Positions 1 through 64,000 of a DNA stretch of 64,000 nt are shown one piece after another. The notes under the pieces were generated by a model, which was given only the letters and a program-made list of their open reading frames with translations, ran no database searches and was not told where the DNA came from. Numbering within the stretch: the stretch's first letter is position 1; every line of letters begins with the position of its first letter. A program made the position numbers and the translations under genes. Origin of the DNA: Sulfurimicrobium lacus (GTDB lineage Bacteria > Pseudomonadota > Gammaproteobacteria > Burkholderiales > Sulfuricellaceae); NCBI RefSeq assembly GCF_011764585.1, contig NZ_AP022853.1:3257501-3321500 (forward strand). Direction: 5' to 3'.

Positions 1-3000
1 GATTAGAGCTTTAGTTGTCGCGGCTTGCGCCCCTCGCTTTTCGTAGGCAAGTATTCGCCCTGGAACGCTTACTTCCTTGGCCCACTCGTCTGCACGCTCC
101 TTGAGCTCCTGTTCGGCGAGGCTCTTAGTACTGGACAGCTCGCTGACGTTCCAAGCCCGTTTGACCAGCACATCAATTGCGTCGGTGATCTCGCTCTGGT
201 CTGATTTGTCCAGCTTGCCCGCGCCCTCATTGGGGCTGAATACATCATTCTCGAGGCGCATCAGGCTCAGCAACGAGCCAGTCAGACCACGGTCCATGGC
301 GCGGGGCGAGAACGGTGTCACCGATTGCGCTTCCACATGCTTGTAGAAGGTGGCGTGGTAATGCTCGAATGTCTCATAGTGCGAGAGGTCGCGGGGGCGA
401 GCCCATGTGAGCACGGTGCAAACCAAGCCGGGGAACGAACGCCCCACCCGGCTGGTGGCCTGGATGTACTCTGCCGTGCCCTTGGGTTGGCCATTGACAG
501 CCATCAGCCCCAGTCGATTGACGTCGACACCCACTGACAGCATGTTGGTGGCCAACACCACATCGATCGCCCGGGTATCTCCCTCCTGCCACTTAGTCAC
601 GTACTTGCCGGCTGCAGCGTCGAACTCAGACTTGAATTTCACCTCGAGGTTGTCGAGATACTTCGGGATGTCCTGGCTGGAGACTCGAGACGTCAGCTCG
701 CGGATGTTGCTGACGCTGCGTTGAGCCAGTGCGGGTCGCTCCACCATGCTCATCTGCACCCGGTAGGAACGCGTCTGCACATCGTCCTCAGCCAATCGTT
801 TCATCCCGCCCAGCTCACGCAGCGAGTTGAAGTAGCCGACCATGGTCATGTACGGATCTGCTGGCTCGCCGAAGCGGTCAAACAAGGCCTGAGCTGCGGT
901 CAGGAATGCCGTGTAGACGCGGATCAGCATTGCAGGTCGCGAACTGCCCGGGGAACAGACACCGAGATAACGCCGTCCCGGTTTGTCCTCGATCGGGCGC
1001 TGGACTGAGAAGTAGTTGTCTTCCACGTCCAGTCCGTGTGGCGGGAACACCGACACGCGCCGCATGAAGACGTTGTTCACCTGCTCGCGTGCCTTACGTA
1101 CCGTGGCGGTGGACGCGATGATCTTCGGCTTGACCATATGTTCGCCGAGCTTCCAGCCGCACAGTTCGTCCACGGCCGTCTCATACAAGCCAACCATAGT
1201 GCCAAGCGGTCCACTGATCAGGTGGAACTCATCCTGGATGATCAGGTCCGGCGGACGGATCGGGTTGATGTTCTTGACCTTGGTGGCACTGAGCCCCTTT
1301 CCGGCCTGGTGGTTGCCATTGCAGTCTGCGCCTTGCCATAGCAATCCATGCCGTTCGCATTCCTGCCCCACACGGCCAAACAGCGTGCGCACCTGACCCC
1401 GCCACGCCATCATGGCGAACTTGTCTACGGTGGCGATCATCATCGTCGGGGGGCGGTGGTATATCTCCTCGTCCACGACGAGCACAGGAATGCCCGCGTG
1501 AGGGAGCTTGCTGGACTTGCCCTTCGAGAAGTCGCAGCGGCCCTTCTTGTCGCCACAGTAGACGAAGGTGCGCCCGCGCACCTTGTCGACCTCCACATCG
1601 CGCCCTGGGGCGACTTCCGAGCCACACCAGGGGCAACTAGTCAGCTGTGCGGGAGACGCGGCCCCTGCGTTGTACTTGCCGGGGTTGCGGATGTCCTCGA
1701 TGGCCCGATGGCTATCCTCGGTCGTGCCGGGTGTCACCTTGTTACCCACCCACAAGCCGATGGTGAAAGGCTCACTGCCGAGTGATTCGTCACCCTTGGC
1801 CAGCGCCTCGCGCCGAAGCACCTCCATCGCACAGATCAGCGCCGTGGCACGCTGGAACTGCTGGAGCGTCAGTAGGCGCAGGGTGTATCGCATGATCACG
1901 GCCAGACCACGCGATCCGTCGTAGCCGCCCAGGTTGCCCTGCATGCGCCGAATGGCCATGGTGAAGGCGGCCACACCCAGGTACGCCTCCGTCTTGCCAC
2001 CGCCGGTGGGGAACCAGAGCAAGTCGGCATAGGCTTCGACTGGTTGCACGCGGTCAGGGTGCGTAGGATCGGCCAGCGAAGGGATCGAAAGCAGCAGGAA
2101 GGCCAGCTGGAACGGGCGCCAGCTGCGGTTCTTCAGCACGTCGAACTGCTCGACGGTGACGTCCTTGCCACGCCGGATTTCGAGGGCGTACTGGCTTCGC
2201 ACGCGCTGAGTCGCCATCGCCCGGTTGGCGAATCGGAAGGCCGCCAGCGCTTTCTCGTTGCTCTTGAGCGTATCGATACCCTGCTGCAGACGCGTGTGGA
2301 TCTCCTGGCACCGATCCATCGCCTGTTGCGACTGCGCGTCGTAGCCGAGCACGTCTACGCCTACTCGAGCACGCTGCTCGTCGATCCACTCGGCGTAATC
2401 CTTGGTCAGGAGATTCAGGGCATCGACTAGTGGATCGATGTCCAGATTGGCAAGGCGCTGCATGTCCAACAGTCCGCTGCTCACCATTTCCTTCATCGCC
2501 GGCCGGTCGGCAGGGTCTAGCCCCGGCGTCTCGGTGACCTGCACCTCGTACTGCGGCATGACGGAGGTTCGCACCTCAGTGGCCAACGTCACGTCATCTG
2601 CCGATTCGGCGTGGACCGCAACGCCATGGCCCACAGCAAACTCCACCCGGTTGCGGTAGATCATCTCCAGCGACTCGCGCTCCGGGTCCATGCCGTCCGA
2701 ATCCAGAACGGGACGGCGACGGAAGATTGCGCGCTTCGGTGTCTCAGCTTCCGAGCGCACGATCAGTTCCGGCTGAAAAACCCAGGCGGAATCGCGATTG
2801 GTGTCGGGTTCCTCCTGGGCATTGACCAGAAACAGCGTCACCAGGCGGTCGCCATTCGCGCTCTTGGCACGAATAGAGCCTTGCACCCGCACTTCGGGAT
2901 AGTCCTTGTCTGCTGCCTGATGGGGGATCACACCTTCGTTGAGCGGTAGCACCAGTTTGCCGCCGCAGGGAATGCGCTGCCAGACCTTGGCCTTTGACTG

Positions 3001-3885
3001 CTCCTCGGCACCGGTCTCCTTGTTCTTGCGGGTACGAAAGATCTCGTGCTCGTCACTACGCTCGTAGCGCCCCCAACGTACCTCGACTTCGATCCGCTCG
3101 GCATCGCCGTCCACGCAAAATGTCATGCCGAGGCTGCTCGGCACCAGCGATTGATTGCTGGCCGCGTCGATCTCATCGGCAGCGTCGGATTCAGGCTCGA
3201 CACGACCCGTTGCCGTGCCGAACTCCGCGCCGGGTTCATGCTGACCAGGAGCCTTCGGATCGGTAGGCTCTTCGGCCTCGTCGCTTGCCAGCGGCCCTTC
3301 GAGCCCCTCGATGCCCCCCTGTGCAGCCTCGCGTGGGGCCAGCTTTCCGACCAGGTAGCGGTCCCGCACGCCCATGTCGACGATGCGCTCGTGGGGTCCG
3401 CCAGCCGGGCCGAGCAAGTCGTCCATCACCGCCAGTTGCAGCAGTTCGCGGATGTAGGCGAGCTCCTGCTGATATCGAGGTGAGCTGACGTCAGAACCGA
3501 CCGTCGGCACTTCGGCGATGGTCTTGTGCAATGCCTTGGGCAGGGCTTCGACGAAATCGGTCCACTGGACCCGACCAATACTTCCCGAAGACGGTGGCGT
3601 GAGTGCAGTGAGGCCGATCGAGACGGGGTCGGTAACCGACAGCAGTCGGTCGAAATAGAGCGTGGTGGTTTCGAGATCGGAACGAACCCGCAGCACACGC
3701 CCGACACGGGTGATGCTACCAAGGGGGCTCAGGACCAGAACCCAGTCGTCCTCCTCGGTGGCCTGATAGAGAGAACGCTCACCCTTCAAAACCAGGATGT
3801 AGGGCGCAAGCCTGTGGTCAGTGCCGAGACCATGATCGATGGTGATCCATGCATTCGAATTTTTCTCATCAGTGTTCGGTGTCAT
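1..3885 (-). CDS. drmA: DISARM helicase DrmA (3' end cut by window edge)
   Basis: Superfamily 2 helicase of the DISARM anti-phage system, which acts on incoming DNA together with DrmB. The frame is open from an ATG at 3885 to base 1, 1295 codons, with no stop. Visible motifs: Walker A FPTGGGKTEAYLG near residue 625, a DEFH Walker B box (IQDEFHLISGPLG) near residue 880, and the motif VI sequence QATSRVGRSFPG near residue 1150, preceded by ATNMLSVGVDV. The long N-terminal half before the helicase core is typical of DrmA. It starts 8 bases after the stop of the methyltransferase-like gene, behind AGGAACGG, so it is the last visible gene of the operon. drmB (DUF1998) and drmC (phospholipase D-like) are expected to follow outside the window. 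Family assignment rests on motif order and operon context. Confidence 0.88.
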   Translation of the reverse strand, partial: MTPNTDEKNSNAWITIDHGLGTDHRLAPYILVLKGERSLYQATEEDDWVLVLSPLGSITRVGRVLRVRSDLETTTLYFDRLLSVTDPVSIGLTALTPPSSGSIGRVQWTDFVEALPKALHKTIAEVPTVGSDVSSPRYQQELAYIRELLQLAVMDDLLGPAGGPHERIVDMGVRDRYLVGKLAPREAAQGGIEGLEGPLASDEAEEPTDPKAPGQHEPGAEFGTATGRVEPESDAADEIDAASNQSLVPSSLGMTFCVDGDAERIEVEVRWGRYERSDEHEIFRTRKNKETGAEEQSKAKVWQRIPCGGKLVLPLNEGVIPHQAADKDYPEVRVQGSIRAKSANGDRLVTLFLVNAQEEPDTNRDSAWVFQPELIVRSEAETPKRAIFRRRPVLDSDGMDPERESLEMIYRNRVEFAVGHGVAVHAESADDVTLATEVRTSVMPQYEVQVTETPGLDPADRPAMKEMVSSGLLDMQRLANLDIDPLVDALNLLTKDYAEWIDEQRARVGVDVLGYDAQSQQAMDRCQEIHTRLQQGIDTLKSNEKALAAFRFANRAMATQRVRSQYALEIRRGKDVTVEQFDVLKNRSWRPFQLAFLLLSIPSLADPTHPDRVQPVEAYADLLWFPTGGGKTEAYLGVAAFTMAIRRMQGNLGGYDGSRGLAVIMRYTLRLLTLQQFQRATALICAMEVLRREALAKGDESLGSEPFTIGLWVGNKVTPGTTEDSHRAIEDIRNPGKYNAGAASPAQLTSCPWCGSEVAPGRDVEVDKVRGRTFVYCGDKKGRCDFSKGKSSKLPHAGIPVLVVDEEIYHRPPTMMIATVDKFAMMAWRGQVRTLFGRVGQECERHGLLWQGADCNGNHQAGKGLSATKVKNINPIRPPDLIIQDEFHLISGPLGTMVGLYETAVDELCGWKLGEHMVKPKIIASTATVRKAREQVNNVFMRRVSVFPPHGLDVEDNYFSVQRPIEDKPGRRYLGVCSPGSSRPAMLIRVYTAFLTAAQALFDRFGEPADPYMTMVGYFNSLRELGGMKRLAEDDVQTRSYRVQMSMVERPALAQRSVSNIRELTSRVSSQDIPKYLDNLEVKFKSEFDAAAGKYVTKWQEGDTRAIDVVLATNMLSVGVDVNRLGLMAVNGQPKGTAEYIQATSRVGRSFPGLVCTVLTWARPRDLSHYETFEHYHATFYKHVEAQSVTPFSPRAMDRGLTGSLLSLMRLENDVFSPNEGAGKLDKSDQSEITDAIDVLVKRAWNVSELSSTKSLAEQELKERADEWAKEVSVPGRILAYEKRGAQAATTKALI

Positions 3886-3893
3886 GTCCGTTC

Positions 3894-4889
3894 CTAAAGC
3901 TCCACGCGCGAAAAGTGCGGGTAGATGCGATAAAACCTCTTGAAGACGGCGAATGGATCGACGCCCATGTCGGATGCCGGTAGCTCAAAGCCCAGCTTTC
4001 CTTGCACATCATCGTTCGACTCCATTGTCAGTCTCTCCAGCGTCGAAAGTGCTGGTAGATCAAGACGGTGCGGGTTCTCTGGCGTGGAGTGGTATTCCCA
4101 CTCCTTTACGAGCCGCTCAACGGACGTGTCGTCAGGCGCGCAGACAACCAACGCGGCTGTCACCATTGCCTGACCGTCCTTGTAGTGCGTCGCAAGCGCC
4201 CACACTATCCTTCTGTCGCGAAAGCTGAGAGTCTCTTTATCGACGGCGAGCTTGAGTACACGGAGCAGACTCTGGCCATAGTTCTTTTGAGTCATACCAT
4301 CGGCAGGCAGGTTATTTGGGAAGAGCGCCCCGAGTCGGTTCTTGAAACGAGCGAGTCGCCACTCATGGATCGTGGGCTTTTGTGTACGATCTCCAGATGC
4401 CTCTCCATCGATCTCAACGGAGATCTCGTCCGATTGCGGCCTTCCAAGTGACTCCGGATTACCGTTGAGAGTCACGCGAAGTAGGCTCCCGATTGGTACG
4501 ACCCCGACGGTCTGCGAGAAGCGCTCAATCTGAGCCGTGATGCCTTTGGGTTCCGTGAAATCAAACCACACGATGGTAGGCGTCTCCAATTCGTGATTGT
4601 CGAGGTAATTCTCCAGTGTCGAGTGCACACACTCGATTGAGGCTATGGGACGGTTGAAGATCTGACGCTTATGTACCTCGCTCTCGGACTCTACGCAGGT
4701 CATTCGGCTGATCCCCAGCCGTGCGTGCACCAACCTGAAATCTTCGAGGAATGGACCACCGAGTCCTACGTAATGATATTTCTCCAGAGATAGCGTGGCG
4801 GCCAGCCTCGTCAGCAGAGATAGGAAAAGCTCCCGATCTACGGCCTTGTTTGGCCTGAGTCGGTATGGCAAAGAAGAACCCGCGCTCAT
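3894..4889 (-). CDS. Methyltransferase-like protein inside the DISARM operon
   Basis: 331 aa, no confident family. Residues about 40-70 look like a class I SAM-methyltransferase start: a glycine-rich turn (YVGLGGPF) followed some 20 residues later by an acidic end of the second strand (TCVESE). A later hydrophobic strand ends in VWFDFTEP, which could be motif IV. No zinc motif, signal peptide or membrane segment is seen. The start ATG lies 3 bases after the stop of the GHKL ATPase gene, and drmA follows 8 bases downstream, so the three are almost certainly co-transcribed. The methyltransferase reading is inference from motifs only; a non-catalytic Rossmann protein is possible. GC content is slightly lower than in the flanking drm genes, as it is in the GHKL gene, suggesting the pair was acquired together. 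Confidence 0.6.
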   Translation of the reverse strand: MSAGSSLPYRLRPNKAVDRELFLSLLTRLAATLSLEKYHYVGLGGPFLEDFRLVHARLGISRMTCVESESEVHKRQIFNRPIASIECVHSTLENYLDNHELETPTIVWFDFTEPKGITAQIERFSQTVGVVPIGSLLRVTLNGNPESLGRPQSDEISVEIDGEASGDRTQKPTIHEWRLARFKNRLGALFPNNLPADGMTQKNYGQSLLRVLKLAVDKETLSFRDRRIVWALATHYKDGQAMVTAALVVCAPDDTSVERLVKEWEYHSTPENPHRLDLPALSTLERLTMESNDDVQGKLGFELPASDMGVDPFAVFKRFYRIYPHFSRVEL

Positions 4890-4892
4890 TAC

Positions 4893-6305
4893 TTATCCAC
4901 CTTGCTTCTTGGACTTGGTGAGTACAAGTTCGAAGCACCGCTCCCCGACGATGCCAGGCTTCTCGTCGTCGGTGTCGAACAACATCTTCGAGACGAGCCG
5001 CACCTCCTCGATCGGGCGCGAGAACACAATCCTTCGCGAAGATGGTGTTTTTTCCTGCGGTTCTGGGAGAACCTTCGCCTTCTGCGGATTGAATTCAATC
5101 AGGGTATCGGCCCTCTTGACGGTGTCGCGCTCGACGACCGCTGCAATCGCCCTATTCAGAGAAAGGGGAGTTGCGTCCTTCCAATAGCCAGATTGATCTG
5201 AACGAGGGTGGTTCTTCCACTGATTTGTGTATGAGATCCAGATCCGCATGCCCTCTTTCATCTTGACGAGGGATTCGAGCCAGACGTTGGACGAAGTGTC
5301 GAGAGCTCGCTTGGTCGTGGTAACCGGAAGCTGGTCGGCGTGCTTGGAGCGAAACTCAATGATGCCAGTAATAATCGCAAACTGCGGGTGGTACAAGGGA
5401 ATGCCATCACCCCACCCAGTGAGCCGGCTCTTGTCTCCGACGATGACCGCGCGATCATTGCAGAGGACGGTCCAGCCGGCAGTCGAAGACGAACGGTCTC
5501 GCTCAAACGTTGAGTCATCGTCGTCTTCGTCTCCAAGGCTACGACCGGTATTCAAGCCAACTGTGATTGAGACGAGCACACCATCAATCGTCTTTTGGAA
5601 AACGAAGGGTGCTGGCCCGTCCTTCCGAGGTGAAACGAGCACCTCAACGTATACGGGTTCCACAGACTTACCATTGAGTTCCACATTCAGACCCGCCTGG
5701 AGGAACATCGTGAAATGCTCCGCAATAGCCGTTCGCAGCTCGTTCTCGAACGCTTCGTTGGCGAAGTGCCTTGAGACGCCCTCGTATAGCGTGCCAACGT
5801 GGATCGTCGTCCCCGGCTCAGCGAGCATCTCGCTTGCCTCGGTTGGTTCGTTGATCGGAAGCGGATCCCAGTTCTTGGCATCAAGCCAATCGGAGGAAAT
5901 CGGTACCTCGAATGTATCGTCGGCATAACGCGTCCGCACCAGCGCTTCGCGGCCTATCTTGAAGATGGCACGCTTCATTCCTACTCCATACATGCCGATC
6001 GTCTCGGTTTCCGAGTCGCGTTCGTCGTCTGGCTCGCGCCCCATCTTGAACGCATAGTTTTTGGCCACCTCGCGCGGAATTCCGCCGCAATTGTCGGCAA
6101 TAGAGAAGTGATCGGCGGTGAGGTTAATTCTCACGAAGTGCCGGCTGTAGTCGACCGTTTTGCCGTCAGCCACACGGAGCGCGCCATCAAGGCAGTTGTC
6201 GACAAGGTCCAGTATTGCGTCAGCCAAGTTGATGTCTCGCGTCAGCATCGACACGAAGAACTGTTTTGTCGGGACCGCTACCGCAGAGTCATTTGTCAGT
6301 TTCAT
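4893..6305 (-). CDS. GHKL-type ATPase inside the DISARM operon
   Basis: 470 aa. The N-terminal 150 residues carry the Bergerat-fold ATP-binding motifs of the gyrase/Hsp90/histidine kinase/MutL superfamily: N box ILDLVDNCLDGA (residues about 32-43), G1 box ADNCGGIP (about 74) and G2 box GMYGVGMKRA (about 109). This order and spacing resembles MORC/Hsp90-like ATPases rather than histidine kinases, and no H-box phosphoacceptor domain is seen. The C-terminal half is unrecognised. It begins 5 bases after drmMI and ends 3 bases before the methyltransferase-like gene. Known DISARM core genes do not include a GHKL ATPase, so this is either an accessory component or a separate two-gene defence unit nested in the operon. 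The ATPase fold is well supported; the role is unknown. Confidence 0.8.
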   Translation of the reverse strand: MKLTNDSAVAVPTKQFFVSMLTRDINLADAILDLVDNCLDGALRVADGKTVDYSRHFVRINLTADHFSIADNCGGIPREVAKNYAFKMGREPDDERDSETETIGMYGVGMKRAIFKIGREALVRTRYADDTFEVPISSDWLDAKNWDPLPINEPTEASEMLAEPGTTIHVGTLYEGVSRHFANEAFENELRTAIAEHFTMFLQAGLNVELNGKSVEPVYVEVLVSPRKDGPAPFVFQKTIDGVLVSITVGLNTGRSLGDEDDDDSTFERDRSSSTAGWTVLCNDRAVIVGDKSRLTGWGDGIPLYHPQFAIITGIIEFRSKHADQLPVTTTKRALDTSSNVWLESLVKMKEGMRIWISYTNQWKNHPRSDQSGYWKDATPLSLNRAIAAVVERDTVKRADTLIEFNPQKAKVLPEPQEKTPSSRRIVFSRPIEEVRLVSKMLFDTDDEKPGIVGERCFELVLTKSKKQGG

Positions 6306-6310
6306 AACGC

Positions 6311-9300
6311 CTAAATCCTTTCCATGGACCTATATTGAGCTCCGCGCCTTTCACCTTGGCGTTCGATCCTGCCACCAGCGATCAGGTCGGCGATCGCGAC
6401 GTTCCACTGCCCGTCCTTGATACCGGTGGCGGCGAGGATGTCGGCCTTGGCGTGCCAACCGTCATGCGTGCTCAAGAAACCGAGAATCGCCGTGGCTGGA
6501 GTCGCACCATAGGTGGTGGTCGTAGGAACAGCCTCGAAGTCGAGCGCAGATTGTGAAAAGTCGGTGGTGGCGGGACGGCGCGTGCGGGACGAAGCGCGCG
6601 GAACGTTGTCGGCTTGAAGCCCCTGCGCGACCTCTTCCTCGTATCGCCGACGGTTCAACTCCGACAGCCGTCGAAGCACTTCGACGCGCGCGATCTCCGA
6701 GATGGTGAAGCGGACACGGTCGTTCTCCGGCAGATACGGGACTTCATGAAAGCCGTGATCGAGGTCGAGATCGTCCCAGCCGTAGGCGTGTGCAACGGTG
6801 GCGTCCATTTCGCGCTGCAATGCGCGCAGTCCTTCGATGCGAGGATCGCGTTCGGTATCGGTATGAAAACGGTTGTAGAGCTTGGTCAGGCCAACCCCTG
6901 CTTCCCTCGTTATCGACTCTCTGGCTAGGCTGTATGACTCACCGACGGGTCGCAGATCACGCAGTGAGTTTTCCATCGGGAATGGGAACGTCTCGACGCA
7001 ATCGGTCGTGCTGTAGCGAAGATCGCTTTTCATCTTCGACGACATCGTCCATGCGAATGCCAGATGCACATTGCTTTGCAGGATTGCCAACATCGCTGCA
7101 TCATCCGACGGGAACACCACAAGCTGTGCCGAGTAAACGTAGTTTCCGGGCAGAAATGCAAAGGCCGCAGTTTTGCTAACCCTGGCAATCGCAATAACTC
7201 TGTTCAGTGGCTCCTTCCTCGCGGTGGCCCAGCCATCGGGGTGACGGCTGAATGCGCTTCCACGTCCCATGGCGTGGTAAAGCTCCTTCCCGTCAGCCCC
7301 ATACAGCCACCACTTCTCACGCCTCCGCTGACCACTGGCGGATTTGTCGTCCGAGTTTTCTCGCTGTGGTTTGACCAGCTCCAGCGTCACCTCGTATGGC
7401 TCGCTGTACTGTTTGGCTTTTTCTTCTGGCCAATCCCAAAAATTGATGATCCATCTGGACGGCCTTTGCTCTGGGTGAGTGTTTATGTCCTCCCCGCCGA
7501 TGTATGGAAACAGGACTTCTCGGCAACGCCCATCCGATTCGATCAGTTCAAGAGCACGGGACTCCGACAACAAGAATCCGACGCCAACCACATTCGACCC
7601 TTGATATGCCAAGCTCTTGTTGGCTCCAAGTCGCTTGAGACTCCATTCCTCACGATCGGACAGGAAGGCTGAAATGAAGGGAGCCGGTCGCCCGAGCAGC
7701 GAGCGATCGCCTTGCCACTCGCCCTTGTGGACATGGACGCGACTGGTGATAACCGCCGCCTTTCCGGGCCAGGGTTCGTTCGGGTAGGCCGCATGGATGA
7801 CGGCGCCTGCGCCAACCATGGCCTCCAGCCCAACCTGCCGCGTGTCGCCTTCCGCGATAGTGTTGACAGCGAGTAGCCCAAAACCGCCGCCTTCGCGCAG
7901 CATGCTCCAAGCCCGCAGGAAGAAATAGGCAACCAGATCCGCCGAGCCGCGACGTCCCTCGGCGATGTGCGCGACCAGCCAATCGCGGAAGGCAGTGCCC
8001 ACGACGCCGGTGATGCGCTGCCCGCCCAGAAACGGTGGATTGCCGACGACGCCGTCGAAGCCGCCGCGCTCGCGCGCGAACACCTCCGGAAACTCCAACG
8101 GCCAATGGAAAGGCCGACGCGCGGATTTGTCGGCAGGTAGATCGGTCGAAAACGCAGCGACCGATCTCCGGCGCATCGATGCGAGCACGTCGCGGTCGCC
8201 GTCGATGGCCCGTCCGGCTTGTATGGTCAGCGACGCCAGCGCGTGTTCCAGCGCGGCGCCATTGCCGCCCGATGCGAACACCTCCCCGATGAACGCATCG
8301 GCAATGCACTCCGGCGCTTCGAGCCTGCGGCGCGCGTCGGCGTCCAGATGCGCCATGGCTTCCACGTCGCGAATGTCTCGGATAGGCGTCTCGCGCAGAC
8401 GCGAGCGCAGTTCGACGGCCTCGCGCACGGCCTGCTCGACGTTCTGTCCGAATAGCCGTAGCTGGCCTTGGCCAGTGGGGGTCATCGAAAGCTGGGTCAG
8501 TTGATCCAGCCGATGGATGCCGAGAAGACTGTCACCACAACGCAGGTTGTGATCGAGGAAACCGAACGGCCGCCCTTTGGCCAACGTCACCAGCCAAATG
8601 GAGAGCTTGGCTAGTTCGACCGCCAGGGGATTCAGGTCCAAGCCGTAGAGGCAGCGCTCGGCGATGAGTCGCCGGGCGATCACGGTGCGGGCCTCGGTGT
8701 CGCGGGGCAGAGGCTCCTCGGTATCCGGCATATCCAGGACGTTGCCGTCCACGCTCACTGTCTTTTCGGTGCCTTCAGCCTGCGACCAGGCCTCGACGAG
8801 ATGATCGGCCAGCCAACGGCAGGCCTGCACCAGGAAGGCGCCCGAGCCCATGGCCGGGTCGCAGATCTTGAGGTCGAGCAGTTCGGCGGGCGATTTCAGC
8901 AGCCACTGTTCACGCTGGGTGCCCTCTGCTGGCCCCACGTAGGCGATAGGTGTCAGTGTCTCTGTGACGATGGCCTCGGTGAGCGATTTCGGGGTGTAGT
9001 GGGTGCCGGTCTCGCGCCGGTCGGAACCGGTGGTGACGATGAATGCCCCAGCGGGATAGACCAGCGGATAACCCCACGGATCAGTGCGCACCAGGTGGGC
9101 AAAAGGCTTGATGCGGTTACGAAGGTTGGTGTCCCCATGGCAGGCGGCAAGCAAGCGATCGGCAAGCATGTCGTCGACCGGTTTGTCCAGATCGTTGCGC
9201 ACACGGCTGGCGGAACTGCCTGAACGCTCTTGAAGCAATTCTGCAAGGCGTTCGGTGCCATCAAGGCGGGCGGATTCCAGCTCGGCCAACTTGACCCAGG

Positions 9301-10654
9301 GAGCCTTGGCATTCTTGGTGCCGTCCAGCTCCAGCGTGACCTCAGCGGTGCGCTTGACGGTGCGTTCCAGCAGACCCTCATAAACGTAGCCGATCTGTTC
9401 GACATCCAGCGCGCGATAGGACAGCGTTCGGCCTTGGAACTGCTGGATGGCCTCGAGCAACAGCAGCACGGTGCGGTTGTCGATCGGCAGCGGCTTGGCC
9501 GTGTCGGTGCGCCAGTCGGAGCCCTTGGCGCGGCCCTCGAGGAAAGGGAAACGATCCGGATCGAACAGCGAGCCGCCCAGCGCGGGCAGGCGCATGTTCT
9601 CGTGTTCGATGCCGCCGAACACGGCGCGGAAAATGGCCAACAGACGCGACCAGGCATCCCAGCGGCGTTCGAGAATCTCCTCGGATTCCTTGCGCAACTG
9701 CATACGCAGCGTCGAGAGCGCGTAGTTGGCCTCGTAGCGTTCGTCGCCCAAGAGCAGCAGGCCGCGCTCCTCGGCTGAGAGCAGGAACACCAGCCGCATC
9801 ATCACCGTCAGCGCGGCTTCGTAGAGCTCCGCTTCCTTCACGTCACGCAGCAACTCGCGATCGCGGTCCTGGTCGGCCTTGTCGAGCGTCTGGATCAGCA
9901 CTTCGACGGCACGGCGCACCTGTTCGCCGAGAGCGTCGGTGACCTCGTCCTGATACTTCAGCGAGAGGTCGAACAGGGCAGGCAATTGCTCCGTTTCATC
10001 GACGAAGAAGCGACGAATGCCCAGCAGATGCACGAAGGCCTGCAGAGTGATGGGCTCCTGGCTCCAGATGCGGGCGTACCAACTGGCAAAGGTGGTGACA
10101 GCGCCCACCGGGGCGTCGACTAGCATCCAGCGCTCACCATTGGTTACCAACCCGAGGCGGCAACCGGTGGCGCGACACAACTGAACCATACGGTCGGTCG
10201 GGGTGGCGACCCATCCATCCAGCTTCAGAGTGGCATCGAGGTCGACGTCCTGAACATAGGTGTGGATGAGCATCAGCGGCTTGTTGGCGCGTTGCTCGTC
10301 GATGACGGCCATATCCGGGGACAGCGTCACGCCATGTTCGGGCAGGGCGACATTCAGGTTGGCCGCACACCAGTCGGCGCTCTTCAGAACGTCGCCTTTG
10401 CCGTCCTCATTAAGTTCCAGCCCGCGCGCCAGCACCTCATTGATCCACGCAGCGTGCAATTCGGCAAACTGCGGATCGTCCGTCTCCAGTGCCTCACGCC
10501 ATTCCTCGTAGGCCTGACGCAGCCGTTTGCGCTTGATACCATCAAGTTCCTCAAGACCTTGGGGAAAGGCTTCCTTGAGTACGGGAACGGCGAGGAACGG
10601 GCCGGAAATCTCGATGAGCGCCAGCCAATCGTGATGCAGGTCGTGATTACTCAT
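6311..10654 (-). CDS. drmMI: DISARM adenine-N6 DNA methyltransferase DrmMI
   Basis: 1447 aa, the size of class 1 DISARM methylases and of Eco57I/PglX-type enzymes. SAM-binding motif I is DPAMGSGAFLVQA near residue 605 and the catalytic motif IV is GNPPFLGGQR near residue 873, the NPPF form typical of adenine-N6 methyltransferases. The roughly 500 N-terminal residues resemble the region found in type IIL/ISP-like enzymes, and the C-terminal part would hold target recognition. Its ATG overlaps the drmD stop as ATGA, so translation is coupled. In DISARM the methylase marks host DNA so that the nuclease machinery spares it. No internal frameshift or missing motif was found. Confidence 0.9.
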   Translation of the reverse strand: MSNHDLHHDWLALIEISGPFLAVPVLKEAFPQGLEELDGIKRKRLRQAYEEWREALETDDPQFAELHAAWINEVLARGLELNEDGKGDVLKSADWCAANLNVALPEHGVTLSPDMAVIDEQRANKPLMLIHTYVQDVDLDATLKLDGWVATPTDRMVQLCRATGCRLGLVTNGERWMLVDAPVGAVTTFASWYARIWSQEPITLQAFVHLLGIRRFFVDETEQLPALFDLSLKYQDEVTDALGEQVRRAVEVLIQTLDKADQDRDRELLRDVKEAELYEAALTVMMRLVFLLSAEERGLLLLGDERYEANYALSTLRMQLRKESEEILERRWDAWSRLLAIFRAVFGGIEHENMRLPALGGSLFDPDRFPFLEGRAKGSDWRTDTAKPLPIDNRTVLLLLEAIQQFQGRTLSYRALDVEQIGYVYEGLLERTVKRTAEVTLELDGTKNAKAPWVKLAELESARLDGTERLAELLQERSGSSASRVRNDLDKPVDDMLADRLLAACHGDTNLRNRIKPFAHLVRTDPWGYPLVYPAGAFIVTTGSDRRETGTHYTPKSLTEAIVTETLTPIAYVGPAEGTQREQWLLKSPAELLDLKICDPAMGSGAFLVQACRWLADHLVEAWSQAEGTEKTVSVDGNVLDMPDTEEPLPRDTEARTVIARRLIAERCLYGLDLNPLAVELAKLSIWLVTLAKGRPFGFLDHNLRCGDSLLGIHRLDQLTQLSMTPTGQGQLRLFGQNVEQAVREAVELRSRLRETPIRDIRDVEAMAHLDADARRRLEAPECIADAFIGEVFASGGNGAALEHALASLTIQAGRAIDGDRDVLASMRRRSVAAFSTDLPADKSARRPFHWPLEFPEVFARERGGFDGVVGNPPFLGGQRITGVVGTAFRDWLVAHIAEGRRGSADLVAYFFLRAWSMLREGGGFGLLAVNTIAEGDTRQVGLEAMVGAGAVIHAAYPNEPWPGKAAVITSRVHVHKGEWQGDRSLLGRPAPFISAFLSDREEWSLKRLGANKSLAYQGSNVVGVGFLLSESRALELIESDGRCREVLFPYIGGEDINTHPEQRPSRWIINFWDWPEEKAKQYSEPYEVTLELVKPQRENSDDKSASGQRRREKWWLYGADGKELYHAMGRGSAFSRHPDGWATARKEPLNRVIAIARVSKTAAFAFLPGNYVYSAQLVVFPSDDAAMLAILQSNVHLAFAWTMSSKMKSDLRYSTTDCVETFPFPMENSLRDLRPVGESYSLARESITREAGVGLTKLYNRFHTDTERDPRIEGLRALQREMDATVAHAYGWDDLDLDHGFHEVPYLPENDRVRFTISEIARVEVLRRLSELNRRRYEEEVAQGLQADNVPRASSRTRRPATTDFSQSALDFEAVPTTTTYGATPATAILGFLSTHDGWHAKADILAATGIKDGQWNVAIADLIAGGRIERQGERRGAQYRSMERI

Positions 10655-13600
10655 GCCACCCCTCCCGCAGACTTGGGAACCAGGAAGACGACAGCAACCG
10701 GGAAGGTGCGATCATCGAGCTTGGCGTAGCGCGTCTCGATGGCTTTAACCTCTTGGATTCGCTCGGCAGGTATACGTGCGAGGCGCGCCTCCAATGCGGC
10801 GGTATCGCGCCTGAGCTGTGTGCGCTCGTCCTCAGTGAATAGAGAAAGCTGCTCGGGCTGCTGATCTTTCTTCAGCTCACTCTGGATCGCCTTCTCCAAC
10901 TCGTCGAGTACGGCACCGATGTCGTCGATTTCCTGCTGTTTGCGGGCCTGCAGCGTGTTGGCCAGGAATTTGAGTCGATCCTTGGAGCGCGCGTCGACGG
11001 TCTGCAAGATGGCTTGCTGAGCACGATCGAAGCGCACCCGTAGTGCATCGAACAGCGAGTCGTTGGCCGTGACGGGCTGGGCCTCGTCCAGCCACTGTTG
11101 GACACGAGTCACACCCTCTTCGCGACGGAACGACTGATCGCGCAGATAGCCCCCCGAGACGGTCAGCTCCTCGTGAAGTCGATGATGGTTGCCACCGGTG
11201 ATGACCAGCCGCGAGATGACGACCACGGCCGGACCTTCGATGCTGCCATCCGGCAATGTGCGCACGGTGATGCGATGCAGTTTCTTCACGTCGTCCTGCG
11301 CCCAGACTTCGGCACGCAACAGACGCAGACACATCTGCACCAGTCGATGATTCAGGTGAACCAGCACGACATCGTCTCGCCCCTTCGCCACCGCGTGGTC
11401 GAAGGTGATGGGGCGTATCTGCTGGGTATGCGGGTGACGCAAGCCCTCCAGGCAACGCGCCCATGAGCCCGAAAGGGGCGGCATCCTGAATACGCTGCTC
11501 TGAGGAGCACCTGTGATAGCGACGGGTTCCAGCGGGGGGCGACCCGCCAGCGCGAGGCCAGTCTTCACTGCCATCTGGATGTGATCGGGCGTAAGGTGGA
11601 AATCCTGCTGGGTGGCGAGGAGCCGTTCGTGGAGCTTGGCGACGCGCTCTTTCAGTTCACGTTCGGCGCGCACGAAGCGCCGAGACTTGGCGATCTTGGC
11701 CTCTGCCAGGCGGGTGTCCAGATCCTTCAGCGAACCTTCGATGAGGCCGGACATCTGGGGCGCGATGACCGGATTGACGCTTCCCATGTCGGCGCGCATC
11801 GACTCCAGTTTGCGCAGCGCACGCAGGATGTCCTCGCCATGGCCACCGACCGAGGCATGGCCTTTTTCACCGCCGTCGACGGGGTGCCAGATCAGCACCT
11901 CATTCTCGCGTTGCCCGTGACGGTCGATTCGCCCGTTGCGCTGCTCCATCACGTTGGGGTTGTAGGGGATCTCCAGGTGAATGAGGCAGTTACAGTAGTT
12001 CTGCAGGTCGATACCTTCCGAGGCTGCATCGGTGGCGAGCAGGATGCGAACGGGGGAATCCTTGGGGGATGTCTGGAAGGCCGCTTTGATAGGCTCACGC
12101 TCGTCCTGCGTGAGTCCTCCGTGGAGCAGACCGAGGCGTTCGCCGCCGAAACCATGGCTGGCGAGAATCTCGTGCATCCACTGGTGTGTGGTGCGGTATT
12201 CGGTGAACAAGATCACCCGGCGATCGTTCCACTGACCGCCTGGTTTCAGGTTGGCCGAGAGCCAGTCGAGGATGGCTCGGGCCTTGGAATCGGTTTGGTT
12301 CTTGGCTCGCTGCGCCCATTGCCTCAGATCGGCCAGCATCCGTTGCTGTTCTTGAGTCAGCGGCTGGGATCGGCGTGATGCCTCCTCGACGGCCTCCGAT
12401 TGGGCGTTCTCGACTTCCTGGTCGTTGGCGTAATCCTCATCTACTTTCAGGATGGCTTTACGCAGGATGCGCTCAGCCATGGCGTCCTGCACTTTGGGCT
12501 TGGCACCGTTCGACACTGAGGCGATGTGCTTCTCGAGGGTGGACGCGAATGCCGCTGGCGACGAAAAAAGGCGCTTTTTGAGCAGTTGATTGACGAACGA
12601 GGTACCGAACGTGCTTCCGGTTTGTTCGGCGTCTTTCTCGCGACTGGTGCAGTAATCGTTCAGCTTCTGGTGGATCTCCCGTTCCTCAGCCGTGTAAGGG
12701 ACCGCCAGCGCCTGCAGTTTGCGCTGGGCATACAGCGATTTGCCGTCGGCGTCGACGAGATCGCTCTTCAGGCGACGGATCATCACCTGACTCAACTGCT
12801 TTTCGTCGGGGAGGATGTTTCGGGCGAAGCGCTGGTCGTCCAGCAACTCCAGCAGCGAGGTAAACGACTCGGTGTAGCCGTTGTGGGGTGTAGCGGTCAG
12901 GAACAGGCGGTGCTGGAAGTGCGGGCTGATCGAGCGGATGAAGCGTGTTCGCTGGCTCTCCAGCGCGTAATGCGCCCCGGCTGCGGGGGCGATGTTATGC
13001 GCCTCGTCGACGACCAGGAGATCGAACTTGCGCGGATGGCCTGCGTGAGGTGGCAGGACATCCCGCATGGCGCGAAGCCCCTCGCCACTCTTGACCCAGT
13101 CCATCGAGGCGATGAGCCGTGGGTGGGAGGTCCACGGGTTGGCATGGATGCCACGTTCGCGCCGCAGTTGTTTGATATAAGCGGTGTCGACCACGCGGAA
13201 CTCGAGGCCGAACTTCTCCAGCATCTCGACACGCCATTTTTCCTGGAGAGAGGCTGGGCAGATGATCAAGACGGTACGGGCACGGTGCCGCAGCAGCATC
13301 TCCTGGATGACCAGCCCAGCCTCGATGGTCTTGCCCAAGCCGACGTCGTCAGCGATGAGCAGATTGACGCGGGCCATGTCGATGGCGCGAACCAGCGGGT
13401 CTAGCTGGAAGTCCTCGATGCTGACGCCACTACGGAAAGGAGCCTGCAGGAAACCTCTATCGGCATTGGTGGCGGCGCCCCAACGGACGGCGTCGAGGAA
13501 TGCTTCGAGCGTGCCCGAGTCGTCCTGCCCGGTGATGGAGGGCAGGCCCGCGCGCTCGATGACTTGTGCGCCAGGTTCGATCTCCCAGATGACTTCCAGT

Positions 13601-13797
13601 TCCTCGCCGAGACCATCCTCGTCGATGGATGAAAGCGTCACGCAGTTCTGCGACGCCGATGTCGATTCCAATTTCGAGGAGGTGACATCCGCCACGACCC
13701 ATTGGCGGCGGCGAACCTCGACCAGTTGGCCAGGCTCCGGGCGGGCGCGGTAGGTCTGGTGCTTCTGATCGTTTGAGATTTCCATACGGTCTGCCAT
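10651..13797 (-). CDS. drmD: DISARM SNF2-family helicase DrmD
   Basis: About 1048 aa from an ATG at 13797. SNF2/SWI2 helicase core with Walker A DDVGLGKTIEAG near residue 150, DEAH box (VVDEAHNIAP) near residue 265, and motif VI RNGRIDRHGQ in the second RecA lobe. DrmD defines class 1 DISARM and is normally adjacent to drmMI, as here. The frame is open further upstream (to 13926) but that would overlap vsr by 120 bases; starts just after the vsr stop at 13797, or at 13785 (MEISNDQ), fit an AGGAAG Shine-Dalgarno better. The exact choice between those two is uncertain. The gene ends in an ATGA overlap with drmMI. Confidence 0.88.
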   Translation of the reverse strand: MADRMEISNDQKHQTYRARPEPGQLVEVRRRQWVVADVTSSKLESTSASQNCVTLSSIDEDGLGEELEVIWEIEPGAQVIERAGLPSITGQDDSGTLEAFLDAVRWGAATNADRGFLQAPFRSGVSIEDFQLDPLVRAIDMARVNLLIADDVGLGKTIEAGLVIQEMLLRHRARTVLIICPASLQEKWRVEMLEKFGLEFRVVDTAYIKQLRRERGIHANPWTSHPRLIASMDWVKSGEGLRAMRDVLPPHAGHPRKFDLLVVDEAHNIAPAAGAHYALESQRTRFIRSISPHFQHRLFLTATPHNGYTESFTSLLELLDDQRFARNILPDEKQLSQVMIRRLKSDLVDADGKSLYAQRKLQALAVPYTAEEREIHQKLNDYCTSREKDAEQTGSTFGTSFVNQLLKKRLFSSPAAFASTLEKHIASVSNGAKPKVQDAMAERILRKAILKVDEDYANDQEVENAQSEAVEEASRRSQPLTQEQQRMLADLRQWAQRAKNQTDSKARAILDWLSANLKPGGQWNDRRVILFTEYRTTHQWMHEILASHGFGGERLGLLHGGLTQDEREPIKAAFQTSPKDSPVRILLATDAASEGIDLQNYCNCLIHLEIPYNPNVMEQRNGRIDRHGQRENEVLIWHPVDGGEKGHASVGGHGEDILRALRKLESMRADMGSVNPVIAPQMSGLIEGSLKDLDTRLAEAKIAKSRRFVRAERELKERVAKLHERLLATQQDFHLTPDHIQMAVKTGLALAGRPPLEPVAITGAPQSSVFRMPPLSGSWARCLEGLRHPHTQQIRPITFDHAVAKGRDDVVLVHLNHRLVQMCLRLLRAEVWAQDDVKKLHRITVRTLPDGSIEGPAVVVISRLVITGGNHHRLHEELTVSGGYLRDQSFRREEGVTRVQQWLDEAQPVTANDSLFDALRVRFDRAQQAILQTVDARSKDRLKFLANTLQARKQQEIDDIGAVLDELEKAIQSELKKDQQPEQLSLFTEDERTQLRRDTAALEARLARIPAERIQEVKAIETRYAKLDDRTFPVAVVFLVPKSAGGVA

Positions 13798-13805
13798 CTT
13801 CCTGT

Positions 13806-14276
13806 TCAGTTCTTCTTGTCTGCGCCAGCAGGCGGCGCACGGCGCTTCGCCATCGCGACCGTCTGTGCGGCAGTTTCTGCGGCTTCGATCGGTGATTGGT
13901 GTTCCCAGAATCGCAGCACCGTCCAACCGGCATCGAGCAGCCTCGAATTCGTGTCGGCGTCTCTGAGGCGATTCGTTTCGATCTTTTGCCGCCAGAACTC
14001 GGCGTTATGCTTCGGCCAGGTGGCGTGCTCGGGACATCCATGCCAGTAACACCCGTCCACAAACACCGCAATCTTGAGATCAGGAAATGCAATGTCGGCA
14101 ACTCTGCGGGGGCGTTTCAAAACCACGTAGTCGACACGGTAACGCAAGCCACGTCGATACAACTCCCTCCGTAATGCAAGCTCCGCTCCGGTTCCCTTCT
14201 GGCGAACCTTGGCCATTCGGCGGCTGGCTACAGGTGACGAGGGCTGTATGTGCGACACCGCGAGAGCCCCCGTCAT
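13806..14276 (-). CDS. vsr: Very short patch repair endonuclease (Vsr)
   Basis: 156 aa. Nicks DNA 5' of T:G mismatches that arise when 5-methylcytosine deaminates, so it repairs the mutational cost of a neighbouring Dcm-type methylase. The family signature VDGCYWHGCPEH (residues about 74-85), with its catalytic aspartate and zinc-binding histidine/cysteines, is intact, as is the N-terminal SRRMAKVRQKGTGAE segment equivalent to the usual start of Vsr proteins. The start lies 5 bases after the dcm stop and the stop lies 8 bases before drmD, placing a mismatch-repair nuclease physically between a methylase and the DISARM helicase. Length is normal for the family. Confidence 0.92.
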   Translation of the reverse strand: MTGALAVSHIQPSSPVASRRMAKVRQKGTGAELALRRELYRRGLRYRVDYVVLKRPRRVADIAFPDLKIAVFVDGCYWHGCPEHATWPKHNAEFWRQKIETNRLRDADTNSRLLDAGWTVLRFWEHQSPIEAAETAAQTVAMAKRRAPPAGADKKN

Positions 14277-14281
14277 TTGAT

Positions 14282-15328
14282 TTACCGATCCACTACTGAT
14301 GACAGGTGGGCATCGATGCTTTTCGCGATGGCACGTCCAAGATCTACTGGCACGGCATTGCCGATGAGTCGCCCCAAGGCAGTGAAGCTCACCTCGCCAT
14401 CATCAGGCACAAAGGCGTAGTCACGAGGGAAGCTCTGCAAGATCGCTGCCTCGCGCAATGAAATAGCGCGATCTTGCTCGGGGTGACCGAATCGACCATT
14501 GCCAAACCCGTAGCACTGCGTCGTCATGGTTGGGGCCGGCTTATCCCACTCCATACGGCCATAGACACCTGGATAGGTTCGACCACTCTCTACTCGATGA
14601 CAATCGGCAACGAGATGATCCGGCCAGTCGCGCCACGTACCTCCTGGTTTGGAGGCACGAATACGCTTCAGATTCTTTTCGGACAAAGACGAGCTCGCAT
14701 GCAATCTGTCACGAGGAGCCGCTTCGCCTGCCTGCAATGGTCTAAGGCGACCGATGGCCTGACGGACGGTCGAGGGCTTTGGGTGAGTTGGTTCGATCAT
14801 CTTGATCTCGCCATACTTTGATGCAAGCAAGACCATTCTCCGGCGCATTTGAGGCACGCCGTACTTGGAACTATCGACTACGTCGAACCAAACCTTGTAG
14901 CCAAGTCTCTTTAGGGTATCCACGAAATCATGGAACACGACGTGCTTTGCGACCGTTGGCACGTTTTCCATCGTAATGACGTCGGGGCTGGTTTGCTCCG
15001 CCAGCCGCGCGAAGTGGTACAGCAACCCCCACTTCCCGTCCTTACCGTCCAATTCGTAACGCTGAGCGTAGGTCGAGAATGGCTGGCATGGGGCACAGCC
15101 TGCAAGTATCTTCAAGTCGGCATCGCCAAACAATTCATTGAGTTCGTCCGCAGATACCTGACTGATGTCGCGTTCGACGAACTTCGCCTGATCATTGTTT
15201 GCTTCATAGGGAAATCGGCATGCCGGATCCATGTCGATGCCGGCAACCACCGGAATGCCTTCCAGAACGAAGCCGTGCGTCAGCCCCCCCGCTCCGCAAA
15301 AAAGATCAATACAAGCTATTTTTGACAT
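14282..15328 (-). CDS. dcm: DNA C5-cytosine methyltransferase
   Basis: 348 aa, type II-like C5-MTase. Conserved motifs appear in order: I DLFCGAGGLTHGF (residues 8-20), IV with the catalytic cysteine GCAPCQPFS (about 77-85), VI MENVPT (about 118), VIII QMRRRMVLL (about 158), and X IGNAVP near the C-terminus. All catalytic residues are present. It is the first large gene of the operon, preceded by a small HTH gene and followed by vsr. Class 2 DISARM uses a C5 methylase (drmMII), but this locus has the class 1 genes drmD and drmMI, so this enzyme is either an extra modification arm or an independent modification unit joined to DISARM. No cognate restriction enzyme is seen. Confidence 0.92.
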   Translation of the reverse strand: MSKIACIDLFCGAGGLTHGFVLEGIPVVAGIDMDPACRFPYEANNDQAKFVERDISQVSADELNELFGDADLKILAGCAPCQPFSTYAQRYELDGKDGKWGLLYHFARLAEQTSPDVITMENVPTVAKHVVFHDFVDTLKRLGYKVWFDVVDSSKYGVPQMRRRMVLLASKYGEIKMIEPTHPKPSTVRQAIGRLRPLQAGEAAPRDRLHASSSLSEKNLKRIRASKPGGTWRDWPDHLVADCHRVESGRTYPGVYGRMEWDKPAPTMTTQCYGFGNGRFGHPEQDRAISLREAAILQSFPRDYAFVPDDGEVSFTALGRLIGNAVPVDLGRAIAKSIDAHLSSVVDR

Positions 15329-15395
15329 CTTTTACCTCCAGTCTCAGTTTTGACTCAACCCCATGAGGTGATCAAAACGCACCGATTGGCAAGGT

Positions 15396-15596
15396 TTATG
15401 TTGCCTTGCCTTGACCATCTTTCTCAGCTGCGCCGCCCGAATGAACCCATTCATCGATTTCGTCGGCCTTGAACTTCCAGAACCGGCCAATACGACGAGC
15501 AGGCATACTCTTCTTGCTGATCCATGCATAGATCGTGTCCTTGCTGACACCGAGGTATGCAGCGATCTCTTCGACTGACAGCCAACGCTCTGACAT
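15396..15596 (-). CDS. Excisionase/MerR-type helix-turn-helix protein
   Basis: 66 aa, a single winged-helix DNA-binding domain of the excisionase (helix_turn_helix_17) type: WLSVEEIAAYLGVSKDTIYAW forms the HTH, followed by the RIGRFWKFKADEIDEW wing. It sits 67 bases upstream of dcm on the same strand and is the first gene of the DISARM transcription unit. Proteins of this type are often found beside restriction-modification and DISARM genes, so a controller role is the likeliest reading, although phage excisionases have the same fold. Confidence 0.75.
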   Translation of the reverse strand: MSERWLSVEEIAAYLGVSKDTIYAWISKKSMPARRIGRFWKFKADEIDEWVHSGGAAEKDGQGKAT

Positions 15597-15720
15597 GACT
15601 TCGATTTCCGCGAAAAATGGTCGTTAATACGGCAGCATCAATGATTACACGGGTGATCGTAGTTGTAAATGTGAATGAACATGATTTGATGGGGTTTGAT
15701 ATGACTTGGGGTGATTGAAT
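15597..15720 (-). promoter_or_regulatory. Upstream region of the DISARM unit with ATCA-rich repeats
   Basis: AT-richer than its surroundings. Read on the minus strand it contains repeated short elements: ATCACCCC, ATCAAACCCC, ATCAAATCATG, TTCATTCAC, ATCACCCG and AATCATTGAT, spaced roughly 8-12 bases apart. Such clustered half-sites are what multiple operators for the small HTH protein would look like. No promoter with both good hexamers was found; TTTACA near the middle is the best -35 candidate. Confidence 0.3.
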
Positions 15721-15772
15721 TGTGCTGACTGATCGTCACGCACTTAGTTGCAGCCCCTCAAATACAAAAAAT

Positions 15773-15806
15773 GCCCCGTTCCGACCATAAGTGGGCAGAA
15801 CGGGGC
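15773..15806 (-). terminator. Rho-independent terminator after the lysis cassette
   Basis: GCCCCGTT pairs with AACGGGGC (8 bp); the inner bases extend the stem to about 14 bp with one mismatch around a 6-base loop. On the minus strand the stem is followed by ATTTTTTG. It lies 20 bases past the endolysin stop and marks the end of prophage late transcription, separating it from the DISARM unit. Confidence 0.8.
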
Positions 15807-15825
15807 GATAAATAGAAAAATCGGA

Positions 15826-16284
15826 TCAGACCAGCAGCAACGATGCCTCTTCGGCGCGACGCACTACAAGTCCGGGCAAGACCCTTCCTCCACCGTATAC
15901 CCACCGTCGGAGTTCGCTAACTGCGCCAGGCCAATTTCGCTGGTTGATCCTCCGACGTAGCGTCGAGGTCTGCAACTGCCCCGCGCCGAGGTTGAACGTA
16001 AAATCCACGATGGCTGCCAGCCGCCCCTCGGGCTCGGTGGCCAGCACCGGGCAATAGCGCAGCGTGGCGGTGAGCGCCGACCGGAGATCACTGGCCAGGT
16101 ATATCTCGGCCTCGGCCTCAGTGATCGGTAGGTGCTTTGGGTCGCACAGGTGGCCGTAGCCAATCGTCCAGTATCCGGCCGGGCAGATGTACGGCTGTGC
16201 CCGACCGGGATCAGCCCTCGCCACCCGGTGGAACCCCTCGAAGCGCTTGGCCAGTTCGATGGCTGCTTGCGGAACTTGGGTCAC
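15826..16284 (-). CDS. Phage endolysin, GH24 lysozyme family
   Basis: 152 aa from a GTG at 16284 that overlaps the holin stop as GTGA. T4/P22-type lysozyme: the catalytic glutamate is in KRFEGFHR (residues about 11-18) and the second part of the active site in CPAGYWTIGYGH (about 34-45), with cysteine in the position that is aspartate in T4 lysozyme, as in many P22-like enzymes. NLGAGQL and the C-terminal GGGRVLPGLVVRRAEE segment are family-typical. No signal peptide or SAR segment, so release depends on the holin. It is the last gene of the late operon. Confidence 0.88.
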   Translation of the reverse strand: MTQVPQAAIELAKRFEGFHRVARADPGRAQPYICPAGYWTIGYGHLCDPKHLPITEAEAEIYLASDLRSALTATLRYCPVLATEPEGRLAAIVDFTFNLGAGQLQTSTLRRRINQRNWPGAVSELRRWVYGGGRVLPGLVVRRAEEASLLLV

Positions 16285-16757
16285 GGCCGAACCCGGTCGA
16301 ATACGCGGCCGAGGAACCAGAAGTTCAGCACGCCCGCCCACAGCGCTTGATCCGCTTCCGTCCAGGCATGGAGGATCGCCGTTCCCCAACCAGCACCGGC
16401 GGTGACAGCAGCCACAAATGCTGCCGTCTTTGCAGCACAGTAGAGCGCCATGAACCAGTAGGTGATCACCGGCCGCACGCTGATCGATAGCGCATCAGCC
16501 CAGCGCACGCCGGAAGGCTGCCCTTGCGCCGCCACCGCTTCGCGCAAGGCTTCGATGGCCCCGGTATTCCACGCAGCATCGGCAGCAGCACCAATCTCGC
16601 CCATCCGCTGCGCACCGCGTAGTTTCTCGAACTCCAGCGCCTTGTCCTGCATCGCCAGTTCGTGGCTGCGCTCGCCATTGCGATCCATCCATTTCAGAAT
16701 TTCCGGGGCTAGGCGAAACGCACCGCCCAGCAAACCGCCCAGTAGTGTTTCGATCAT
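16281..16757 (-). CDS. Putative holin (3TM-type)
   Basis: 158 aa. A hydrophobic N-terminal segment (ETLLGGLLGGAFRLAPEILK), a charged middle, and two hydrophobic stretches in the C-terminal third (around TYWFMALYCAAKTAAFVAAV and ALWAGVLNFWFLG) fit the 3TM holin family. It overlaps the previous gene and the endolysin gene by 4 bases each, so position also supports a lysis role. No biochemical motif exists to check; another lysis-cassette membrane protein is possible. Confidence 0.65.
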   Translation of the reverse strand: MIETLLGGLLGGAFRLAPEILKWMDRNGERSHELAMQDKALEFEKLRGAQRMGEIGAAADAAWNTGAIEALREAVAAQGQPSGVRWADALSISVRPVITYWFMALYCAAKTAAFVAAVTAGAGWGTAILHAWTEADQALWAGVLNFWFLGRVFDRVRP

Positions 16758-17047
16758 TGCCCACCTCCGAATAGCTTGAGTTTAAGGAACGCACCGGCCA
16801 GCAGCGCCATGACCAGGCCGGTGACCAACATCTTCACGATGGTCAGGCCAGCGGTTTTCTTGGCCTCATTGAAGGCATCCAGCAGGCCGCGCAGTTCACG
16901 GATGTCGTGCGCAGCCTCCGGCCCGTCGAGACCAACATCGGCCAGCGCATGCCGGGCACCACGTTCGGCGGCGAGCTCCAGCATCGCCTCGAACTCTTCC
17001 TGCGGGATGGTCACCATCTTGCGGCGCTCCATTGGTGTGGAATCCAT
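16754..17047 (-). CDS. DUF6127-like phage membrane protein
   Basis: 97 aa from the ATG at 17047; earlier in-frame starts would run through the terminator hairpin. It has a conserved-looking centre (ERGARHALADVGLDG, then AAHDIRELRGLLDAF) and a C-terminal transmembrane helix (IVKMLVTGLVMALLAGAFLK). This arrangement matches the DUF6127 family seen next to holins in tailed-phage lysis cassettes. GGAGGACG precedes the start. Function unknown; it may modulate lysis. Confidence 0.7.
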   Translation of the reverse strand: MDSTPMERRKMVTIPQEEFEAMLELAAERGARHALADVGLDGPEAAHDIRELRGLLDAFNEAKKTAGLTIVKMLVTGLVMALLAGAFLKLKLFGGGQ

Positions 17048-17070
17048 GTTTTCGTCCTCCAGAAATACGA

Positions 17071-17091
17071 AACCCGCCTCGTGGGCGGGTT
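17071..17091 (-). terminator. Hairpin between tail and lysis genes
   Basis: AACCCGCC and GGCGGGTT form a perfect 8-bp stem with a 5-base loop in the gap between the DUF2793 gene and the lysis cassette. On the minus strand it is followed by TCGTATTTC, a weak T tract, so it may act as a partial terminator that lowers lysis-gene expression rather than a full stop. Confidence 0.5.
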
Positions 17092-17112
17092 CGCGTGGTT
17101 GGTGAAACGGTG

Positions 17113-17463
17113 TCAGATGGCGATGCCAGCACTCCAGCCTGCCGATTTGTAGGCCGAGAGCACGGCTTCGTCCTCGACGTAGCAGAGCCAGCCGACCTTC
17201 GGCGTGTAGTACTCCCATGCGCTCGCCACGCGCACGGCAATCTGGTTGGTCTTGCCGGCCCAGACGCCAGTAGCTGCGGCAGGAATGATGTAGCGATCAC
17301 CGTCGACAGGACTGGCCGGCGGCGTGGTCAGATCCCGATCCTTGACCGAGAGTCCGACCACCGCGCCAAGCCGTTTCAGATTGGTGTCCATGCTGGTATG
17401 CCAGCCCGACTCACCGAGTGTCCAGCCGTAGGTGAGTCCGAGATTGGGATCAGTGCTTGCCAT
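17113..17463 (-). CDS. DUF2793-type phage protein
   Basis: 116 aa. Contains the family pattern of a short tail-associated domain: GWHTSMDTNLKRLGAVV near the N-terminus, then PPASPVDGDRYIIPAAATGVWAGK and a C-terminal WLCYVEDE segment. DUF2793 proteins lie directly downstream of the tail-tip protein in many siphoviruses and gene transfer agents. The start overlaps the tail-tip stop (TAATG). Probably a virion component at the tail tip or fibre. Confidence 0.75.
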   Translation of the reverse strand: MASTDPNLGLTYGWTLGESGWHTSMDTNLKRLGAVVGLSVKDRDLTTPPASPVDGDRYIIPAAATGVWAGKTNQIAVRVASAWEYYTPKVGWLCYVEDEAVLSAYKSAGWSAGIAI

Positions 17464-19673
17464 TAGATGCCTCCGTAGTATTTGCCATAGTTCAGGCCGT
17501 ACCCTGCGCGGTCGACGCTGCGGGTCTGTTTCTGCCAGCTGGTGTAGCCAGCGCGCACGGCTTCGATCTCAACCTTGAACTTGCCGTTGATGCGACCCAG
17601 TCCGCTATCGGTCGCCTCGTCAGCCGTGAGATACGTCCAGGCGGTCGTGGTGAGCCCCGTCAGGGTTTTCTGGATCGAGTTGTTCTCGTTGTAGAAGCGC
17701 ACCGTGTAGGTCACGCCGGCCTCCGGGCCGATGTTGCCCTCCGACTGCGTCACCAGATAAACCGTCTGCTGCATCCGGTCACGGTGGGCCCAGGTGAGTG
17801 CAATCTGACCGAGAATCGTCGTCGGCCACATCACGTTATTCACCTTCACGTTCCCCGGTGGATAGGGACGGATCATGCGGCCTGCAAACGTGTAGCTGTC
17901 TGCTGGTGCTGCGGATTCCGCCAGTCGCCCAAGGCCAGTCGCCGGCAGCATCTTGACCTGCAGCGACTCGCCAGAGAGGTATTGCTCGGTGACTAGCGCC
18001 TCGAACGCATCGGCGAACCAGATGCGCGCGGATGCCAGATGCGGTGCCGGCACTGTATCGAGCACGCCGCGATCCACCGTGACGGTGCTCGCCACCAGAT
18101 TGATCGCCTTGACCGCCACGATCTCGTTGTCGAGGTAGGCGTAGGTGTTGAGCTTCACAATGTCCATGTCTTGGCCATTGCCGATGCTGAATACCGTGGC
18201 CTGCTCATCACAGGCATTGATGAGCGTCGCATTCGGCGTAAAGCCCATCGTATCCACCTCAACGTAGGTGGCGCTGCCCTGGCGCGTCAGCAGTTTGACG
18301 TTGAGCGAATCACCGGATGGACGACTCACGCAGGCCACCAGCAGTCCGCCCTGTGGGTCGAGTTCGTTTTGTGCAGTCGCCGATTCGCCGACTACCCGTT
18401 TGACCACGGTCCACCACGGCGCTTCGTTCAACCGGCGATACGGCACCGGCGCTGGCGATGTCAGCGGCGACACCCATGAAGTCGGGGTCGGGGACACGTA
18501 GGAGGCGGACGGCAAGCCGAAGATGTCTTCCACGCACTCGATTCGCACCCGACCGTCGGTCAGCGTGCCATAGGACACGCGTACGACTCGCATCACCAGC
18601 TGCGTAATACCCAGTTCCGGCCAGGTGAACTTGAATACGTCGCCGATATTGAGATTCGATGCCTGCCGGTTGGCGATCAGCGTGGCCTTGGCCAGCGGTG
18701 CCGAGAGTTGCTTGAGGTCGCCCAGCGCCACGCGGGACGCCAGGCTGCCATTGCTGATTCCTGGATAGTCGACCGTCGCCGACGAAACCACACCACCCGC
18801 CAGTTCCAGTGCCGCCAGGTCATGCACCGTGATGGCGGCGTCCTTGTCGGTGGAACGATCCCGGTAACGGACGGTGATCTGATTGACGAGTTCCGATTCC
18901 GAGGGCCGGGAGAAACTCTCCAGTTCAATAATGTTCGAGGCATCGAGCACCAGCAGGCTGGAAACGTTGTAGTCAGCCCGAGCCAGTTTCAGAACGAACT
19001 TGCCGGTACGCGGATGGACATAGAGCGTGCCATCGATGTGCCGGAGTATCTCGGCGATGAATTCCTCCAGCGGCTGCTCGCGATCCCAAAGCAAGGACAG
19101 TCCGTACTGCTCCGAGGCCAGCGTGTTGGCTGCCGTCTGGAAACTGCTCGCATCGATTTCGCTGGCGGCATAGCCCAGGCCCCAGGTGGCATTGTTCAGG
19201 CACTCGTAAATGATGTGTGCCGGGTTGGCATCACCATTGATGTAGCCACTCCCCAGGGCAGCCGGAGCCGGGATGCGTCGTGCCTCGATGCTCCACGGCT
19301 TGATGTACGGGTTCATCGCCGACAGTTGGCACTGCTGAACGATGATCGAGACCACCCCTCGGAAGGCCGGAATGACGCTGCCGAGTTTCTGCTGCAGATA
19401 GCCCGAGATTGTTTCCGCCGGCCCGCCCAGCTTGACCTCGACGTAACCCTGAACGCCACCCTCGCGCGAATCCCCGCCGAAGAGTTCCGGGGCATTCACG
19501 TAGAGCGTCTGCGAGGACGTGACGCTGCCACTCCACGCCGTGCGTTCGCCGACGATGATGCGCGTCACCGCATCCACCGGGCCGTGGCAGATCGCCAGGT
19601 GCAATCCGGCGTAATAGCGATGGCCGACGACATACGATGACGAACCGCCACCATCTTTACCTCCACCACCCAT
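17463..19673 (-). CDS. Tail tip / host specificity protein (gpJ-like)
   Basis: 736 aa. A glycine-rich N-terminus (MGGGGKDGGGSSS) leads into a region about building the tail tip (YYAGLHLAICHGPVDAV), a central part with YINGDANPAHIIYECL and phage tail-protein-type repeats, and a fibronectin-like C-terminal part. This is the shape of the gpJ/GTA tail protein family that forms the distal tip and contacts the receptor. It follows two small genes without gaps and precedes the DUF2793 gene. Shorter than lambda gpJ (1132 aa), as is usual in GTA-like tails. Confidence 0.8.
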   Translation of the reverse strand: MGGGGKDGGGSSSYVVGHRYYAGLHLAICHGPVDAVTRIIVGERTAWSGSVTSSQTLYVNAPELFGGDSREGGVQGYVEVKLGGPAETISGYLQQKLGSVIPAFRGVVSIIVQQCQLSAMNPYIKPWSIEARRIPAPAALGSGYINGDANPAHIIYECLNNATWGLGYAASEIDASSFQTAANTLASEQYGLSLLWDREQPLEEFIAEILRHIDGTLYVHPRTGKFVLKLARADYNVSSLLVLDASNIIELESFSRPSESELVNQITVRYRDRSTDKDAAITVHDLAALELAGGVVSSATVDYPGISNGSLASRVALGDLKQLSAPLAKATLIANRQASNLNIGDVFKFTWPELGITQLVMRVVRVSYGTLTDGRVRIECVEDIFGLPSASYVSPTPTSWVSPLTSPAPVPYRRLNEAPWWTVVKRVVGESATAQNELDPQGGLLVACVSRPSGDSLNVKLLTRQGSATYVEVDTMGFTPNATLINACDEQATVFSIGNGQDMDIVKLNTYAYLDNEIVAVKAINLVASTVTVDRGVLDTVPAPHLASARIWFADAFEALVTEQYLSGESLQVKMLPATGLGRLAESAAPADSYTFAGRMIRPYPPGNVKVNNVMWPTTILGQIALTWAHRDRMQQTVYLVTQSEGNIGPEAGVTYTVRFYNENNSIQKTLTGLTTTAWTYLTADEATDSGLGRINGKFKVEIEAVRAGYTSWQKQTRSVDRAGYGLNYGKYYGGI

Positions 19674-19880
19674 TTACGTCATCTCCTGCTGTTGCTCGCG
19701 CTGCTGTTCGACGGCATCGGCCAGCCGGCACGCCATGGCATCGCCGGTGGCGCGCAGCCAGTCGGCGGTCACGCCGTATTGCCGAAAATCGTCGAAGGTC
19801 ACGCCATCGCGCGGGAACCACTTGCGTAGGCCGGCATTGCAGTAGCCGAAGGCCTTGGCGTCGTCGTGCGTCACAATCAT
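19674..19880 (-). CDS. Small phage tail-region protein, unknown
   Basis: 68 aa, soluble, acidic in the middle and ending in a glutamine/glutamate-rich helix. It overlaps the upstream gene by 4 bases and abuts the tail-tip gene. The WFPRDGVTFDDFRQYGV stretch recalls small proteins encoded just before GTA/siphovirus tail-tip genes, but no function is known. Confidence 0.65.
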   Translation of the reverse strand: MIVTHDDAKAFGYCNAGLRKWFPRDGVTFDDFRQYGVTADWLRATGDAMACRLADAVEQQREQQQEMT

Positions 19881-20116
19881 TTCTTGCCTCCACTACCGGA
19901 CGATTGGCGAATCTCGGTGGTCTTGACGTCGCCGTACCAGACCACATTGGCCTGACGGATGACCCGGGTGCCAAACAGCACCGGGATGGGTTTACCGGAT
20001 TCCGCCACCGGCACATCGAGGTTGCCTGGCGTGGCGGAAGCAGGCTTTGGCGGCTTCGGCGCAAGCAGCATGCCGATGACCGTGGTGATCACCCAGATAG
20101 CGATCTGTACCCACAT
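19877..20116 (-). CDS. Small tail-assembly protein with N-terminal membrane helix
   Basis: 79 aa from the ATG at 20116 (MWVQIAIWVITTVIGMLLAP). The first 20 residues form a hydrophobic helix ending in a proline-rich segment; the rest (PIPVLFGTRVIRQANVVWYGD) closely resembles the start of GTA/gpJ-type tail-tip proteins, suggesting a split-off N-terminal module. It sits between the BR0599-like gene and the 68-aa gene with tight spacing. Confidence 0.65.
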   Translation of the reverse strand: MWVQIAIWVITTVIGMLLAPKPPKPASATPGNLDVPVAESGKPIPVLFGTRVIRQANVVWYGDVKTTEIRQSSGSGGKK

Positions 20117-20126
20117 GGTGTTGCCC

Positions 20127-20924
20127 TCAGACGATGGAATCCCCGGCGAAGGGGTTCTTGGCGGGAATCCAGGGGAACCCGCCGAAATTGAGACTGTTGC
20201 CAAACTTGGACTGGCAGGTGGCAAACGTCCGGTCACAGCCGGCAAAGGCCTCGAACGCCACCCCTGCGGCCAGTCCCGGCAGCACGGCTGAAAGCGTGAT
20301 GGTGTCGCCGGAGTGATTGGTAATCATGCGCGGCACCCCGCCCACGCGCAGGTAGCCCCCGGTCAGCCAACCTGATGCCTGCGACAGGAAGGTACTGGAG
20401 ATGACATTCAGTCCGGAGAAAGACGCCACCGTGCCGGCCAACTTGTAGGCCTGGTTGTTCACGCCGCATCCCGGATCGAACAGCGCATGGCGGCAACCGG
20501 TCTGGTAATAGGCACGCAAGCCAGGGCGTTTCAGGGCCGTGAAGATCGACTCGCAACGAATCTTCGCGGTACTACCCATGAAGGCGACAGAGGCCACGCG
20601 CCCCTTCCACCAGGTGATGTACTCGGAGTCACCGAGGTGGTTGCGGAACACCGTGAGCGACACGACGCCGTTGGGACGCGCGGCCGCGAAGAGCTGCGCC
20701 ACGGCGAAATCACGTGCGCATTCGAGGTCGATGCCATTCCGAGCAAACTCCGGTGACTGCTCGACCGCCGAGCGGCGGATCACGGCGGGCTGGTAGCTCT
20801 CGACCTGGTAGGTGATCGCCTCGCGACCACTCGTCACCGTCCACACCAACTGGCCGAGGACGAAGCGATAGAGTTCCACCGGCTGGCCGGCGGCCGCCGA
20901 GATTTCCTGCGTGTTGTAGCTCAT
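20127..20924 (-). CDS. Tail protein of the BR0599/DUF2163 family
   Basis: 265 aa. N-terminal half resembles DUF2163 (ELYRFVLGQLVWTVTSG, then CARDFAVAQLF) and the C-terminal part carries the cysteine-containing signature of BR0599 proteins: YQTGCRHALFDPGCGVN and GCDRTFATCQSKFGNSLNFG, ending GGFPWIPAKNPF. The paired cysteines probably bind iron-sulfur or zinc; in GTA-like tails the equivalent protein is part of the hub. Lies between two other tail-tip genes. Confidence 0.82.
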   Translation of the reverse strand: MSYNTQEISAAAGQPVELYRFVLGQLVWTVTSGREAITYQVESYQPAVIRRSAVEQSPEFARNGIDLECARDFAVAQLFAAARPNGVVSLTVFRNHLGDSEYITWWKGRVASVAFMGSTAKIRCESIFTALKRPGLRAYYQTGCRHALFDPGCGVNNQAYKLAGTVASFSGLNVISSTFLSQASGWLTGGYLRVGGVPRMITNHSGDTITLSAVLPGLAAGVAFEAFAGCDRTFATCQSKFGNSLNFGGFPWIPAKNPFAGDSIV

Positions 20925-20937
20925 TCGTGGATCCTGG

Positions 20938-22626
20938 TTACGACTTCACGCTGCGCATCGGTAGCGAGACTTCCGCCACGCTGTCCGTCTGCCAGTTGAT
21001 TTCGATCTGGTCGGCGTCGAGTCGGGTCTTCTCCAGAAAGTAGATGGCGACCCAATCCTCGGGATTGGCATCGAAGCCGAAGGACTGGTTGATTGCCATC
21101 ACTTCTTCGTCGCCGGTAGTGCCCGCCCCGAAACTCGTGATGGTGCGGAAGTACCAGGTGCCGTTCTTGTGCAGGAAGGCCGCTTCCGTTCGACCTGGCA
21201 TCGGGTTGAAGTACAACGCGTAGCCGCGCGAGGCGACCGTCATCACCGTCTGGTTGGAGAGAATTTTCTTGGTCGGGACGATGGAGGCTTCCCAGGTCGG
21301 GTGCCAGAACGCCGTCAGACGGCCTAGCCGGGCAGCCAGCCAGCCCCGGAAAGCCGCAATCTCCGTACGGTTCTTGAAGAGGTAGTCGAAGGAGCGCCGC
21401 ACGAAGGGACGCGCGGCATGGTCATCCACTGCCGTGATGCCGGTCTCGAAATCCAGCACCTCGGCCAGTCGCAGGTAGTCGGCATCGACATCGCGTACCC
21501 GATTCGGCCGTGTCGTCCAGACCGGTGTCGAGTTGAAGGTGGTCGCCGACTCCTGTTTCGCGATGGCCGTGGTGCCGGCAATGTCGAACACGAGGCGGGC
21601 CCGGGCGATGGCGTCGGTCACGCGCGACACTGCCTGCGTCACTCGCAGACGGGCCGTGCGCGCCGGCGTCACGAACGCACCTGCAGGCCAGGTCTGCAGC
21701 AACGGTTGTTTCAGGGTCACGGCATTGCTCGCCACCGACAGCACTTCCGCCGCCTCGGTGTTGCGACTGTCCGATCCGATCACCAGCAGGCCGTCGGCCT
21801 CGTATTCGAGATTGGTGGTGGTAAGCGGAATCACCGTGCTACCCGCCGTGACCGTGGATGCCAGAACTGCCTTGTCGGGCCAGATCGGGAGTGCATAGAC
21901 GCGCGACTGCCAGGCCGACAGCAGCACATCGAGCAGCGCCGCATCGTCGCGGCCGACCAGGATCGAGAATTCCAGCGAACGGCGCGGCTTGGTGCGCAGA
22001 CTGACCCGCTGCTCGGTACCGTCGCGGGCGGCCAGCACGTCGGTCGCCCACATCAGGCGCTCCAACCAGCCATCCGCCCAGTTGGGTTTCAGACCGAAGA
22101 CCACGACGCGCCGACCGGAGATCGACAAGGTCGGTGCCTCGTCGGGAAACTGGAAAGTGAAACTCGCTTCGATCACAGGAGGCCCGTCGAGGCTGACCGA
22201 GACGTTGTGCAGGCGCGACTCCAGCATTCCGTAAGTGGTCGGCGGATTCGCCGGGGCAGCGAGCGTGATGCCGCCATCGTTCTGGCCATTGAGCGCCGAC
22301 AGGGTCTTGGGGGCGAAATGGGCGTTCCAGACCTCGACCTGGCGCATCTGCGTCGACAGCAGGTTGCCCAGTGCGATCTTGGCTGGCAGCAGGTGGACGT
22401 GGTGATACCAGTCCTGCTCGAACTGACGAACGATATTTCCCGTAATGCCCACCACGATCTCGGCGACCGGCAGGTTGTTGGCCATCGCCCCCGAATTCGG
22501 CGGGTTGCTAGCCAGGGCGCTCGGGTAAGGCAACGTCAAGGGGGCTGGCAGGAACTTGTAGGCCGCACCGTAGGCGGGATCAGACGGCAATCCGGACGGC
22601 AGAATGGCTCCAGCGTAGGTCGTCAT
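20938..22626 (-). CDS. Phage distal-tail/hub protein
   Basis: 562 aa, no enzymatic motif. Long beta-rich sequence with several segments such as GRLTAFWHPTWEASIVPTK and SFDYLFKNRTEIAAFRGW that recall DUF2460-like distal tail proteins. Its start overlaps the stop of the upstream gene as ATGA, and the BR0599-family protein follows 13 bases later. Position between the tape measure/virion genes and the tip proteins supports a baseplate hub role; the exact family is uncertain. Confidence 0.65.
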   Translation of the reverse strand: MTTYAGAILPSGLPSDPAYGAAYKFLPAPLTLPYPSALASNPPNSGAMANNLPVAEIVVGITGNIVRQFEQDWYHHVHLLPAKIALGNLLSTQMRQVEVWNAHFAPKTLSALNGQNDGGITLAAPANPPTTYGMLESRLHNVSVSLDGPPVIEASFTFQFPDEAPTLSISGRRVVVFGLKPNWADGWLERLMWATDVLAARDGTEQRVSLRTKPRRSLEFSILVGRDDAALLDVLLSAWQSRVYALPIWPDKAVLASTVTAGSTVIPLTTTNLEYEADGLLVIGSDSRNTEAAEVLSVASNAVTLKQPLLQTWPAGAFVTPARTARLRVTQAVSRVTDAIARARLVFDIAGTTAIAKQESATTFNSTPVWTTRPNRVRDVDADYLRLAEVLDFETGITAVDDHAARPFVRRSFDYLFKNRTEIAAFRGWLAARLGRLTAFWHPTWEASIVPTKKILSNQTVMTVASRGYALYFNPMPGRTEAAFLHKNGTWYFRTITSFGAGTTGDEEVMAINQSFGFDANPEDWVAIYFLEKTRLDADQIEINWQTDSVAEVSLPMRSVKS

Positions 22627-23381
22627 TTCAGAAATCCGTAGCCGCCGTAACTCATGCTGAAGACCATCCAGTCGCTACCACCCAGCGTGACGATGTCCTT
22701 GTTCACGTACTGTCCGTTCATGCGCAACAAGCGCACACCGGGCGCGAAACCCATCATCGAGTAGAAGTAGCTCGGCGTCGGGCGACCAACTTCAATCGTG
22801 CAGGGATACAGGGGTGTCACGCCGTTGAAGGCGATGGGCGAATAGCTGTCGAGTTGGCGCGTGGTAGCGTTGTAGAAGGCCCGCACTGCATCCGTGCCGG
22901 AGGTGCCGACCTTCCACTTGTTCGTATTGCCGTCGATGTCGGCCCGAACATAAGTGCTGTAGGTGTCCGACAGGAAAGCACCACCAGTGAATGTGCAGGT
23001 CTTGGTGATCGCCCCGAAGATGAGCGGCCCGTAAGTAGTGCTGGCCGTCTGTACGATGCAATAGCACCAGCCATCGCCGCCGAAGAGGAAATACTCGGCG
23101 CTGCCCGACATCTGGGATACAGAGAACGAACCCGATGCGACGGTTTGCGAACTGTAGGCCAGCCCACTGTTGAAACTGGTCGAGCCGTACCAGGCGACGT
23201 AGCTCGCATAGGAATGCAGGTTGACGAACTGGCCACTGGCGGCGTGCTGAAGGTGCAGGCGAAAGTAGCCGGCATCTGCTTGGTACATCAGTTGCGTGTA
23301 ACCGCAGACCCCGGTGGCGAAGAGCCGGATCTTGTCGAGGAGATCGTTCGGCGAGGTGGTGATGCCGGATTGAAATGCCAT
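22623..23381 (-). CDS. Phage virion protein, paralogue of the next tail gene
   Basis: 252 aa, rich in glycine, tyrosine and serine, no cysteine motif. N-terminus MAFQSGITTSPNDLLDKI parallels MAFTSGTATDYLDLLNRL of the adjacent 268-aa protein, and both end with a short VLRMNG/IISIGGVDHLV type segment, so they are diverged paralogues. Probably tail-tip or tail-surface structural proteins as they lie between tape measure and hub genes. Confidence 0.6.
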   Translation of the reverse strand: MAFQSGITTSPNDLLDKIRLFATGVCGYTQLMYQADAGYFRLHLQHAASGQFVNLHSYASYVAWYGSTSFNSGLAYSSQTVASGSFSVSQMSGSAEYFLFGGDGWCYCIVQTASTTYGPLIFGAITKTCTFTGGAFLSDTYSTYVRADIDGNTNKWKVGTSGTDAVRAFYNATTRQLDSYSPIAFNGVTPLYPCTIEVGRPTPSYFYSMMGFAPGVRLLRMNGQYVNKDIVTLGGSDWMVFSMSYGGYGFLK

Positions 23382-23403
23382 TGATTACCTCACACGGGCC
23401 GCA

Positions 23404-24210
23404 TTACGCGAGTTTTAGGGCCCAGTAGTCGCTGTAGCCGGTGCGATACACGTCCTGCACCACCAGATGATCGACGCCACCGATGCTGATGATGTTCTCG
23501 ACTGCATTGGCGTAGCCCGGTATGCAGTAGCAGCCGTCCATCTCCCCCAAGCCGGCCAGGATGAACGGCAGCAGCGGGTAGGAGCCATCGGGGCACTCGC
23601 GCGTGTTGCTGCCCCAACTGTTCGGCCACATTGCCGACACCCCGGTCCACACGCCGGTCGGCGCGTAGTACGCACCCGAATACCCCGACGATTTGGGCAG
23701 GTGATTGCGGTATTGGTAGGAATTGCTCCAGCGCGTCGAACTGTTATAAGTGCCGCCGACCAGGAGCGGGTACGGGTATTGTCCCGGCGTGGCATAAGGC
23801 AGGAACAAGCCCAGATGCATCATTTCGTAATAGGTGCCGGTCTTGGCGACCAGGACGATGCGCCGACCGTTGGCTACGATCCAATACGGCATGGCGGAGG
23901 CCATCAGCAGCGCGTAGAACGTCCCGCTCGGGTTGTACTGGCCATCGAAGGTCTGCGCCGCATTCCAACCGACGAAGCCCCGCAGTTTCCAGTTGCCATA
24001 GTCCGCACCGGCCTCAGACAGGATGCCGACGTTAATTTGCTCCGTACCGGCAAGCCCAGGTCCCTGGAGTACCAGTTCTGCCGGCGGTCCGGGTACCCAG
24101 CGCAGCACTGACCAGCGCTCGTTGGCCGGCAGCATGTCCTGGGTGACGAACTGCTTGAGCCGGTTCAGCAGATCGAGATAATCGGTGGCAGTGCCACTGG
24201 TAAAAGCCAT
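23404..24210 (-). CDS. Phage virion protein, paralogue of the preceding tail gene
   Basis: 268 aa, tyrosine- and glycine-rich, first gene after the tape measure protein (3-base gap). Shares its N-terminal layout with the 252-aa neighbour. Contains a long Y/S/G segment (SSTRWSNSYQYRNHLPKSSG) of the kind seen in exposed virion proteins. No catalytic motif. In siphoviruses the gene after the tape measure usually encodes the distal tail protein, so that role is plausible but unproven. Confidence 0.6.
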   Translation of the reverse strand: MAFTSGTATDYLDLLNRLKQFVTQDMLPANERWSVLRWVPGPPAELVLQGPGLAGTEQINVGILSEAGADYGNWKLRGFVGWNAAQTFDGQYNPSGTFYALLMASAMPYWIVANGRRIVLVAKTGTYYEMMHLGLFLPYATPGQYPYPLLVGGTYNSSTRWSNSYQYRNHLPKSSGYSGAYYAPTGVWTGVSAMWPNSWGSNTRECPDGSYPLLPFILAGLGEMDGCYCIPGYANAVENIISIGGVDHLVVQDVYRTGYSDYWALKLA

Positions 24211-24213
24211 GGC

Positions 24214-26811
24214 TTACCTCAGTAATTCGCGCACGGCCGAGCCATTGCGAGAAAGCACGTTGAGAATGGTTTTTTCACCGGCGGCGGAATTCAGATAGTC
24301 GGCCGCCATGCCGGGATCGATGACATTGACGATACGTACCGATTGCGAGGGGGCTGCGGCCGGGGCTTGAGCCACATCCGGTACCGGACCACCCTCGGCA
24401 AAGGCCAGACGCGGCCCCAACCAGCGGGGTGCGGCCAGACCGCCGTTCAGGGCATGCAGAAACTCGACGCCGACCCGGCGCACCGCCTCCGCACGCAGGA
24501 CGTATTCCCCGGCGGACAGTCGTGCCGGAATGGAATCGCTGGTGGTCGTGCCTGGCCCTGTGACGTAACCACCGGACGCAAAGCCGGCCCACTGGAATAG
24601 CCCCGAGATCAGGCCACCCAAGCCGCCACCGCCGCCCTTGCTCATCCCGCCGAACAATTCTTCGGCGATTTTCTGCGCAGCGATGCGGTTGATCGCCGAA
24701 ATCACCGAACGGGCAAAATCGGCAAAGGCATCCTTGGCGGATTTCGCCCCCGAGCCGATCTGCTCGAACATCGTGGCAAAGGCGTTCTCCACGTCGCCGT
24801 TGATGCGGGTGGCGACATCGTCGGCCTCGGTCTTCAGCCCGGCGACTTCCACCTTGAGTCGGGCCACGCGGTTAATGGCTTCCTCCGACCCGGTGGATGC
24901 AGCCAGTTCCTGCATCTTCGGAATCAAGCCGTCCACTTCGGCGGCGGTCTGCTGGTGCAACTCGAGTACGCCGCGCCGCATCTGCGACTCGGTGAGCATC
25001 CCGGCGTCCTTCTGCACCTGTAGTTCGCGCTCGCGAATGGCCATGCGCTCCGTGACGACTCCGTACTGGCGTTCAAGCTTGGCGAGTTCCGCCAGGTCAG
25101 TCTCGACGTTGATCAGGCGTCCGACATCGGCCGCGCCGGTGGTGTCTCCCATGCGATTGAGTTTCTCGATGAGCGGCTGGTATTCACGTTCGAGTCGGGC
25201 GCGGGTCACGTCGCCACCCCCTCCACCCCCTGCGCCCCGGATCTCGGTCAGGCGGTCACGCACACGGGCGAGTTCGTCGGCCAGTTCCTTCTCTGCCTTG
25301 GCGGCAGCGTGGGCATTGGCGACCTCAACTTCGCTGCGCTTCATGTTGAGCACGGTGATTTCGCCTTCGAGTTTCTTGACCTCGGCCTTGGCCCGCAGGC
25401 GCTGCGCTTCGTCCTTGCCGCCGACCGCAATGGCCGATTGCGCGGTCAACTCCTGCTGTTTGGCCGCCAACTCCTGATCGATGGCCTGTTGCTCGATCTG
25501 CGTCTTGCGGCCGTAGTAGTCGCGGATCGAGACCAGACGGTCGTCGAGCGCGCGATCTAGGGCCGTCTTCTGCAGATCGAGCCCTTCCTTGAGGACTTTG
25601 AATTCGGCTTCGGCCTGCGCCTTGACCACCGCAAGCTGTGCGCCAGTCGTGTCCTTCTCCGCACCCCCGGCGGATTTTTTCTCGCACTTGCCATTGACCC
25701 ATTGCCCACCGGATACCACGCAGGCGATGCGCTGCATGTCCTCGGTGGGCTTGCCGGTCGGCGTCTTCTCTTCGGGGCGCTTTGGACTGGTCAGATCATC
25801 GAGGCGCTGCTTCGCCCCCGCCAGTTCCTGCTCCCATTGGGCGAGGTTCTTCCGCAGCGTCGCCATCGCGCCATCGTTGAACTTGACGTCGAAGGGCATG
25901 AACGGCACGGGCGCCTTGCCGGTATCGACCTTCTTGCGCGTCGAATCGACCAGTTCCTGAATCCGCGCAACCTCGTCGCGGGCACGTTTGATCTCGGTGC
26001 CGTTGAAGATCAGATTGCCAACCCCGCCCAGACCGACCCACAACGCCTTCAACGTTCCCGCCTCATTGGCCGCTTCGCGCATGGCGTTGGTGATGTTGGT
26101 CAGTTCCGGCAGAAAATCACGGGCCAGTGCGATGCCGAGCGAGGAGCTCGATGCCTTGAGTGCCGTAAGGTTGTCGTTGAAGGCTTCCGCCGAGCGCGCC
26201 GTCTCAGTAGTGAGCTTGAGGCCCAGTCGTTCAGCCTCGGCAGTCAGTTGAGTGATGCCAGCCGCCCCCTGATTCAGGAACGGGATCATGTCCATGCCAC
26301 TCTTGCCGAACAGCTTCACGGCGAGCGCCGTCTTGACCGCGCCATCCTCCAGGTTGGCGAAGACATCGGCCACCTGTAGCAGCACAGCTTCGGTGGACTT
26401 CATGCTGCCATCGGCATTTCTGACCGAGATACCCAGGGCATCGAAGACCTGCGCCCCGTCGCCGATACCGGTATTGGCCTCGGCGATGTTCTGGGACAGC
26501 CCCTTAATGCCCTTCTGCAAGGTCTCCAGACTCACATCTGACAGTTGCGCGGCAAAGCGCAGCGTCGACAAGGCTTCGACCGAGATGCCGATCTTTTGCG
26601 AGAGCTTGTTCAGTTGATCGGCTGCATCGATGGCGCTCTTGATCATGGCGGCAAAACCGGCCACGGAAAGCGATACGCCAAGTCCGGCCAGCATTCCCTT
26701 GACCCGGTTCGATTCATCACCGAGCTTGGCCAGGTTGCCGCGAATCGAGTCGAAGGCCGAGCGGGTCTGGTCAACGGCAGTAATAAGCAGTTGGGCGCGA
26801 TCCTGAGTCAC
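24214..26811 (-). CDS. Tail tape measure protein
   Basis: 865 aa. Long helical protein with coiled-coil stretches rich in A, E, K, L and Q (for example around residues 390-500), a glycine-rich linker (GAGGGGGGDV) and two hydrophobic segments (near residue 45, MLAGLGVSLSVAGFAAMI, and near residue 730, LGGLISGLFQWAGFASG). This is the architecture of tape measure proteins, which set tail length and are threaded into the cell membrane. At about 1.5 angstrom per residue, the length suggests a tail near 130 nm (rule of thumb). It follows the chaperone/DUF6441 genes as expected. Confidence 0.9.
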   Translation of the reverse strand: MTQDRAQLLITAVDQTRSAFDSIRGNLAKLGDESNRVKGMLAGLGVSLSVAGFAAMIKSAIDAADQLNKLSQKIGISVEALSTLRFAAQLSDVSLETLQKGIKGLSQNIAEANTGIGDGAQVFDALGISVRNADGSMKSTEAVLLQVADVFANLEDGAVKTALAVKLFGKSGMDMIPFLNQGAAGITQLTAEAERLGLKLTTETARSAEAFNDNLTALKASSSSLGIALARDFLPELTNITNAMREAANEAGTLKALWVGLGGVGNLIFNGTEIKRARDEVARIQELVDSTRKKVDTGKAPVPFMPFDVKFNDGAMATLRKNLAQWEQELAGAKQRLDDLTSPKRPEEKTPTGKPTEDMQRIACVVSGGQWVNGKCEKKSAGGAEKDTTGAQLAVVKAQAEAEFKVLKEGLDLQKTALDRALDDRLVSIRDYYGRKTQIEQQAIDQELAAKQQELTAQSAIAVGGKDEAQRLRAKAEVKKLEGEITVLNMKRSEVEVANAHAAAKAEKELADELARVRDRLTEIRGAGGGGGGDVTRARLEREYQPLIEKLNRMGDTTGAADVGRLINVETDLAELAKLERQYGVVTERMAIRERELQVQKDAGMLTESQMRRGVLELHQQTAAEVDGLIPKMQELAASTGSEEAINRVARLKVEVAGLKTEADDVATRINGDVENAFATMFEQIGSGAKSAKDAFADFARSVISAINRIAAQKIAEELFGGMSKGGGGGLGGLISGLFQWAGFASGGYVTGPGTTTSDSIPARLSAGEYVLRAEAVRRVGVEFLHALNGGLAAPRWLGPRLAFAEGGPVPDVAQAPAAAPSQSVRIVNVIDPGMAADYLNSAAGEKTILNVLSRNGSAVRELLR

Positions 26812-26827
26812 GACAAATTCATCTCTC

Positions 26828-27478
26828 TCAAATCTTGGTCAATTGCTTCTCGATGGCTCTGGCCAGGACGGGCATCTGGCCGCGTACCGTCCCTTCCAGA
26901 TCGAAGCGGCGTTTCATGGACACAGCCGGTACCAGCACAGCAATGGGAATCTCTGCGCCGCGCTTGATCGACTTCGCGCCGGTGCGGCTCCGTTCCGCGC
27001 GCTTGAACCGGGTCAGTACCGAGGCGTTTTCCTTGATGTTCTCGGCCATCAGGATGGCCTGGCCGTTTTTGCGGATGAAATACGCGTTGCCCGAACGAAT
27101 CAGCGTATCGATGACCCGTTTGAACGCTCGACGACCGATGCGGCGGCCTTCCTCGGTCAATGGAATTAGCATCCGGCCGGAGATGGTTCCACCCCGCATA
27201 TGGATGCCGAGCCAGGGAATCTTCGAGCCGATGAGCACCGCAGGTAATTTGTCGGGGTTGCGGTCATAGACCTTCGCCCGCAGCGAATTCACGAAGGCCG
27301 CTTTCTTCACCGTGAAATCGGTCTTCATCTTGCGGCGCACCCCATCCGCCACAATCTTGCCGCCATCGCGCATGCCAACAGCGACTGCCTTGTGGATGGC
27401 GGTCTGCTTCTGCCGGCTCCAGGCATCGAGCTTCGATTTATCCAGCAACCCCGATGCGGTCAGGGAGAGTTTCAGCAT
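26828..27478 (-). CDS. DUF6441-like phage protein
   Basis: 216 aa, strongly basic (many R/K), no membrane segments. Sequence features such as WLGIHMRGGTISG and AKVYDRNPDKLPAVLIGSKI match the phage DUF6441 type, found between tail-assembly chaperones and tape measure in lambdoid/GTA-like tails. Overlaps the upstream frameshift ORF by 7 bases. Role unknown; minor tail assembly factor is the best guess. Confidence 0.7.
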   Translation of the reverse strand: MLKLSLTASGLLDKSKLDAWSRQKQTAIHKAVAVGMRDGGKIVADGVRRKMKTDFTVKKAAFVNSLRAKVYDRNPDKLPAVLIGSKIPWLGIHMRGGTISGRMLIPLTEEGRRIGRRAFKRVIDTLIRSGNAYFIRKNGQAILMAENIKENASVLTRFKRAERSRTGAKSIKRGAEIPIAVLVPAVSMKRRFDLEGTVRGQMPVLARAIEKQLTKI

Positions 27479-27657
27479 GACAGCACCTTCATCATCCGGT
27501 GCAATGCGTCACTGCTGCCCTGGCTGCCGGTCGCCGTTACCGACAGGAGATTCGCCAGTTGTCGGCACTCCTGCTGGTCGATGGCGGCCAGAAAGGCATC
27601 GGTTTGCGCCAGCGTGTAGTTGAGAATGTCGGCGTAGGCATGCCCTGCGCCGATCAT
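27472..27657 (-). CDS. Tail assembly chaperone, frameshift-extended part (gpT-like)
   Basis: 61 aa if started at the ATG that overlaps the upstream stop as ATGA. The frame is open further upstream, without stops, to the T7 run at 27756-27750 in the upstream gene, and lies in the -1 frame relative to it. The joined sequence contains WSHALQRMIGAGHAYADIL then YTLAQTDAFLAAID, the pattern of gpT-like C-terminal domains. The likely main product is therefore a G-T fusion produced by ribosomal slippage, as in lambda; independent translation of the short ORF is also possible. Confidence 0.7.
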   Translation of the reverse strand: MIGAGHAYADILNYTLAQTDAFLAAIDQQECRQLANLLSVTATGSQGSSDALHRMMKVLSC

Positions 27658-28055
27658 GCGTTGGAGGGCATGGCTCCAGGCGTCGGGCTTTCCAGTGCCA
27701 GGCCGATTCGCGCCGCTGCCTGCGTCACGCTCGGCAACAGGCGCCGGATAAAAAAATCGGCATTCACCCCGAACACCACTTCGGCCAGGCGCACAGCCTC
27801 ATCGAGATCGAGCCCGGCCACCCAGTCGACCGGGCGGCGCGTGGCAATGGCGAGAGCTGCGATCACCGCTTCGCCGTGCTCGGCCAGAATTGCCAGCCAA
27901 TCAGGCGATGCTGAAAGACTCGCCGCGATGGGTTGTACCGCCCGAGCGAATGCTGGCACTTCACCCACCTTGAGCGACGTGAGTTCGATGTGCTCGCCAG
28001 CGATCTCGACGGACGCCGGTACCGGCGGCAGTGCCGCGAACATCTCCTTGCCCAT
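27654..28055 (-). CDS. Tail assembly chaperone (gpG-like)
   Basis: 133 aa, acidic/alanine-rich, directly upstream of the frameshift ORF and between tail tube and tape measure genes: the fixed position of the siphovirus chaperone gpG. The start overlaps the tail tube stop (TGATG); a GTG one codon earlier is possible. Near the end, codons GAT TTT TTT ATC form a slippery run. The product coats the tape measure protein before tube polymerisation. Confidence 0.8.
   Translation of the reverse strand: MGKEMFAALPPVPASVEIAGEHIELTSLKVGEVPAFARAVQPIAASLSASPDWLAILAEHGEAVIAALAIATRRPVDWVAGLDLDEAVRLAEVVFGVNADFFIRRLLPSVTQAAARIGLALESPTPGAMPSNA
27750..27756 (-). promoter_or_regulatory. Probable -1 ribosomal frameshift site
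   Basis: Seven consecutive T on the minus strand, read in frame as T TTT TTT after GA. Slippage by -1 continues as TAT CCG GCG and stays open for about 33 codons until it enters the 61-aa downstream frame. The position, in the last third of the gpG-like gene, matches the slippery sites known from many tailed phages. Confidence 0.7.
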
Positions 28056-28789
28056 CACAGCAACACGATCCGACCGAATTGGCCAAGCGCACCAGCAGCC
28101 GGCTTGGTGAGATCGGCCAGCACTTGTCCGGACAACTCGAACTTCATGAGTTCAGTGCCGATCACCGACAAGTCTTTCGCTGGATTGATGGCCACCCGGT
28201 AGAGGTCGATCACGACTTCCTTGTTGGCATCGGCCGTGTTCAGACCCTCGAAGCGAACCCAGCGTTCGGGCAAGGGCTGGGTGAACATGGCCGTGACGTT
28301 GGCCGCACCGTAGCTGTAGCTGGCAGCAATCGCACCGGTCACACCGGTGATGTCGGTGAACTGGATGGAGCCATGCTTCGCATTGACCGTGTATTTCGTA
28401 TTGGCAACGGTGGTAGCACCTGCCTTGATGACCACGGCAGAGACGTTCTGCTTGCCGAGCAAATAGAGTTTGCCGAGTTCCGCCGTCGCGATGATAGGCT
28501 CGTCGGTTACGGTGCCGGTGGTGACCGCCGTGGTGGATCCGTAGAGGGAGAGCTCCAGATTCGTCTGGATCAGTTCCTCCAGGGTGCAGGCGAACTCACC
28601 TTTCTTGGTCTTGATGAGTTGCAAATCGGTCAGGCGCTGGCCGGATTGCGATTCCTGATGCTCCAGGGTCTCGACGGACAGCGAAACCTTCAGATCAGGC
28701 ACGTTGCCGACGAAGGTGAGTCCCAGCGGGTTGCCATTGGTGTCACGCGCGCCGATGAAGACGCGACCTTGTCCGGAAAAATAGGCCAT
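28055..28789 (-). CDS. Major tail (tube) protein
   Basis: 244 aa, mostly beta-structure by composition, with FIGARDTNGNPLGLTFVGNV near the start and a C-terminal MKFELSGQVLADLTKP segment. This is the layout of siphovirus tail tube proteins, and its position directly before the chaperone pair is diagnostic. Acidic, no cysteines. The stop overlaps the chaperone start. Confidence 0.85.
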   Translation of the reverse strand: MAYFSGQGRVFIGARDTNGNPLGLTFVGNVPDLKVSLSVETLEHQESQSGQRLTDLQLIKTKKGEFACTLEELIQTNLELSLYGSTTAVTTGTVTDEPIIATAELGKLYLLGKQNVSAVVIKAGATTVANTKYTVNAKHGSIQFTDITGVTGAIAASYSYGAANVTAMFTQPLPERWVRFEGLNTADANKEVVIDLYRVAINPAKDLSVIGTELMKFELSGQVLADLTKPAAGALGQFGRIVLL

Positions 28790-28792
28790 TGC

Positions 28793-28963
28793 TTACTCCT
28801 GAGTGATGTTGGGTTGCTTGCTGGGTTTGGCGGCTTGGAGCACCGGTTGAGCACTGCCGATTTCGCAAAGCCATTGCGCGAGGTCGTCAGCCAGTTCGAT
28901 GACATCGCCGGGGTTGCACGCCATGCCGGCATGTTCGTGGGGTTTGCTGAGAGTTACTTCCAT
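28793..28963 (-). CDS. Small DUF7210-like phage protein
   Basis: 56 aa from the ATG at 28963; the frame is open further upstream but overlaps the previous gene. The sequence MEVTLSKPHEHAGMACNPGD followed by VIELADDLAQWLCEIGSAQ matches a widespread small phage family of SH3-like fold encoded near connector genes. Stop lies 3 bases before the tail tube start. Confidence 0.7.
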   Translation of the reverse strand: MEVTLSKPHEHAGMACNPGDVIELADDLAQWLCEIGSAQPVLQAAKPSKQPNITQE

Positions 28964-28967
28964 GGTC

Positions 28968-29411
28968 TTAGCCCTGCGCCGTGAGGTCATGTACCAGGGT
29001 GCGGTACGTGACCTGATAACGTGTCGGAATGGCAGCCACCGTGGCATCGGCATCCTCGATGTCCCACTCGCAATCAAGTTGCTGAAGTCCGATGCACAGG
29101 CCGCCAAAGTTGACGTCGGCAAACAGGGCTGCGTGAGCGGCAACCTGCAGACGATCGGCAATGACCTCGGCGGCTTCGCCGCTGGTTTCACGGGCCATGG
29201 CGACCAGGCGGACGATCAGATGGCGCTCGATACGATCATTGGCCCGCTGGGCAATTGACTCGGCTTCAGGAAAGAGCAGCAATGCCGGGCTCGCGTCGCG
29301 GCTGATGGCAGTAGTCGGCGATCGCTTGATCTGTGCGCCTTCTGCCTGCGCCAGGGGACTGAGTCGGTTGATGATCTCCTGCAATAGCCGCTCCCGAATG
29401 GATGTGGGCAT
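28968..29411 (-). CDS. Tail terminator/completion protein
   Basis: 147 aa from ATG 29411. Mixed alpha/beta with SIRERLLQEIINRLSPLAQA at the start and YQVTYRTLVHDLTAQG at the end, a pattern of tail-terminator-like proteins (lambda gpU/phi-like minor tail). It lies between connector and tube genes. Divergently oriented to the moron gene that starts 60 bases upstream, so late transcription must cross the moron to reach it. Confidence 0.65.
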   Translation of the reverse strand: MPTSIRERLLQEIINRLSPLAQAEGAQIKRSPTTAISRDASPALLLFPEAESIAQRANDRIERHLIVRLVAMARETSGEAAEVIADRLQVAAHAALFADVNFGGLCIGLQQLDCEWDIEDADATVAAIPTRYQVTYRTLVHDLTAQG

Positions 29412-29438
29412 TTGATTCTCCGAATGGGTACGTAAAAT
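29412..29438 (+). promoter_or_regulatory. Candidate promoter of the moron gene
   Basis: TTGATT (29412-29417) and TAAAAT (29433-29438) with a 15-base spacer on the plus strand, 33 bases before the ATG at 29471. -10 is 5 of 6 and -35 is 4 of 6 to sigma-70 consensus; the spacer is short. An independent promoter is expected for a gene opposed to the late operon. Confidence 0.4.
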
Positions 29439-29470
29439 GGACGGCAAGGATCACGGGGAAACAAACCAGC

Positions 29471-30106
29471 ATGGCCACCGCCACCAAAACCAAAAAACAT
29501 CGCAGCAGTCAGTCGACGCCCGACCACTACACGATTCGTGTTGAACTTCTCGGCATTCGTCCGACGATCTGGCGTCGCATTCACCTGGACGGCCGGACTA
29601 GGCTCGATGCCCTGCATCACATCCTTCAGGCCGCGATGGGTTGGTCGGACTCGCATCTGCACAAGTTCGAGATCCGCGACAAGCACTACGGTGTGCCCGA
29701 TCCAGAATTCACCGATCCTGGCTGGGAGGTGCTCGACGAGAAGAAATACCGCCTTAACCAGTTGCTCGCCGAAGGAGATTCCTGCACCTACCTCTACGAT
29801 TTCGGTGATGGCTGGCAGCACCGCATCACCGTCGAAGCGATCAAGGACGTCAAACCAACGCCGAGCGATGGCGGTTTTGCCTGGGTCGAGGCTGGCGAGC
29901 GTGCCTGCCCGCCCGACGATGCGGGAGGCTCGGGCAGCTATCAGGACTTCCTCGACCGACTGGAAGATGATCCCTACGGGGATGAAACCAAAGCCTTTCG
30001 GGAATGGGCTGGCCTTGATTTCGATCCCGATCGTTTCGATCGCCAAGCAGTGAATGCCACCATCGCGCGTATGCTCTGGAACCGCTGGATCAAGATCGGC
30101 CCCTAA
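29471..30106 (+). CDS. pRiA4b ORF-3-like protein (moron gene)
   Basis: 211 aa. Family-typical sequence: YTIRVELLGIRPTIWRRI at residues 20-37, LDALHHILQAAMGWSDSHLH, and the conserved YDFGDGWQHRI motif followed by an acidic CPPDDAGG segment. Proteins of this family occur in plasmids and insertion elements and their activity is not known. It is on the plus strand in the middle of a minus-strand late operon, exactly between the head-tail connector gene (whose end it overlaps by 4 bases) and the tail terminator gene, so it behaves like a moron: an extra gene probably expressed from its own promoter in the lysogen. Confidence 0.85.
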   Translation: MATATKTKKHRSSQSTPDHYTIRVELLGIRPTIWRRIHLDGRTRLDALHHILQAAMGWSDSHLHKFEIRDKHYGVPDPEFTDPGWEVLDEKKYRLNQLLAEGDSCTYLYDFGDGWQHRITVEAIKDVKPTPSDGGFAWVEAGERACPPDDAGGSGSYQDFLDRLEDDPYGDETKAFREWAGLDFDPDRFDRQAVNATIARMLWNRWIKIGP

Positions 30107-30384
30107 AGTCGGGTGAGTGTGGCCCGGCATTCAGAACCATCCCCAATGGCCCTGACTTCGCGGACGCGGTAGGTCACGCCACCGATCACGAGTTCGTGAC
30201 CGCTATCCAGAATCGTCGCTTCGACCGGGTAGCGGATTGCATAGTCAGAGGACAAGCCCAGGCCATCGAGCACCTCGACATCGGGGGCACGAAAATCCAC
30301 CAGGACTTCCGCGCCCCCAATGACGGCCGGTGTGAGCAAGCCAGCTCGCCCGGCTGCCGCATACAGATCAGTCAGGACGGTCAT
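30103..30384 (-). CDS. Head-tail connector/adaptor protein
   Basis: 93 aa from ATG 30384, overlapping the capsid gene stop (TGATG). Small beta-rich protein with VLVDFRAPDVEVLDGLGLS and IGGVTYRVREVRAIGDG. Size and place directly after the capsid gene fit a lambda gpFII-like head-tail joining protein. Confidence 0.65.
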   Translation of the reverse strand: MTVLTDLYAAAGRAGLLTPAVIGGAEVLVDFRAPDVEVLDGLGLSSDYAIRYPVEATILDSGHELVIGGVTYRVREVRAIGDGSECRATLTRL

Positions 30385-31388
30385 CAGGACATCGTCAGCT
30401 TGACCAGCACGCCCGGGCGATGGCACATCGGCAGCGGATTCGACTGCGTATGCAGATCGGTACCGCGCTCGAACTTTCGCGAGTCCTGCTTGGCGTACAG
30501 CGGCTGTCCCAGCGTATTGACGGTCTCGTTGAAATCCGCCGGTGCCACGTAGGTGCCGAAGGTATCGATGGTGCCTACCGGGAAGGCATGCGCTTCACCG
30601 GCTGCGATGAAGCGGCGGGTGGCCCCGTTGCCATCGGTCGCCTGGCCGCGATACTCCTCGAAAACGATGCCGCCGAAGGTGAAGCCGGTGCGCACATCGT
30701 CGCGCAGGATCGCCCCCTGCTGGAAGTTCTCGTAGGCTTTCTCGACCTTGGGATGGGCGATGAGCTTTTCAAAGAACTCGGGCGAGCACAGGCAGCGCAC
30801 GTTGGCCATGAATTCGCCGCGCAGGTTCTCCTCGATGTGCGCCAGGGTATCGACGCACTTCTGACGGACGTTGGTGCTATCCGTGGCCAGGGCGAAGTTG
30901 ATCGCCTTGGGCGTGATGCCGAACTCGTCGTAGAGGTTGTAAAGCGTCGAGCCGTCAGCATCGAGAATGATGCCCTTCAGTGCACCCATGCGCAGATGTT
31001 CCAGCGTGATGGCGTGCTTGTTGCGCATGGTTTCCAGATGGCGGGCCATGACGCCGGCCACGGTCTCCAGTTCGGTTTCCGAACCGAAGGCGCGCAGGCC
31101 CTGAACTTCATCGGGGAGTACTACATCGTCGTGCGGGATGTGGGGCACGACGAAGGAGCGCATCTTGCGCTTGTCGCGTTGCCCCACGGTACCGGGACTG
31201 CCCACCGGCAGCGTCGGCAGGAGATTGAGCACGCCGTTCTTCTCCTCAATGAGGATCTGGCGGAAGCGCACCGGCTTGACCGGGAACAGGTTGAGTGACT
31301 CCAGCCGGCCATAGCGGTTCGGCAGGAGGTTGATGGCGGCCGTGAGGTTGGCCATCGAGAAGGCGGGATTCGAGAACGGGTTCTGCAT
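30384..31388 (-). CDS. Major capsid protein (gpE family)
   Basis: 334 aa, HK97-fold capsid protein of the Phage_cap_E family. Characteristic start MQNPFSNPAFSMANLTAAIN, followed by NRYGRLESLNLFP and a C-terminal KFERGTDLHTQSNPLP. The gene follows a decoration protein (gpD-like), as in lambda. Length matches the lambda E family (341 aa). It assembles the head shell and is the most abundant virion protein. Confidence 0.92.
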   Translation of the reverse strand: MQNPFSNPAFSMANLTAAINLLPNRYGRLESLNLFPVKPVRFRQILIEEKNGVLNLLPTLPVGSPGTVGQRDKRKMRSFVVPHIPHDDVVLPDEVQGLRAFGSETELETVAGVMARHLETMRNKHAITLEHLRMGALKGIILDADGSTLYNLYDEFGITPKAINFALATDSTNVRQKCVDTLAHIEENLRGEFMANVRCLCSPEFFEKLIAHPKVEKAYENFQQGAILRDDVRTGFTFGGIVFEEYRGQATDGNGATRRFIAAGEAHAFPVGTIDTFGTYVAPADFNETVNTLGQPLYAKQDSRKFERGTDLHTQSNPLPMCHRPGVLVKLTMS

Positions 31389-31400
31389 GAGAGGACTCCT

Positions 31401-31778
31401 TTAAACAGCGTGGCGAACGAGCACGCCGGCCGCCTTGAGTTGGGCGATGGCGGCGGCTTTGTCCAGGGGGGTAATTCCGGCAGGCCAGGTCAGGGCGTGA
31501 TCGGCGACGACGGCGTGACGGGCAATCAGAACCCCGTCCTCGCGATCGATCAGGCTGGCGTCGATCGAGGTGGCGAGAACGCCGACGGCAACTTCGGTGC
31601 CATCCGTGGCGGCCGGATCGATCTGCTTGACCTTGGCCGTGGTGGCGTCGCCGCCGACCACTGTGCCGAGCACGAGGTTCTGGCCGGCGGCGACCGTGAC
31701 CTGGTCACGTGAATAGAGGTTGGGCGCTTCGTACTTGAGCAGATCGCCCAGATTGAGACCTTCGGTAATGACGGGCAT
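31401..31778 (-). CDS. Head decoration protein (gpD-like)
   Basis: 125 aa; contains NLVLGTVVGGDATTAKVKQID and VGVLATSIDAS, the core of HDPD/gpD decoration proteins that trimerise on the expanded head and stabilise it. Located between protease/scaffold and capsid genes as in lambda. No cysteines or membrane segments. Confidence 0.9.
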   Translation of the reverse strand: MPVITEGLNLGDLLKYEAPNLYSRDQVTVAAGQNLVLGTVVGGDATTAKVKQIDPAATDGTEVAVGVLATSIDASLIDREDGVLIARHAVVADHALTWPAGITPLDKAAAIAQLKAAGVLVRHAV

Positions 31779-31781
31779 GGC

Positions 31782-32150
31782 TTACTCCTTTCCGGTGAGT
31801 TTCTTGACGGCTGCCATCAGGGGATTGGCGGCAGATTGGGATTGCTGAGGCGTCGAGGCATCCGGTGCGATCGTCGAGCGGATCTCCGGACTGTCAGCAC
31901 GGCTGGCCAGCAGCGCTTTACGGACCTGGCCTTCGGAAAACCCTTCAGCGAGGAAACGGGCCGTCAATTCCGGATGACCGGCGAGTTGGCACAGTTCGGC
32001 GATGGCGAGTGCGTTGGTTCCGTTCTCCGCAGGGCGGGCTTGGGCGTCAGTGGGCGGTACTTCATCAGTGACCGGGGTCTCCGATTCGGGATCGGGAGCC
32101 TTTGCCGGTTCATCGGTCAGTGGCTTTTCAGTTGTGTCAGGGTGAGACAT
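31782..32150 (-). CDS. Probable nested scaffold protein (Nu3-like)
   Basis: 122 aa in the same frame as the C-terminal part of the S49 protease gene, beginning at an internal ATG (MSHPDTTEKPLTDEPAK). A GGAG Shine-Dalgarno lies 9 bases before this ATG. The sequence is low-complexity and acidic (P, E, T, D) and then helical, like scaffold proteins. Lambda makes its scaffold Nu3 from an internal start in gene C in exactly this way. Separate expression is inferred, not shown. Confidence 0.5.
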   Translation of the reverse strand: MSHPDTTEKPLTDEPAKAPDPESETPVTDEVPPTDAQARPAENGTNALAIAELCQLAGHPELTARFLAEGFSEGQVRKALLASRADSPEIRSTIAPDASTPQQSQSAANPLMAAVKKLTGKE

Positions 32151-33065
32151 GGTTGAGATCTCCATGGAAGTTGAAGGACTTGATGCGATGGGTGTTGCCA
32201 GTGAGCGCGAGGAACTCGATACTGCGTGGCCGCGCGCCCGACGAGCCACCAGAAAACTGCCGAATTCGGCGATGACCGAATCGAGGCTGCCGACGGCATC
32301 GACCAGCCCGACACTCACCGCCTCCTCGCCGAAATAGATGCCGGCCTCGGTGGCACGCACCGCATCGGCATCGAGCCGACGCATCGCAGCGACGTGAGTC
32401 ACGAACAGGCCGTAGAGACGATCGACTTCGGCCTGGAGTCGGGCATGGGCATCAGGGCCGAGCTTTTCGTGGGGAGAGAAATCGTTCTTCTGCTCTCCCG
32501 CCGTAATCGGGGTGTAGCGATAACCTTGTTGGGCATCGCGGGCGGTCTGGTCGACGTGCATGGCAATCACGCCGATAGAGCCCACGCCGCCGGTACGTGT
32601 GACCACCAGCCGAGATGCCGCGCAGCCAATGGCATAGGCAGCGGAGTACGCCGCGTCCGATGCCACAGCCCAGATGGGCTTCACGGCATCGGCGGCGCGA
32701 ATCCTCTCGCCCAATTCAAAGACGCCGCCTGCTTCGCCACCCGGAGAATCGATGTCGAGCAGGATGCCCTCGACACTCGGATCGCTGATCGCCGCATCGA
32801 CCATGCCGGTGATCTCGGCGTAGGACGTGAAGCCCGAGGCCGGTTCCAACCCCATGGTGCGACGAACGAGCGACCCAACCACAGGGATCACGGCAACACC
32901 TGCAGGTGCATCGATGCGTGCCCGTGCCTGTGGGAGAGATGCAGCCAGTTCGGATTCAGGCCAATTCACCCGCTCGCCGAGCACCGACAGAATCACGTCG
33001 AGCTTGGCACGGGCGAGCAGAAGCGGCGTCCCGTAGAGACGGGCCGCAAGATGAGGCAAGTGCAT
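31782..33065 (-). CDS. Head maturation protease, S49 family (gpC-like)
   Basis: 427 aa from ATG 33065. ClpP/SppA-type serine protease: oxyanion-region motif DIDSPGGEAGG (residues about 105-115) and nucleophile segment SDAAYSAAYAIG (about 136-147), with GSIGVIAMHVD behind it. The C-terminal 120 residues form a scaffold-like domain. In lambda-type heads the protease removes scaffold during prohead maturation. It starts 1 base after the portal gene. Confidence 0.9.
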   Translation of the reverse strand: MHLPHLAARLYGTPLLLARAKLDVILSVLGERVNWPESELAASLPQARARIDAPAGVAVIPVVGSLVRRTMGLEPASGFTSYAEITGMVDAAISDPSVEGILLDIDSPGGEAGGVFELGERIRAADAVKPIWAVASDAAYSAAYAIGCAASRLVVTRTGGVGSIGVIAMHVDQTARDAQQGYRYTPITAGEQKNDFSPHEKLGPDAHARLQAEVDRLYGLFVTHVAAMRRLDADAVRATEAGIYFGEEAVSVGLVDAVGSLDSVIAEFGSFLVARRARGHAVSSSSRSLATPIASSPSTSMEISTMSHPDTTEKPLTDEPAKAPDPESETPVTDEVPPTDAQARPAENGTNALAIAELCQLAGHPELTARFLAEGFSEGQVRKALLASRADSPEIRSTIAPDASTPQQSQSAANPLMAAVKKLTGKE

Positions 33066-33066
33066 G

Positions 33067-34557
33067 TCAGGGGTTCTCCGGGTTCTCGGGGGATACAACA
33101 GTTGCCGGTGCAGCCGTCAGGTCATGACGGGGGTCGGACTCAAACACCAAACCGAGGGCATCAGCCCGTGCGTTGTCAGCAGCAATTTCGCGATCGACAT
33201 CCTCGGCGTCGTAGCCAAAGGACGAGATAGCCTCCGAACGGGAGAGCAGACCCGACCGGATGGCGGTGAGCATGGCGTCAAACTCTTTCTTGGGATCCAC
33301 CCATTGCCAGCCCTGGGGAATCCACTTCACAGCCAGATACTCGCGTCGCTTGGCCTGACCGCCCCGGGCATACCCCGGCAAGGACAGCGCCCCCTCAAGT
33401 GCTGCCTGCTCGATGAAGGCCTGCCAGATCGGTCGGCACAATTGATGGACGAGCACGCCGTGCTGCAAGGCTTCGCAGCGACGGCGAAACTCCAGCAGGC
33501 CGGCACGGATCGACGAGTAATTGACCTGGGTGAGATCCCCTGTCAGTTGTTCGTAGGTGACACCCATGGCGGCGGCGACGGCACGGAACTGCATGCGCAG
33601 AAAATCGGCATAGCTCGCGCCGACATCAGCCGGTTGCGAGAATTTGACGTCTTCGCCGGGCTCCAGGATCTGCAAGGTGCCGGGCTCCAGACCGGCCAGA
33701 GCCACCCCGTTGGCGTCCGATACGCCTTCGCCCATCAGGTTGTCCTCGGGTGCCAGGCGCGTAATGAAACCAGCGAACATAGCGGCAGTTTTTTTGCGCA
33801 CCAGTTCGGCATCATCGTACTGGTCGAGTTCATTGAGCTTGACCAAGGCCCGGGCCAACCAGGGTTCGCCACGAATCTGCCCTGGCCGCAGGGGGCGGAA
33901 GAGATGCAGGATTTCCGATGCATCGACACGGACCGTTTCAATGCCGCCATTCCCGGACATCGGTGCCAGTGCGCCATCCTCGGGATGTGCCCGATACAGG
34001 TGATAGGCCACACGCCGTCCGAGGCGGTCGAATTCGATGCCGGCACGGATCACATTGCCGTTCTCTGCCGTGGCATTCATGGTCACCGGCAAGTGCTCGG
34101 GTTCAAGCACTTGCAGTTGCAGCGCCACGGCAAGCCCATCCTCAGGCCGCCGATAGCGGATCCGAACCAGCGCCTCGCCGCCTTCCAGCATCGCCCGACA
34201 GGCCAAGGCTTGCAGGCCATAGAAATCAGTGAGCCCCGAAGCGTCGGCATCCAGCGTCCAGTCGCGCCAGAGCATCTGGATCCGTTCGCGCAATGCGGCA
34301 TCCGCCACCAGGGACTGCGGCTTGATGCCGGTACCGATCGCATTGGCCACGTAGGACTCCAGCGCGGCATTGGCCCAGGCATTGCGCCGCACGAGATCAC
34401 GACTCTTGGTGCGCAGTTCGGTCTGGGTCGCCATCAGCGCCGCTACAGCACCCGGGTTGGCCGGTAGCCAGGCAAAAGATCGCCGTCCACCACCAGCCGC
34501 CTCGTGCAGCGGACTGCCACCGAACATCCGGCGTGAGATTCGTTTCAGCCAGCGCAT
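33067..34557 (-). CDS. Portal protein (lambda gpB family)
   Basis: 496 aa from ATG 34557; earlier starts would overlap the gpW-like gene. Portal features: SRDLVRRNAWANAALESYV near residue 55, VNAIG-type segment, EPEHLPV, LFRPLRPGQIRGEPWLA near residue 210 and MGVTYEQLTGDLTQVNYSSIRAG-like segment near 320 (read in parts). This is the dodecameric ring for DNA entry. No frame disruption. It overlaps neither neighbour. Confidence 0.93.
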   Translation of the reverse strand: MRWLKRISRRMFGGSPLHEAAGGGRRSFAWLPANPGAVAALMATQTELRTKSRDLVRRNAWANAALESYVANAIGTGIKPQSLVADAALRERIQMLWRDWTLDADASGLTDFYGLQALACRAMLEGGEALVRIRYRRPEDGLAVALQLQVLEPEHLPVTMNATAENGNVIRAGIEFDRLGRRVAYHLYRAHPEDGALAPMSGNGGIETVRVDASEILHLFRPLRPGQIRGEPWLARALVKLNELDQYDDAELVRKKTAAMFAGFITRLAPEDNLMGEGVSDANGVALAGLEPGTLQILEPGEDVKFSQPADVGASYADFLRMQFRAVAAAMGVTYEQLTGDLTQVNYSSIRAGLLEFRRRCEALQHGVLVHQLCRPIWQAFIEQAALEGALSLPGYARGGQAKRREYLAVKWIPQGWQWVDPKKEFDAMLTAIRSGLLSRSEAISSFGYDAEDVDREIAADNARADALGLVFESDPRHDLTAAPATVVSPENPENP

Positions 34558-34558
34558 C

Positions 34559-34780
34559 TCAGAATCCCTTGCTCGTGGTGACCCGGATCTGGCGTGGTGC
34601 CTTCGGCCAGAGACCTCGGGCGACTGCCTGATCGTGGAGATCGCGCTTGACCGCGTCGATTGCCGCCTGGAGTTCCTCGACCGTGCGGTACTCCACGGTC
34701 TTGTCACCAAAGGTGACCCGCCGCTCTCCCTTGGTCAGCGCCGCCTCAAGGGCGGTGAGTTGGTCTTCGGTATGTGCCAT
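34559..34780 (-). CDS. Head-tail joining protein (gpW family)
   Basis: 73 aa from ATG 34780 (MAHTEDQLTALEAALTKGE). Helical hairpin with KTVEYRTVEELQAAIDAVKR matches gpW-like proteins that plug the portal. Lies between the small fibre-like genes and the portal gene, with 1 base between its stop and the portal start. Confidence 0.85.
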   Translation of the reverse strand: MAHTEDQLTALEAALTKGERRVTFGDKTVEYRTVEELQAAIDAVKRDLHDQAVARGLWPKAPRQIRVTTSKGF

Positions 34781-35172
34781 CAGCGATAGACCACCAGGTT
34801 CATCTCCGTGGTATCCGACAGGGAGGTATTGCCCGTAGCGCACACCACGTCGACATAGGCCGCCGTCTTGGCATCCGATGTCGAACGTGCCAAGGCCGTC
34901 CTGGCGCTACCTGAATTGGTAGTACTGCGGGCAAATGCCAGCCAGCAGTAATTCGCATCCGCGAAGGGCTGGGAAAACGTGATCCGGTAACGTCCCGCTG
35001 CCAGCCGGGTGACCGACGCGACGTTGTGAGCGGCACTGATCTGGATGGCGGAACCGCTATAGCCAAAGGTCACCCAGGCACGAGCGATCCCCGGATGCTC
35101 AGGGCGCACCAGCGTCTTGATCTCGGTGGCGACCCGAATGGCCAGCGCAGCCATCTGTGAAACCAAGCTCAT
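34780..35172 (-). CDS. Head-module accessory protein, fibre-like
   Basis: 130 aa. N-terminal helix MSLVSQMAALAIRVATEIKT closely parallels the neighbouring 165-aa protein, then a beta-rich C-terminal domain (FGYSGSAIQISAAHN ... YRITFSQPFADANYCWLAFA) of the type found at the ends of tail fibres. Such domains located between terminase and portal genes suggest a head fibre. Function inferred. Confidence 0.6.
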   Translation of the reverse strand: MSLVSQMAALAIRVATEIKTLVRPEHPGIARAWVTFGYSGSAIQISAAHNVASVTRLAAGRYRITFSQPFADANYCWLAFARSTTNSGSARTALARSTSDAKTAAYVDVVCATGNTSLSDTTEMNLVVYR

Positions 35173-35174
35173 GA

Positions 35175-35672
35175 TCAGGCGATCAACTGTGCTTCGAAGA
35201 TGGCGACGAAGTCGGTGCTGGTGTCACCGATATCGGCACTGGCCACTGCACCGATATTGGTCCGCGCCTGCAATTGCTCCGGCGCTGTCAAGGTTTGTGC
35301 CGCATCGAAGCGCACGCGCTTGTCGATGGCGGCCGTCAACGCGGCGATGCCAGTCTGATCGTTCTGCAGGGCCTGCTGCAGTTCCAGCAGGGTGTCGTAG
35401 GCCGCATCGGCGCCACCGAGAATCTGGGCACGCAAGTCATCGAGCAGCGTGACAATCTTGGAGGCCGAGAACGTGGTGGTCGTACTGCCGGGGGCCAGAT
35501 CATCGATGACGGCAACCGCAGCAATTGCCGCCTTGAGTTCGTTGATGGCGGCGACCAGCGTGGATTTGTCGGTGGTCGAGAGCGACGAAAGGTTGCCGAT
35601 CTTGGAATAGACCGTCTTGAACTCGTCGGCGACACGGATGACCAGGCTGTGAATTTGGGTTTGCAGACTCAT
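35175..35672 (-). CDS. Head-module accessory protein, fibre-like paralogue
   Basis: 165 aa. Shares the N-terminal segment LxIRVAxExKT with the next gene, followed by a helical section rich in L, A and T (STLVAAINELKAAIAAV) that could form a trimeric coiled coil. TNIGAVASADIGD near the C-terminus is typical of phage fibre proteins. Probable virion decoration or head fibre. Confidence 0.6.
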   Translation of the reverse strand: MSLQTQIHSLVIRVADEFKTVYSKIGNLSSLSTTDKSTLVAAINELKAAIAAVAVIDDLAPGSTTTTFSASKIVTLLDDLRAQILGGADAAYDTLLELQQALQNDQTGIAALTAAIDKRVRFDAAQTLTAPEQLQARTNIGAVASADIGDTSTDFVAIFEAQLIA

Positions 35673-35708
35673 GATGTGATTTCCTTTGTGGTGGATAGAA
35701 GGGACGAT

Positions 35709-37685
35709 TCAGGTCAGCCAGCGGCTGCGGATCAAACGACGTCCGCCATTGCGAACGCCAGAAACAGCGAGGCCACCTCTGTGGGTGGCCTCGGCATCGG
35801 GTACAGCGGATAAATCGGGGGGATCAGCGCTGGCGATCCCGAGTTGCTTTTCTAGTTCTCGCCAGTGCCGATCCTCAAAGCGATCGAGGCCGGAGGCTGC
35901 GGCAGCGGCCCGGGCATAGACGTAACAGTCGAGTGCTTCGTTACGCTCGCGCATCTTCTGCCACTCGCGGATGGCGAACCCGTTCCGGTCGCGCCGCGTA
36001 ATCAACTGCTCGGCACACAGTTGCTGCAGGAACTCGGCATCCACCTTGGGCAGATGGACGAAGCCGGCGGGGTAACGGATCGTCAGACCGTCCTCAGCCA
36101 CCTCTTGTGACTTCCGGAGGTTGTTGTAGAACTCCAGCTTGGCAATGCCACCGGCGACCGAGAACACCTTGATGCCCCGGCGCAGCTTCTTACCGCCTGA
36201 CGTGGCGTCGACAGCGGTCGGCGTGCCGACCAGGGCAGCGCCCCGAGCCACCCCTTTGACGGCCATCAGACGCGGGTCGCGCACACCCCGGACAAACGCA
36301 TAGGCTTCCTGAGTCGCGAAACCGGTATCCAGTGCCAAGCGACCCAGTCCAAGCTGGCATCCGGTTTCATGCGTCCAGGTTTCCCGCAGAACGCTGGCCA
36401 GTGCTTTCCACACCTCGTCGCGGGCCGTATCGCCCATCAACACGCGATGCTCGACCAGCCAGGACTCCTTACCTCTGCCAAAGGCCCACACCGAGACCTC
36501 GATGCGATCCTTCTGGACGTCGGCACCGGCGGTCAGCAGCAGGCCACCGACTGGGATGGTCCCGATCCGATAGTCCTCGCGGCGTTCCAGCAGTCGTTGC
36601 CAGTCAGGCGCTTCGCCTTCCTCGACCCAGGTCTCACCGAGTTCAGTATTCTTGAAGGTCTTGATCGCAGCGGCAGATCCGGCTTCCTTACTGATGGCAC
36701 TCTCCCAGGCGGCCGCGACATCTTTCCAACTGCGCCAGCCGATCGGGCTATACAAGCTCGACAAGTGGAAGCCTGCCGTGCGACTGGAGCCCTCGGCCAT
36801 TGCCCGCCATTCACCGTGTTCCAGCATCCAGGTTTTATGGTGCTCTGGAATAGGCACCTCACAGGATTCGCACACGTAGGCGGCGGTATCCGGAAAGTTG
36901 CCATCCTCACCACGCTCCCAGCGCAACTGCTCGAAGCGCAGCCATTGACGGTGACCACAGTGCGGACACGGCACGAAGTAGCGCCGCTGATCACTGGCCT
37001 CGTATTCCCGCTCGATGGTGCTGACACCGGCAATCGTTGGCGTCGACACAATGAATATCTTGCGCCGAGAAAACGTCCGGGTACGGGCCTCAGCCAGTGC
37101 TACGGCACTCCCTTCGCCATCGACGTCAATCGGATAACCATCGACCTCGTCGAGAAACAAGTAACGCACCGGCATCGAGCGCAGGCCGACCGCGCTGTTC
37201 GCTCCGGTCATCACCAGGACGCCACCGCGAAACTCCTTCGCCAGAATCGTGTTACCCGAGTCGCGGCTCCGGGCCGGCGCGATCAACTCACGCAAGATCG
37301 ACGATTCATCGATCAGCGGATCGATCCGCTGCTTGGAGTTGCGCTTGGCCATTTCCACTGTCGGCCAGACCGCCATCATTGGACCCGGCGCATGGTGAAT
37401 CACGTAGCCGATCCAGTTGCTGCCCATCTCGGTCGCACCCAGTTGGGCCGCTTTCATGAACACGACGCGCTCGACCGGCGAAGTCGGCGACAGGCAATCC
37501 ATGATGGCCTTCAGATACGGCGTGCGACTGGTGCGCCAACGGCCCGGTTCTGACGAAGCCTTGGAGGACAACATCCGGTGCCGATCCGACCATTCCGATA
37601 CCGATAGCAGCGGATCCGGGATAAGCCCCTCCCGCCAGGCCCGCTCGATATCAAGAGCGCCTTCGTACTCTTCCTGTTCCATCAA
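35709..37685 (-). CDS. Terminase large subunit (gpA family)
   Basis: 658 aa, lambda gpA type (PF05876). Packaging ATPase/nuclease that cuts concatemers and pumps DNA through the portal. Visible: ERVVFMKAAQLGATEMGSNW (adenine/Walker A region near residue 80), YLFLDEVDGYP (Walker B, near 172), zinc-finger-like CPHCGHRQW and VCESCEVP (near 240 and 270). Nuclease residues lie in the C-terminal third. Start overlaps the small-subunit stop (ATGA). Suggests cos-type packaging. Confidence 0.93.
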   Translation of the reverse strand: MMEQEEYEGALDIERAWREGLIPDPLLSVSEWSDRHRMLSSKASSEPGRWRTSRTPYLKAIMDCLSPTSPVERVVFMKAAQLGATEMGSNWIGYVIHHAPGPMMAVWPTVEMAKRNSKQRIDPLIDESSILRELIAPARSRDSGNTILAKEFRGGVLVMTGANSAVGLRSMPVRYLFLDEVDGYPIDVDGEGSAVALAEARTRTFSRRKIFIVSTPTIAGVSTIEREYEASDQRRYFVPCPHCGHRQWLRFEQLRWERGEDGNFPDTAAYVCESCEVPIPEHHKTWMLEHGEWRAMAEGSSRTAGFHLSSLYSPIGWRSWKDVAAAWESAISKEAGSAAAIKTFKNTELGETWVEEGEAPDWQRLLERREDYRIGTIPVGGLLLTAGADVQKDRIEVSVWAFGRGKESWLVEHRVLMGDTARDEVWKALASVLRETWTHETGCQLGLGRLALDTGFATQEAYAFVRGVRDPRLMAVKGVARGAALVGTPTAVDATSGGKKLRRGIKVFSVAGGIAKLEFYNNLRKSQEVAEDGLTIRYPAGFVHLPKVDAEFLQQLCAEQLITRRDRNGFAIREWQKMRERNEALDCYVYARAAAAASGLDRFEDRHWRELEKQLGIASADPPDLSAVPDAEATHRGGLAVSGVRNGGRRLIRSRWLT

Positions 37686-38227
37686 TCCACCCGAGGCCGC
37701 ATGTCGCCGAGCTCGATCAGGTGATCGCGCACGGCAGATTCCAGTGCGACGTGCAATTCATGGGCGTCGACTTCCAATTTGGCAGCCATCTCGGCCGATA
37801 TCCGGGCTGGCCAGTTGAGCCAGGCATCGCGCTCGGTACGTGCCAGCCTGAAAACGTGAGCGATGGCCTGTGATCGATCGACCAGATCACCCTTGAGTTG
37901 GGCGAGGCGCACCTTGTTGGTCTGCGCCTTGACGACTTCGTTGACGGTCCTGGCCTGTAACAGCGAGGTACCGCCTGCTGACAGCATCGGGGCGACAGGT
38001 TCGACCGGAGCACTTGCCGGGCGAATCGGTTCCGCTGCCGGCGAAGCGGTTTTTGCAGCGACTGGCTTGCGGGCCGCCACCGTGTTCTGTGCCCATTCGA
38101 GATCGGCGCGATTAGGTTCAATCGTGCCGTCTGCCTCCGGCGTGATGCGGCCGGTATCGATCGCCTTCTTGACTGCTACATGAGAGACGCCGCGATGGCG
38201 GGCGTAGGCGCGTATCGACAGACCCAT
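37682..38227 (-). CDS. Terminase small subunit (Nu1-like)
   Basis: 181 aa. N-terminal winged HTH (IRAYARHRGVSHVAVKKAID) recognises cos DNA; an alanine/proline-rich linker is followed by a helical oligomerisation part (VNEVVKAQTNKVRLAQLKGDL). First gene of the late operon, divergent from the plus-strand small-gene array. The overlap with the large subunit is standard. Confidence 0.85.
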   Translation of the reverse strand: MGLSIRAYARHRGVSHVAVKKAIDTGRITPEADGTIEPNRADLEWAQNTVAARKPVAAKTASPAAEPIRPASAPVEPVAPMLSAGGTSLLQARTVNEVVKAQTNKVRLAQLKGDLVDRSQAIAHVFRLARTERDAWLNWPARISAEMAAKLEVDAHELHVALESAVRDHLIELGDMRPRVD

Positions 38228-38275
38228 GATTTACATCAAGCCGATCGCAGAAGCTTTTAGACGTCGCGATTCAGT

Positions 38276-38307
38276 GCTTGGCTTTCCTCCAGAACAGCGC
38301 GTTCATG
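38276..38307 (+). repeat. Leader repeat copy 1
   Basis: GCTTGGCTTTCCTCC followed by AGAACAGCGCGTTCATG. Ends 33 bases before the ATG of the 59-aa gene. Part of a five-copy family (see findings). Confidence 0.85.
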
Positions 38308-38340
38308 CAATCACCATCAACCATCCTGAAGGAGATTGAC

Positions 38341-38520
38341 ATGAGTTACCCAATCAAAGCCCAGGTCGGCGATTACATCCGCATCGACGGGCGCGTACTG
38401 CGCGTCGTGTTTGTGAATGATCGAGACGAGCAACCCGAGTACGAACTGGAAAACGGCAGTTGCATCGGCAACCGCGATTTCAGCTACGACGACGTCCTCC
38501 TCGAATCCGAGGTGCGCTGA
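38341..38520 (+). CDS. Small phage/plasmid protein, unknown (array gene 1)
   Basis: 59 aa, compact beta-rich sequence (VGDYIRIDGRVLRVVFVND then a tyrosine/acidic tail). GGAGATTGAC precedes the ATG. The repeat lies 33 bases upstream. An SH3-like fold is imaginable, but the gene is not recognised. Plus strand, divergent from the terminase genes. Confidence 0.7.
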   Translation: MSYPIKAQVGDYIRIDGRVLRVVFVNDRDEQPEYELENGSCIGNRDFSYDDVLLESEVR

Positions 38521-38527
38521 AAGACCT

Positions 38528-38554
38528 GAAGCCAAGCAGGAATAGCTTGGCTTC
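38528..38554 (+). repeat. Perfect 10-bp inverted repeat joined to leader repeat 2
   Basis: GAAGCCAAGC, 7-base loop AGGAATA, GCTTGGCTTC. The right arm is the first 10 bases of repeat copy 2. No T tract follows, so it is unlikely to be a simple terminator; in the RNA the hairpin would start the leader of the second array gene. Confidence 0.8.
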
Positions 38555-38576
38555 ACTCTTGAACAGCGCGTTCATG
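38545..38576 (+). repeat. Leader repeat copy 2
   Basis: GCTTGGCTTCACTCT followed by TGAACAGCGCGTTCATG; the second part includes the inverted arms TGAAC/GTTCA. Ends 33 bases before the next ATG. Confidence 0.9.
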
Positions 38577-38609
38577 TCATCACCATCAACGACGTCCAAG
38601 GAGACACAC

Positions 38610-38807
38610 ATGAGCAAGCAAACCCATCAAGTCAACCAAGCTCTCGAAACCCTGCTCCAGCAGATCGCACTGGACCACCTGTTCATCGAAACCCTGGAAA
38701 CCCGCAACAGCGACCGGATGGACTTCCACGAGGTCAGTGTCTGGGGCGTCAAGAGCGCCCTGATGGCGGCCTACGAGGCGGGCCGACAGGCCGCGAAGCA
38801 GGCCTGA
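38610..38807 (+). CDS. Small DUF6900-like protein (array gene 2)
   Basis: 65 aa, mostly helical: LETLLQQIALDHLFIETLET, RMDFHEVSVWGVKSAL, ending in an alanine-rich helix. Similar small proteins with the FHEVSVWxVKxAL segment are common in prophages and mobile elements of proteobacteria. AAGGAGACAC precedes the start; leader repeat at fixed distance upstream. Confidence 0.75.
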   Translation: MSKQTHQVNQALETLLQQIALDHLFIETLETRNSDRMDFHEVSVWGVKSALMAAYEAGRQAAKQA

Positions 38808-38823
38808 AATAGAAGCGGAAAGC

Positions 38824-38855
38824 GCTTGGCTTCACTCTCGAACAGCGCGTTTATG
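38824..38855 (+). repeat. Leader repeat copy 3
   Basis: GCTTGGCTTCACTCTC followed by GAACAGCGCGTTTATG (one change in the right arm). Ends 33 bases before the next ATG. An upstream AAGCG/CGCTT hairpin is present as well. Confidence 0.9.
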
Positions 38856-38888
38856 GCCACACCATCAACCACCCAGAAGGAGCATCAA

Positions 38889-39437
38889 ATGACCACCATC
38901 CAACTGAGCCATGCCCAGCACGCCATCCTCGCCTACGCCATAGAACACACCGGCGGCAAGATCGAATGGTTCCCTGACAACATTAAGGGCGGTGCCCGCA
39001 CCAAGGTGCTGGAGGGCCTGTTCAACAAGGCCCTGGTCACCCGCGACAGCACCGACTGGTTCGTCGCCGCCGAGGGCTACGACGCCCTGGGGCGCGCACG
39101 ACCGACGCCGGCGGCCATTCACCCCGACCCGGAGGTTGAGGCCGCCGTGTCGGCGGCTGAAGCCAACTGGGCGCAAGAAAAGCAGGACGCGGCAAAACGC
39201 CTGCTTAAGCTCGGCGTCGAGGGCAAGCCTCGCACCCGTGAGAACAGCAAGCAGGCCACCGTGATCCAGATGCTGCAGCGCCCCGAGGGCGCCACCATCA
39301 GCCAGATCTGCGCGGCCACCGGCTGGCAAGCCCACACAGTACGCGGCACCTTTGCCGGTGCCTTCAAGAAAAAACTCGGGCTCAACCTTGCCTCCGAGAA
39401 GCCCGAAGGCAGCGAGCGCATCTACCGGATCGTCTGA
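38889..39437 (+). CDS. DUF3489 protein (array gene 3)
   Basis: 182 aa. The C-terminal 80 residues carry the DUF3489 signature: RTRENSKQATVIQMLQRPEG, ATISQICAATGWQAHTVRG, GAFKKKLGLNLASEK, a winged-helix-like DNA-binding domain. The N-terminal half contains another helical region (LSHAQHAILAYAIEH). DUF3489 proteins are frequent in mobile elements; the role is unknown, transcription control is plausible. AAGGAG lies upstream of the ATG. Confidence 0.85.
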   Translation: MTTIQLSHAQHAILAYAIEHTGGKIEWFPDNIKGGARTKVLEGLFNKALVTRDSTDWFVAAEGYDALGRARPTPAAIHPDPEVEAAVSAAEANWAQEKQDAAKRLLKLGVEGKPRTRENSKQATVIQMLQRPEGATISQICAATGWQAHTVRGTFAGAFKKKLGLNLASEKPEGSERIYRIV

Positions 39438-39491
39438 CCGGAACCGGGGTGGCGACACGCGCCGCCGCCCCCAAATAAAGATTCAGAATGC

Positions 39492-39523
39492 CCTTGGCTT
39501 CTCAATCAAACAGCGCGTTCATG
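39492..39523 (+). repeat. Leader repeat copy 4
   Basis: CCTTGGCTTCTCAATCA followed by AACAGCGCGTTCATG. Ends 35 bases before the next ATG. Confidence 0.9.
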
Positions 39524-39558
39524 TGGGTGTCGAAACAATCCACTGAATGGAGACCATC

Positions 39559-40023
39559 ATGAGCACCAGCATCCACGCACGCTTTACCCGCAAGCCCTGC
39601 AGCATCGACGAGGTTCATCACAACAGCGATCCAAGTGCACCGCCCGAGGTCATCACGATCGAGTTCCGCAAGGAGCTGACCGAAACCGAGTACGACGCCT
39701 TCGCCAACACTCTGTTGGAAGACCGCGATTGGCTGGCAGGACGTGGCGGCCATGCTGATGGTCACCGACGTGTGGTCGAAGTCAGCGCCCCCGGCCGCAC
39801 CACGCTCTACGTCGATCCCTCCGGCAGCAGCTACGGGCGTTACGTCGGGGTGGCGATCGAGTCGCCGACACCCAGCAACGACCAGGCCAGCGCGATTCGC
39901 TGGCTGCTCGACAATCGCCGGCCCGAAGTCAGCATCGATCAGGCGCTGCGCACCCTGCGCATCGCATTGTGCTGCGACGCCGGTGCCATGGAATTGCTCG
40001 ACCAAATCGCCTCGGAAAAATGA
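39559..40023 (+). CDS. Unrecognised protein (array gene 4)
   Basis: 154 aa, acidic, no membrane segment. The centre (DWLAGRGGHADGHRRVVEV, TLYVDPSGSSYGRYVG) is well structured and occurs in a context of similar plasmid/prophage proteins, but no family function is known. ATGGAGACC precedes the ATG. Same strand and leader as its neighbours, suggesting a cassette-like origin. Confidence 0.7.
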   Translation: MSTSIHARFTRKPCSIDEVHHNSDPSAPPEVITIEFRKELTETEYDAFANTLLEDRDWLAGRGGHADGHRRVVEVSAPGRTTLYVDPSGSSYGRYVGVAIESPTPSNDQASAIRWLLDNRRPEVSIDQALRTLRIALCCDAGAMELLDQIASEK

Positions 40024-40044
40024 TTCAGATTTCTGCGATGAAGA

Positions 40045-40076
40045 GCTTGGCTTCTCAATCAAACAGCGCGTTCATA
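40045..40076 (+). repeat. Leader repeat copy 5
   Basis: GCTTGGCTTCTCAATCA followed by AACAGCGCGTTCATA. Ends 35 bases before the next ATG. Almost identical to copy 4. Confidence 0.9.
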
Positions 40077-40111
40077 CGGGTGTCGCAACGATCAACCCGA
40101 AGGAGATAACG

Positions 40112-40489
40112 ATGACCACCCAGCAAAACATCCCCGCCAGCCAGAACGACGCCTGGGGCTTTTTTGGCACGATGAACGACACCGCCGCAGCCGCCTGGCC
40201 GATCGCGATGACCGCAATTTCGGATGCCACCTACCAGCCCCTCGAATCGGTCAGGCTGTTCCTCGACAGCCGCCACGGACGCCACTTTGCCGACGACGTC
40301 CTCAACGAGATGCTCCGGGGCCACACGATCCAGCAAGCCATCGACGCCGCAGTAACGCGGTGGATGGGCTGGACGATTGGCCGGAAGACCAGCAAGGACT
40401 ACGGCATCCCCAAGGGGCTACCTTACCTGACTGGCTTCGTGATCCACTGCGAAGTGACCGACGAGTCCTTCGAAGCCGAAGCAGCGTAA
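40112..40489 (+). CDS. Unrecognised protein (array gene 5)
   Basis: 125 aa with WGFFGTMND at the N-terminus and HFADDVLNEMLRGHTIQQAI then YLTGFVIHCEVTDESFEAE. Sequences of this look occur in integrative elements, but the function is not known. GAAGGAGATAACG precedes the ATG. Followed 10 bases later by the last array gene, which has no repeat of its own. Confidence 0.7.
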   Translation: MTTQQNIPASQNDAWGFFGTMNDTAAAAWPIAMTAISDATYQPLESVRLFLDSRHGRHFADDVLNEMLRGHTIQQAIDAAVTRWMGWTIGRKTSKDYGIPKGLPYLTGFVIHCEVTDESFEAEAA

Positions 40490-40499
40490 GGAGATTACC

Positions 40500-40706
40500 A
40501 TGGCCGCCGTCGTCACCACCCCGCAACTCGAAGCCAACTACGACAAGTTCATCGCCGAACTGACCAAGCTCACCCGCAAGTACGGCGTGGCAATCCAGTC
40601 AGTCGGCGGGGTCATCCTCGCCGATGACCCCGGCGAATTCGGCAACGTCACTTACTGCGCCGACATCACCAGCGGCGACCTCCTGCCGGAGTTCCCCACC
40701 GACTGA
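40500..40706 (+). CDS. Unrecognised small protein (array gene 6)
   Basis: 68 aa (MAAVVTTPQLEANYDKF at the start, GVAIQSVGGVILADDPGEF in the middle). AAGGAG lies 6 bases before the ATG, in the end of gene 5, so the two are translationally linked. Its last 108 bases overlap the 3' end of the minus-strand methyltransferase gene in the opposite direction. Confidence 0.65.
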   Translation: MAAVVTTPQLEANYDKFIAELTKLTRKYGVAIQSVGGVILADDPGEFGNVTYCADITSGDLLPEFPTD

Positions 40707-41945
40707 CAGCGCGTCGAACGCCACGCCATCGGACTGCCTGATGGCCTTCGCCCCGGCATAGTCCTGCCAGCGGCGAACGATCACATCGACGTACTTCGGA
40801 TCCAGTTCGATCAGCCGCGCCTTGCGGCCCGACTTATGCGCCGCGATCATCGTGGTGCCCGACCCACCGAAGGGATCCATCACCACATCACCCGGGCGAC
40901 TGGAATTACGGATGGCCCGTTCCACCAGTTCCACCGGCTTCATGGTCGGGTGCAGATCGTTCTTCTGCGGCTTCTTGATCTGCCAGACATCGCCCTGGTC
41001 ACGGTCGCCGCACCAGTGACGATCGGCGCCCTCGGGCCAGCCGTAGAGAATCGGTTCGTACTGACGCTGATAGTCGGCACGCCCCAGGGTGAAAGTATTC
41101 TTGGCCCATATAACGAAGGTGGACCAGTGGCCACCCGCCGCACGGAACGCCGCCTGCAAGCGGTCCAGTTCGCTCGACGACATGGCCACGTAGATGCCAC
41201 CCTGGCAATGCGCCACGGTGGGCGTCAGTGCGGCCAGCAAGAAATCGTAGAACCCGTCACCGAGGTTGTCGTTGAGGATCGCGCGGTCCTTGCCGCGCAT
41301 TTTGTCCTTGGCCGAGTTGGCGTAATTGACGTTGTACGGTGGATCCGTAAATACCATGTCGGCGATCTCGTCGCCCAGTAAAGCTGCGTAGGCATCGGCA
41401 TCAGTCGAGTCCCCGCAGAGCACACGGTGCTCCCCGCAGAGCCAGACATCGCCTGCCCTGGATACAACGGGGCCAGTGTCTTCCGGAATGGAATCTTCGT
41501 CGGTATCGCCTTCGGTGGTTGTTTCCTCACCGGCGAGCAGGTCGGCCAGGGCATCGGCATCGAAGCCGGTCAGGGACAGATCGAAGTTGTCATCCTGCAG
41601 TGCGGCCAGTTCGACCTGGAGCATGGCATCGTCCCAGCCGGCGTTTTCGGCAATCCGATTATCCGCGATTACCAGGGCGCGATGCTGCGTCGGTGTCAGG
41701 TGATCAAGGATCACAACTGGAACGACAGCGATGCCGAGTTTCTGGGCTGCAGCCAGACGGCCATGCCCGGCCACGATGACGCCATCACCACCGGCCAGGA
41801 TCGGATTGGTGAAACCGAACTCGGCAATCGACGCGGCGATCTGCGCCACTTGAGCATCCGAATGCGTCCGGGCATTGCGTGCATAGGGCACCAGCTTGGC
41901 AGTCGGCCACTGCTCGATCTTGTCGGCCAGCCACGAAATCGTCAT
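40599..41945 (-). CDS. ParB-like/DNA methyltransferase fusion (DPPY type)
   Basis: 448 aa. Residues 1-110 form a ParB/Srx-like nuclease fold (PYARNARTHSDAQV, VAGHGRLAAAQKLG), the rest is a type II DNA methyltransferase: catalytic motif IV DPPYNVNY (about residue 199), FxGxG-equivalent motif I PFGGSGTTMIAA near residue 375, with HPTMKPVELV between them. DPPY suggests adenine-N6 or cytosine-N4 methylation. It overlaps the second methylase by 4 bases. The last 36 residues are encoded antisense to the plus-strand gene at 40500 and extend beyond the usual family end. Confidence 0.9.
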   Translation of the reverse strand: MTISWLADKIEQWPTAKLVPYARNARTHSDAQVAQIAASIAEFGFTNPILAGGDGVIVAGHGRLAAAQKLGIAVVPVVILDHLTPTQHRALVIADNRIAENAGWDDAMLQVELAALQDDNFDLSLTGFDADALADLLAGEETTTEGDTDEDSIPEDTGPVVSRAGDVWLCGEHRVLCGDSTDADAYAALLGDEIADMVFTDPPYNVNYANSAKDKMRGKDRAILNDNLGDGFYDFLLAALTPTVAHCQGGIYVAMSSSELDRLQAAFRAAGGHWSTFVIWAKNTFTLGRADYQRQYEPILYGWPEGADRHWCGDRDQGDVWQIKKPQKNDLHPTMKPVELVERAIRNSSRPGDVVMDPFGGSGTTMIAAHKSGRKARLIELDPKYVDVIVRRWQDYAGAKAIRQSDGVAFDALSVGGELRQEVAAGDVGAVSDVAEFAGVIGEDDPAD

Positions 41946-43336
41946 GCGGGTGCTCCCAATCGTTCTGCGGCAACCGCACCATAGGTCTGCCCAGTGATCA
42001 CCAGCGTGACCGGCACCTCCGGGAAATTCTGCTGGAAACGTTTGATGGTCACATCAACATACTCGGGCGCAATCTCGGTGGCCCGCACTACGCGGCCAGT
42101 GCGTTGCGCAGCAAGCAGCGTGGTGCCTGATCCACAGAATGGTTCGAACACGATGTCGCCGGCGTCGGTGTAGGTTTCCAGAATGTGCTCTGGTAGTGCC
42201 ACCGGGAATACCGCCGGGTGATCGATGTCCTGTCCGATCTTTCCCTTGTGCCGCATGATGCGAATCACGGAATCCGGAATCTTGGTGTCCTGCGTGGGCG
42301 TGCCGGCAGCTGTCCAGCCACCAATCGTTCCATTTTTTTTGCGCATGGCCGTGGAACTGCCGTCCTTGCGTAGATGCGTTTCCTGACCCGCAAACTTGCA
42401 GGGCATGATCTTGTTGGCCTGCCGTGCCTGGCGGTTGAAGTGGAAGACAAACTCGAACGACGGTGCCAGCCGACCATTCCAGTCGCCAGGCAATCCTGGC
42501 CCCTGGTCCCAGACGTACCAGGCAAAACGCCGCCAGCCCTGCGTGCGCATCCAGTCGAGCCAACCATCCCAGTAGGGTATGACCTCGTTGTCGCGATGGA
42601 TCAGCCCAAGATTGACCAGCACCTGGCCGTTCGGAGTCATCGGCAGGTTGGAGAAAACGCCGCGCATCAGGGCATCCCAATCAATGATGGTGTTCGTGTA
42701 GTCCCGCTGGTTGCCGTAGGGCGGCGAGGTGAAGCACAGCGCAGCCTTGTCGTCGGCCATCAAGGCTGCAACCACACTGGAGTCGGCAGCATCCCCGCAG
42801 ATCACGCGGTGCGCACCCAGTTGCCAGACGTCACCAGGACGCGATACCGGATTGACCGGCGTATCAGGTACCTCGTCGGCAGCATCGTCGGAATCAGCCG
42901 AGGACTCCTCGGCCGTTCCTTCCCCACCATCCACCAGTAAGTCTTCAATTTCCTCGTTGGTGAATCCGGTCAGCGTCAGGTCATAACCTGACTCCGTAAG
43001 TTCCGCCAGTTCGGCGGCGAGCATCTCTTCATCCCATCCCGCATCGAGTGCCAGGCGGTTGTCAGCGATTACATAGGCGCGCTTCTGTGACGGCGAGAGG
43101 TGGCCGAGTTCGATGACCGGCACCTCGGACAGGCCGAGCTTGCGCGCAGCGGCCAGGCGACCGTGGCCGGCAATGATGCCGTGGCTGCCATCCACCAGGA
43201 GCGGGTTGGTCCAGCCGAATTCAACGATGCTGGCCGCGAGCTTGGCGACCTGCGCCTCGGAATGCGTGCGCGGATTGCGGGCGAACGGGATCAGCGTCTC
43301 GACCTTCCGGTATTCGACGTTCAAGGTTTGGGTCAT
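41942..43336 (-). CDS. ParB-like/DNA methyltransferase fusion (SPPY type)
   Basis: 464 aa from ATG 43336; an in-frame TTG three codons earlier falls at the end of a terminator-like hairpin. N-terminal ParB-like domain (PFARNPRTHSEAQVAKL, IAGHGRLAAARKLG) plus methyltransferase with motif IV SPPYGNQRDY (near residue 230) and motif I EPFCGSGTTLLAAQ near residue 405. SPPY is typical of cytosine-N4 enzymes. No cognate nuclease is present, so with the DPPY partner it probably protects phage DNA from restriction. Confidence 0.9.
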   Translation of the reverse strand: MTQTLNVEYRKVETLIPFARNPRTHSEAQVAKLAASIVEFGWTNPLLVDGSHGIIAGHGRLAAARKLGLSEVPVIELGHLSPSQKRAYVIADNRLALDAGWDEEMLAAELAELTESGYDLTLTGFTNEEIEDLLVDGGEGTAEESSADSDDAADEVPDTPVNPVSRPGDVWQLGAHRVICGDAADSSVVAALMADDKAALCFTSPPYGNQRDYTNTIIDWDALMRGVFSNLPMTPNGQVLVNLGLIHRDNEVIPYWDGWLDWMRTQGWRRFAWYVWDQGPGLPGDWNGRLAPSFEFVFHFNRQARQANKIMPCKFAGQETHLRKDGSSTAMRKKNGTIGGWTAAGTPTQDTKIPDSVIRIMRHKGKIGQDIDHPAVFPVALPEHILETYTDAGDIVFEPFCGSGTTLLAAQRTGRVVRATEIAPEYVDVTIKRFQQNFPEVPVTLVITGQTYGAVAAERLGAPA

Positions 43337-43343
43337 GGAATGC

Positions 43344-43367
43344 AAAAACCCGCCACAGTTGGCGGGT
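43344..43367 (-). terminator. Hairpin/terminator directly before the methylase start
   Basis: ACCCGCC, 6-base loop, GGCGGGT, followed on the minus strand by TTTTG. It is positioned 8 bases before the ATG of the SPPY methylase, and GGCGGG of its 3' arm is the best Shine-Dalgarno candidate. It may terminate transcription arriving from the upstream gene or hide the ribosome site. Confidence 0.6.
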
Positions 43368-43652
43368 CATAGATTGGGTGGTAACTCGGTTCAGGTGGTA
43401 ACTGGTAACCCCTGGTAACCTCGTTTCGCTGTCTGACGCTATCGAAATGCCGGGCTCGCGCCCCCCGCATGGGATTTTGGACAGGAAGGACCCGTCGAAT
43501 TTCCTGACTGAGAGCGATGTAGCTTCACACTCACACCGCTCGCCAGATCATAGCTGTCATACTATCCAAAATCCGGGGTAGATGTTGCATGGTCAAAAAC
43601 CGCTGATTGCCCTTGATTGCAGCGCTTTCGCGCCTATTGACGCCAATTCACG
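43368..43652. other. Intergenic region, no gene seen
   Basis: No credible coding frame. Near 43385-43420 a GGTAACT-type motif is repeated three times (GGTAACTCGG, GGTAACTGG, GGTAACC). AT-richer stretches follow at 43545-43600 with paired CCAAAATC/GGATTTTGG-like sequences (43470 and 43565), an inverted repeat 90 bases apart. Probably holds promoters for the methylase unit or the late-regulator gene. Confidence 0.4.
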
Positions 43653-44051
43653 TCAAAACACTACCGCGCGATGAGACTGCTCGTTGAGTCGCTCAGCAAC
43701 GATCTGCAATGCCCGTTGCCACCGTCTCCACGCCGTCGTCCGCTCGCAACCAAAGCGACGACAGATGACCCTCCATTCGTATTGCTTGGCACGCATCCAG
43801 ATCAGGTGGCGCTGCTCCTCCTCCAGCCACTGCACCCAGCGCATCGCCTCCAGCATCCGGTCGATGGCCTCGGGGCTTGGTGGCAGCGGGCGGTACTCGT
43901 AGTCCTTGTCCGTGAAGCCTTCCCATTCCTTACGTGCGAACGCTGGCCACACACTGAAGTAACCCTGCACCCTGACCGGAGGCAGTCGCCGTCCTGTCTC
44001 TGCCGCCTCGGAAAAGCGGGCTGCCACATCCTCCAACGTCCATTCAGTCAT
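43653..44051 (-). CDS. DUF6362-like phage protein with HTH
   Basis: 132 aa from ATG 44051 (MTEWTLEDVAARFSEAAETG). The C-terminal part has a sigma-factor-like HTH (WRVICRRFGCERTTAWRRWQ), matching DUF6362 proteins found at the end of phage early operons. A late-transcription activator is plausible by position, before the terminator and late modules. Confidence 0.75.
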   Translation of the reverse strand: MTEWTLEDVAARFSEAAETGRRLPPVRVQGYFSVWPAFARKEWEGFTDKDYEYRPLPPSPEAIDRMLEAMRWVQWLEEEQRHLIWMRAKQYEWRVICRRFGCERTTAWRRWQRALQIVAERLNEQSHRAVVF

Positions 44052-44247
44052 GGCGTTTCCCTCCGTACAGGCGTTCACCGATTCGTCGCACGAACTCCCT
44101 CTCGACGAAGTCCAGACGGTCGTCCTGCTCGGACACCACGAGGATGTGCTGGTCACGCCAGCCGGACTGTTTGACCGTTTCCAGGTCGGTGGTCTGCGGC
44201 TGCAGGCGACCGAGCGGGCAGCGGTATTGCTGTGCTGGGATCTTCAC
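44044..44247 (-). CDS. Small phage protein, GTG start
   Basis: 67 aa from GTG 44247, chosen because AGGAGG lies 6 bases before it. The sequence has VKIPAQQYRCPLGRLQPQT and ends RRIGERLYGGKRHD. It overlaps the next gene by 8 bases. Function unknown. Confidence 0.6.
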   Translation of the reverse strand: MKIPAQQYRCPLGRLQPQTTDLETVKQSGWRDQHILVVSEQDDRLDFVEREFVRRIGERLYGGKRHD

Positions 44248-44248
44248 G

Positions 44249-44713
44249 TCACACCTCCTGCGTCTCGATGGCCCAGTGCAGCAATGCCAGGGCATCGGCT
44301 TCGTTGTCGTCCTTGGGATCGTGGCCACGTGACCGTGCAGCTGTGATCATCTCGTCCTTGCCGGCATTGCCTTTGCCGGTTGCGTGCTTCTTGATCGTGC
44401 CGACTGGCACGCCTTGGTACGGGATGTTCTGGTGCTCGCACCAGGCAGTGAGGTGGCTCATGAAACCACCGTAGGCGTGCGCGGCATCCACGCCCGCGTG
44501 ACGCCGTACCTCTTCGAAGTAAACCGCGTTGATGAAATGGCTGGCCGACAGCAGTTCGTTGAGCCAGCGCTTGAAGCGCAGGAAGCGCATGCCACCTCCT
44601 TCGAAACGCTGCGGCTTGAAGCATTGCGTGCCGCTGAGGATGCTGCCGTCCAAGTGGTGTAGTGCCCATCCGGTATTCGTGCCCAGATCGAGGGCCAGGA
44701 TCGTCGTGTTCAT
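44249..44713 (-). CDS. RuvC-like Holliday junction resolvase
   Basis: 154 aa from ATG 44713. RNase H fold: first strand LALDLGTNTGWAL with the catalytic aspartate, YFEEV with the second acidic residue near residue 72, and C-terminal KDDNEADALALLHW supplying the last two. Phage resolvases process replication and recombination intermediates before packaging. Typical length for the family (about 150-170 aa). Confidence 0.88.
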   Translation of the reverse strand: MNTTILALDLGTNTGWALHHLDGSILSGTQCFKPQRFEGGGMRFLRFKRWLNELLSASHFINAVYFEEVRRHAGVDAAHAYGGFMSHLTAWCEHQNIPYQGVPVGTIKKHATGKGNAGKDEMITAARSRGHDPKDDNEADALALLHWAIETQEV

Positions 44714-44739
44714 GTGTTCAGTCCTTTCTTGTTCTCGGT

Positions 44740-44857
44740 CTGACGCAGCCGACACGGTTTGTCGAAACATTCCATGAGGCGCGCACGCGCACACGTGTGG
44801 TGAGTTACGTGAAAGAGCGTCAGCTGCGTCAGGCAGATGGTTTTTCATGAGCGTCAG
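44740..44857. repeat. CGTCAG repeat cluster between primase and RuvC genes
   Basis: CTGACGCAGC (44740-44749) and its inverted copy GCTGCGTCAG (44823-44832) are perfect 10-bp arms 73 bases apart. GAGCGTCAG also occurs directly repeated at 44815 and 44849, and the segment between the arms is a GC-alternating tract (GCGCGCACGCGCACACGTGTG). May be a replication origin element or operator. Confidence 0.45.
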
Positions 44858-47136
44858 TTATCGGCGTAGGGGGTGTAGGCGGGTGCAGGTGAGTTCTTGA
44901 GGCCGATCCCCTGAAATCCCCGTACCCCCATGCTATTGCGCCATTTCTCGATGCCGCGTGTGATGAGCAGATCGGAAAAACGCCGCTGCGATCCGATGAA
45001 TTCGCCAGCCGCTTCCGCCCATTGCTTCCAGTCGGTGAACAGTTCGGCGGTCAGCGACTTGGCGTTGGACTCGCGCACGCAACACTCCTCCAGCCAGCGG
45101 CCCAGTGCATCCTCGGCTTCGAAATACTCCTCGGTTGCCTCTACCACCCGCTGGGGAGGCTCGAGCCGTCCCAGGCGTTGCCAGTCGAGGCAGCCCTGAA
45201 CCGCCCAGGCCAGGATGCCGTCACGCTCAGCCAGCAATTTCTGCTGGAGATGCTTGTCGCGGCGCTCGGGTGGCACTGTGATCGTGAACGGGATCAGGTG
45301 CAGGCGCCGTTTCATCGCTTCGTCGATATTGCGAATGGCCGGCTTGTGGTTGCCCGCCACGAACAACTTGAACTGCGGGAAGAACTCGAAGAAGTCCTGG
45401 CGCATGAATCGCGCTGAAATCTTGTCGCCCCCGGTCAGGTTCTTGACCTTCGATTCGGCCCAGCGTCGCCCCTGCTCGGTTTCGATGGCTGCCACGAAGC
45501 GTGCGCCGCGTAACCCGGCCATATCGGTCGGATGCCGGTCGGTGCGTGTTTCCATGAAGGTATCCATCGGCGCGTTGGTCGCGTAGTCGCCGAGGATGGT
45601 GGCCAGCGTGTTCACGAACACCGACTTGCCGTTGGCGCCTGTGCCGTACAGAAAAAACAGCGCGTGCTCCCGCGTCGATCCGGTGAGGGCGTAACCGACC
45701 ATTCGCTGCAAGTAGCTCTGCAACTCTTTGTCACCACCTGTGACCTCGTCGAGGAACTGACGCCAGATCGGGCAGTCACCCCCGGGCGTGGCCGTTGTGA
45801 TTTTCGTCATCCGGTCAGCACGGTCGTGTGGACGCTGTCTGCCGGTCTTGAGATCGACCACACCGCCCGGGGTGTTGAGAAGCCAGGGGTCGGCATCCCA
45901 TTCCTCGGTGGTGGCAGCATGTCTGCGGTCCGCGCGTGACAGCCGCTCAACGCCACCGACCGTACTGGCACTGGCCAGCTTGGCGGCCACCTTGGGATTC
46001 TCAGCACGCACGGCGGCATGCCGGCAAACGCTGCGGATCAGATCAGTGGCGGCCAGCGTGTCTTCGGTGCGCCAGCGATTGCCGTCCCACACCAGCCAGC
46101 GGCCCCAGGTCGCCACGTAACGCCAGTCGCGGTGGTAGCGTCGGGTGAAGGCCAGCGCCAGTGCATCCTCCGTGCCCCAGACTGACTCATCGCTGCTGGC
46201 CACAGGATCGACATCCACGGTTATGTCGTGCATCTGCAGGCGCGGGCCATGAGCGAGAAAGGCCGCAACGTCAAAACCCTCGGCGATGGCGTCGGCCGCA
46301 TCCCACCCTTCAGCCGCTTCCTCTGGCGGGTAAAGGATGTGGCAGGTTTTGGCGCCCGCCGACAAGATGGCCTGCGCTGCCTGCGTCGCATAGTCCCAGC
46401 CCGGCTTGTCGCGGTCAGGCCAGATCAGCACAGACTTTCCCGCCAGCGGCGACCAGTCGGTTTTCTCCACCGGGGCATTCGCGCCGTGCATCGCCGTCGT
46501 GGCGGTGACGCCCGCATCGATCAGCGCCTGGGCGCATTTCTCGCCCTCGACCAGCACGACCTGACTGGCCGAGGCCAGGCCCGGCTGGTTGTAAAGCGGG
46601 CGCGGCTCGGGCGGTGTCATCTTTCGGCGTTTGGCATCCCACGGACGAAACTCCTTCTTCCGTCCGGGTGGGTCGTAGCGGTAAACCACCGCGATCAGAT
46701 TGCAGGCTGCATCGTGGTAGTCCCACTTTGCGGTGGCCGGACCAAGGTCATCGACGGGTGGCTCCTTCTTGGCCTTGCGTGACGGCGTCGACGGTGCTTG
46801 CCCAAGCAGATCTGCCGCGTGCTGAAGCACACGCGGGAAATCCGTCTGAACATTGGTGCCCAAGTGGGCCGCAATGAGATCGAAAATGTCACCGCCATCA
46901 CCGGTTGCACGATCGGTCCACAGCCCGGCCTTCTCACCATCGAGGACAACCTCGAGACTATCGCCGGGGCTGCCGAGCACATCGCCGATGAGGAATTTCC
47001 CTTTGCGCTTCTTGCCTGCGGGGAACAGAGTGGCCAGGACCGATTCCAGTCGAGCAACGAGATCGGTCCGTAACGACTCACGTGTCACCCCGCTGTCCTG
47101 TGGCAACTCAACAGGGGCTTCGTTGAAATCAAGCAT
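44854..47136 (-). CDS. Phage primase-helicase (P4/D5 family)
   Basis: 760 aa from ATG 47136. N-terminal primase part (GLWTDRATGDGGDIFDL, a CHC2-like segment without intact zinc cysteines), Toprim segment with VVLVEGEKCAQALIDAGVT and WPDRDKPGWDYA (about residues 195-260), then D5_N and a superfamily 3 helicase with Walker A YGTGANGKSVFVNTL near 500, Walker B RFVAAIE, and sensor FVAGNHKPAI. It synthesises primers and unwinds DNA at phage replication forks. It overlaps the upstream HTH gene by 8 bases. Confidence 0.92.
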   Translation of the reverse strand: MLDFNEAPVELPQDSGVTRESLRTDLVARLESVLATLFPAGKKRKGKFLIGDVLGSPGDSLEVVLDGEKAGLWTDRATGDGGDIFDLIAAHLGTNVQTDFPRVLQHAADLLGQAPSTPSRKAKKEPPVDDLGPATAKWDYHDAACNLIAVVYRYDPPGRKKEFRPWDAKRRKMTPPEPRPLYNQPGLASASQVVLVEGEKCAQALIDAGVTATTAMHGANAPVEKTDWSPLAGKSVLIWPDRDKPGWDYATQAAQAILSAGAKTCHILYPPEEAAEGWDAADAIAEGFDVAAFLAHGPRLQMHDITVDVDPVASSDESVWGTEDALALAFTRRYHRDWRYVATWGRWLVWDGNRWRTEDTLAATDLIRSVCRHAAVRAENPKVAAKLASASTVGGVERLSRADRRHAATTEEWDADPWLLNTPGGVVDLKTGRQRPHDRADRMTKITTATPGGDCPIWRQFLDEVTGGDKELQSYLQRMVGYALTGSTREHALFFLYGTGANGKSVFVNTLATILGDYATNAPMDTFMETRTDRHPTDMAGLRGARFVAAIETEQGRRWAESKVKNLTGGDKISARFMRQDFFEFFPQFKLFVAGNHKPAIRNIDEAMKRRLHLIPFTITVPPERRDKHLQQKLLAERDGILAWAVQGCLDWQRLGRLEPPQRVVEATEEYFEAEDALGRWLEECCVRESNAKSLTAELFTDWKQWAEAAGEFIGSQRRFSDLLITRGIEKWRNSMGVRGFQGIGLKNSPAPAYTPYADN

Positions 47137-47344
47137 TCGACGCGCCCCCCTGTGCCAGCATCCAAGCTTCCAACTCCTGTAATTTGAAGCGCACGAGCTT
47201 GCCGACCCGGTAATGCGGTATGCCAAGCCGCTGACGCTCCTTGGGGTGCGTGAGCAAGTACATCGGCAGATTCAGGCAATGAGCCGCCTCGCTTGCATCA
47301 ACTAAGTGCTCGCCAAGTACAGCGGTGATTGATGAAGGGTTCAT
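47129..47344 (-). CDS. Small HTH DNA-binding protein (excisionase-like)
   Basis: 71 aa from ATG 47344, overlapping the nuclease gene stop (ATGA). The second half reads RLGIPHYRVGKLVRFKLQEL, a wing of MerR/excisionase type, preceded by LVDASEAAHCLNLPMYLL. Location directly before the primase suggests an origin-binding or regulatory accessory role. Confidence 0.7.
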   Translation of the reverse strand: MNPSSITAVLGEHLVDASEAAHCLNLPMYLLTHPKERQRLGIPHYRVGKLVRFKLQELEAWMLAQGGASNA

Positions 47345-48078
47345 GGTGTATTCCTCCAGCACCGGTCCTGCCATGCGCACATCCGGCACTCAAAGTGGGT
47401 GGATTCGAGAAAGCTGCGTGGTAGCAACTCTCCGGCATCCGTGGCCGTAATCACCTTCAGCGCGCGGTCGGACATACGCTGGGCCAGTGCCGCATCGAAC
47501 GGCACCAGTTCGGTGTAGATCTCCATGGTGTCGGCATTGATTGCCGTGAAGATTGCCGGCTGTTCATGCAACTCCAGATAGGCCTGATAGATCGCTACCT
47601 GCGCGGCGTAGATCGGCTTGGCCACGGCCAGCCTGTTTTTTTCCAGGTCACGCCACGACTTCGAGCCGAGACACTTGCACTCCCATAGCGCTGGGTAAGC
47701 AAAGCCCTCGGGGCCACCGACGATGACACCGTCGATGTGCCCCTGAAGGCGCCCGCCGACCGCTGAGAAACCGAACTGATCGCCACTGGGTTTACGGGTG
47801 CGCAGATCGAATCCGGCGGCCCGCAACCACTCGACCATGCAGTCCTCCATGACATGGCCACGCTCGAAAATGCGTAACAAGCGCCCATCATGGTCACGGC
47901 CATGATCGACCGGCGCCTTGGCAAACTCGTACTGCAGGGCTCGTTCGCATGACGCTCCGAGACGTGAAGCACCCAGGTACTCACGCTGCGTCTGAGTGGA
48001 TCGCACGCGCTGCATCCCGGCGTCGACCAAGGCGGCGATCTGTCCAGAAATGCTGGAAGAGGAGTTGAAGTCCATCAT
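47341..48078 (-). CDS. Cas4/RecB-like PD-(D/E)XK exonuclease
   Basis: 245 aa. The conserved nuclease core is HIDGVIVGGPEG (motif II aspartate) and ALWECKCLG (E-x-K). One cysteine in LGASCERALQYEF and three at the C-terminus (ECRMCAWQDRCW) form the four-cysteine iron-sulfur cluster of Cas4/AddB-type nucleases. In phages such proteins work with Sak4/SSB in recombination. Overlaps both neighbours by 4 bases. Confidence 0.87.
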   Translation of the reverse strand: MMDFNSSSSISGQIAALVDAGMQRVRSTQTQREYLGASRLGASCERALQYEFAKAPVDHGRDHDGRLLRIFERGHVMEDCMVEWLRAAGFDLRTRKPSGDQFGFSAVGGRLQGHIDGVIVGGPEGFAYPALWECKCLGSKSWRDLEKNRLAVAKPIYAAQVAIYQAYLELHEQPAIFTAINADTMEIYTELVPFDAALAQRMSDRALKVITATDAGELLPRSFLESTHFECRMCAWQDRCWRNTP

Positions 48079-48569
48079 GGCTTGCCTCTCTTCCCGTCTT
48101 CCCAGGGCAGGTCATCCTCCAGATCGGCGAACGGACTCGCCAGCGGATCGGGTGTAGGCGGCATGCCCCGCACTGGTGGGAATTTTGTCGCCTCGTGGTG
48201 CACGACCATCGCATCGGTGTAGCAGGTCACGATGGCATCGATCACGCGCAGCGCCTCCGCTTCGGAGTAGTCGCCGAGCGGCTTAGTGAATCCGATCGCG
48301 CCTGCTGCCTCGCCGAACGCTTTGAGACAACTGCGCATGGCCGCCAACTCGACATCAGACGGATCGATCATGACGACCTCCCTGATGTCCTTGCCGCCAT
48401 CCTTGACGCGCAGCCAGTTGCCATAGAGTGCGTGAAATGCGTCCTGGCAGCGCCGGGAGCAGAACACCCAGTCGACGGGGTAGCGACGAGGGTTGCCGAT
48501 GCGATGCCGGCTGTCGGAATAACCGAATCCCCTGGCCTGTCGCTTGCAGACCCAACACTTTCCGCTCAT
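48075..48569 (-). CDS. DUF6511-like zinc-binding phage protein
   Basis: 164 aa. A treble-clef-type zinc site at the start: CWVCKRQ and FCSRRCQDAFH. The rest is helical and ends in an acidic/proline-rich tail. It overlaps neighbours by 4 bases on both sides. Function unknown, conserved in phage recombination/replication operons. Confidence 0.72.
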   Translation of the reverse strand: MSGKCWVCKRQARGFGYSDSRHRIGNPRRYPVDWVFCSRRCQDAFHALYGNWLRVKDGGKDIREVVMIDPSDVELAAMRSCLKAFGEAAGAIGFTKPLGDYSEAEALRVIDAIVTCYTDAMVVHHEATKFPPVRGMPPTPDPLASPFADLEDDLPWEDGKRGKP

Positions 48570-48778
48570 ACATGACCGCCTCCCGGCTGCGATCCACGCC
48601 GAGCACGGACGACATGCTCAGCGCAGAAGGCATCCAATTCGACATAGTCGTTCCGGATGGTGGTCGTGCCGATGCGCACACCCTTCGGATGGCGGCAGCG
48701 AGCGATACGCAAGCCGCCAATGTCGCTGGCACTGGTTGGATCGAGATGATGGCAATTGCCACAACGTTTCCCATTCAT
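48566..48778 (-). CDS. Small cysteine-rich protein
   Basis: 70 aa from ATG 48778 (MNGKRCGNCHHLDPTSASD). Four cysteines (CGNC, ARCRHP, FCAEH) and several histidines suggest a zinc ribbon or metal site. It overlaps the next gene by 4 bases (ATGA). No assigned function; typical of phage early operons. Confidence 0.65.
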   Translation of the reverse strand: MNGKRCGNCHHLDPTSASDIGGLRIARCRHPKGVRIGTTTIRNDYVELDAFCAEHVVRARRGSQPGGGHV

Positions 48779-48788
48779 GCCTACGCTC

Positions 48789-49409
48789 CTACTGTGCCCA
48801 GGCTGGCTTGCCAGTGGCAGCCGGACGCTGAGGAGTCGCATGGGACGGAGTCGCCTGCGCTGGCGTAGCGGAACTGCCACCGCTCGGCACCTTGGGCGCC
48901 ATTCCCATCAGCGTCGCATAGTCCTTGTGATCGGGTTCGACGGCCAGCTTGACCACGTTGCGGTTCTCGCCCTTGGCGTCCTTCTCGACATCCACGCGGG
49001 CCAGGAACTCGATGCCATCCAAGTCGGCGAAGCCGTTGATGCGCCGGGCAGTGGCGGCTTGGGGTGAGTTGTCCTGAGGCAAGACATTGCGAGCGGAATT
49101 GAGGATGCCGCGAATCATGCTGCGGCCCATCTGCCCCCAGGCTGGCCCTTTGCGGGATTGCAGGCCGATGTTCGACCACATCTTGCGTTTGGCAAACGGG
49201 CCTTCCAGCACGACGAACTCGCAGGCGAGGTAGACGCTGCCGGTGTCGAAGCTCTCGGTGGCGTAGCCCCCGGACCAACCCTGGACAGGATCGTCGTGAC
49301 CGCCCGGCTTGATCGTCATACGTACCTTGACGAGCGCGCCCTTGGGGATGAGATCAAAACCCTGTTGCTGTTCTGCATCGTTGAAGTCCTGCCATGTGTT
49401 CTGGTTCAT
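48789..49409 (-). CDS. Probable phage single-strand binding/recombination-associated protein
   Basis: 206 aa from ATG 49409, behind AAGGAGAAACAC. DNA-binding-like beta-rich core (GALVKVRMTIKPGG, GSVYLACEFVVLEGPFAKRK) and a disordered proline/alanine/threonine-rich C-terminus ending in an acidic-free tail (PAWAQ). Position next to the Sak4-like ATPase matches SSB-like partners. The lack of the canonical acidic SSB tip makes the call tentative. Confidence 0.6.
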   Translation of the reverse strand: MNQNTWQDFNDAEQQQGFDLIPKGALVKVRMTIKPGGHDDPVQGWSGGYATESFDTGSVYLACEFVVLEGPFAKRKMWSNIGLQSRKGPAWGQMGRSMIRGILNSARNVLPQDNSPQAATARRINGFADLDGIEFLARVDVEKDAKGENRNVVKLAVEPDHKDYATLMGMAPKVPSGGSSATPAQATPSHATPQRPAATGKPAWAQ

Positions 49410-49455
49410 GTGTTTCTCCTTGAATTGGGTCAATGCGATGGATTGGTCTGCGGCC

Positions 49456-50259
49456 TCAGTTACTCTGGGTGCCGAGACATTTCTGGATGAGCTTGCCGAG
49501 ATCCGGCTCCTCGATAGCGTCGAGGCGGCCACTACGGTCCTTGCTCGGGTAGCCGAAGGTGTTGTCGGCTCGGGTGACAAACCCCCGGTAGGTCGTGCCG
49601 TCGTCGGCCTTGAGAATGGCCAGGGTCACGACCTCATCAAGGACACCCGGTAACTCCAGCGCGGTCTTGCTGCCTTCCAGCTGCAGCTGGTAGTAGCGCC
49701 GGTTGAAGTCATCGGTCTTCTCCTCAAGGATGGCGACGTAGATGACGTGCTTGTCCCGGACGTGTTGCAGGTGCGTGAGCGCCGTGATCATTTCCTGGCC
49801 CAGCAGGCCGTAAGCGCCACGACTATCCGGTTTGCCGTTCTTCTCGCTGAAGGCCTGCGGCTGGGTCTTGCACCAGGCGAAGCACAAGCGCGAGAGCACG
49901 GTCAGGCTGTCGACGAAGTAGGTGTCGTATTTCGCCAGTTGTGCCGGGTCGCCATACCGGGCGCAGACATGCTCGAAGTGAGCCTGCGAAAACGCCTGTT
50001 CAGCGGTGGCGGTCGGCATGGGGCCGGCGAGGAACACCACAAGATCGCGGAACTCTTGCCAAGTGCGCGGCCGCACGGTGTCACCCGGCCAGTCGCGCAC
50101 CGAGAGATCACCAGCCTCGAGATCAACGAACAGTGTGGAATCGGCCGGCAGGGTCTTGAGTTGGGTGGTCTTGCCGACGCCGGGAAAACCAACCAGGCCG
50201 ACCTTGGCGCTATGCCGCTCGCGCATTCGTTCGTCGGCTGAAATGATGGGTAGAGACAT
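49456..50259 (-). CDS. Sak4-like RecA-family ATPase
   Basis: 267 aa, AAA_24/Sak4 type. Walker A GFPGVGKTTQLK near residue 25, Walker B with YDTYFVDSLTVLSR near 115. A single-strand annealing/recombinase-like protein for phage recombination, normally paired with an SSB-like protein and a nuclease, both of which are encoded downstream here. Start abuts the Bro-N gene stop. Confidence 0.85.
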   Translation of the reverse strand: MSLPIISADERMRERHSAKVGLVGFPGVGKTTQLKTLPADSTLFVDLEAGDLSVRDWPGDTVRPRTWQEFRDLVVFLAGPMPTATAEQAFSQAHFEHVCARYGDPAQLAKYDTYFVDSLTVLSRLCFAWCKTQPQAFSEKNGKPDSRGAYGLLGQEMITALTHLQHVRDKHVIYVAILEEKTDDFNRRYYQLQLEGSKTALELPGVLDEVVTLAILKADDGTTYRGFVTRADNTFGYPSKDRSGRLDAIEEPDLGKLIQKCLGTQSN

Positions 50260-51008
50260 TACGCGGCCTCCTTGAGCAGATCGGCGACTTCAGGCCGCCA
50301 GAGGATCTGGTAGCCGGAGTGCCCGTTGCGGGAGTACGGCAAGGCTTCGCCCCATGCCTGGCCGGCATCGGTCAGTTCCCACTCATCGCGGTCGTTGCGA
50401 CTCTGGAAACCCAGAGCCGACAGCCTGAGGTTGACCGCCCTGGCCGACAGACCGATTTGCTCACCGAGCTTTGTCGGGTTCACTGCCGCCAGTGGATCGT
50501 TGCAGGCAGGCAATGCACGGCGCATGGTCTCCACCGACAGACCTGTGTTCTCCTGGATGCAGGTGAGCGTTGCCGCCATGGCGATGCCCTGCTTGACGCC
50601 GGGCACCTTGGCCACCGCCTCGCCGATCATCAGGATGGCGGTGACGCGGTCCTGGGTGGGCGCCGGTAGTGCAGCCACGGAGCCGGGCACGGCATAGGAA
50701 CCAGTTTTGCGGATCGAGGGCAGCACCTCGTGGGTCACCCAGCGCTTGAAGCGCTTGGCTTCGGGCTTACGGCTACCGAGCACCAGGTTGAAGAGGCCGG
50801 ACTCGTTGACCACGGTCATCTCCTGCTGCCCACCAGGGGTGTGAATTGAACTCACACCCTTCTCGTCGTCGTCCAGGCGCTCAAGCGCCTTGCGATCAAG
50901 ACTCAGAGTGGACAGCAGGTCGGCGGCGACGAACCTCGGCTCGCCGTCCTGACCAATGACAACACGCACATCATGCGACTCGAAGTCGAAGGCGACGATC
51001 TGGTTCAT
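50259..51008 (-). CDS. Bro-N antirepressor-type protein
   Basis: 249 aa. Bro-N domain at the N-terminus: FDFESHDVRVVIGQDGEP, FVAADLLSTLSL, VVNESGLFNLVLGSRKPEAK and KRWVTHEVLPSIRKTGSY are the standard blocks. The C-terminal HTH-like part (GLSARAVNLRLSALGFQSR) may contact DNA. Phage Ant/Bro proteins inactivate or override repressors. Lies inside the early operon with 3-base overlap. Confidence 0.88.
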   Translation of the reverse strand: MNQIVAFDFESHDVRVVIGQDGEPRFVAADLLSTLSLDRKALERLDDDEKGVSSIHTPGGQQEMTVVNESGLFNLVLGSRKPEAKRFKRWVTHEVLPSIRKTGSYAVPGSVAALPAPTQDRVTAILMIGEAVAKVPGVKQGIAMAATLTCIQENTGLSVETMRRALPACNDPLAAVNPTKLGEQIGLSARAVNLRLSALGFQSRNDRDEWELTDAGQAWGEALPYSRNGHSGYQILWRPEVADLLKEAA

Positions 51009-51295
51009 TTCGTCACCTCCACCGCGATCACGCCCACCGTGTCCGAGCCTAGGCAGCCATTCTCACGGGCCAGGGTGTAGAGGCTGTCGAGCGCACTGCG
51101 GCGGCGGTGGATGCTCGCGCTCTCGGCATTGAGGGTCTGGATGGCGAAGGCCACTTCATCCAGGGTGGCGTCGAGCAGGGGCTTCTCCACCAGGTTGCCG
51201 TAGCGGTCCTGATAACGGATCGCGGCGGTCAGGTGTTCGCCGGTATAAGCGCCGAGCTTGGCTTGCAGGGATTGATGCAGGGTTGCGGTTTTCAT
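51005..51295 (-). CDS. Unrecognised early phage protein
   Basis: 96 aa from ATG 51295 (MKTATLHQSLQAKLGAYTGE). Helical, with no known motif; a LNAESASIHRRRSALDSLY segment lies at the centre. It overlaps the following Bro-N gene by 4 bases and the previous gene by 4, so it is part of the early operon. Confidence 0.6.
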   Translation of the reverse strand: MKTATLHQSLQAKLGAYTGEHLTAAIRYQDRYGNLVEKPLLDATLDEVAFAIQTLNAESASIHRRRSALDSLYTLARENGCLGSDTVGVIAVEVTK

Positions 51296-51795
51296 TCGTG
51301 ATCCTCCTGGACTAAGGCAATTCGGTAGCTGGTCTTGCCGGGTTTGACGGTGCGGGCCTTGGCGAACGTCTCCTTGAGGGTCGTTGGCCACGCGTTAAAG
51401 CGGGTCTCGGAAATCGAGTAGTCGGTGTCGATGTAGTCGCTGACCTTGTCGCCGGCAGCGGCGATGCGCTGGGCGATTTCGGCCAGTTGCGGCTGATCCC
51501 AAACGACCTTCTTGGGCACGTCGACCGTGATGCGCAGAGGGCCATCGGAGAGATGGCAGACGCCGAAGTCCTTGCCGGATGCCTGCCTGACTGCCACGGC
51601 CTGCTCGGCATAACGCTGGTCGAGCGCAGCATGGAAGCGATCGAGCACGCCCTTGACCAAGGACTGCAGGGTCAGCAAATTGGTATGTGCCTCTTGCAGT
51701 TGTGCCGGCGGCAGCGCGGCGATCTGAGCAATGCTCATTTCAGCCAACGGCATGGCCTGTTCGATGTCGACGGGTGAAGTGTGAGAAGTCATCAT
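51292..51795 (-). CDS. Unrecognised early phage protein
   Basis: 167 aa from ATG 51795 (a second ATG directly follows). Upstream frame extension overlaps the HTH gene and is rejected. N-terminal helical part (MSIAQIAALPPAQLQEAH, LTLQSLVKGVLDRFH) and C-terminal basic part (TLKETFAKARTVKPGKTSYR). No known family; similar proteins appear in phage recombination operons. Confidence 0.6.
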   Translation of the reverse strand: MMTSHTSPVDIEQAMPLAEMSIAQIAALPPAQLQEAHTNLLTLQSLVKGVLDRFHAALDQRYAEQAVAVRQASGKDFGVCHLSDGPLRITVDVPKKVVWDQPQLAEIAQRIAAAGDKVSDYIDTDYSISETRFNAWPTTLKETFAKARTVKPGKTSYRIALVQEDHE

Positions 51796-51805
51796 GTCGG
51801 CCCCA

Positions 51806-52069
51806 TCACTTCGCCACGCGCTCGGAGGTCGAGTCGTGCAGGGCGCTATATTCGAAGTCGATGACGGCTTCGAGGGGATAGCTGACTCGCTTCGACAACT
51901 TGAGGTAGCGAGGTCCGCGACCTTCGCTGCGCCAGCGCTGCAAAGTTTTGGGGCTGACACCCCAACGCTGTGCGAGCTCGTTTTCGTTCAGGACCCGGCG
52001 GTCGCCAGGTGCCAGGCTAGTGATCGCCGGGTGGGACGACCGAGGGATGTTGCTTGCCGGTGTCGGCAT
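51806..52069 (-). CDS. HTH DNA-binding protein (excisionase/MerR-like)
   Basis: 87 aa from ATG 52069 (a second ATG at 52081 is possible). ELAQRWGVSPKTLQRWRSEG is a clear helix-turn-helix followed by the wing KRVSYPLEAVIDFE. First gene of the early operon, so it may control it; the same fold serves as recombination directionality factor, which fits an element with a serine recombinase next door. Confidence 0.75.
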   Translation of the reverse strand: MPTPASNIPRSSHPAITSLAPGDRRVLNENELAQRWGVSPKTLQRWRSEGRGPRYLKLSKRVSYPLEAVIDFEYSALHDSTSERVAK

Positions 52070-52198
52070 ATAAACCTCCAATGACGTTGTTGAGGAAGAG
52101 ATGTCATTGGAAAATTTCGGTGGCGAACATAAGAGGGACGGAATGGCGAACCACGAGGAAACTTCTGGTTCGCCATTGCCCGGGGCACAGAAGCAAAA

Positions 52199-52221
52199 AC
52201 GGCGAGCGCAGGGCTCGCCGT
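52199..52221 (-). terminator. Rho-independent terminator after the recombinase operon
   Basis: ACGGCGAGC and GCTCGCCGT form a perfect 9-bp stem with 5-base loop, followed on the minus strand by TTTTG. Located 28 bases past the stop of the 161-aa gene; separates the recombinase trio from the early operon. Confidence 0.75.
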
Positions 52222-52248
52222 CGAGGCAGGTGTCTCGGCATCAGTGGT

Positions 52249-52734
52249 TCAGTTCGCGAACCCCAGCGCTTTGCGTTGCTCGCCCCAATCACGTGGCAGT
52301 TGGTCACGGCGGCCACGCAAGGTGTGAAGATTCAGGTCACGTGGCTGGCGGCCGTCAAGGACGGACTCGATGATGTCCGGTGCCAGCGTGGTCAAGCGCA
52401 AAACTTCCGCCACCCAACCCGGCTCGAGCTTCAACGATCGGGCCAAGTCATTCGCGGTGGGATAGCGCCCCTCATCGAGCAATCGCTGCCAGTAGAAAGC
52501 TTTGCCCAACATCCTGATCATCGGCAGATCGTGGCCACCGGCACCCAGCACCGAGTCATCACCGGTCGGCGGAATCATGACCTTGCGATTCTGCTTGCGG
52601 CGGATGGTGAGCGGCACCACCGTCACCCGCTGTTGGCCAGTGGTGTAGTTGCGGGCATCGCCGCCGATGTCGATACGAACCATCCTCAGCCGTGGATTGT
52701 CGGCCTTCATGGCTGGTTTGCTTGGTTGCCTCAT
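52249..52734 (-). CDS. HTH protein linked to the serine recombinase
   Basis: 161 aa. A central helix-turn-helix (PTANDLARSLKLEPGWVAEV) lies in a region that resembles the KorB/ParB-like DNA-binding core (LRLTTLAPDIIESVLDG). The N-terminal part is basic. ATG overlaps the recombinase stop (ATGA). Such proteins regularly accompany DUF2924 and large serine recombinase genes and may direct the recombination reaction. Confidence 0.72.
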   Translation of the reverse strand: MRQPSKPAMKADNPRLRMVRIDIGGDARNYTTGQQRVTVVPLTIRRKQNRKVMIPPTGDDSVLGAGGHDLPMIRMLGKAFYWQRLLDEGRYPTANDLARSLKLEPGWVAEVLRLTTLAPDIIESVLDGRQPRDLNLHTLRGRRDQLPRDWGEQRKALGFAN

Positions 52735-54149
52735 GCGAACGCCTCCTCCGTGGATCCCTTCATCTCCTCGACCAATGGGTGTGCGGCAATGTCAGCCTCC
52801 AGGCCGAGCCAACCATCCTCGCGCCAAAGAATGTCCAGTCCTTGCCCGTGCAGTTGGATGCGCTCAATCAGCAGTTGGGTGATGCGCTGCTGCTCGATCG
52901 GAAAGAGTTGTTCCCACACTGCGCCGATGCGTTGCATGGCAATCACCACATGCGCCTCATCGAGATCGGCGCCCGCAGCATGCCTCTGGCAAGCACGCCA
53001 CGTGGCAACCAAAATCTCTGGTGAGCGCAGGACCAGATGGATCTGTTCCAGAACAGCAGCCTCGATCTCTGCGGCGGGCAGCGCACCGACATCCGTAGCC
53101 CCCGGTTGCAGCGTGGCTCCGGCATTTCGCCGCTTGTGCAGATAGGGCACGTAATAGCGATAGAGGCGTCCGTTTTTCTTCTTGGTGAAATGGTGGATCA
53201 TGCGCTGCCCATCGGGCGCAAACAGCAGACCCGCCAGCAGTGCCGGGTGTTCGGTGCGGTGCTCACGCGGGCCCTGCTTCCGCCGTTCGATGAAGGCGTG
53301 GGCGGCATTCCAAAGTTCCTGAGAAACGATGGCTTGGTGTTGCCCTCGATAACTCTCGCCCTTGTGCACCATCTCGCCAAGGTAGATGCGGTTGCGCAGC
53401 ATGGCGAACAAGTATTGCTGATCGATCGTGCGACCAGGGCGATGCAGACCACCCTGCGTGATCCAGGACTTCGTGGTGTGGCCCTCGATGGCAAGTTCGC
53501 GCACAAGCTGCGCCGCCGAACCATGCTCGGCATATCGGCAGAAGATGCCGCGCACCAGTTCGGCCTCGGCGGCATTGACGACAAGTTTGCGCTCGACAAC
53601 GTCGTACCCAAGAGGTGGCATACCGCCCATCCACATGCCTTTGGCCTTGCTCGCGGCAATCTTGTCGCGGATGCGCTCGCCGGTGACCTCGCGCTCGAAC
53701 TGCGCGAAAGACAGCAGGATGTTGAGTGTGAGCCGCCCCATGGAGGTGGTGGTATTGAACTGCTGGGTGACGGAAACGAACGACACCCCGTTGCGATCGA
53801 ACACGTCGACCAGTTTGGCGAAATCCGACAAGGCCCGGGTTAAGCGATCGATTTTGTAGACCACGACGATATCGACCTCACCGGCCTCGATATCGGCCAT
53901 GAGACGTTTGAGCCCGGGACGATCCAAATTGCCACCGGAGTAGCCTCCGTCGTCGTAGCCATCGCCAACGGCAACCCAGCCCTCGTGGCGCTGGCTGGCG
54001 ACAAATGCCAAGCCGGCATCCCGCTGCGCTTCCAGGCTGTTGTATTCCTGGTCCAGTCCCTCGTCGGTGGATTTGCGCGTATAGATGGCGCAGCGTTTTT
54101 TGGGGACGATAGGCTGCGAAGGCGTCGCCATGGTGCGGTTCGCTCTCAT
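52731..54149 (-). CDS. Large serine recombinase
   Basis: 472 aa from ATG 54149, which overlaps the DUF2924 stop (ATGA). Resolvase N-terminal domain with the nucleophilic serine in AIYTRKSTDEG (near residue 23), YDDGGYSGGNLDRPGLKRL and VYKIDRLTRAL, then a recombinase domain (GIFCRYAEHGSAAQLVRELA) and a zinc-ribbon-like/coiled C-terminal part. Such enzymes integrate and excise phages without host factors. It is the only integrase-like gene in the window and therefore the best candidate for prophage integration. Confidence 0.88.
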   Translation of the reverse strand: MRANRTMATPSQPIVPKKRCAIYTRKSTDEGLDQEYNSLEAQRDAGLAFVASQRHEGWVAVGDGYDDGGYSGGNLDRPGLKRLMADIEAGEVDIVVVYKIDRLTRALSDFAKLVDVFDRNGVSFVSVTQQFNTTTSMGRLTLNILLSFAQFEREVTGERIRDKIAASKAKGMWMGGMPPLGYDVVERKLVVNAAEAELVRGIFCRYAEHGSAAQLVRELAIEGHTTKSWITQGGLHRPGRTIDQQYLFAMLRNRIYLGEMVHKGESYRGQHQAIVSQELWNAAHAFIERRKQGPREHRTEHPALLAGLLFAPDGQRMIHHFTKKKNGRLYRYYVPYLHKRRNAGATLQPGATDVGALPAAEIEAAVLEQIHLVLRSPEILVATWRACQRHAAGADLDEAHVVIAMQRIGAVWEQLFPIEQQRITQLLIERIQLHGQGLDILWREDGWLGLEADIAAHPLVEEMKGSTEEAFA

Positions 54150-54616
54150 GCTGCCTCCTGCTTGCTGCGTGTCTTGAGTCCAAAAAATAGCGGGCCTGAC
54201 CATGGGCATCCGGTAATCACCTTGGCCACCGCCGTCAGGCTCGTGAAACGCTGCCCCCGGTATTCAAAGTCGCGCACGCCGCGCACCAGAACATGGTGTT
54301 CGACATCATCATAGATGCGCGTCAGGATGGTGCCCGGCAGGAGACGATCAGCTTCGCGCTGAAGATTCTTGGGTAGCACTCCGGTCTCGCCAATGCTCTC
54401 CAGTTTGCGCCGTACCGATACCTTGAAACCGCCGAAAGCCCGCTCCTGGAGCTTGTAAGCCAGTCGGCTCTCCAGCCAGGTACGGTGATGATGATTCGGT
54501 CGCTGATCGAAATGCTCGTCCCACAATGCCCAGAGGCTATCCATGGGCAGCAGGGGAAGTTGAGCGATTCGAGCCGAGACCGTTGCTGTATCGGGCAGGG
54601 GTGCGTGTGTCGTCAT
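54146..54616 (-). CDS. DUF2924 protein
   Basis: 156 aa from ATG 54616. Family blocks: SLWALWDEHFDQRPNHHHR, RTWLESRLAYKLQERAFGG, GTILTRIYDDVEHHVLVRG, GQRFTSLTAVAKVITG followed by NGP-type end (SGPLFFGL). DUF2924 proteins are the usual partner upstream of this type of serine recombinase. Function unknown, probably DNA binding. Confidence 0.88.
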   Translation of the reverse strand: MTTHAPLPDTATVSARIAQLPLLPMDSLWALWDEHFDQRPNHHHRTWLESRLAYKLQERAFGGFKVSVRRKLESIGETGVLPKNLQREADRLLPGTILTRIYDDVEHHVLVRGVRDFEYRGQRFTSLTAVAKVITGCPWSGPLFFGLKTRSKQEAA

Positions 54617-54944
54617 GGGCGAACTCCTTCTTGCTGATTGGGGTTCGCATTCACGCGCTGTGGGTGGGAGAAGCCAAGGCAAACCGGCTCTCTACGACCA
54701 GATTTATCTGGATCGTCTGAAGCTGAATTTCTGGCGCGCAGTCGCAGCAGTGCTGCAGAGAGCAAGTCGGCGATTTCTTGGTGCGCGTGTCGGGGGCTTG
54801 GGGTCCCCCGGTCGATAGCGATGAGTTCGATGTCGTACATGATGGCAAGCGTTCCATGAGGTAACGCTGCTCATGCTATGAACCGAAGGCACTTCGCGTA
54901 ACGTGATTTAGCGGGCGTGCGCGGAAAGCAGGAAGGTAACTGAT
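54617..54944. other. Intergenic region before the recombinase trio
   Basis: No supported gene. Contains the inverted repeat CCAGAT-TT-ATCTGG at 54698-54711, a possible operator about 85 bases upstream of the DUF2924 start. The region probably contains the promoter for the recombinase trio. It also marks the change from phage to the defence-like genes to the right and may include an attachment site. Confidence 0.35.
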
Positions 54945-56378
54945 TCAGGCCGTGATTGCTGCCGGAGACCAAGTCGACGGCGGGTTCTTCTGGATCCACT
55001 TCAAGAATTCCTCGCCCGTATCCACGGGGGACGCGCTTGATCGGTACTGCTCCAAACTCATCACGTACTGATAAAGCATCGCGTTGGCGATACTTTCGGC
55101 GAAGACCCGTTCCGATTCAAGAATGAGATCGACTGCCAGCAAGGAACCATGAGCAATCTTCGATCTCCATTCGTAGACCTTCCGCACGGCGGCCTTGAGC
55201 GTCAATCCATCCACCCGAACGGAATCGTCTGGCTTCTTCTCGAAGAGCGCGCAAGCCAGATCTCGAATCCCGGCCTCTTCCTTGCCGCCGCACAAGGTGT
55301 CCAGTGTGAAACCGAACATCGGCAGCGCGACGAAGTCCGCATCGGAGACGCATGCCCGACCATACCAATGAATAGCATTGCTCCATCGCTGAGACAGCTC
55401 TGGCAGGTTTTCCTGTACGGGCGTCGGGCTGATGATGACCGTGATGCAGTTTCCCGCTGCTATTCGTAAATCCGTGGAAGTGTCGATCAGTTCCTGAGCT
55501 GTGCCAGGTTTTCCTCCAACGCCAGGCATTTCCGTTCCTGAATCAGAGGTCAGGTCGTGCCCGACTGTCTGCCGTAGTCGCTCAATGGCGCGAGGCGGAC
55601 CGTGGTCGGCTGATGTGAATATCCTTTTCTTATTGCCGCCAGGAATGAGGAGCCGTATGCCATCGATAGCAATTCTGGTTGCGAGCAGTGCTCGACGCTT
55701 TGCCTCTCGATCATCGAATCCTGAGATGGCGACACATGCAATCCGTTGTTCCACTGCCGCGAAGCGCGTCACCGTCTGGATTGCCAACTTGATGCGCGGA
55801 TCGCTGTCACCATCTACGCCGCCGCCATCGTTGCCGCCGAGCCCCCAAGTTGCTTCAACACCAGATCGCCATGCCGGACGGCTTCCCCGAAGGTGTTCCA
55901 CTTTATCCAGCCAGCCCGAGCGATCCACGAATTCAACTGGCCCGACAGAGAAAGTCCCATACTCTTGACGGACAAATAGCCACACCGGCACATAAACGCT
56001 TTGAGAGGTCGGAAGACCGGTGAACGCAGTGGTGAGGGCTTCTCGGTACTGTTTCCATCTCTCATCGTCATTGACGACCTCAACAAGTGATGGAAGGTTT
56101 GCCCCGAGTGCGCTCGTCGCCCGCTTGAACATTTCATCTCGGCTGAGTGTTCGAGCAAGGACGGTATCGTTAGCGCGGATGTTGTCGATGATTTCCGTTA
56201 CGCAGACAAGTGCGCGATCAGTGGTCGGATAGAAGTTGCTACCTTCTGCCGGAATGGAAGGCGGCAGCGGCGAGCTTCGGGGGCCTTGCAACCACTGCTT
56301 GTACTCGTCGCTCTCTGGATTTTGGAGCCGAAGGGTTTCCTCCAGAGCATCCCTCAATCGCTGTGAATTCGTTGTCAT
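54945..56378 (-). CDS. HEPN-domain protein (ApeA-like)
   Basis: 477 aa. The C-terminal 150 residues carry a HEPN ribonuclease-type motif: VYEWRSKIAHGS near residue 410 (R-x4-H), preceded by helical IRDLACALFEKK and followed by a helical bundle (ILESERVFAESIANAMLYQY). ApeA-like HEPN proteins are known phage-defence factors that cut RNA. The N-terminal part is unrecognised. It lies 30 bases after the ImmA/IrrE gene and could be controlled by it. Low-GC bias versus the phage genes indicates separate acquisition. Assignment of the HEPN fold is from the motif only. Confidence 0.65.
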   Translation of the reverse strand: MTTNSQRLRDALEETLRLQNPESDEYKQWLQGPRSSPLPPSIPAEGSNFYPTTDRALVCVTEIIDNIRANDTVLARTLSRDEMFKRATSALGANLPSLVEVVNDDERWKQYREALTTAFTGLPTSQSVYVPVWLFVRQEYGTFSVGPVEFVDRSGWLDKVEHLRGSRPAWRSGVEATWGLGGNDGGGVDGDSDPRIKLAIQTVTRFAAVEQRIACVAISGFDDREAKRRALLATRIAIDGIRLLIPGGNKKRIFTSADHGPPRAIERLRQTVGHDLTSDSGTEMPGVGGKPGTAQELIDTSTDLRIAAGNCITVIISPTPVQENLPELSQRWSNAIHWYGRACVSDADFVALPMFGFTLDTLCGGKEEAGIRDLACALFEKKPDDSVRVDGLTLKAAVRKVYEWRSKIAHGSLLAVDLILESERVFAESIANAMLYQYVMSLEQYRSSASPVDTGEEFLKWIQKNPPSTWSPAAITA

Positions 56379-56408
56379 GGTAAGGACTCTTCGGCGACAG
56401 ATCTGGGT

Positions 56409-57338
56409 TCAGCGCACCGGCAACTGACCGTTCGAGACGAACTGATCAAAGCTGTCGAAACTTTCCTCGTCTTGCCACGACCGGTCCCATGATCGCGGCT
56501 CAGCATTTTCGAGCAGGAGCAGCGTGAGGATTCGATCACGTGCGCCATAGCTGTGCTTGAACTCCCACAGCTTCATGTGGGCCGCCTCTTCTGGGCACCA
56601 GATCGCGGCTGACATCTCGATACCATCCCATTCGTGCTCGATGCTGGTATCAGCTGCCAACGTGCCCGGCAATGGTTCCTGTGGATCGCCGTTGCGCCGG
56701 ATGCGCGCCCGCGTCCTGACGGCACTGTTGCTGCGCCATTCGTACTTCACGAAGCCATTGTCCCAATAGACGAGGATCGCACGCTGCTTGGTGAACTTGA
56801 TAAAGCGGATGCACAACGCCTCGAACGAGACCTGGAAGCGCTTGGCGATCGCACTGAGGACATGTAGATCAATGCGCTGATTCGATATCCACTCGCGCAG
56901 CAGATCGCCAGGCATCAGCAGGTTGCCGGCGAACTCGTCGGCTTCGCGCTCAATTTGGCGAAGGCCATCGATGCCGGTGTGAACGCTCTGGCTGTCGCAG
57001 TTGAAACTCTGCTGGTGACTGCGATGCAAGATGAAGTGGCCCAGTTCATGAGCAATGGTGAAGCGTTGACGCTCACGCCGAGCCTTGCCGTTGTAGGCAA
57101 TGCCCCATACAGCGTGGTCGTCAGGATCGCGTGCCAGCATCCCTTCGAAGGCGTCGCCATTGATTTCCACTGGCGACTTGATCTCCCGGACGCCCGTACC
57201 GTAGGGTGTGGACGGCAGCATCTGCCGGACGATTTCCAAATCGATGGCGTCGGGCATGCCTTCGCTGTACCAGGCCCGCAGCCACTTGATGACATGGCTG
57301 GAGGCAATGGAACCCGTCAGGGCTTGTGCTGCGCTCAA
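56409..57338 (-). CDS. ImmA/IrrE family metallopeptidase
   Basis: 309 aa from a TTG start just after the XRE stop; an ATG 27 codons later is an alternative. Zinc-binding motif TIAHELGHFILHR near residue 97 (HExxH) and EREADEFAGNLLMP about 35 residues further on supply the third ligand. ImmA/IrrE proteases cleave XRE repressors in response to stress or DNA damage, which couples a toxin or defence gene to a trigger. GAP-free position between XRE and HEPN genes suggests a sensing cassette. Confidence 0.9.
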   Translation of the reverse strand: MSAAQALTGSIASSHVIKWLRAWYSEGMPDAIDLEIVRQMLPSTPYGTGVREIKSPVEINGDAFEGMLARDPDDHAVWGIAYNGKARRERQRFTIAHELGHFILHRSHQQSFNCDSQSVHTGIDGLRQIEREADEFAGNLLMPGDLLREWISNQRIDLHVLSAIAKRFQVSFEALCIRFIKFTKQRAILVYWDNGFVKYEWRSNSAVRTRARIRRNGDPQEPLPGTLAADTSIEHEWDGIEMSAAIWCPEEAAHMKLWEFKHSYGARDRILTLLLLENAEPRSWDRSWQDEESFDSFDQFVSNGQLPVR

Positions 57339-57341
57339 TCC

Positions 57342-57677
57342 TCAGTCTCCGCTCTTGCGCGAAAACATCATCTTGAGAACGTCTTGGTAGTGCTTCTTCT
57401 CGTCCTCCGTCATCCCGGCGTACTCGCGGAAGAAGGCTACATCCTCAAGGCTGGCTTCGGGAACCTCCTGGATTGGCTCCCCCATGATGTCCTCCATCGT
57501 CACGCCCAGCAGCTTGGCCAGTGCCTGAACCCGTTCGGCGGACGGGCGTTGGCCGTCCTTCATTTCCAGTTCCCAGATGTACGCCTTGGTACATCCGACC
57601 GCGTCGGCGACCTGCTGCAGAGTCAATTTCTTTGCCTCGCGCAACCGCCGCAGGCGTACTCCTAACGCCGAAGCCAT
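57342..57677 (-). CDS. XRE-family transcription regulator
   Basis: 111 aa. HTH at residues 8-62: RLRRLREAKKLTLQQVADAV and GCTKAYIWELEMKDGQRPSA. Helical C-terminal part is the likely target of the neighbouring peptidase. First gene of the XRE-ImmA/IrrE-HEPN unit, GAGGAGC precedes the ATG, and its own promoter is upstream, so autorepression is likely. Confidence 0.9.
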   Translation of the reverse strand: MASALGVRLRRLREAKKLTLQQVADAVGCTKAYIWELEMKDGQRPSAERVQALAKLLGVTMEDIMGEPIQEVPEASLEDVAFFREYAGMTEDEKKHYQDVLKMMFSRKSGD

Positions 57678-57728
57678 GGCGATGCTCCTCTAATGGAAAG
57701 ACAGTCAGTAAATGAAAGTAAGGCCGAT

Positions 57729-57758
57729 AGTATAGCCACGTGATACATGAAAGGTCTA
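57729..57758 (-). promoter_or_regulatory. Candidate promoter of the XRE-ImmA/IrrE-HEPN unit
   Basis: On the minus strand TAGACC, 18 bases, TATACT (5 of 6 at -10), 52 bases before the ATG. The -35 element overlaps the palindrome TCTAGA, a possible repressor site. Confidence 0.4.
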
Positions 57759-57773
57759 GATGTGCTCCTTTGA

Positions 57774-57802
57774 TTGACAAGCGGAAATCTGCGGTTCAGA
57801 AT
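57774..57802 (+). promoter_or_regulatory. Candidate promoter of the plus-strand module
   Basis: Perfect -35 TTGACA at 57774-57779, 17-base spacer, CAGAAT at 57797-57802 (4 of 6). Divergent to the XRE promoter, so the regulator could control both directions. It would give a leader of about 115 bases before the ATG at 57923. Confidence 0.4.
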
Positions 57803-57922
57803 CGCGTTTGTATCTCGTAGCTTTACTTGTATGAGATACGTGTTCAGTAACCATGTCGCTGGCCAGTGCATTCCGAACATCGGTCGCAGACCTCCGACGC
57901 CGATCCAGAAAGGACGAACAAG

Positions 57923-59158
57923 ATGAAGAAGACCTTTGTCGACGTGATGCTCGAGCTGCCGGTGGACAACACGCTACGCGACTTCCTGACCTCCCACGGC
58001 CTGCCAGTGCCTGATGGCTTTACATGGGACGATACACCAGAGACCAGTCAGTCCTTGGTCGAGGCGGTCAAAATCTGGCCCGACACCGACGCCCGCGACC
58101 GGATGACTGCCAACCTCCTGGCCAGCGTCCAGCTAGGCGATGCGGCGGGCAAGCAGGCAATGTTCGAGGCGGTTGTGGCAGACGGTGCCGCACTGGCGGG
58201 GCTGGCGCTGTGCCAGAGCGACATTCATCGCTCGTTCTGGCTCTACGTCCACCATCCGGCATTGTTTGACCGTGCCTATGACTTCAGCTTTTGGGAAAAC
58301 CACGGGCCTCAGACCCAGCAATACGACTTGGGCCTGAAACGTCAGCCGAATACGGCGGACAGCGCGCTGGTTGCGCTGCGCCAGGCAATCTCGGCCTTCT
58401 ACAAGCGCGAACTGCAATGTGGCGACGGCAGCGAGGCGCACTTGGTCGAGCGCAGTCCAGGCGTGTTCCTGCTGTCCGTCCACATCAAGGACATGGCCAT
58501 GCTGAGGTTGGAGTTCGAGGGCTCGACCCTGAAGCGCCGCGTCGGCAATCCCAATATCCACATGGTGCTGGAGTACGCCAAGTCCACCGGCGTGGTGCGG
58601 ACTCTGGTGCGCGGCGGCGCGAAATACCAGCAGATGCTGGTCGAGGCCTTCGCCGAGCATGTGCTGGGCGTCAAAGCGAACGCGCACCGGATCAAGTCGC
58701 CGACCCTGGATTTGTCGATGCTGCGCACCGGCTTCGAGGTACCGGAAGCGTTCGATGATGGGTTCTCGATGGTACAGCTCAAGGCACTCACACTCCTCAG
58801 TCCGGACAGCGCGCTGAAGATCGACTGCACTGCGATGCAATCCAGCCAGCAACGCTCCGTACATGAACTGTTGAAGGAAAAGCTGCCCGGCCCGCTGGAA
58901 GGCCAGTGGGCAGTAACGGCAGCACAGGTCAATCTGTACTACCCGCCCGAACCAGGAAGGACGCGTCCCAAGGTGGTCACCATCGAAGTGACCAGCAAGG
59001 GGCGTCTGAATCTGCATAAGTTCGACGCCAAGATGCAAGCGCAACTTGAGGGCTATCTGGTCGCGGTGGGCATCTTGCAGAAGGGCCAAACCTTGAGCGT
59101 GCAGGAGCCGCCTCCGGAAACGGATGTGATGAATTCGTCGCCGGTGCTGGAGGATTGA
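57923..59158 (+). CDS. Unrecognised protein, first gene of a three-gene module
   Basis: 411 aa from ATG 57923 behind AGGACGAACAAG. Soluble, no known domain. Its N-terminal half holds many helices (TANLLASVQLGDAAGKQAMF), a middle beta-rich part (LLSVHIKDMAMLRLEFEGS) and a C-terminal IEVTSKGRLNLHKFD segment. It ends 3 bases before the zinc-ribbon gene, so they are an operon. Not recognised; the defence neighbourhood suggests defence or regulation. Confidence 0.7.
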   Translation: MKKTFVDVMLELPVDNTLRDFLTSHGLPVPDGFTWDDTPETSQSLVEAVKIWPDTDARDRMTANLLASVQLGDAAGKQAMFEAVVADGAALAGLALCQSDIHRSFWLYVHHPALFDRAYDFSFWENHGPQTQQYDLGLKRQPNTADSALVALRQAISAFYKRELQCGDGSEAHLVERSPGVFLLSVHIKDMAMLRLEFEGSTLKRRVGNPNIHMVLEYAKSTGVVRTLVRGGAKYQQMLVEAFAEHVLGVKANAHRIKSPTLDLSMLRTGFEVPEAFDDGFSMVQLKALTLLSPDSALKIDCTAMQSSQQRSVHELLKEKLPGPLEGQWAVTAAQVNLYYPPEPGRTRPKVVTIEVTSKGRLNLHKFDAKMQAQLEGYLVAVGILQKGQTLSVQEPPPETDVMNSSPVLED

Positions 59159-59161
59159 TCG

Positions 59162-60118
59162 ATGACGGGGCACGATGCCTGGGCCCTGGTCTGCCGGTTG
59201 TTCGCCGGCGGCACACCGGTGCTGCGCGCAACGTTGTCGCCGCGTGAGGCGGCCGCACTGCCTATCCTCGGCAAGGCGATCAAACCGACGACGCTCGATC
59301 CGCAGTTCGTGCTCTGCCCACATTGCCAGCAGCATCGGGCGCAGGTTTGGGGTGATGGTCATGGCGGGCGCATGTGCCGTTGCCCGGAGTGCGGGCCGGT
59401 CACCGTCGAAACCGACGATGTCACGGCACTGGCCCTGGACGAGGATTGGCTACGCCAGAAGATGCGCCTCGCGCTGGGGATCGAGAGTCGCGACGGCATT
59501 GATGATCTGGGCGATGGTGTGTGGCGGCTTGGTGATGCCCGCCAGTCGCCCGTCCTGCTGGCCCGGGATCTGACGCGCGTGCTGCAAGAACCCGCGCTGT
59601 TGGATCGGGTGCGGGTGGCCGGTGGCAACATCCGTGTGATTTCACCAAGGCCACGCACCACGCGTGGATCACCATTCGGGATTGGCGTGGAGTGGCTGGC
59701 GCTGGAGGAACGTTTCACGTTCTACGGTGGAGGGATTGCTTTCATCCACCCCGGGACAGCCACCGAACCAATGGTCTCAGCCGATCCCTGGACGCCCATC
59801 CATGGGCCGTTCTCAGCAGACTTCAGGTGGGTGACCTTGGATGACTGGCCCCACGGACCGATTCGGTGCACGGAAGGTCAAGCCACCATCTTCAGTGCCC
59901 TCTGGTCGTTCAAGGGCGTCAAGGTCGATGGCGAGCGCGTTATGCTGAAAGCTGGGCAGGACAGCGACAAGCCAAACGATCTGTTCAAGGTGAAAACCGC
60001 GAACAAGGGGAAGCCGGAGTACGAGGGGCCACTCCACGCCTATCGAGCACTCGTGGAGTCCAACCGGCGCCAAGGCTTGTACTGGATGCCTTGTGCATCA
60101 CACTCCAGTCACTCGTGA
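59162..60118 (+). CDS. Unrecognised protein with a zinc ribbon
   Basis: 318 aa. Near residue 50 a zinc-ribbon-like site (LCPHCQQHRAQ and CRCPECGP, 4-5 cysteines). A segment DDVTALALDEDWLRQKMRLA follows, then long unrecognised part with FTFYGGGIAFIHPGTATEP and a C-terminal basic region. Directly follows the 411-aa gene and precedes the PD-(D/E)XK gene by 21 bases. The zinc ribbon may bind DNA or RNA, but this is not shown. Confidence 0.7.
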   Translation: MTGHDAWALVCRLFAGGTPVLRATLSPREAAALPILGKAIKPTTLDPQFVLCPHCQQHRAQVWGDGHGGRMCRCPECGPVTVETDDVTALALDEDWLRQKMRLALGIESRDGIDDLGDGVWRLGDARQSPVLLARDLTRVLQEPALLDRVRVAGGNIRVISPRPRTTRGSPFGIGVEWLALEERFTFYGGGIAFIHPGTATEPMVSADPWTPIHGPFSADFRWVTLDDWPHGPIRCTEGQATIFSALWSFKGVKVDGERVMLKAGQDSDKPNDLFKVKTANKGKPEYEGPLHAYRALVESNRRQGLYWMPCASHSSHS

Positions 60119-60139
60119 CAACAAACAGAGGAAGAAATA

Positions 60140-61387
60140 ATGTTCGGAAGAGGTATCGATAAAAGCAAAGGCCTGCTTTTCTGCACCCACGATCTCAGCC
60201 AATCGCTACGCAACACAGCTGACGAAATATGCCGGGAGATCGAAAGCCTTCAACCCGACAGGTTGCTGAACACAGCACCCGACGATCTAAAAAACTATCT
60301 GGCGGCAAAGTACCGTGTGGAGCCGATCAGCCTTTTACGCGATCAATGGTACGCCGATCATCACGAAACACAGGTCGATGTTCGCTATGACTCCAGCCGA
60401 TGGATCGACGACAAGAGTCGCCCGTGCATGGTACCCGGAGAGCGTGTCGTGGTGCGCGTGCCCTTCGAGGGCGAGGCAGAGTTGTTCTACGCTCAGCCCA
60501 ATACCTCGACTTCAAATCCACCGCGCGCGATTATCGAGAAGAACGAGCTAGTACTTCGCTACGACTCGCCTGCCGACGCACCGCGTGATGTCAGACCGTT
60601 GATCGATCGCACGTTGGCAGATATTGAGCAATACCTCGGATGGCAACGCCCGATGATTGACACGCACAACAACGGGCTGTCCGTCATCGCCGAGCAAGCG
60701 ATCCAGCAACGTCGAGATCGACTGTTGGCCCAATCCCAGCGGGCGGCGTCTCTCGGCATCCCAGTCAAGCGACGCGATGACGCCCCTAAGACATACGCAA
60801 TACCAACAGCGCGCAAAAGGGCGATTCCTGCGCTTCCCCCTGCGAGTGCTGCGCCTTTCACCCCAGAGCCGACCTGGGCGATGGAGCAGTACGAGCAGGC
60901 GCTCAAGATCATGCAAGACATGACGCTCGTTATGGAACGCAGCCCTGATGCCTTTAAGACAATGGATGAAGAAGCGTTGCGGCAGCACTTTCTCGTTCAA
61001 CTCAACGGCCAATTTGAGGGCAAGGCCACGGGCGAGACGTTCAATATGTCGGGTAAGACCGACATCCTGCTGCGTGAGGGCGAACGCAATGTTTTTATTG
61101 CCGAGTGCAAATTCTGGAAGGGTCCGAAGGCCTTTGGAGAGGCGATCGACCAACTCTTGAGCTACGCCACATGGCGGGACGGCAAGACAGTAATCCTGGT
61201 GTTCAATCGCGGTACGGAAATGGCAACGGTACGTACAGGCGTTGATGCAAGTGCCAAGGCACACGGCAACTTCAAGCGAACGGTGAACTGGCCTCACGAG
61301 AGTGGATTCCGCTACGTGTTCCATGCAAATGGCGATACCAACCGCGAGTTGATCGTGACAGTGCTCGTTTTCCACGTGCCGAAGTGA
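60140..61387 (+). CDS. PD-(D/E)XK nuclease-like protein
   Basis: 415 aa. The C-terminal 120 residues contain the nuclease core: GKTDILLREGERN followed by VFIAECKFWKGPKAFG (D..E-x-K) and IDQLLSYATWRDGKTVILVF. The N-terminal 250 residues (THDLSQSLRNTADEICREI and others) are unrecognised. This layout is shared by Mrr-type restriction-like proteins in defence islands. It ends just before the attachment region at tRNA-Phe. Base composition is lower in GC than in its neighbours, so it may have arrived separately. Confidence 0.75.
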   Translation: MFGRGIDKSKGLLFCTHDLSQSLRNTADEICREIESLQPDRLLNTAPDDLKNYLAAKYRVEPISLLRDQWYADHHETQVDVRYDSSRWIDDKSRPCMVPGERVVVRVPFEGEAELFYAQPNTSTSNPPRAIIEKNELVLRYDSPADAPRDVRPLIDRTLADIEQYLGWQRPMIDTHNNGLSVIAEQAIQQRRDRLLAQSQRAASLGIPVKRRDDAPKTYAIPTARKRAIPALPPASAAPFTPEPTWAMEQYEQALKIMQDMTLVMERSPDAFKTMDEEALRQHFLVQLNGQFEGKATGETFNMSGKTDILLREGERNVFIAECKFWKGPKAFGEAIDQLLSYATWRDGKTVILVFNRGTEMATVRTGVDASAKAHGNFKRTVNWPHESGFRYVFHANGDTNRELIVTVLVFHVPK

Positions 61388-61648
61388 TCCGCTCGGTACC
61401 GGTGGCAGCCTCCGTAATGGGCTGGTCATCCAAGCCAGCAGTCAAACCCGAAAAGCCGACGCACGCATAATTCCTTGCCGCAGAAGGCAATGTGCGCGTG
61501 CCACGGCGAAAGGGTTGGTGGAGATTTTGAGAGAACAGAGGGCAGAAGAGAGTCGAACCGGCAGCCCTGTGGCCCAGACCGTGCCCACCCCCGGCACACG
61601 CAGAATGGGCGCAATCCCCGCGTGGTTTGCGGGAAGTAGAAATGGAAA
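61388..61648. other. Island end / possible attachment region
   Basis: No gene supported. A short hairpin TTGCC-GCAGAA-GGCAA with surrounding GCACGC/GCGTGC arms occurs at about 61460-61502 and may end transcription of the nuclease gene. The remainder lies between the island and the 3' side of tRNA-Phe, where an attachment junction is expected, but no direct repeat of the tRNA end was found in the window. Confidence 0.35.
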
Positions 61649-61672
61649 CGCCCAACCGAGAAGAGTTGGGCG
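61649..61672 (-). terminator. Terminator of tRNA-Phe
   Basis: CGCCCAAC and GTTGGGCG form a perfect 8-bp stem with an 8-base loop 8 bases past the tRNA 3' end; on the minus strand it is followed by TTTCCATTTC. Confidence 0.7.
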
Positions 61673-61680
61673 TTAAATTT

Positions 61681-61756
61681 TGGTGGCCAAGGGCGGAATC
61701 GAACCACCGACACAAGGATTTTCAATCCTCTGCTCTACCGACTGAGCTACTTGGCC
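61681..61756 (-). tRNA. tRNA-Phe (GAA)
   Basis: 76 nt with encoded CCA. Acceptor stem GGCCAAG/CTTGGCC, D arm GCTC/GAGC, anticodon loop TTGAAAA reading GAA, T arm with GTTCGATTC loop. Fully intact. Its 3' end faces the island, as usual for tRNA-linked integration. Confidence 0.97.
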
Positions 61757-61854
61757 ATCTTCGAGCCCTCATTAATTGCCACTGCATGAGGCCTCGCGAA
61801 GGCCGCCATTTAATCCCAGAACGACGCATTTAGTCAAGTCTTATAGCGCACTTC

Positions 61855-63147
61855 TTAGCGATTTGCCTTGGCTCCGTCGGTGCGCTCATCAAAATAGTAC
61901 GTCATCCGCTTGCGCGGACTGAGGTAGTCGTATATCTCACGCAGCAGCAAATTAGGCCTGATAGATTCGACGATAGTGATATCCGGGTCCTCGGTCAGGT
62001 CATAAATAATGGCTTCTTCCTTCGGCACGGTTGGGTCGTAAATCAACACACTCGGGCTCAAAGCCTGCTTGGCATTGATCGAAACAACCATGCCCACGGC
62101 CTCATTGGAAAGCTGGACGATACTGCCGGGCGGGTAAACCCCCATGCATTTGATAAAAAGCTTCAGCAATTTGCTGTCATACAATTCGCGCTCGCGGGAA
62201 TACATAAGGGCCAAGGCTTCGTGGGGCGTCAGAGAATCGTTGGGATTGGTGCGGTTGCAATAATTATCATAAGCATTGACGATGGCGACAATTCGGGCCA
62301 GGCGCGAAATTTTTCCGCCTTGCAAGCCTTGGGGATAACCTTTGCCGTTCATGGTTTCGTGATGCTGGACGATGATGTCGATGGCTCTTGGCGCAAGCCC
62401 CAATTGCTTCGCTATCTCTTCCCCCATATGGCAATGGAGACGATACAGCGCCCGTTCAGCATGATTCAACGGCTCCGTCTTTAACAGGACCTTATCGGGT
62501 ATGCGGCTTTTTCCCACATCGTGAAACAGAGCCCCCATTCCCAGAAGGCTGACTTCTTCTGGCGGCAAGCCGGCTTCACGACCCAACATCATCGCTAGTA
62601 CTGCGACGTTTAGGGAATGGTAGTACACATCCTCCCCGGCAATTTTGTCATTCATCAGATGCACGGCGATATTGCGGTCAGCCAGAAGGGATTCGACCAT
62701 TTCCTTGATCAGAACATCGGCGGCCTGGATAGACTCCTCGGGACGTGCCATCAGGTTGCGCATGAGATTCTTGACGCTACTGATAACTCCGACAAATTTC
62801 TTCTCGCAGCGCTGGATCGCCTCGCGCTCCTTGCTGACGCGAGCGATGCGGCGCTTTTTATCGGCCAGGGCTAACTGGTCCACCTCAAGCATGGGAGATG
62901 ATTCGGCCATCGGAACGGGGGACTCTTTGGGAGGAAGCGGCGCCACGTCGCTTTTTTCCGGTACATAGATCACATCCCTCAGCCCTAGTGACAACAGGGT
63001 GTCGAGTTGCTTCTGGTCGCGAATTTTAAAACTGTTGAAAGAAAATGGATGATCCAGCCATTTCAGCTCAAGATGTACGTACATGCCAGGCCGCAAACGG
63101 TCAACGGCAACGCGTAATGGTTCAGAGGGATCGGCCGTTTTTTTCAT
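61855..63147 (-). CDS. HD-GYP cyclic-di-GMP phosphodiesterase with DUF3391
   Basis: 430 aa. N-terminal DUF3391 domain (VDRLRPGMYVHLELKWLDHP, about residues 10-75), coiled segment, then HD-GYP domain: ALFHDVGKSRIPDKVL with metal-binding HD, LHCHMGEEIAKQL, IVQHHETMNGKGYPQGL (HHE and GYP). Degrades cyclic-di-GMP and so affects motility and biofilm. Chromosomal host gene divergent from mscL. Confidence 0.93.
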   Translation of the reverse strand: MKKTADPSEPLRVAVDRLRPGMYVHLELKWLDHPFSFNSFKIRDQKQLDTLLSLGLRDVIYVPEKSDVAPLPPKESPVPMAESSPMLEVDQLALADKKRRIARVSKEREAIQRCEKKFVGVISSVKNLMRNLMARPEESIQAADVLIKEMVESLLADRNIAVHLMNDKIAGEDVYYHSLNVAVLAMMLGREAGLPPEEVSLLGMGALFHDVGKSRIPDKVLLKTEPLNHAERALYRLHCHMGEEIAKQLGLAPRAIDIIVQHHETMNGKGYPQGLQGGKISRLARIVAIVNAYDNYCNRTNPNDSLTPHEALALMYSRERELYDSKLLKLFIKCMGVYPPGSIVQLSNEAVGMVVSINAKQALSPSVLIYDPTVPKEEAIIYDLTEDPDITIVESIRPNLLLREIYDYLSPRKRMTYYFDERTDGAKANR

Positions 63148-63270
63148 GATTTATTGTCAAAGTTGCCCAAATTGTAGCGATTTGCCGAGAGGTTTGCGCA
63201 TACGAGCGAAGGAATCCTTGCAGATTAAGGTAAAATAAGTGGCCAGCCAACTTTAACAAGGAGTACTTCA

Positions 63271-63720
63271 ATGTTAAAAGAATTCAAGGAATTCGCCATG
63301 CGCGGCAATGTGGTGGACATGGCGGTGGGCATTATCATCGGCGCCGCCTTCGGCGCCATCGTCAAATCGCTGGTGTCGGACATCATGATGCCACCGATCG
63401 GGATGATTCTCGGCAATGTCGATTTCTCCAACCTGTTTCTGGTACTGAAGGATGGTAGCGCCACCGGGCCGTACCTTTCCCTGGCTGAAGCGCAAAAAGT
63501 CGGCGCGGTCACCATCAACTATGGTTTGTTCCTCAACGCCGTAATCAGCTTCATTATTGTGGCGTTTGCGGTATTTATCCTGATTCGCAACATCAACCGG
63601 CTGAGAAAAGAGGAACCTGCCGCGGAACCCAACACCAAGGACTGCCCTCACTGTTTTTCAACTATCCCTTTAAAAGCATCTCGTTGCCCCCATTGTACTT
63701 CGGAGTTAGGGAGCCCTTAA
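63271..63720 (+). CDS. mscL: Large-conductance mechanosensitive channel MscL
   Basis: 149 aa. Typical start [20 protein letters not shown] followed by pore helix [20 protein letters not shown] (TM1) and TM2 ([20 protein letters not shown]). Opens under osmotic shock. Family proteins have about 135 aa; the extra C-terminus carries [18 protein letters not shown], two CxxC pairs forming a zinc-ribbon-like tail. AAGGAG lies 8 bases before the ATG. Confidence 0.95.
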
Positions 63721-63772
63721 AGCGGACTGAAATGCACTTGAACATATACCAGATACAGAGTCGACTCAGCCA

Positions 63773-64000
63773 ATGAACACGGTCGCATTTCCTTCGTCGA
63801 ATCTCGATCCCGCTTCCGGGACATATACGATACCCGCGCTGCGCGTTCTGTCGGAGATCGCTACCAGCCTGTCCACGGAAAACAACCTCGAAGCCCTATT
63901 GGAACGGTTTCTCGGCACCATGGTCAAGCTTGCTGGCGCAGATGCCGGTGCAGTGCGAGTTCTGACGGCAGACGGCTCCCATTTACGTTTGGTGGGCTCA
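63773..64000 (+). CDS. GAF-domain sensor protein (partial, 5' end)
   Basis: 76 codons to the right edge, starting at ATG 63773. ALRVLSEIATSLSTENNLEA and LLERFLGTMVKLAGADAGAV look like the GAF domain start of a NarX-like histidine kinase or a diguanylate cyclase. The output domain lies outside the window. Confidence 0.65.
   Translation, partial: MNTVAFPSSNLDPASGTYTIPALRVLSEIATSLSTENNLEALLERFLGTMVKLAGADAGAVRVLTADGSHLRLVGS

Follow-up and report, generated by a model that had tools for sequence, protein, structure and literature searches.

A bipartite leader before unrelated genes of a prophage family, predicted to act as a mobile-element-specific promoter

The middle promoters of phage T4 and MotA form a phage-specific promoter set with a dedicated factor. 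In the fold-back inhibition of the IS10 transposase, a hairpin blocks translation of read-through transcripts only. Integron gene cassettes are defined by attC sites together with the IntI tyrosine integrase. For Cluster K mycobacteriophages, the sections of the published account considered here describe Start-Associated Sequences (SAS and ESAS), a conserved repeat before many unrelated genes, mostly in one orientation and with an extended part that varies between phage subclusters (PMC3203893). Morons, according to the portion of the source used, are accessory prophage genes transcribed independently of other phage genes (PMC6469090).

The element analysed here, for which a literature search found no description, lies in the window, that is, the whole 64,000-nucleotide stretch of DNA under study. 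Five leaders share the bipartite element CTTGGCTT-N7-NNNCAGCGCGTNNAT(G/A). The original prediction placed five 32-bp copies on the plus strand at 38276, 38545, 38824, 39492 and 40045, ending 33, 33, 33, 35 and 35 bases before the ATG, and rechecking reproduced both coordinates and gaps, with the ATGs at 38341, 38610, 38889, 39559 and 40112. Copy 1 (38276..38307, GCTTGGCTTT) has TTGGCT at 38278-38283 and GTTCAT at 38301-38306, with an inferred +1 near 38313. Copy 2 (38545..38576) has an upstream dyad, GAAGCCAAGC-loop-GCTTGGCTTC, copy 3 (38824..38855) has the core GTTTAT and ends in TTTATG, copy 4 (39492..39523) starts with CCTTGGC, and copy 5 (40045..40076) ends in TTCATA, with CATA as its core end. 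The bipartite repeat stood, and the uniform letters first given for it had to be corrected in copies 1, 3, 4 and 5. As for the two stretches said to follow every copy, the CACCATCAAC-like one is found after copies 1-3 and missing after 4 and 5, while AAGGAG follows copies 1, 2, 3 and 5, with TGGAG after copy 4.

The genes behind these leaders are all on the plus strand. Gene 1 (38341..38520, 59 aa) has no family match above the cut-off, gene 2 (38610..38807, 65 aa) belongs to DUF6900 (PF21841), gene 3 (38889..39437, 182 aa) to DUF3489 (PF11994), and gene 4 (39559..40023, 154 aa) matches phrog_21303 weakly. Gene 5 (40112..40489, 125 aa) is a member of the phrog_8020 family with an all-helical predicted structure. 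Gene 6 (40500..40706, 68 aa) has no leader of its own and begins 10 nt past the end of gene 5, as expected from the proposed coupling; the same order is seen in phage AcaML1 (gp28, gp27). No NCBIfam match was obtained for any of the six proteins. Compared with the PDB, the predicted structures of genes 3 and 5 had no match with E < 0.001, those of gene 3 being weak winged-helix matches.

The element extends beyond 38276-40706. A sixth copy starts at 54678 on the minus strand (54648..54678; TTGGCT 54677-54672, GTGAAT 54654-54649), followed on that strand by an inverted repeat, GCGAACCCC / GGAGTTCGC, at 54619..54648 with the Shine-Dalgarno sequence inside. Downstream is a DUF2924 (PF11149) gene (54146..54616, minus), and next in the operon a large serine recombinase with Resolvase and Recombinase domains (52731..54149, minus). 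An HTH_17-like protein, homologous to AcaML1 gp9, is encoded at 51806..52069 (minus). The same chromosome holds a second, related prophage with an array of its own. In the 3.83 Mb genome, the 16-base pattern CTTGGCTT-N10-CAGCGCGT has 12 matches and its reversed control none, so the repeat is not a chance occurrence.

The genome search proposed for the motif before other small genes covered 369 genomes, and the reversed control gave 0 matches in each. The pattern was present in 16 and absent from 353, from which 20 motif-negative genomes were hand-picked; G009, G036, G123 and G300 were left out as chance (match letters only), which leaves 12 element-bearing genomes. One of 35 records (G750, locus L036) was dropped as a chance 16-mer without the head, and protein clusters 27, 28, 31, 33 and 37 of 38 were removed as ill-defined or due to chance; among the singletons that remain, some are fragments of larger families. 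We estimate that about 25-30 gene families, unrelated to one another, have the element in front of them, chiefly in beta- and gammaproteobacterial prophages. Among stretches from named genomes, several single matches beyond Proteobacteria appear fortuitous.

Of 436 copies, 346 are followed, within the 10-79 nt downstream that were searched, by a start codon that has a good Shine-Dalgarno sequence. The motif is oriented toward start codons and recurs within one element ahead of many genes unrelated to each other, which is the arrangement of a phage- or element-specific regulon. The claimed fixed distance to the ATG is nearly constant in the window array and does not hold in general, with starts 24-48 nt past the element in 336 of 346 cases and 11-68 nt in the rest; distances are nonetheless not random, as a repeat unrelated to genes would have them. 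Nor is this a known family by Rfam, where the window segment 37600-41200 and 10 loci gave sub-threshold matches only, none at gathering score.

Gene 5 relatives, fetched by protein similarity alone, are encoded in 498 IMG/VR stretches. Among the best 80 of these, two are short of upstream sequence and all 78 others carry the element (76 with 16-18 of 18 positions matched, 2 with 13), always with a spacer of 7. In the loci, 97 of 511 homologous genes have no match of at least 14 positions, mostly DUF3489 (54/130) and cluster 4 (20/54). Searches of INPHARED phages, run with the array and with leader 4, gave good matches in the three AcaML1 records only, and plasmids, searched with leader 5 only, gave no convincing match.

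In terms of geometry, head and core are 7 bases apart in 412 of 414 homology-anchored genes (at least 14 of 18 positions matched, ties resolved toward spacer 7) and in all 256 exact-head matches, for which spacings of 4-9 were permitted. TTGGCT and GTTCAT are thereby 17 bp apart, within the 16-18 bp hexamer spacing of sigma-70 promoters. The second hexamer is GTTCAT in 217, GTTACT in 26 and GTGAAT in 18 of 282 non-redundant copies, many loci having been selected by GTTCAT. At the predicted +1 there is a pyrimidine-purine step (weighted, 98% C/T at index 35 and 77% A/G at index 36).

AT-rich blocks lie at about -41, -52 and -62 relative to this +1. The corresponding peaks, about -5, -16 and -26 from the head, are found separately in DUF2924, first-in-array and internal-array copies, are broader in c9 and are partly displaced in c5. 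None of 1000 rolled controls reaches the aligned AT periodicity, and peak exceeds valley in 29 of 32 families, at positions chosen from the same data. Curvature or the ends of upstream genes might also produce the peaks, and the fit is poorer in c5.

A consensus sigma-70 promoter (TTGACA, TATAAT-like) is ruled out, since a scan of 38150-40760 gave 0 sites and the best matches inside leaders score 7.02 of 12 on average. A score of 8 is reached in 9 of 282 leaders, and just upstream of the leader in 21 of 282. Of the sigma-70 -10 features, T at -7 is present and A at -11 absent.

We consider it probable, from sequence comparison, that the leader is a mobile-element-specific promoter, one promoter reused almost unchanged before unrelated genes of a large temperate phage or island family. 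TTGGCT would be the -35 element, and NNCAGCGC-GTTCAT the conserved block over the -10 region, extended part included, at 17 bp spacing, with the AT-rich blocks behaving as putative UP-element subsites. Transcription would start about 36 bases past the first C of CTTGGCTT and leave a short 5' leader with a Shine-Dalgarno sequence. The first interpretation of the array as a whole is upheld in part; its suggestion of joint control, for example by a phage-specific promoter, gains support from the 17 bp spacing and from the same motif before unrelated genes.

A long, invariant sequence in two parts at a fixed distance, and the HTH-type proteins encoded by the same elements, would also suit an operator, that is, a repressor or activator binding site over ordinary promoters. 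We regard this as very unlikely, because the spacing is that of a promoter, the scan of the array found no consensus promoter and the core holds no conserved palindrome (GACC, CCAC or GTTC stands before AGCGCG). That the core forms a GAAC-N5-GTTC hairpin or palindrome was likewise rejected, since the variants GACC, CCAC, GTTC and GCAC disrupt it.

Under the promoter reading, an activator or special sigma factor likely acts on the leader, since this is not a consensus sigma-70 promoter; the departure of the -10 from consensus and the strong conservation of the extended block would make such a factor necessary. The DUF3489 protein of gene 3 is a candidate regulator (32/34 records, 8/12 element-bearing genomes), and the HTH_17 protein an alternative one (22/34 records, 10/12 genomes). 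DUF2924 occurs in 10 and DUF6362 in 8 of the 12 genomes, and none of these four is present in all 12. DUF6362 was rejected as a universal factor, being found neither in AcaML1 nor in 4 of the 12.

At the DUF2924 leaders, the core is able to pair with the start region in letters that differ by lineage (GCGTTCAT/ATGAACG, GCGTG/CACGC and GCCTTCAT/ATGAAGGC, by eye and folding). Over 37 such leaders 10.74 pairs are expected, against 4.75 with a shuffled arm. This RNA-like pairing counts against a pure promoter, which would not need it. It raises the alternative that the element, as part of the 5' untranslated RNA, acts on translation or on the stability of the mRNA by way of a protein, a small RNA or alternative structure; families 6, 9, 10 and 12 also pair well, and in some copies sigma-70-like matches upstream beat those in the leader. 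We nevertheless judge this unlikely. Among 25 sampled DUF2924 leaders, replacing the arm by one from another family still leaves 8.76 pairs, compared with 11.00 for the native arm, and families 0 and 1, the largest, pair better with foreign arms than with native ones. RNAalifold on a sequence alignment of 21 DUF2924 leaders (23 non-redundant ones minus L174, L176 and L242, of odd layout, plus the window copy) returned no consensus pair. The Rfam result, the 7-base spacer of invariant length and the uneven head dyad (43/173 internal copies, 1/33 DUF2924, 0/26 c5/c9) also speak against an RNA leader.

Three further candidates were discarded. The head-spanning upstream dyad is frequent in internal array copies only and was not kept as part of the element. 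Opening of the start on loss of the 5' arm is not specific to DUF2924 (unpaired 0.35 to 0.47, against 0.51 to 0.61 in the other families pooled). An upstream ORF from the core ATG has no conserved frame, and the ATG varies to ATA, CTA and ATC (by eye).

A promoter and a hairpin may be combined in the DUF2924-recombinase operon. Its -10/+1 region may double as the 5' arm in a hairpin that covers the ribosome-binding site and would shut read-through transcripts, while the short transcript without the arm would stay free.

As for the proposed cassette-wise acquisition of unrelated genes with a common leader, BLAST comparison with other arrays indicates that array genes are swapped as cassettes, with edges often near leaders. 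Of 348 cases after deduplication, 123 have the segment end within a leader zone, where 60.9 were expected by length. The suggested look for shuffling in related elements found gene 1 replaced between conserved leaders in L031, L075 and L122, and gene 4 also in L031. The twofold enrichment, these replacements and the serine recombinase of the same element would fit a recombination site, either a target of that enzyme or a place of homologous exchange, mainly serving cassette shuffling. Such a role is highly improbable: segments also often end at the stop codon of gene 3 or in the late part of gene 5, the array families largely keep their order, and the element also precedes solitary genes and the recombinase operon. 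Moreover, wherever the gene alone differs, BLAST segments should stop close to a conserved leader anyway, and acquisition of a gene together with its leader fits equally well. With the leader as a promoter, each array gene or pair (genes 5 and 6) would be its own transcription unit, exchangeable as a promoter-plus-gene cassette.

More tentatively, one element-encoded activator or sigma-like factor could read one standard promoter, and any gene gaining it would become a plug-in cassette, shared in many genera by phages, recombinase islands and gene pairs associated with defence, the lineage-specific CTGGATAA and CGGGGCTT head versions having co-evolved with the factor. Defence genes were found by profile search at the prophage end of the window, and in a few loci restriction-, DISARM- and CBASS-like systems adjoin genes marked by the element (by eye). 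This neighbourhood is only suggestive of the anti-defence role that the first interpretation offered as one option beside an early one.

From sequence alone, the element flags accessory genes of a little-studied prophage family, which we call common given the 498 IMG/VR stretches with a gene 5 relative. Cassettes with a common promoter would be genes ready to run, swappable in and out. If the promoter is a dedicated one, it offers a direct handle on the timing of cargo gene expression and a test case for phages standardising promoters for gene exchange.

Compared with known systems, the element resembles T4 middle promoters as one off-consensus motif before many unrelated genes; unlike them, it belongs to temperate elements, crosses many hosts and has candidate factors only. 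The block on read-through transcripts alone, as in IS10, is here predicted for DUF2924-recombinase operons. The recombinase of the window element is a serine recombinase, whereas integron IntI is a tyrosine integrase. With morons, as far as the portion of PMC6469090 used describes them, it shares the separate control of accessory genes that sit between phage operons; here, in contrast, one non-consensus element is common to unrelated genes and phages. SAS likewise recurs in conserved form ahead of many phage genes that are unrelated to each other. In the sections of PMC3203893 considered, however, SAS is a 13 bp sequence, GGGATAGGAGCCC, directly upstream of the start, different by eye in sequence and distance, and ESAS a 17 bp imperfect inverted repeat, both in another host phylum and described there without the 17 bp two-hexamer geometry, whereas the window element is bipartite, mostly 24-48 nt before the start, and spread over many host genera.

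The five 32-base leaders of the small-gene array (38276-40706, plus strand) lie where the original prediction placed them, and the genes behind them are, as it held, unrelated, with family matches to none, DUF6900, DUF3489, phrog_21303 (weak) and phrog_8020. Gene 6 has no leader and starts 10 bases past gene 5. The same pair is found in phage AcaML1 as gp28 and gp27, with no leader found between them. As for the fixed distance to the ATG, it is present in this array (33, 33, 33, 35 and 35 bases) and did not extend to the 436 unique copies we pooled from IMG/VR loci, named genome contigs, AcaML1, the host genome and the window. A start codon with a good Shine-Dalgarno sequence is found downstream of 346 of the 436, and in 336 of these the codon lies 24-48 bases on. 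The constant 33-35 base gap is a feature of the window array.

With the first C of CTTGGCTT counted as position 0, the pooled copies share CTTGGCTT at 0-7, a weakly conserved 7-base spacer and NNNCAGCGCGT at 15-25. Past NNNCAGCGCGT, position 29 is T, 30 is A or G, 35 is a pyrimidine and 38 is C. Because the pooled loci were selected partly by these same letters, we used two less biased tests. The first was anchored on the proteins of 511 genes within the collected loci, and 414 of them match at least 14 of 18 positions, with a spacer of 7 in 412 of the 414. Of 400 random pieces drawn from these loci, 6 also reached the threshold. The 97 genes without such a match are mostly DUF3489 (54/130) and protein cluster 4 (20/54). 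In the second test, relatives of gene 5 were fetched by protein only (best 80 of 498 stretches, 71-99% identity; some of these contigs were also in the first pooled set). The element, with a spacer of 7, is present in all 78 that had enough upstream sequence; 76 match at 16-18 of 18 positions and 2 at 13.

The host genome is a single contig of 3.83 Mb, and the window contains a prophage. Its genes include the terminase genes (35709-38227), two ParB-like plus methylase genes (40599-43345) and a DUF2924-serine recombinase operon (52731-54616), together with a D5-type primase-helicase, a Bro-N protein, an AAA protein and an HTH_17-like protein. A sixth leader copy, on the minus strand, stands upstream of the DUF2924 gene. 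Another prophage, related to this one and roughly 70 kb off, has a DUF2924 copy and a leader array of its own (G000:C1 3226684-3228854; loci L001, L005 and L334). Strict copies of the pattern number 12 in this genome, 10 on the plus and 2 on the minus strand, with 0 in reversed controls. At one prophage end (6311-15328, minus strand), PADLOC identifies defence-like cargo: genes resembling drmMI and drmD (of the DISARM class 1 type), a C5 methyltransferase and a Vsr-like nuclease. Beside the prophage, 60140-61387 (plus strand) strongly matches the PADLOC candidate defence protein PDC-S54 (E 1.9e-164).

Within the host class, 16 of 369 genomes contain the strict pattern (reversed controls 0), and we judged 4 of the 16 to be chance matches. 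The scan of named genomes gave at least 119 stretches, which by title are mostly from Burkholderiales, Rhodocyclales, Lysobacterales and relatives among the matches listed; two of those listed are from Nitrospira defluvii. Several single matches in other phyla look like chance. Among 35 whole virus records, all picked by the core, 34 have 1-8 strict copies (reversed controls 0), and the 35th was rejected as a chance match to a 16-mer. Commonly, a single copy sits near the DUF2924 end and an array adjoins the terminase. Some records have an extra single distal copy, upstream of a 96 aa protein without known family. In both loci read by eye, its gene adjoins defence-like genes: in L137 these are a patatin paired with a nucleotidyltransferase, and in L112 a set resembling type I restriction. 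Also by eye, a short protein and DUF3489 form a leader-bearing two-gene unit that is divergent from adjoining genes, type III restriction-like in L165 and DISARM-like in L184.

The original prediction called for a search for shuffled genes in related elements. Array genes are replaced between leaders in three loci. In L031, genes 1 and 4 are replaced: its similarity to the window array runs as far as leader 1, resumes across leaders 2 to 4 and again from leader 5 onward. In L075 and L122, gene 1 is replaced. Over 319 loci, leader zones take in 123 of the 348 deduplicated segment ends, against 60.9 expected by length. Ends are also frequent at the stop of gene 3 and late within gene 5. The order of families along arrays is largely conserved.

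In terms of function, the sequence makes a promoter likely. TTGGCT and GTTCAT are 17 bases apart, the optimum hexamer separation for sigma-70-type holoenzymes. Peaks of AT-rich sequence lie about 5, 16 and 26 bases upstream of the head, near -41, -52 and -62 from the predicted start, which are known places of UP-element subsites. These peaks are present separately in DUF2924, first-in-array and internal-array copies, broader in c9 copies and partly displaced in c5 copies. The aligned AT periodicity exceeds all 1000 rolled controls, and peak exceeds valley in 29 of 32 families, at positions derived from the same data. The predicted -1/+1 are a pyrimidine in 98% and a purine in 77%. The second hexamer retains T at -7 and lacks both the A of position -11 and the T of position -12. 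No consensus sigma-70 site was found in the array, and a promoter score of at least 8/12 is reached by 9 of 282 leaders versus 21 of 282 stretches just upstream. With this off-consensus hexamer and no consensus site in the array, we infer that the element would require a special sigma factor or activator.

The survey of candidate factors covered 12 genomes with the element, 20 without it that were chosen by hand, and 34 virus records, many of which are fragments. DUF3489 is present in 8/12, 0/20 and 32/34, respectively, and DUF2924 in 10/12, 0/20 and 19/34. The HTH_17 profile matches 10/12, none of the 20 strongly (2 weakly, near 1e-9) and 22/34. DUF6362 is found in 8/12, in 0/20 over the cut-off (one match below) and in 31 of 35 records. 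DUF2924 is also present in 10 other host-class genomes without the strict pattern, and two genomes with one copy each (G007, G262) have none of the four. The structure modelled for DUF3489, of modest quality (pTM 0.40), matches winged-helix folds weakly (best E 0.024).

An RNA hairpin would be another function for the leader. In DUF2924 leaders, the core and next bases can pair with the start region, with letters differing by lineage. Expected pairs over 37 such leaders are 10.74, versus 4.75 with a shuffled arm. In a sample of 25, there are 11.00 pairs with the own arm versus 8.76 with arms of other families, so support for this hairpin is moderate. Since the predicted start is within the 5' arm or past it, the complete DUF2924 hairpin would form only in read-through transcripts. 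Modelled opening on shortening goes from 0.35 to 0.47 in DUF2924, no greater than the 0.51 to 0.61 of other families pooled, and own-arm preference is absent in the two largest array families. For these reasons a hairpin is not favoured as the shared function, and it is possibly an addition in some families. A separate inverted repeat, GAAGCCAAGC-loop-GCTTGGCTTC, is seen ahead of internal leaders (38529-38554, plus strand, in the window). It occurs upstream of 43 of 173 internal copies versus 3.8 expected, and may be a structure at the 3' end of the gene before it.

Diverged leader versions stand at the same place before several DUF2924 genes without the strict pattern (L278, L279, L283, L286, L290, L302). 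DUF2924 and DUF3489 genes of distant genomes can, by eye, have another head in common. By the same inspection, a CTGGATAA head precedes DUF2924 in L306 and L317, CTGGATA-type heads precede DUF3489 in L351, L356 and L357, and a CGGGGCTT-like head is seen before some DUF3489 genes. Such versions before DUF2924 or DUF3489, with CTGGATAA-like or CGGGGCTT-like heads, were noted in those five loci and in L333, L338, L341, L350 and L353. These variants are a lead towards putative lineage-specific leaders.

Overall, the element is real, widespread, shared by phage and island cassettes, and promoter-like. It is apparently undescribed; no description was found in searches of the open-access literature, and its novelty is hence provisional. 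Among the papers listed as containing the ten core letters, the titles deal with other topics, two of them with Pseudomonas. The nearest published counterpart is the set of Start-Associated Sequences in Cluster K mycobacteriophages (PMC3203893), and the Cluster O repeats are a contrast case (PMC4351075).
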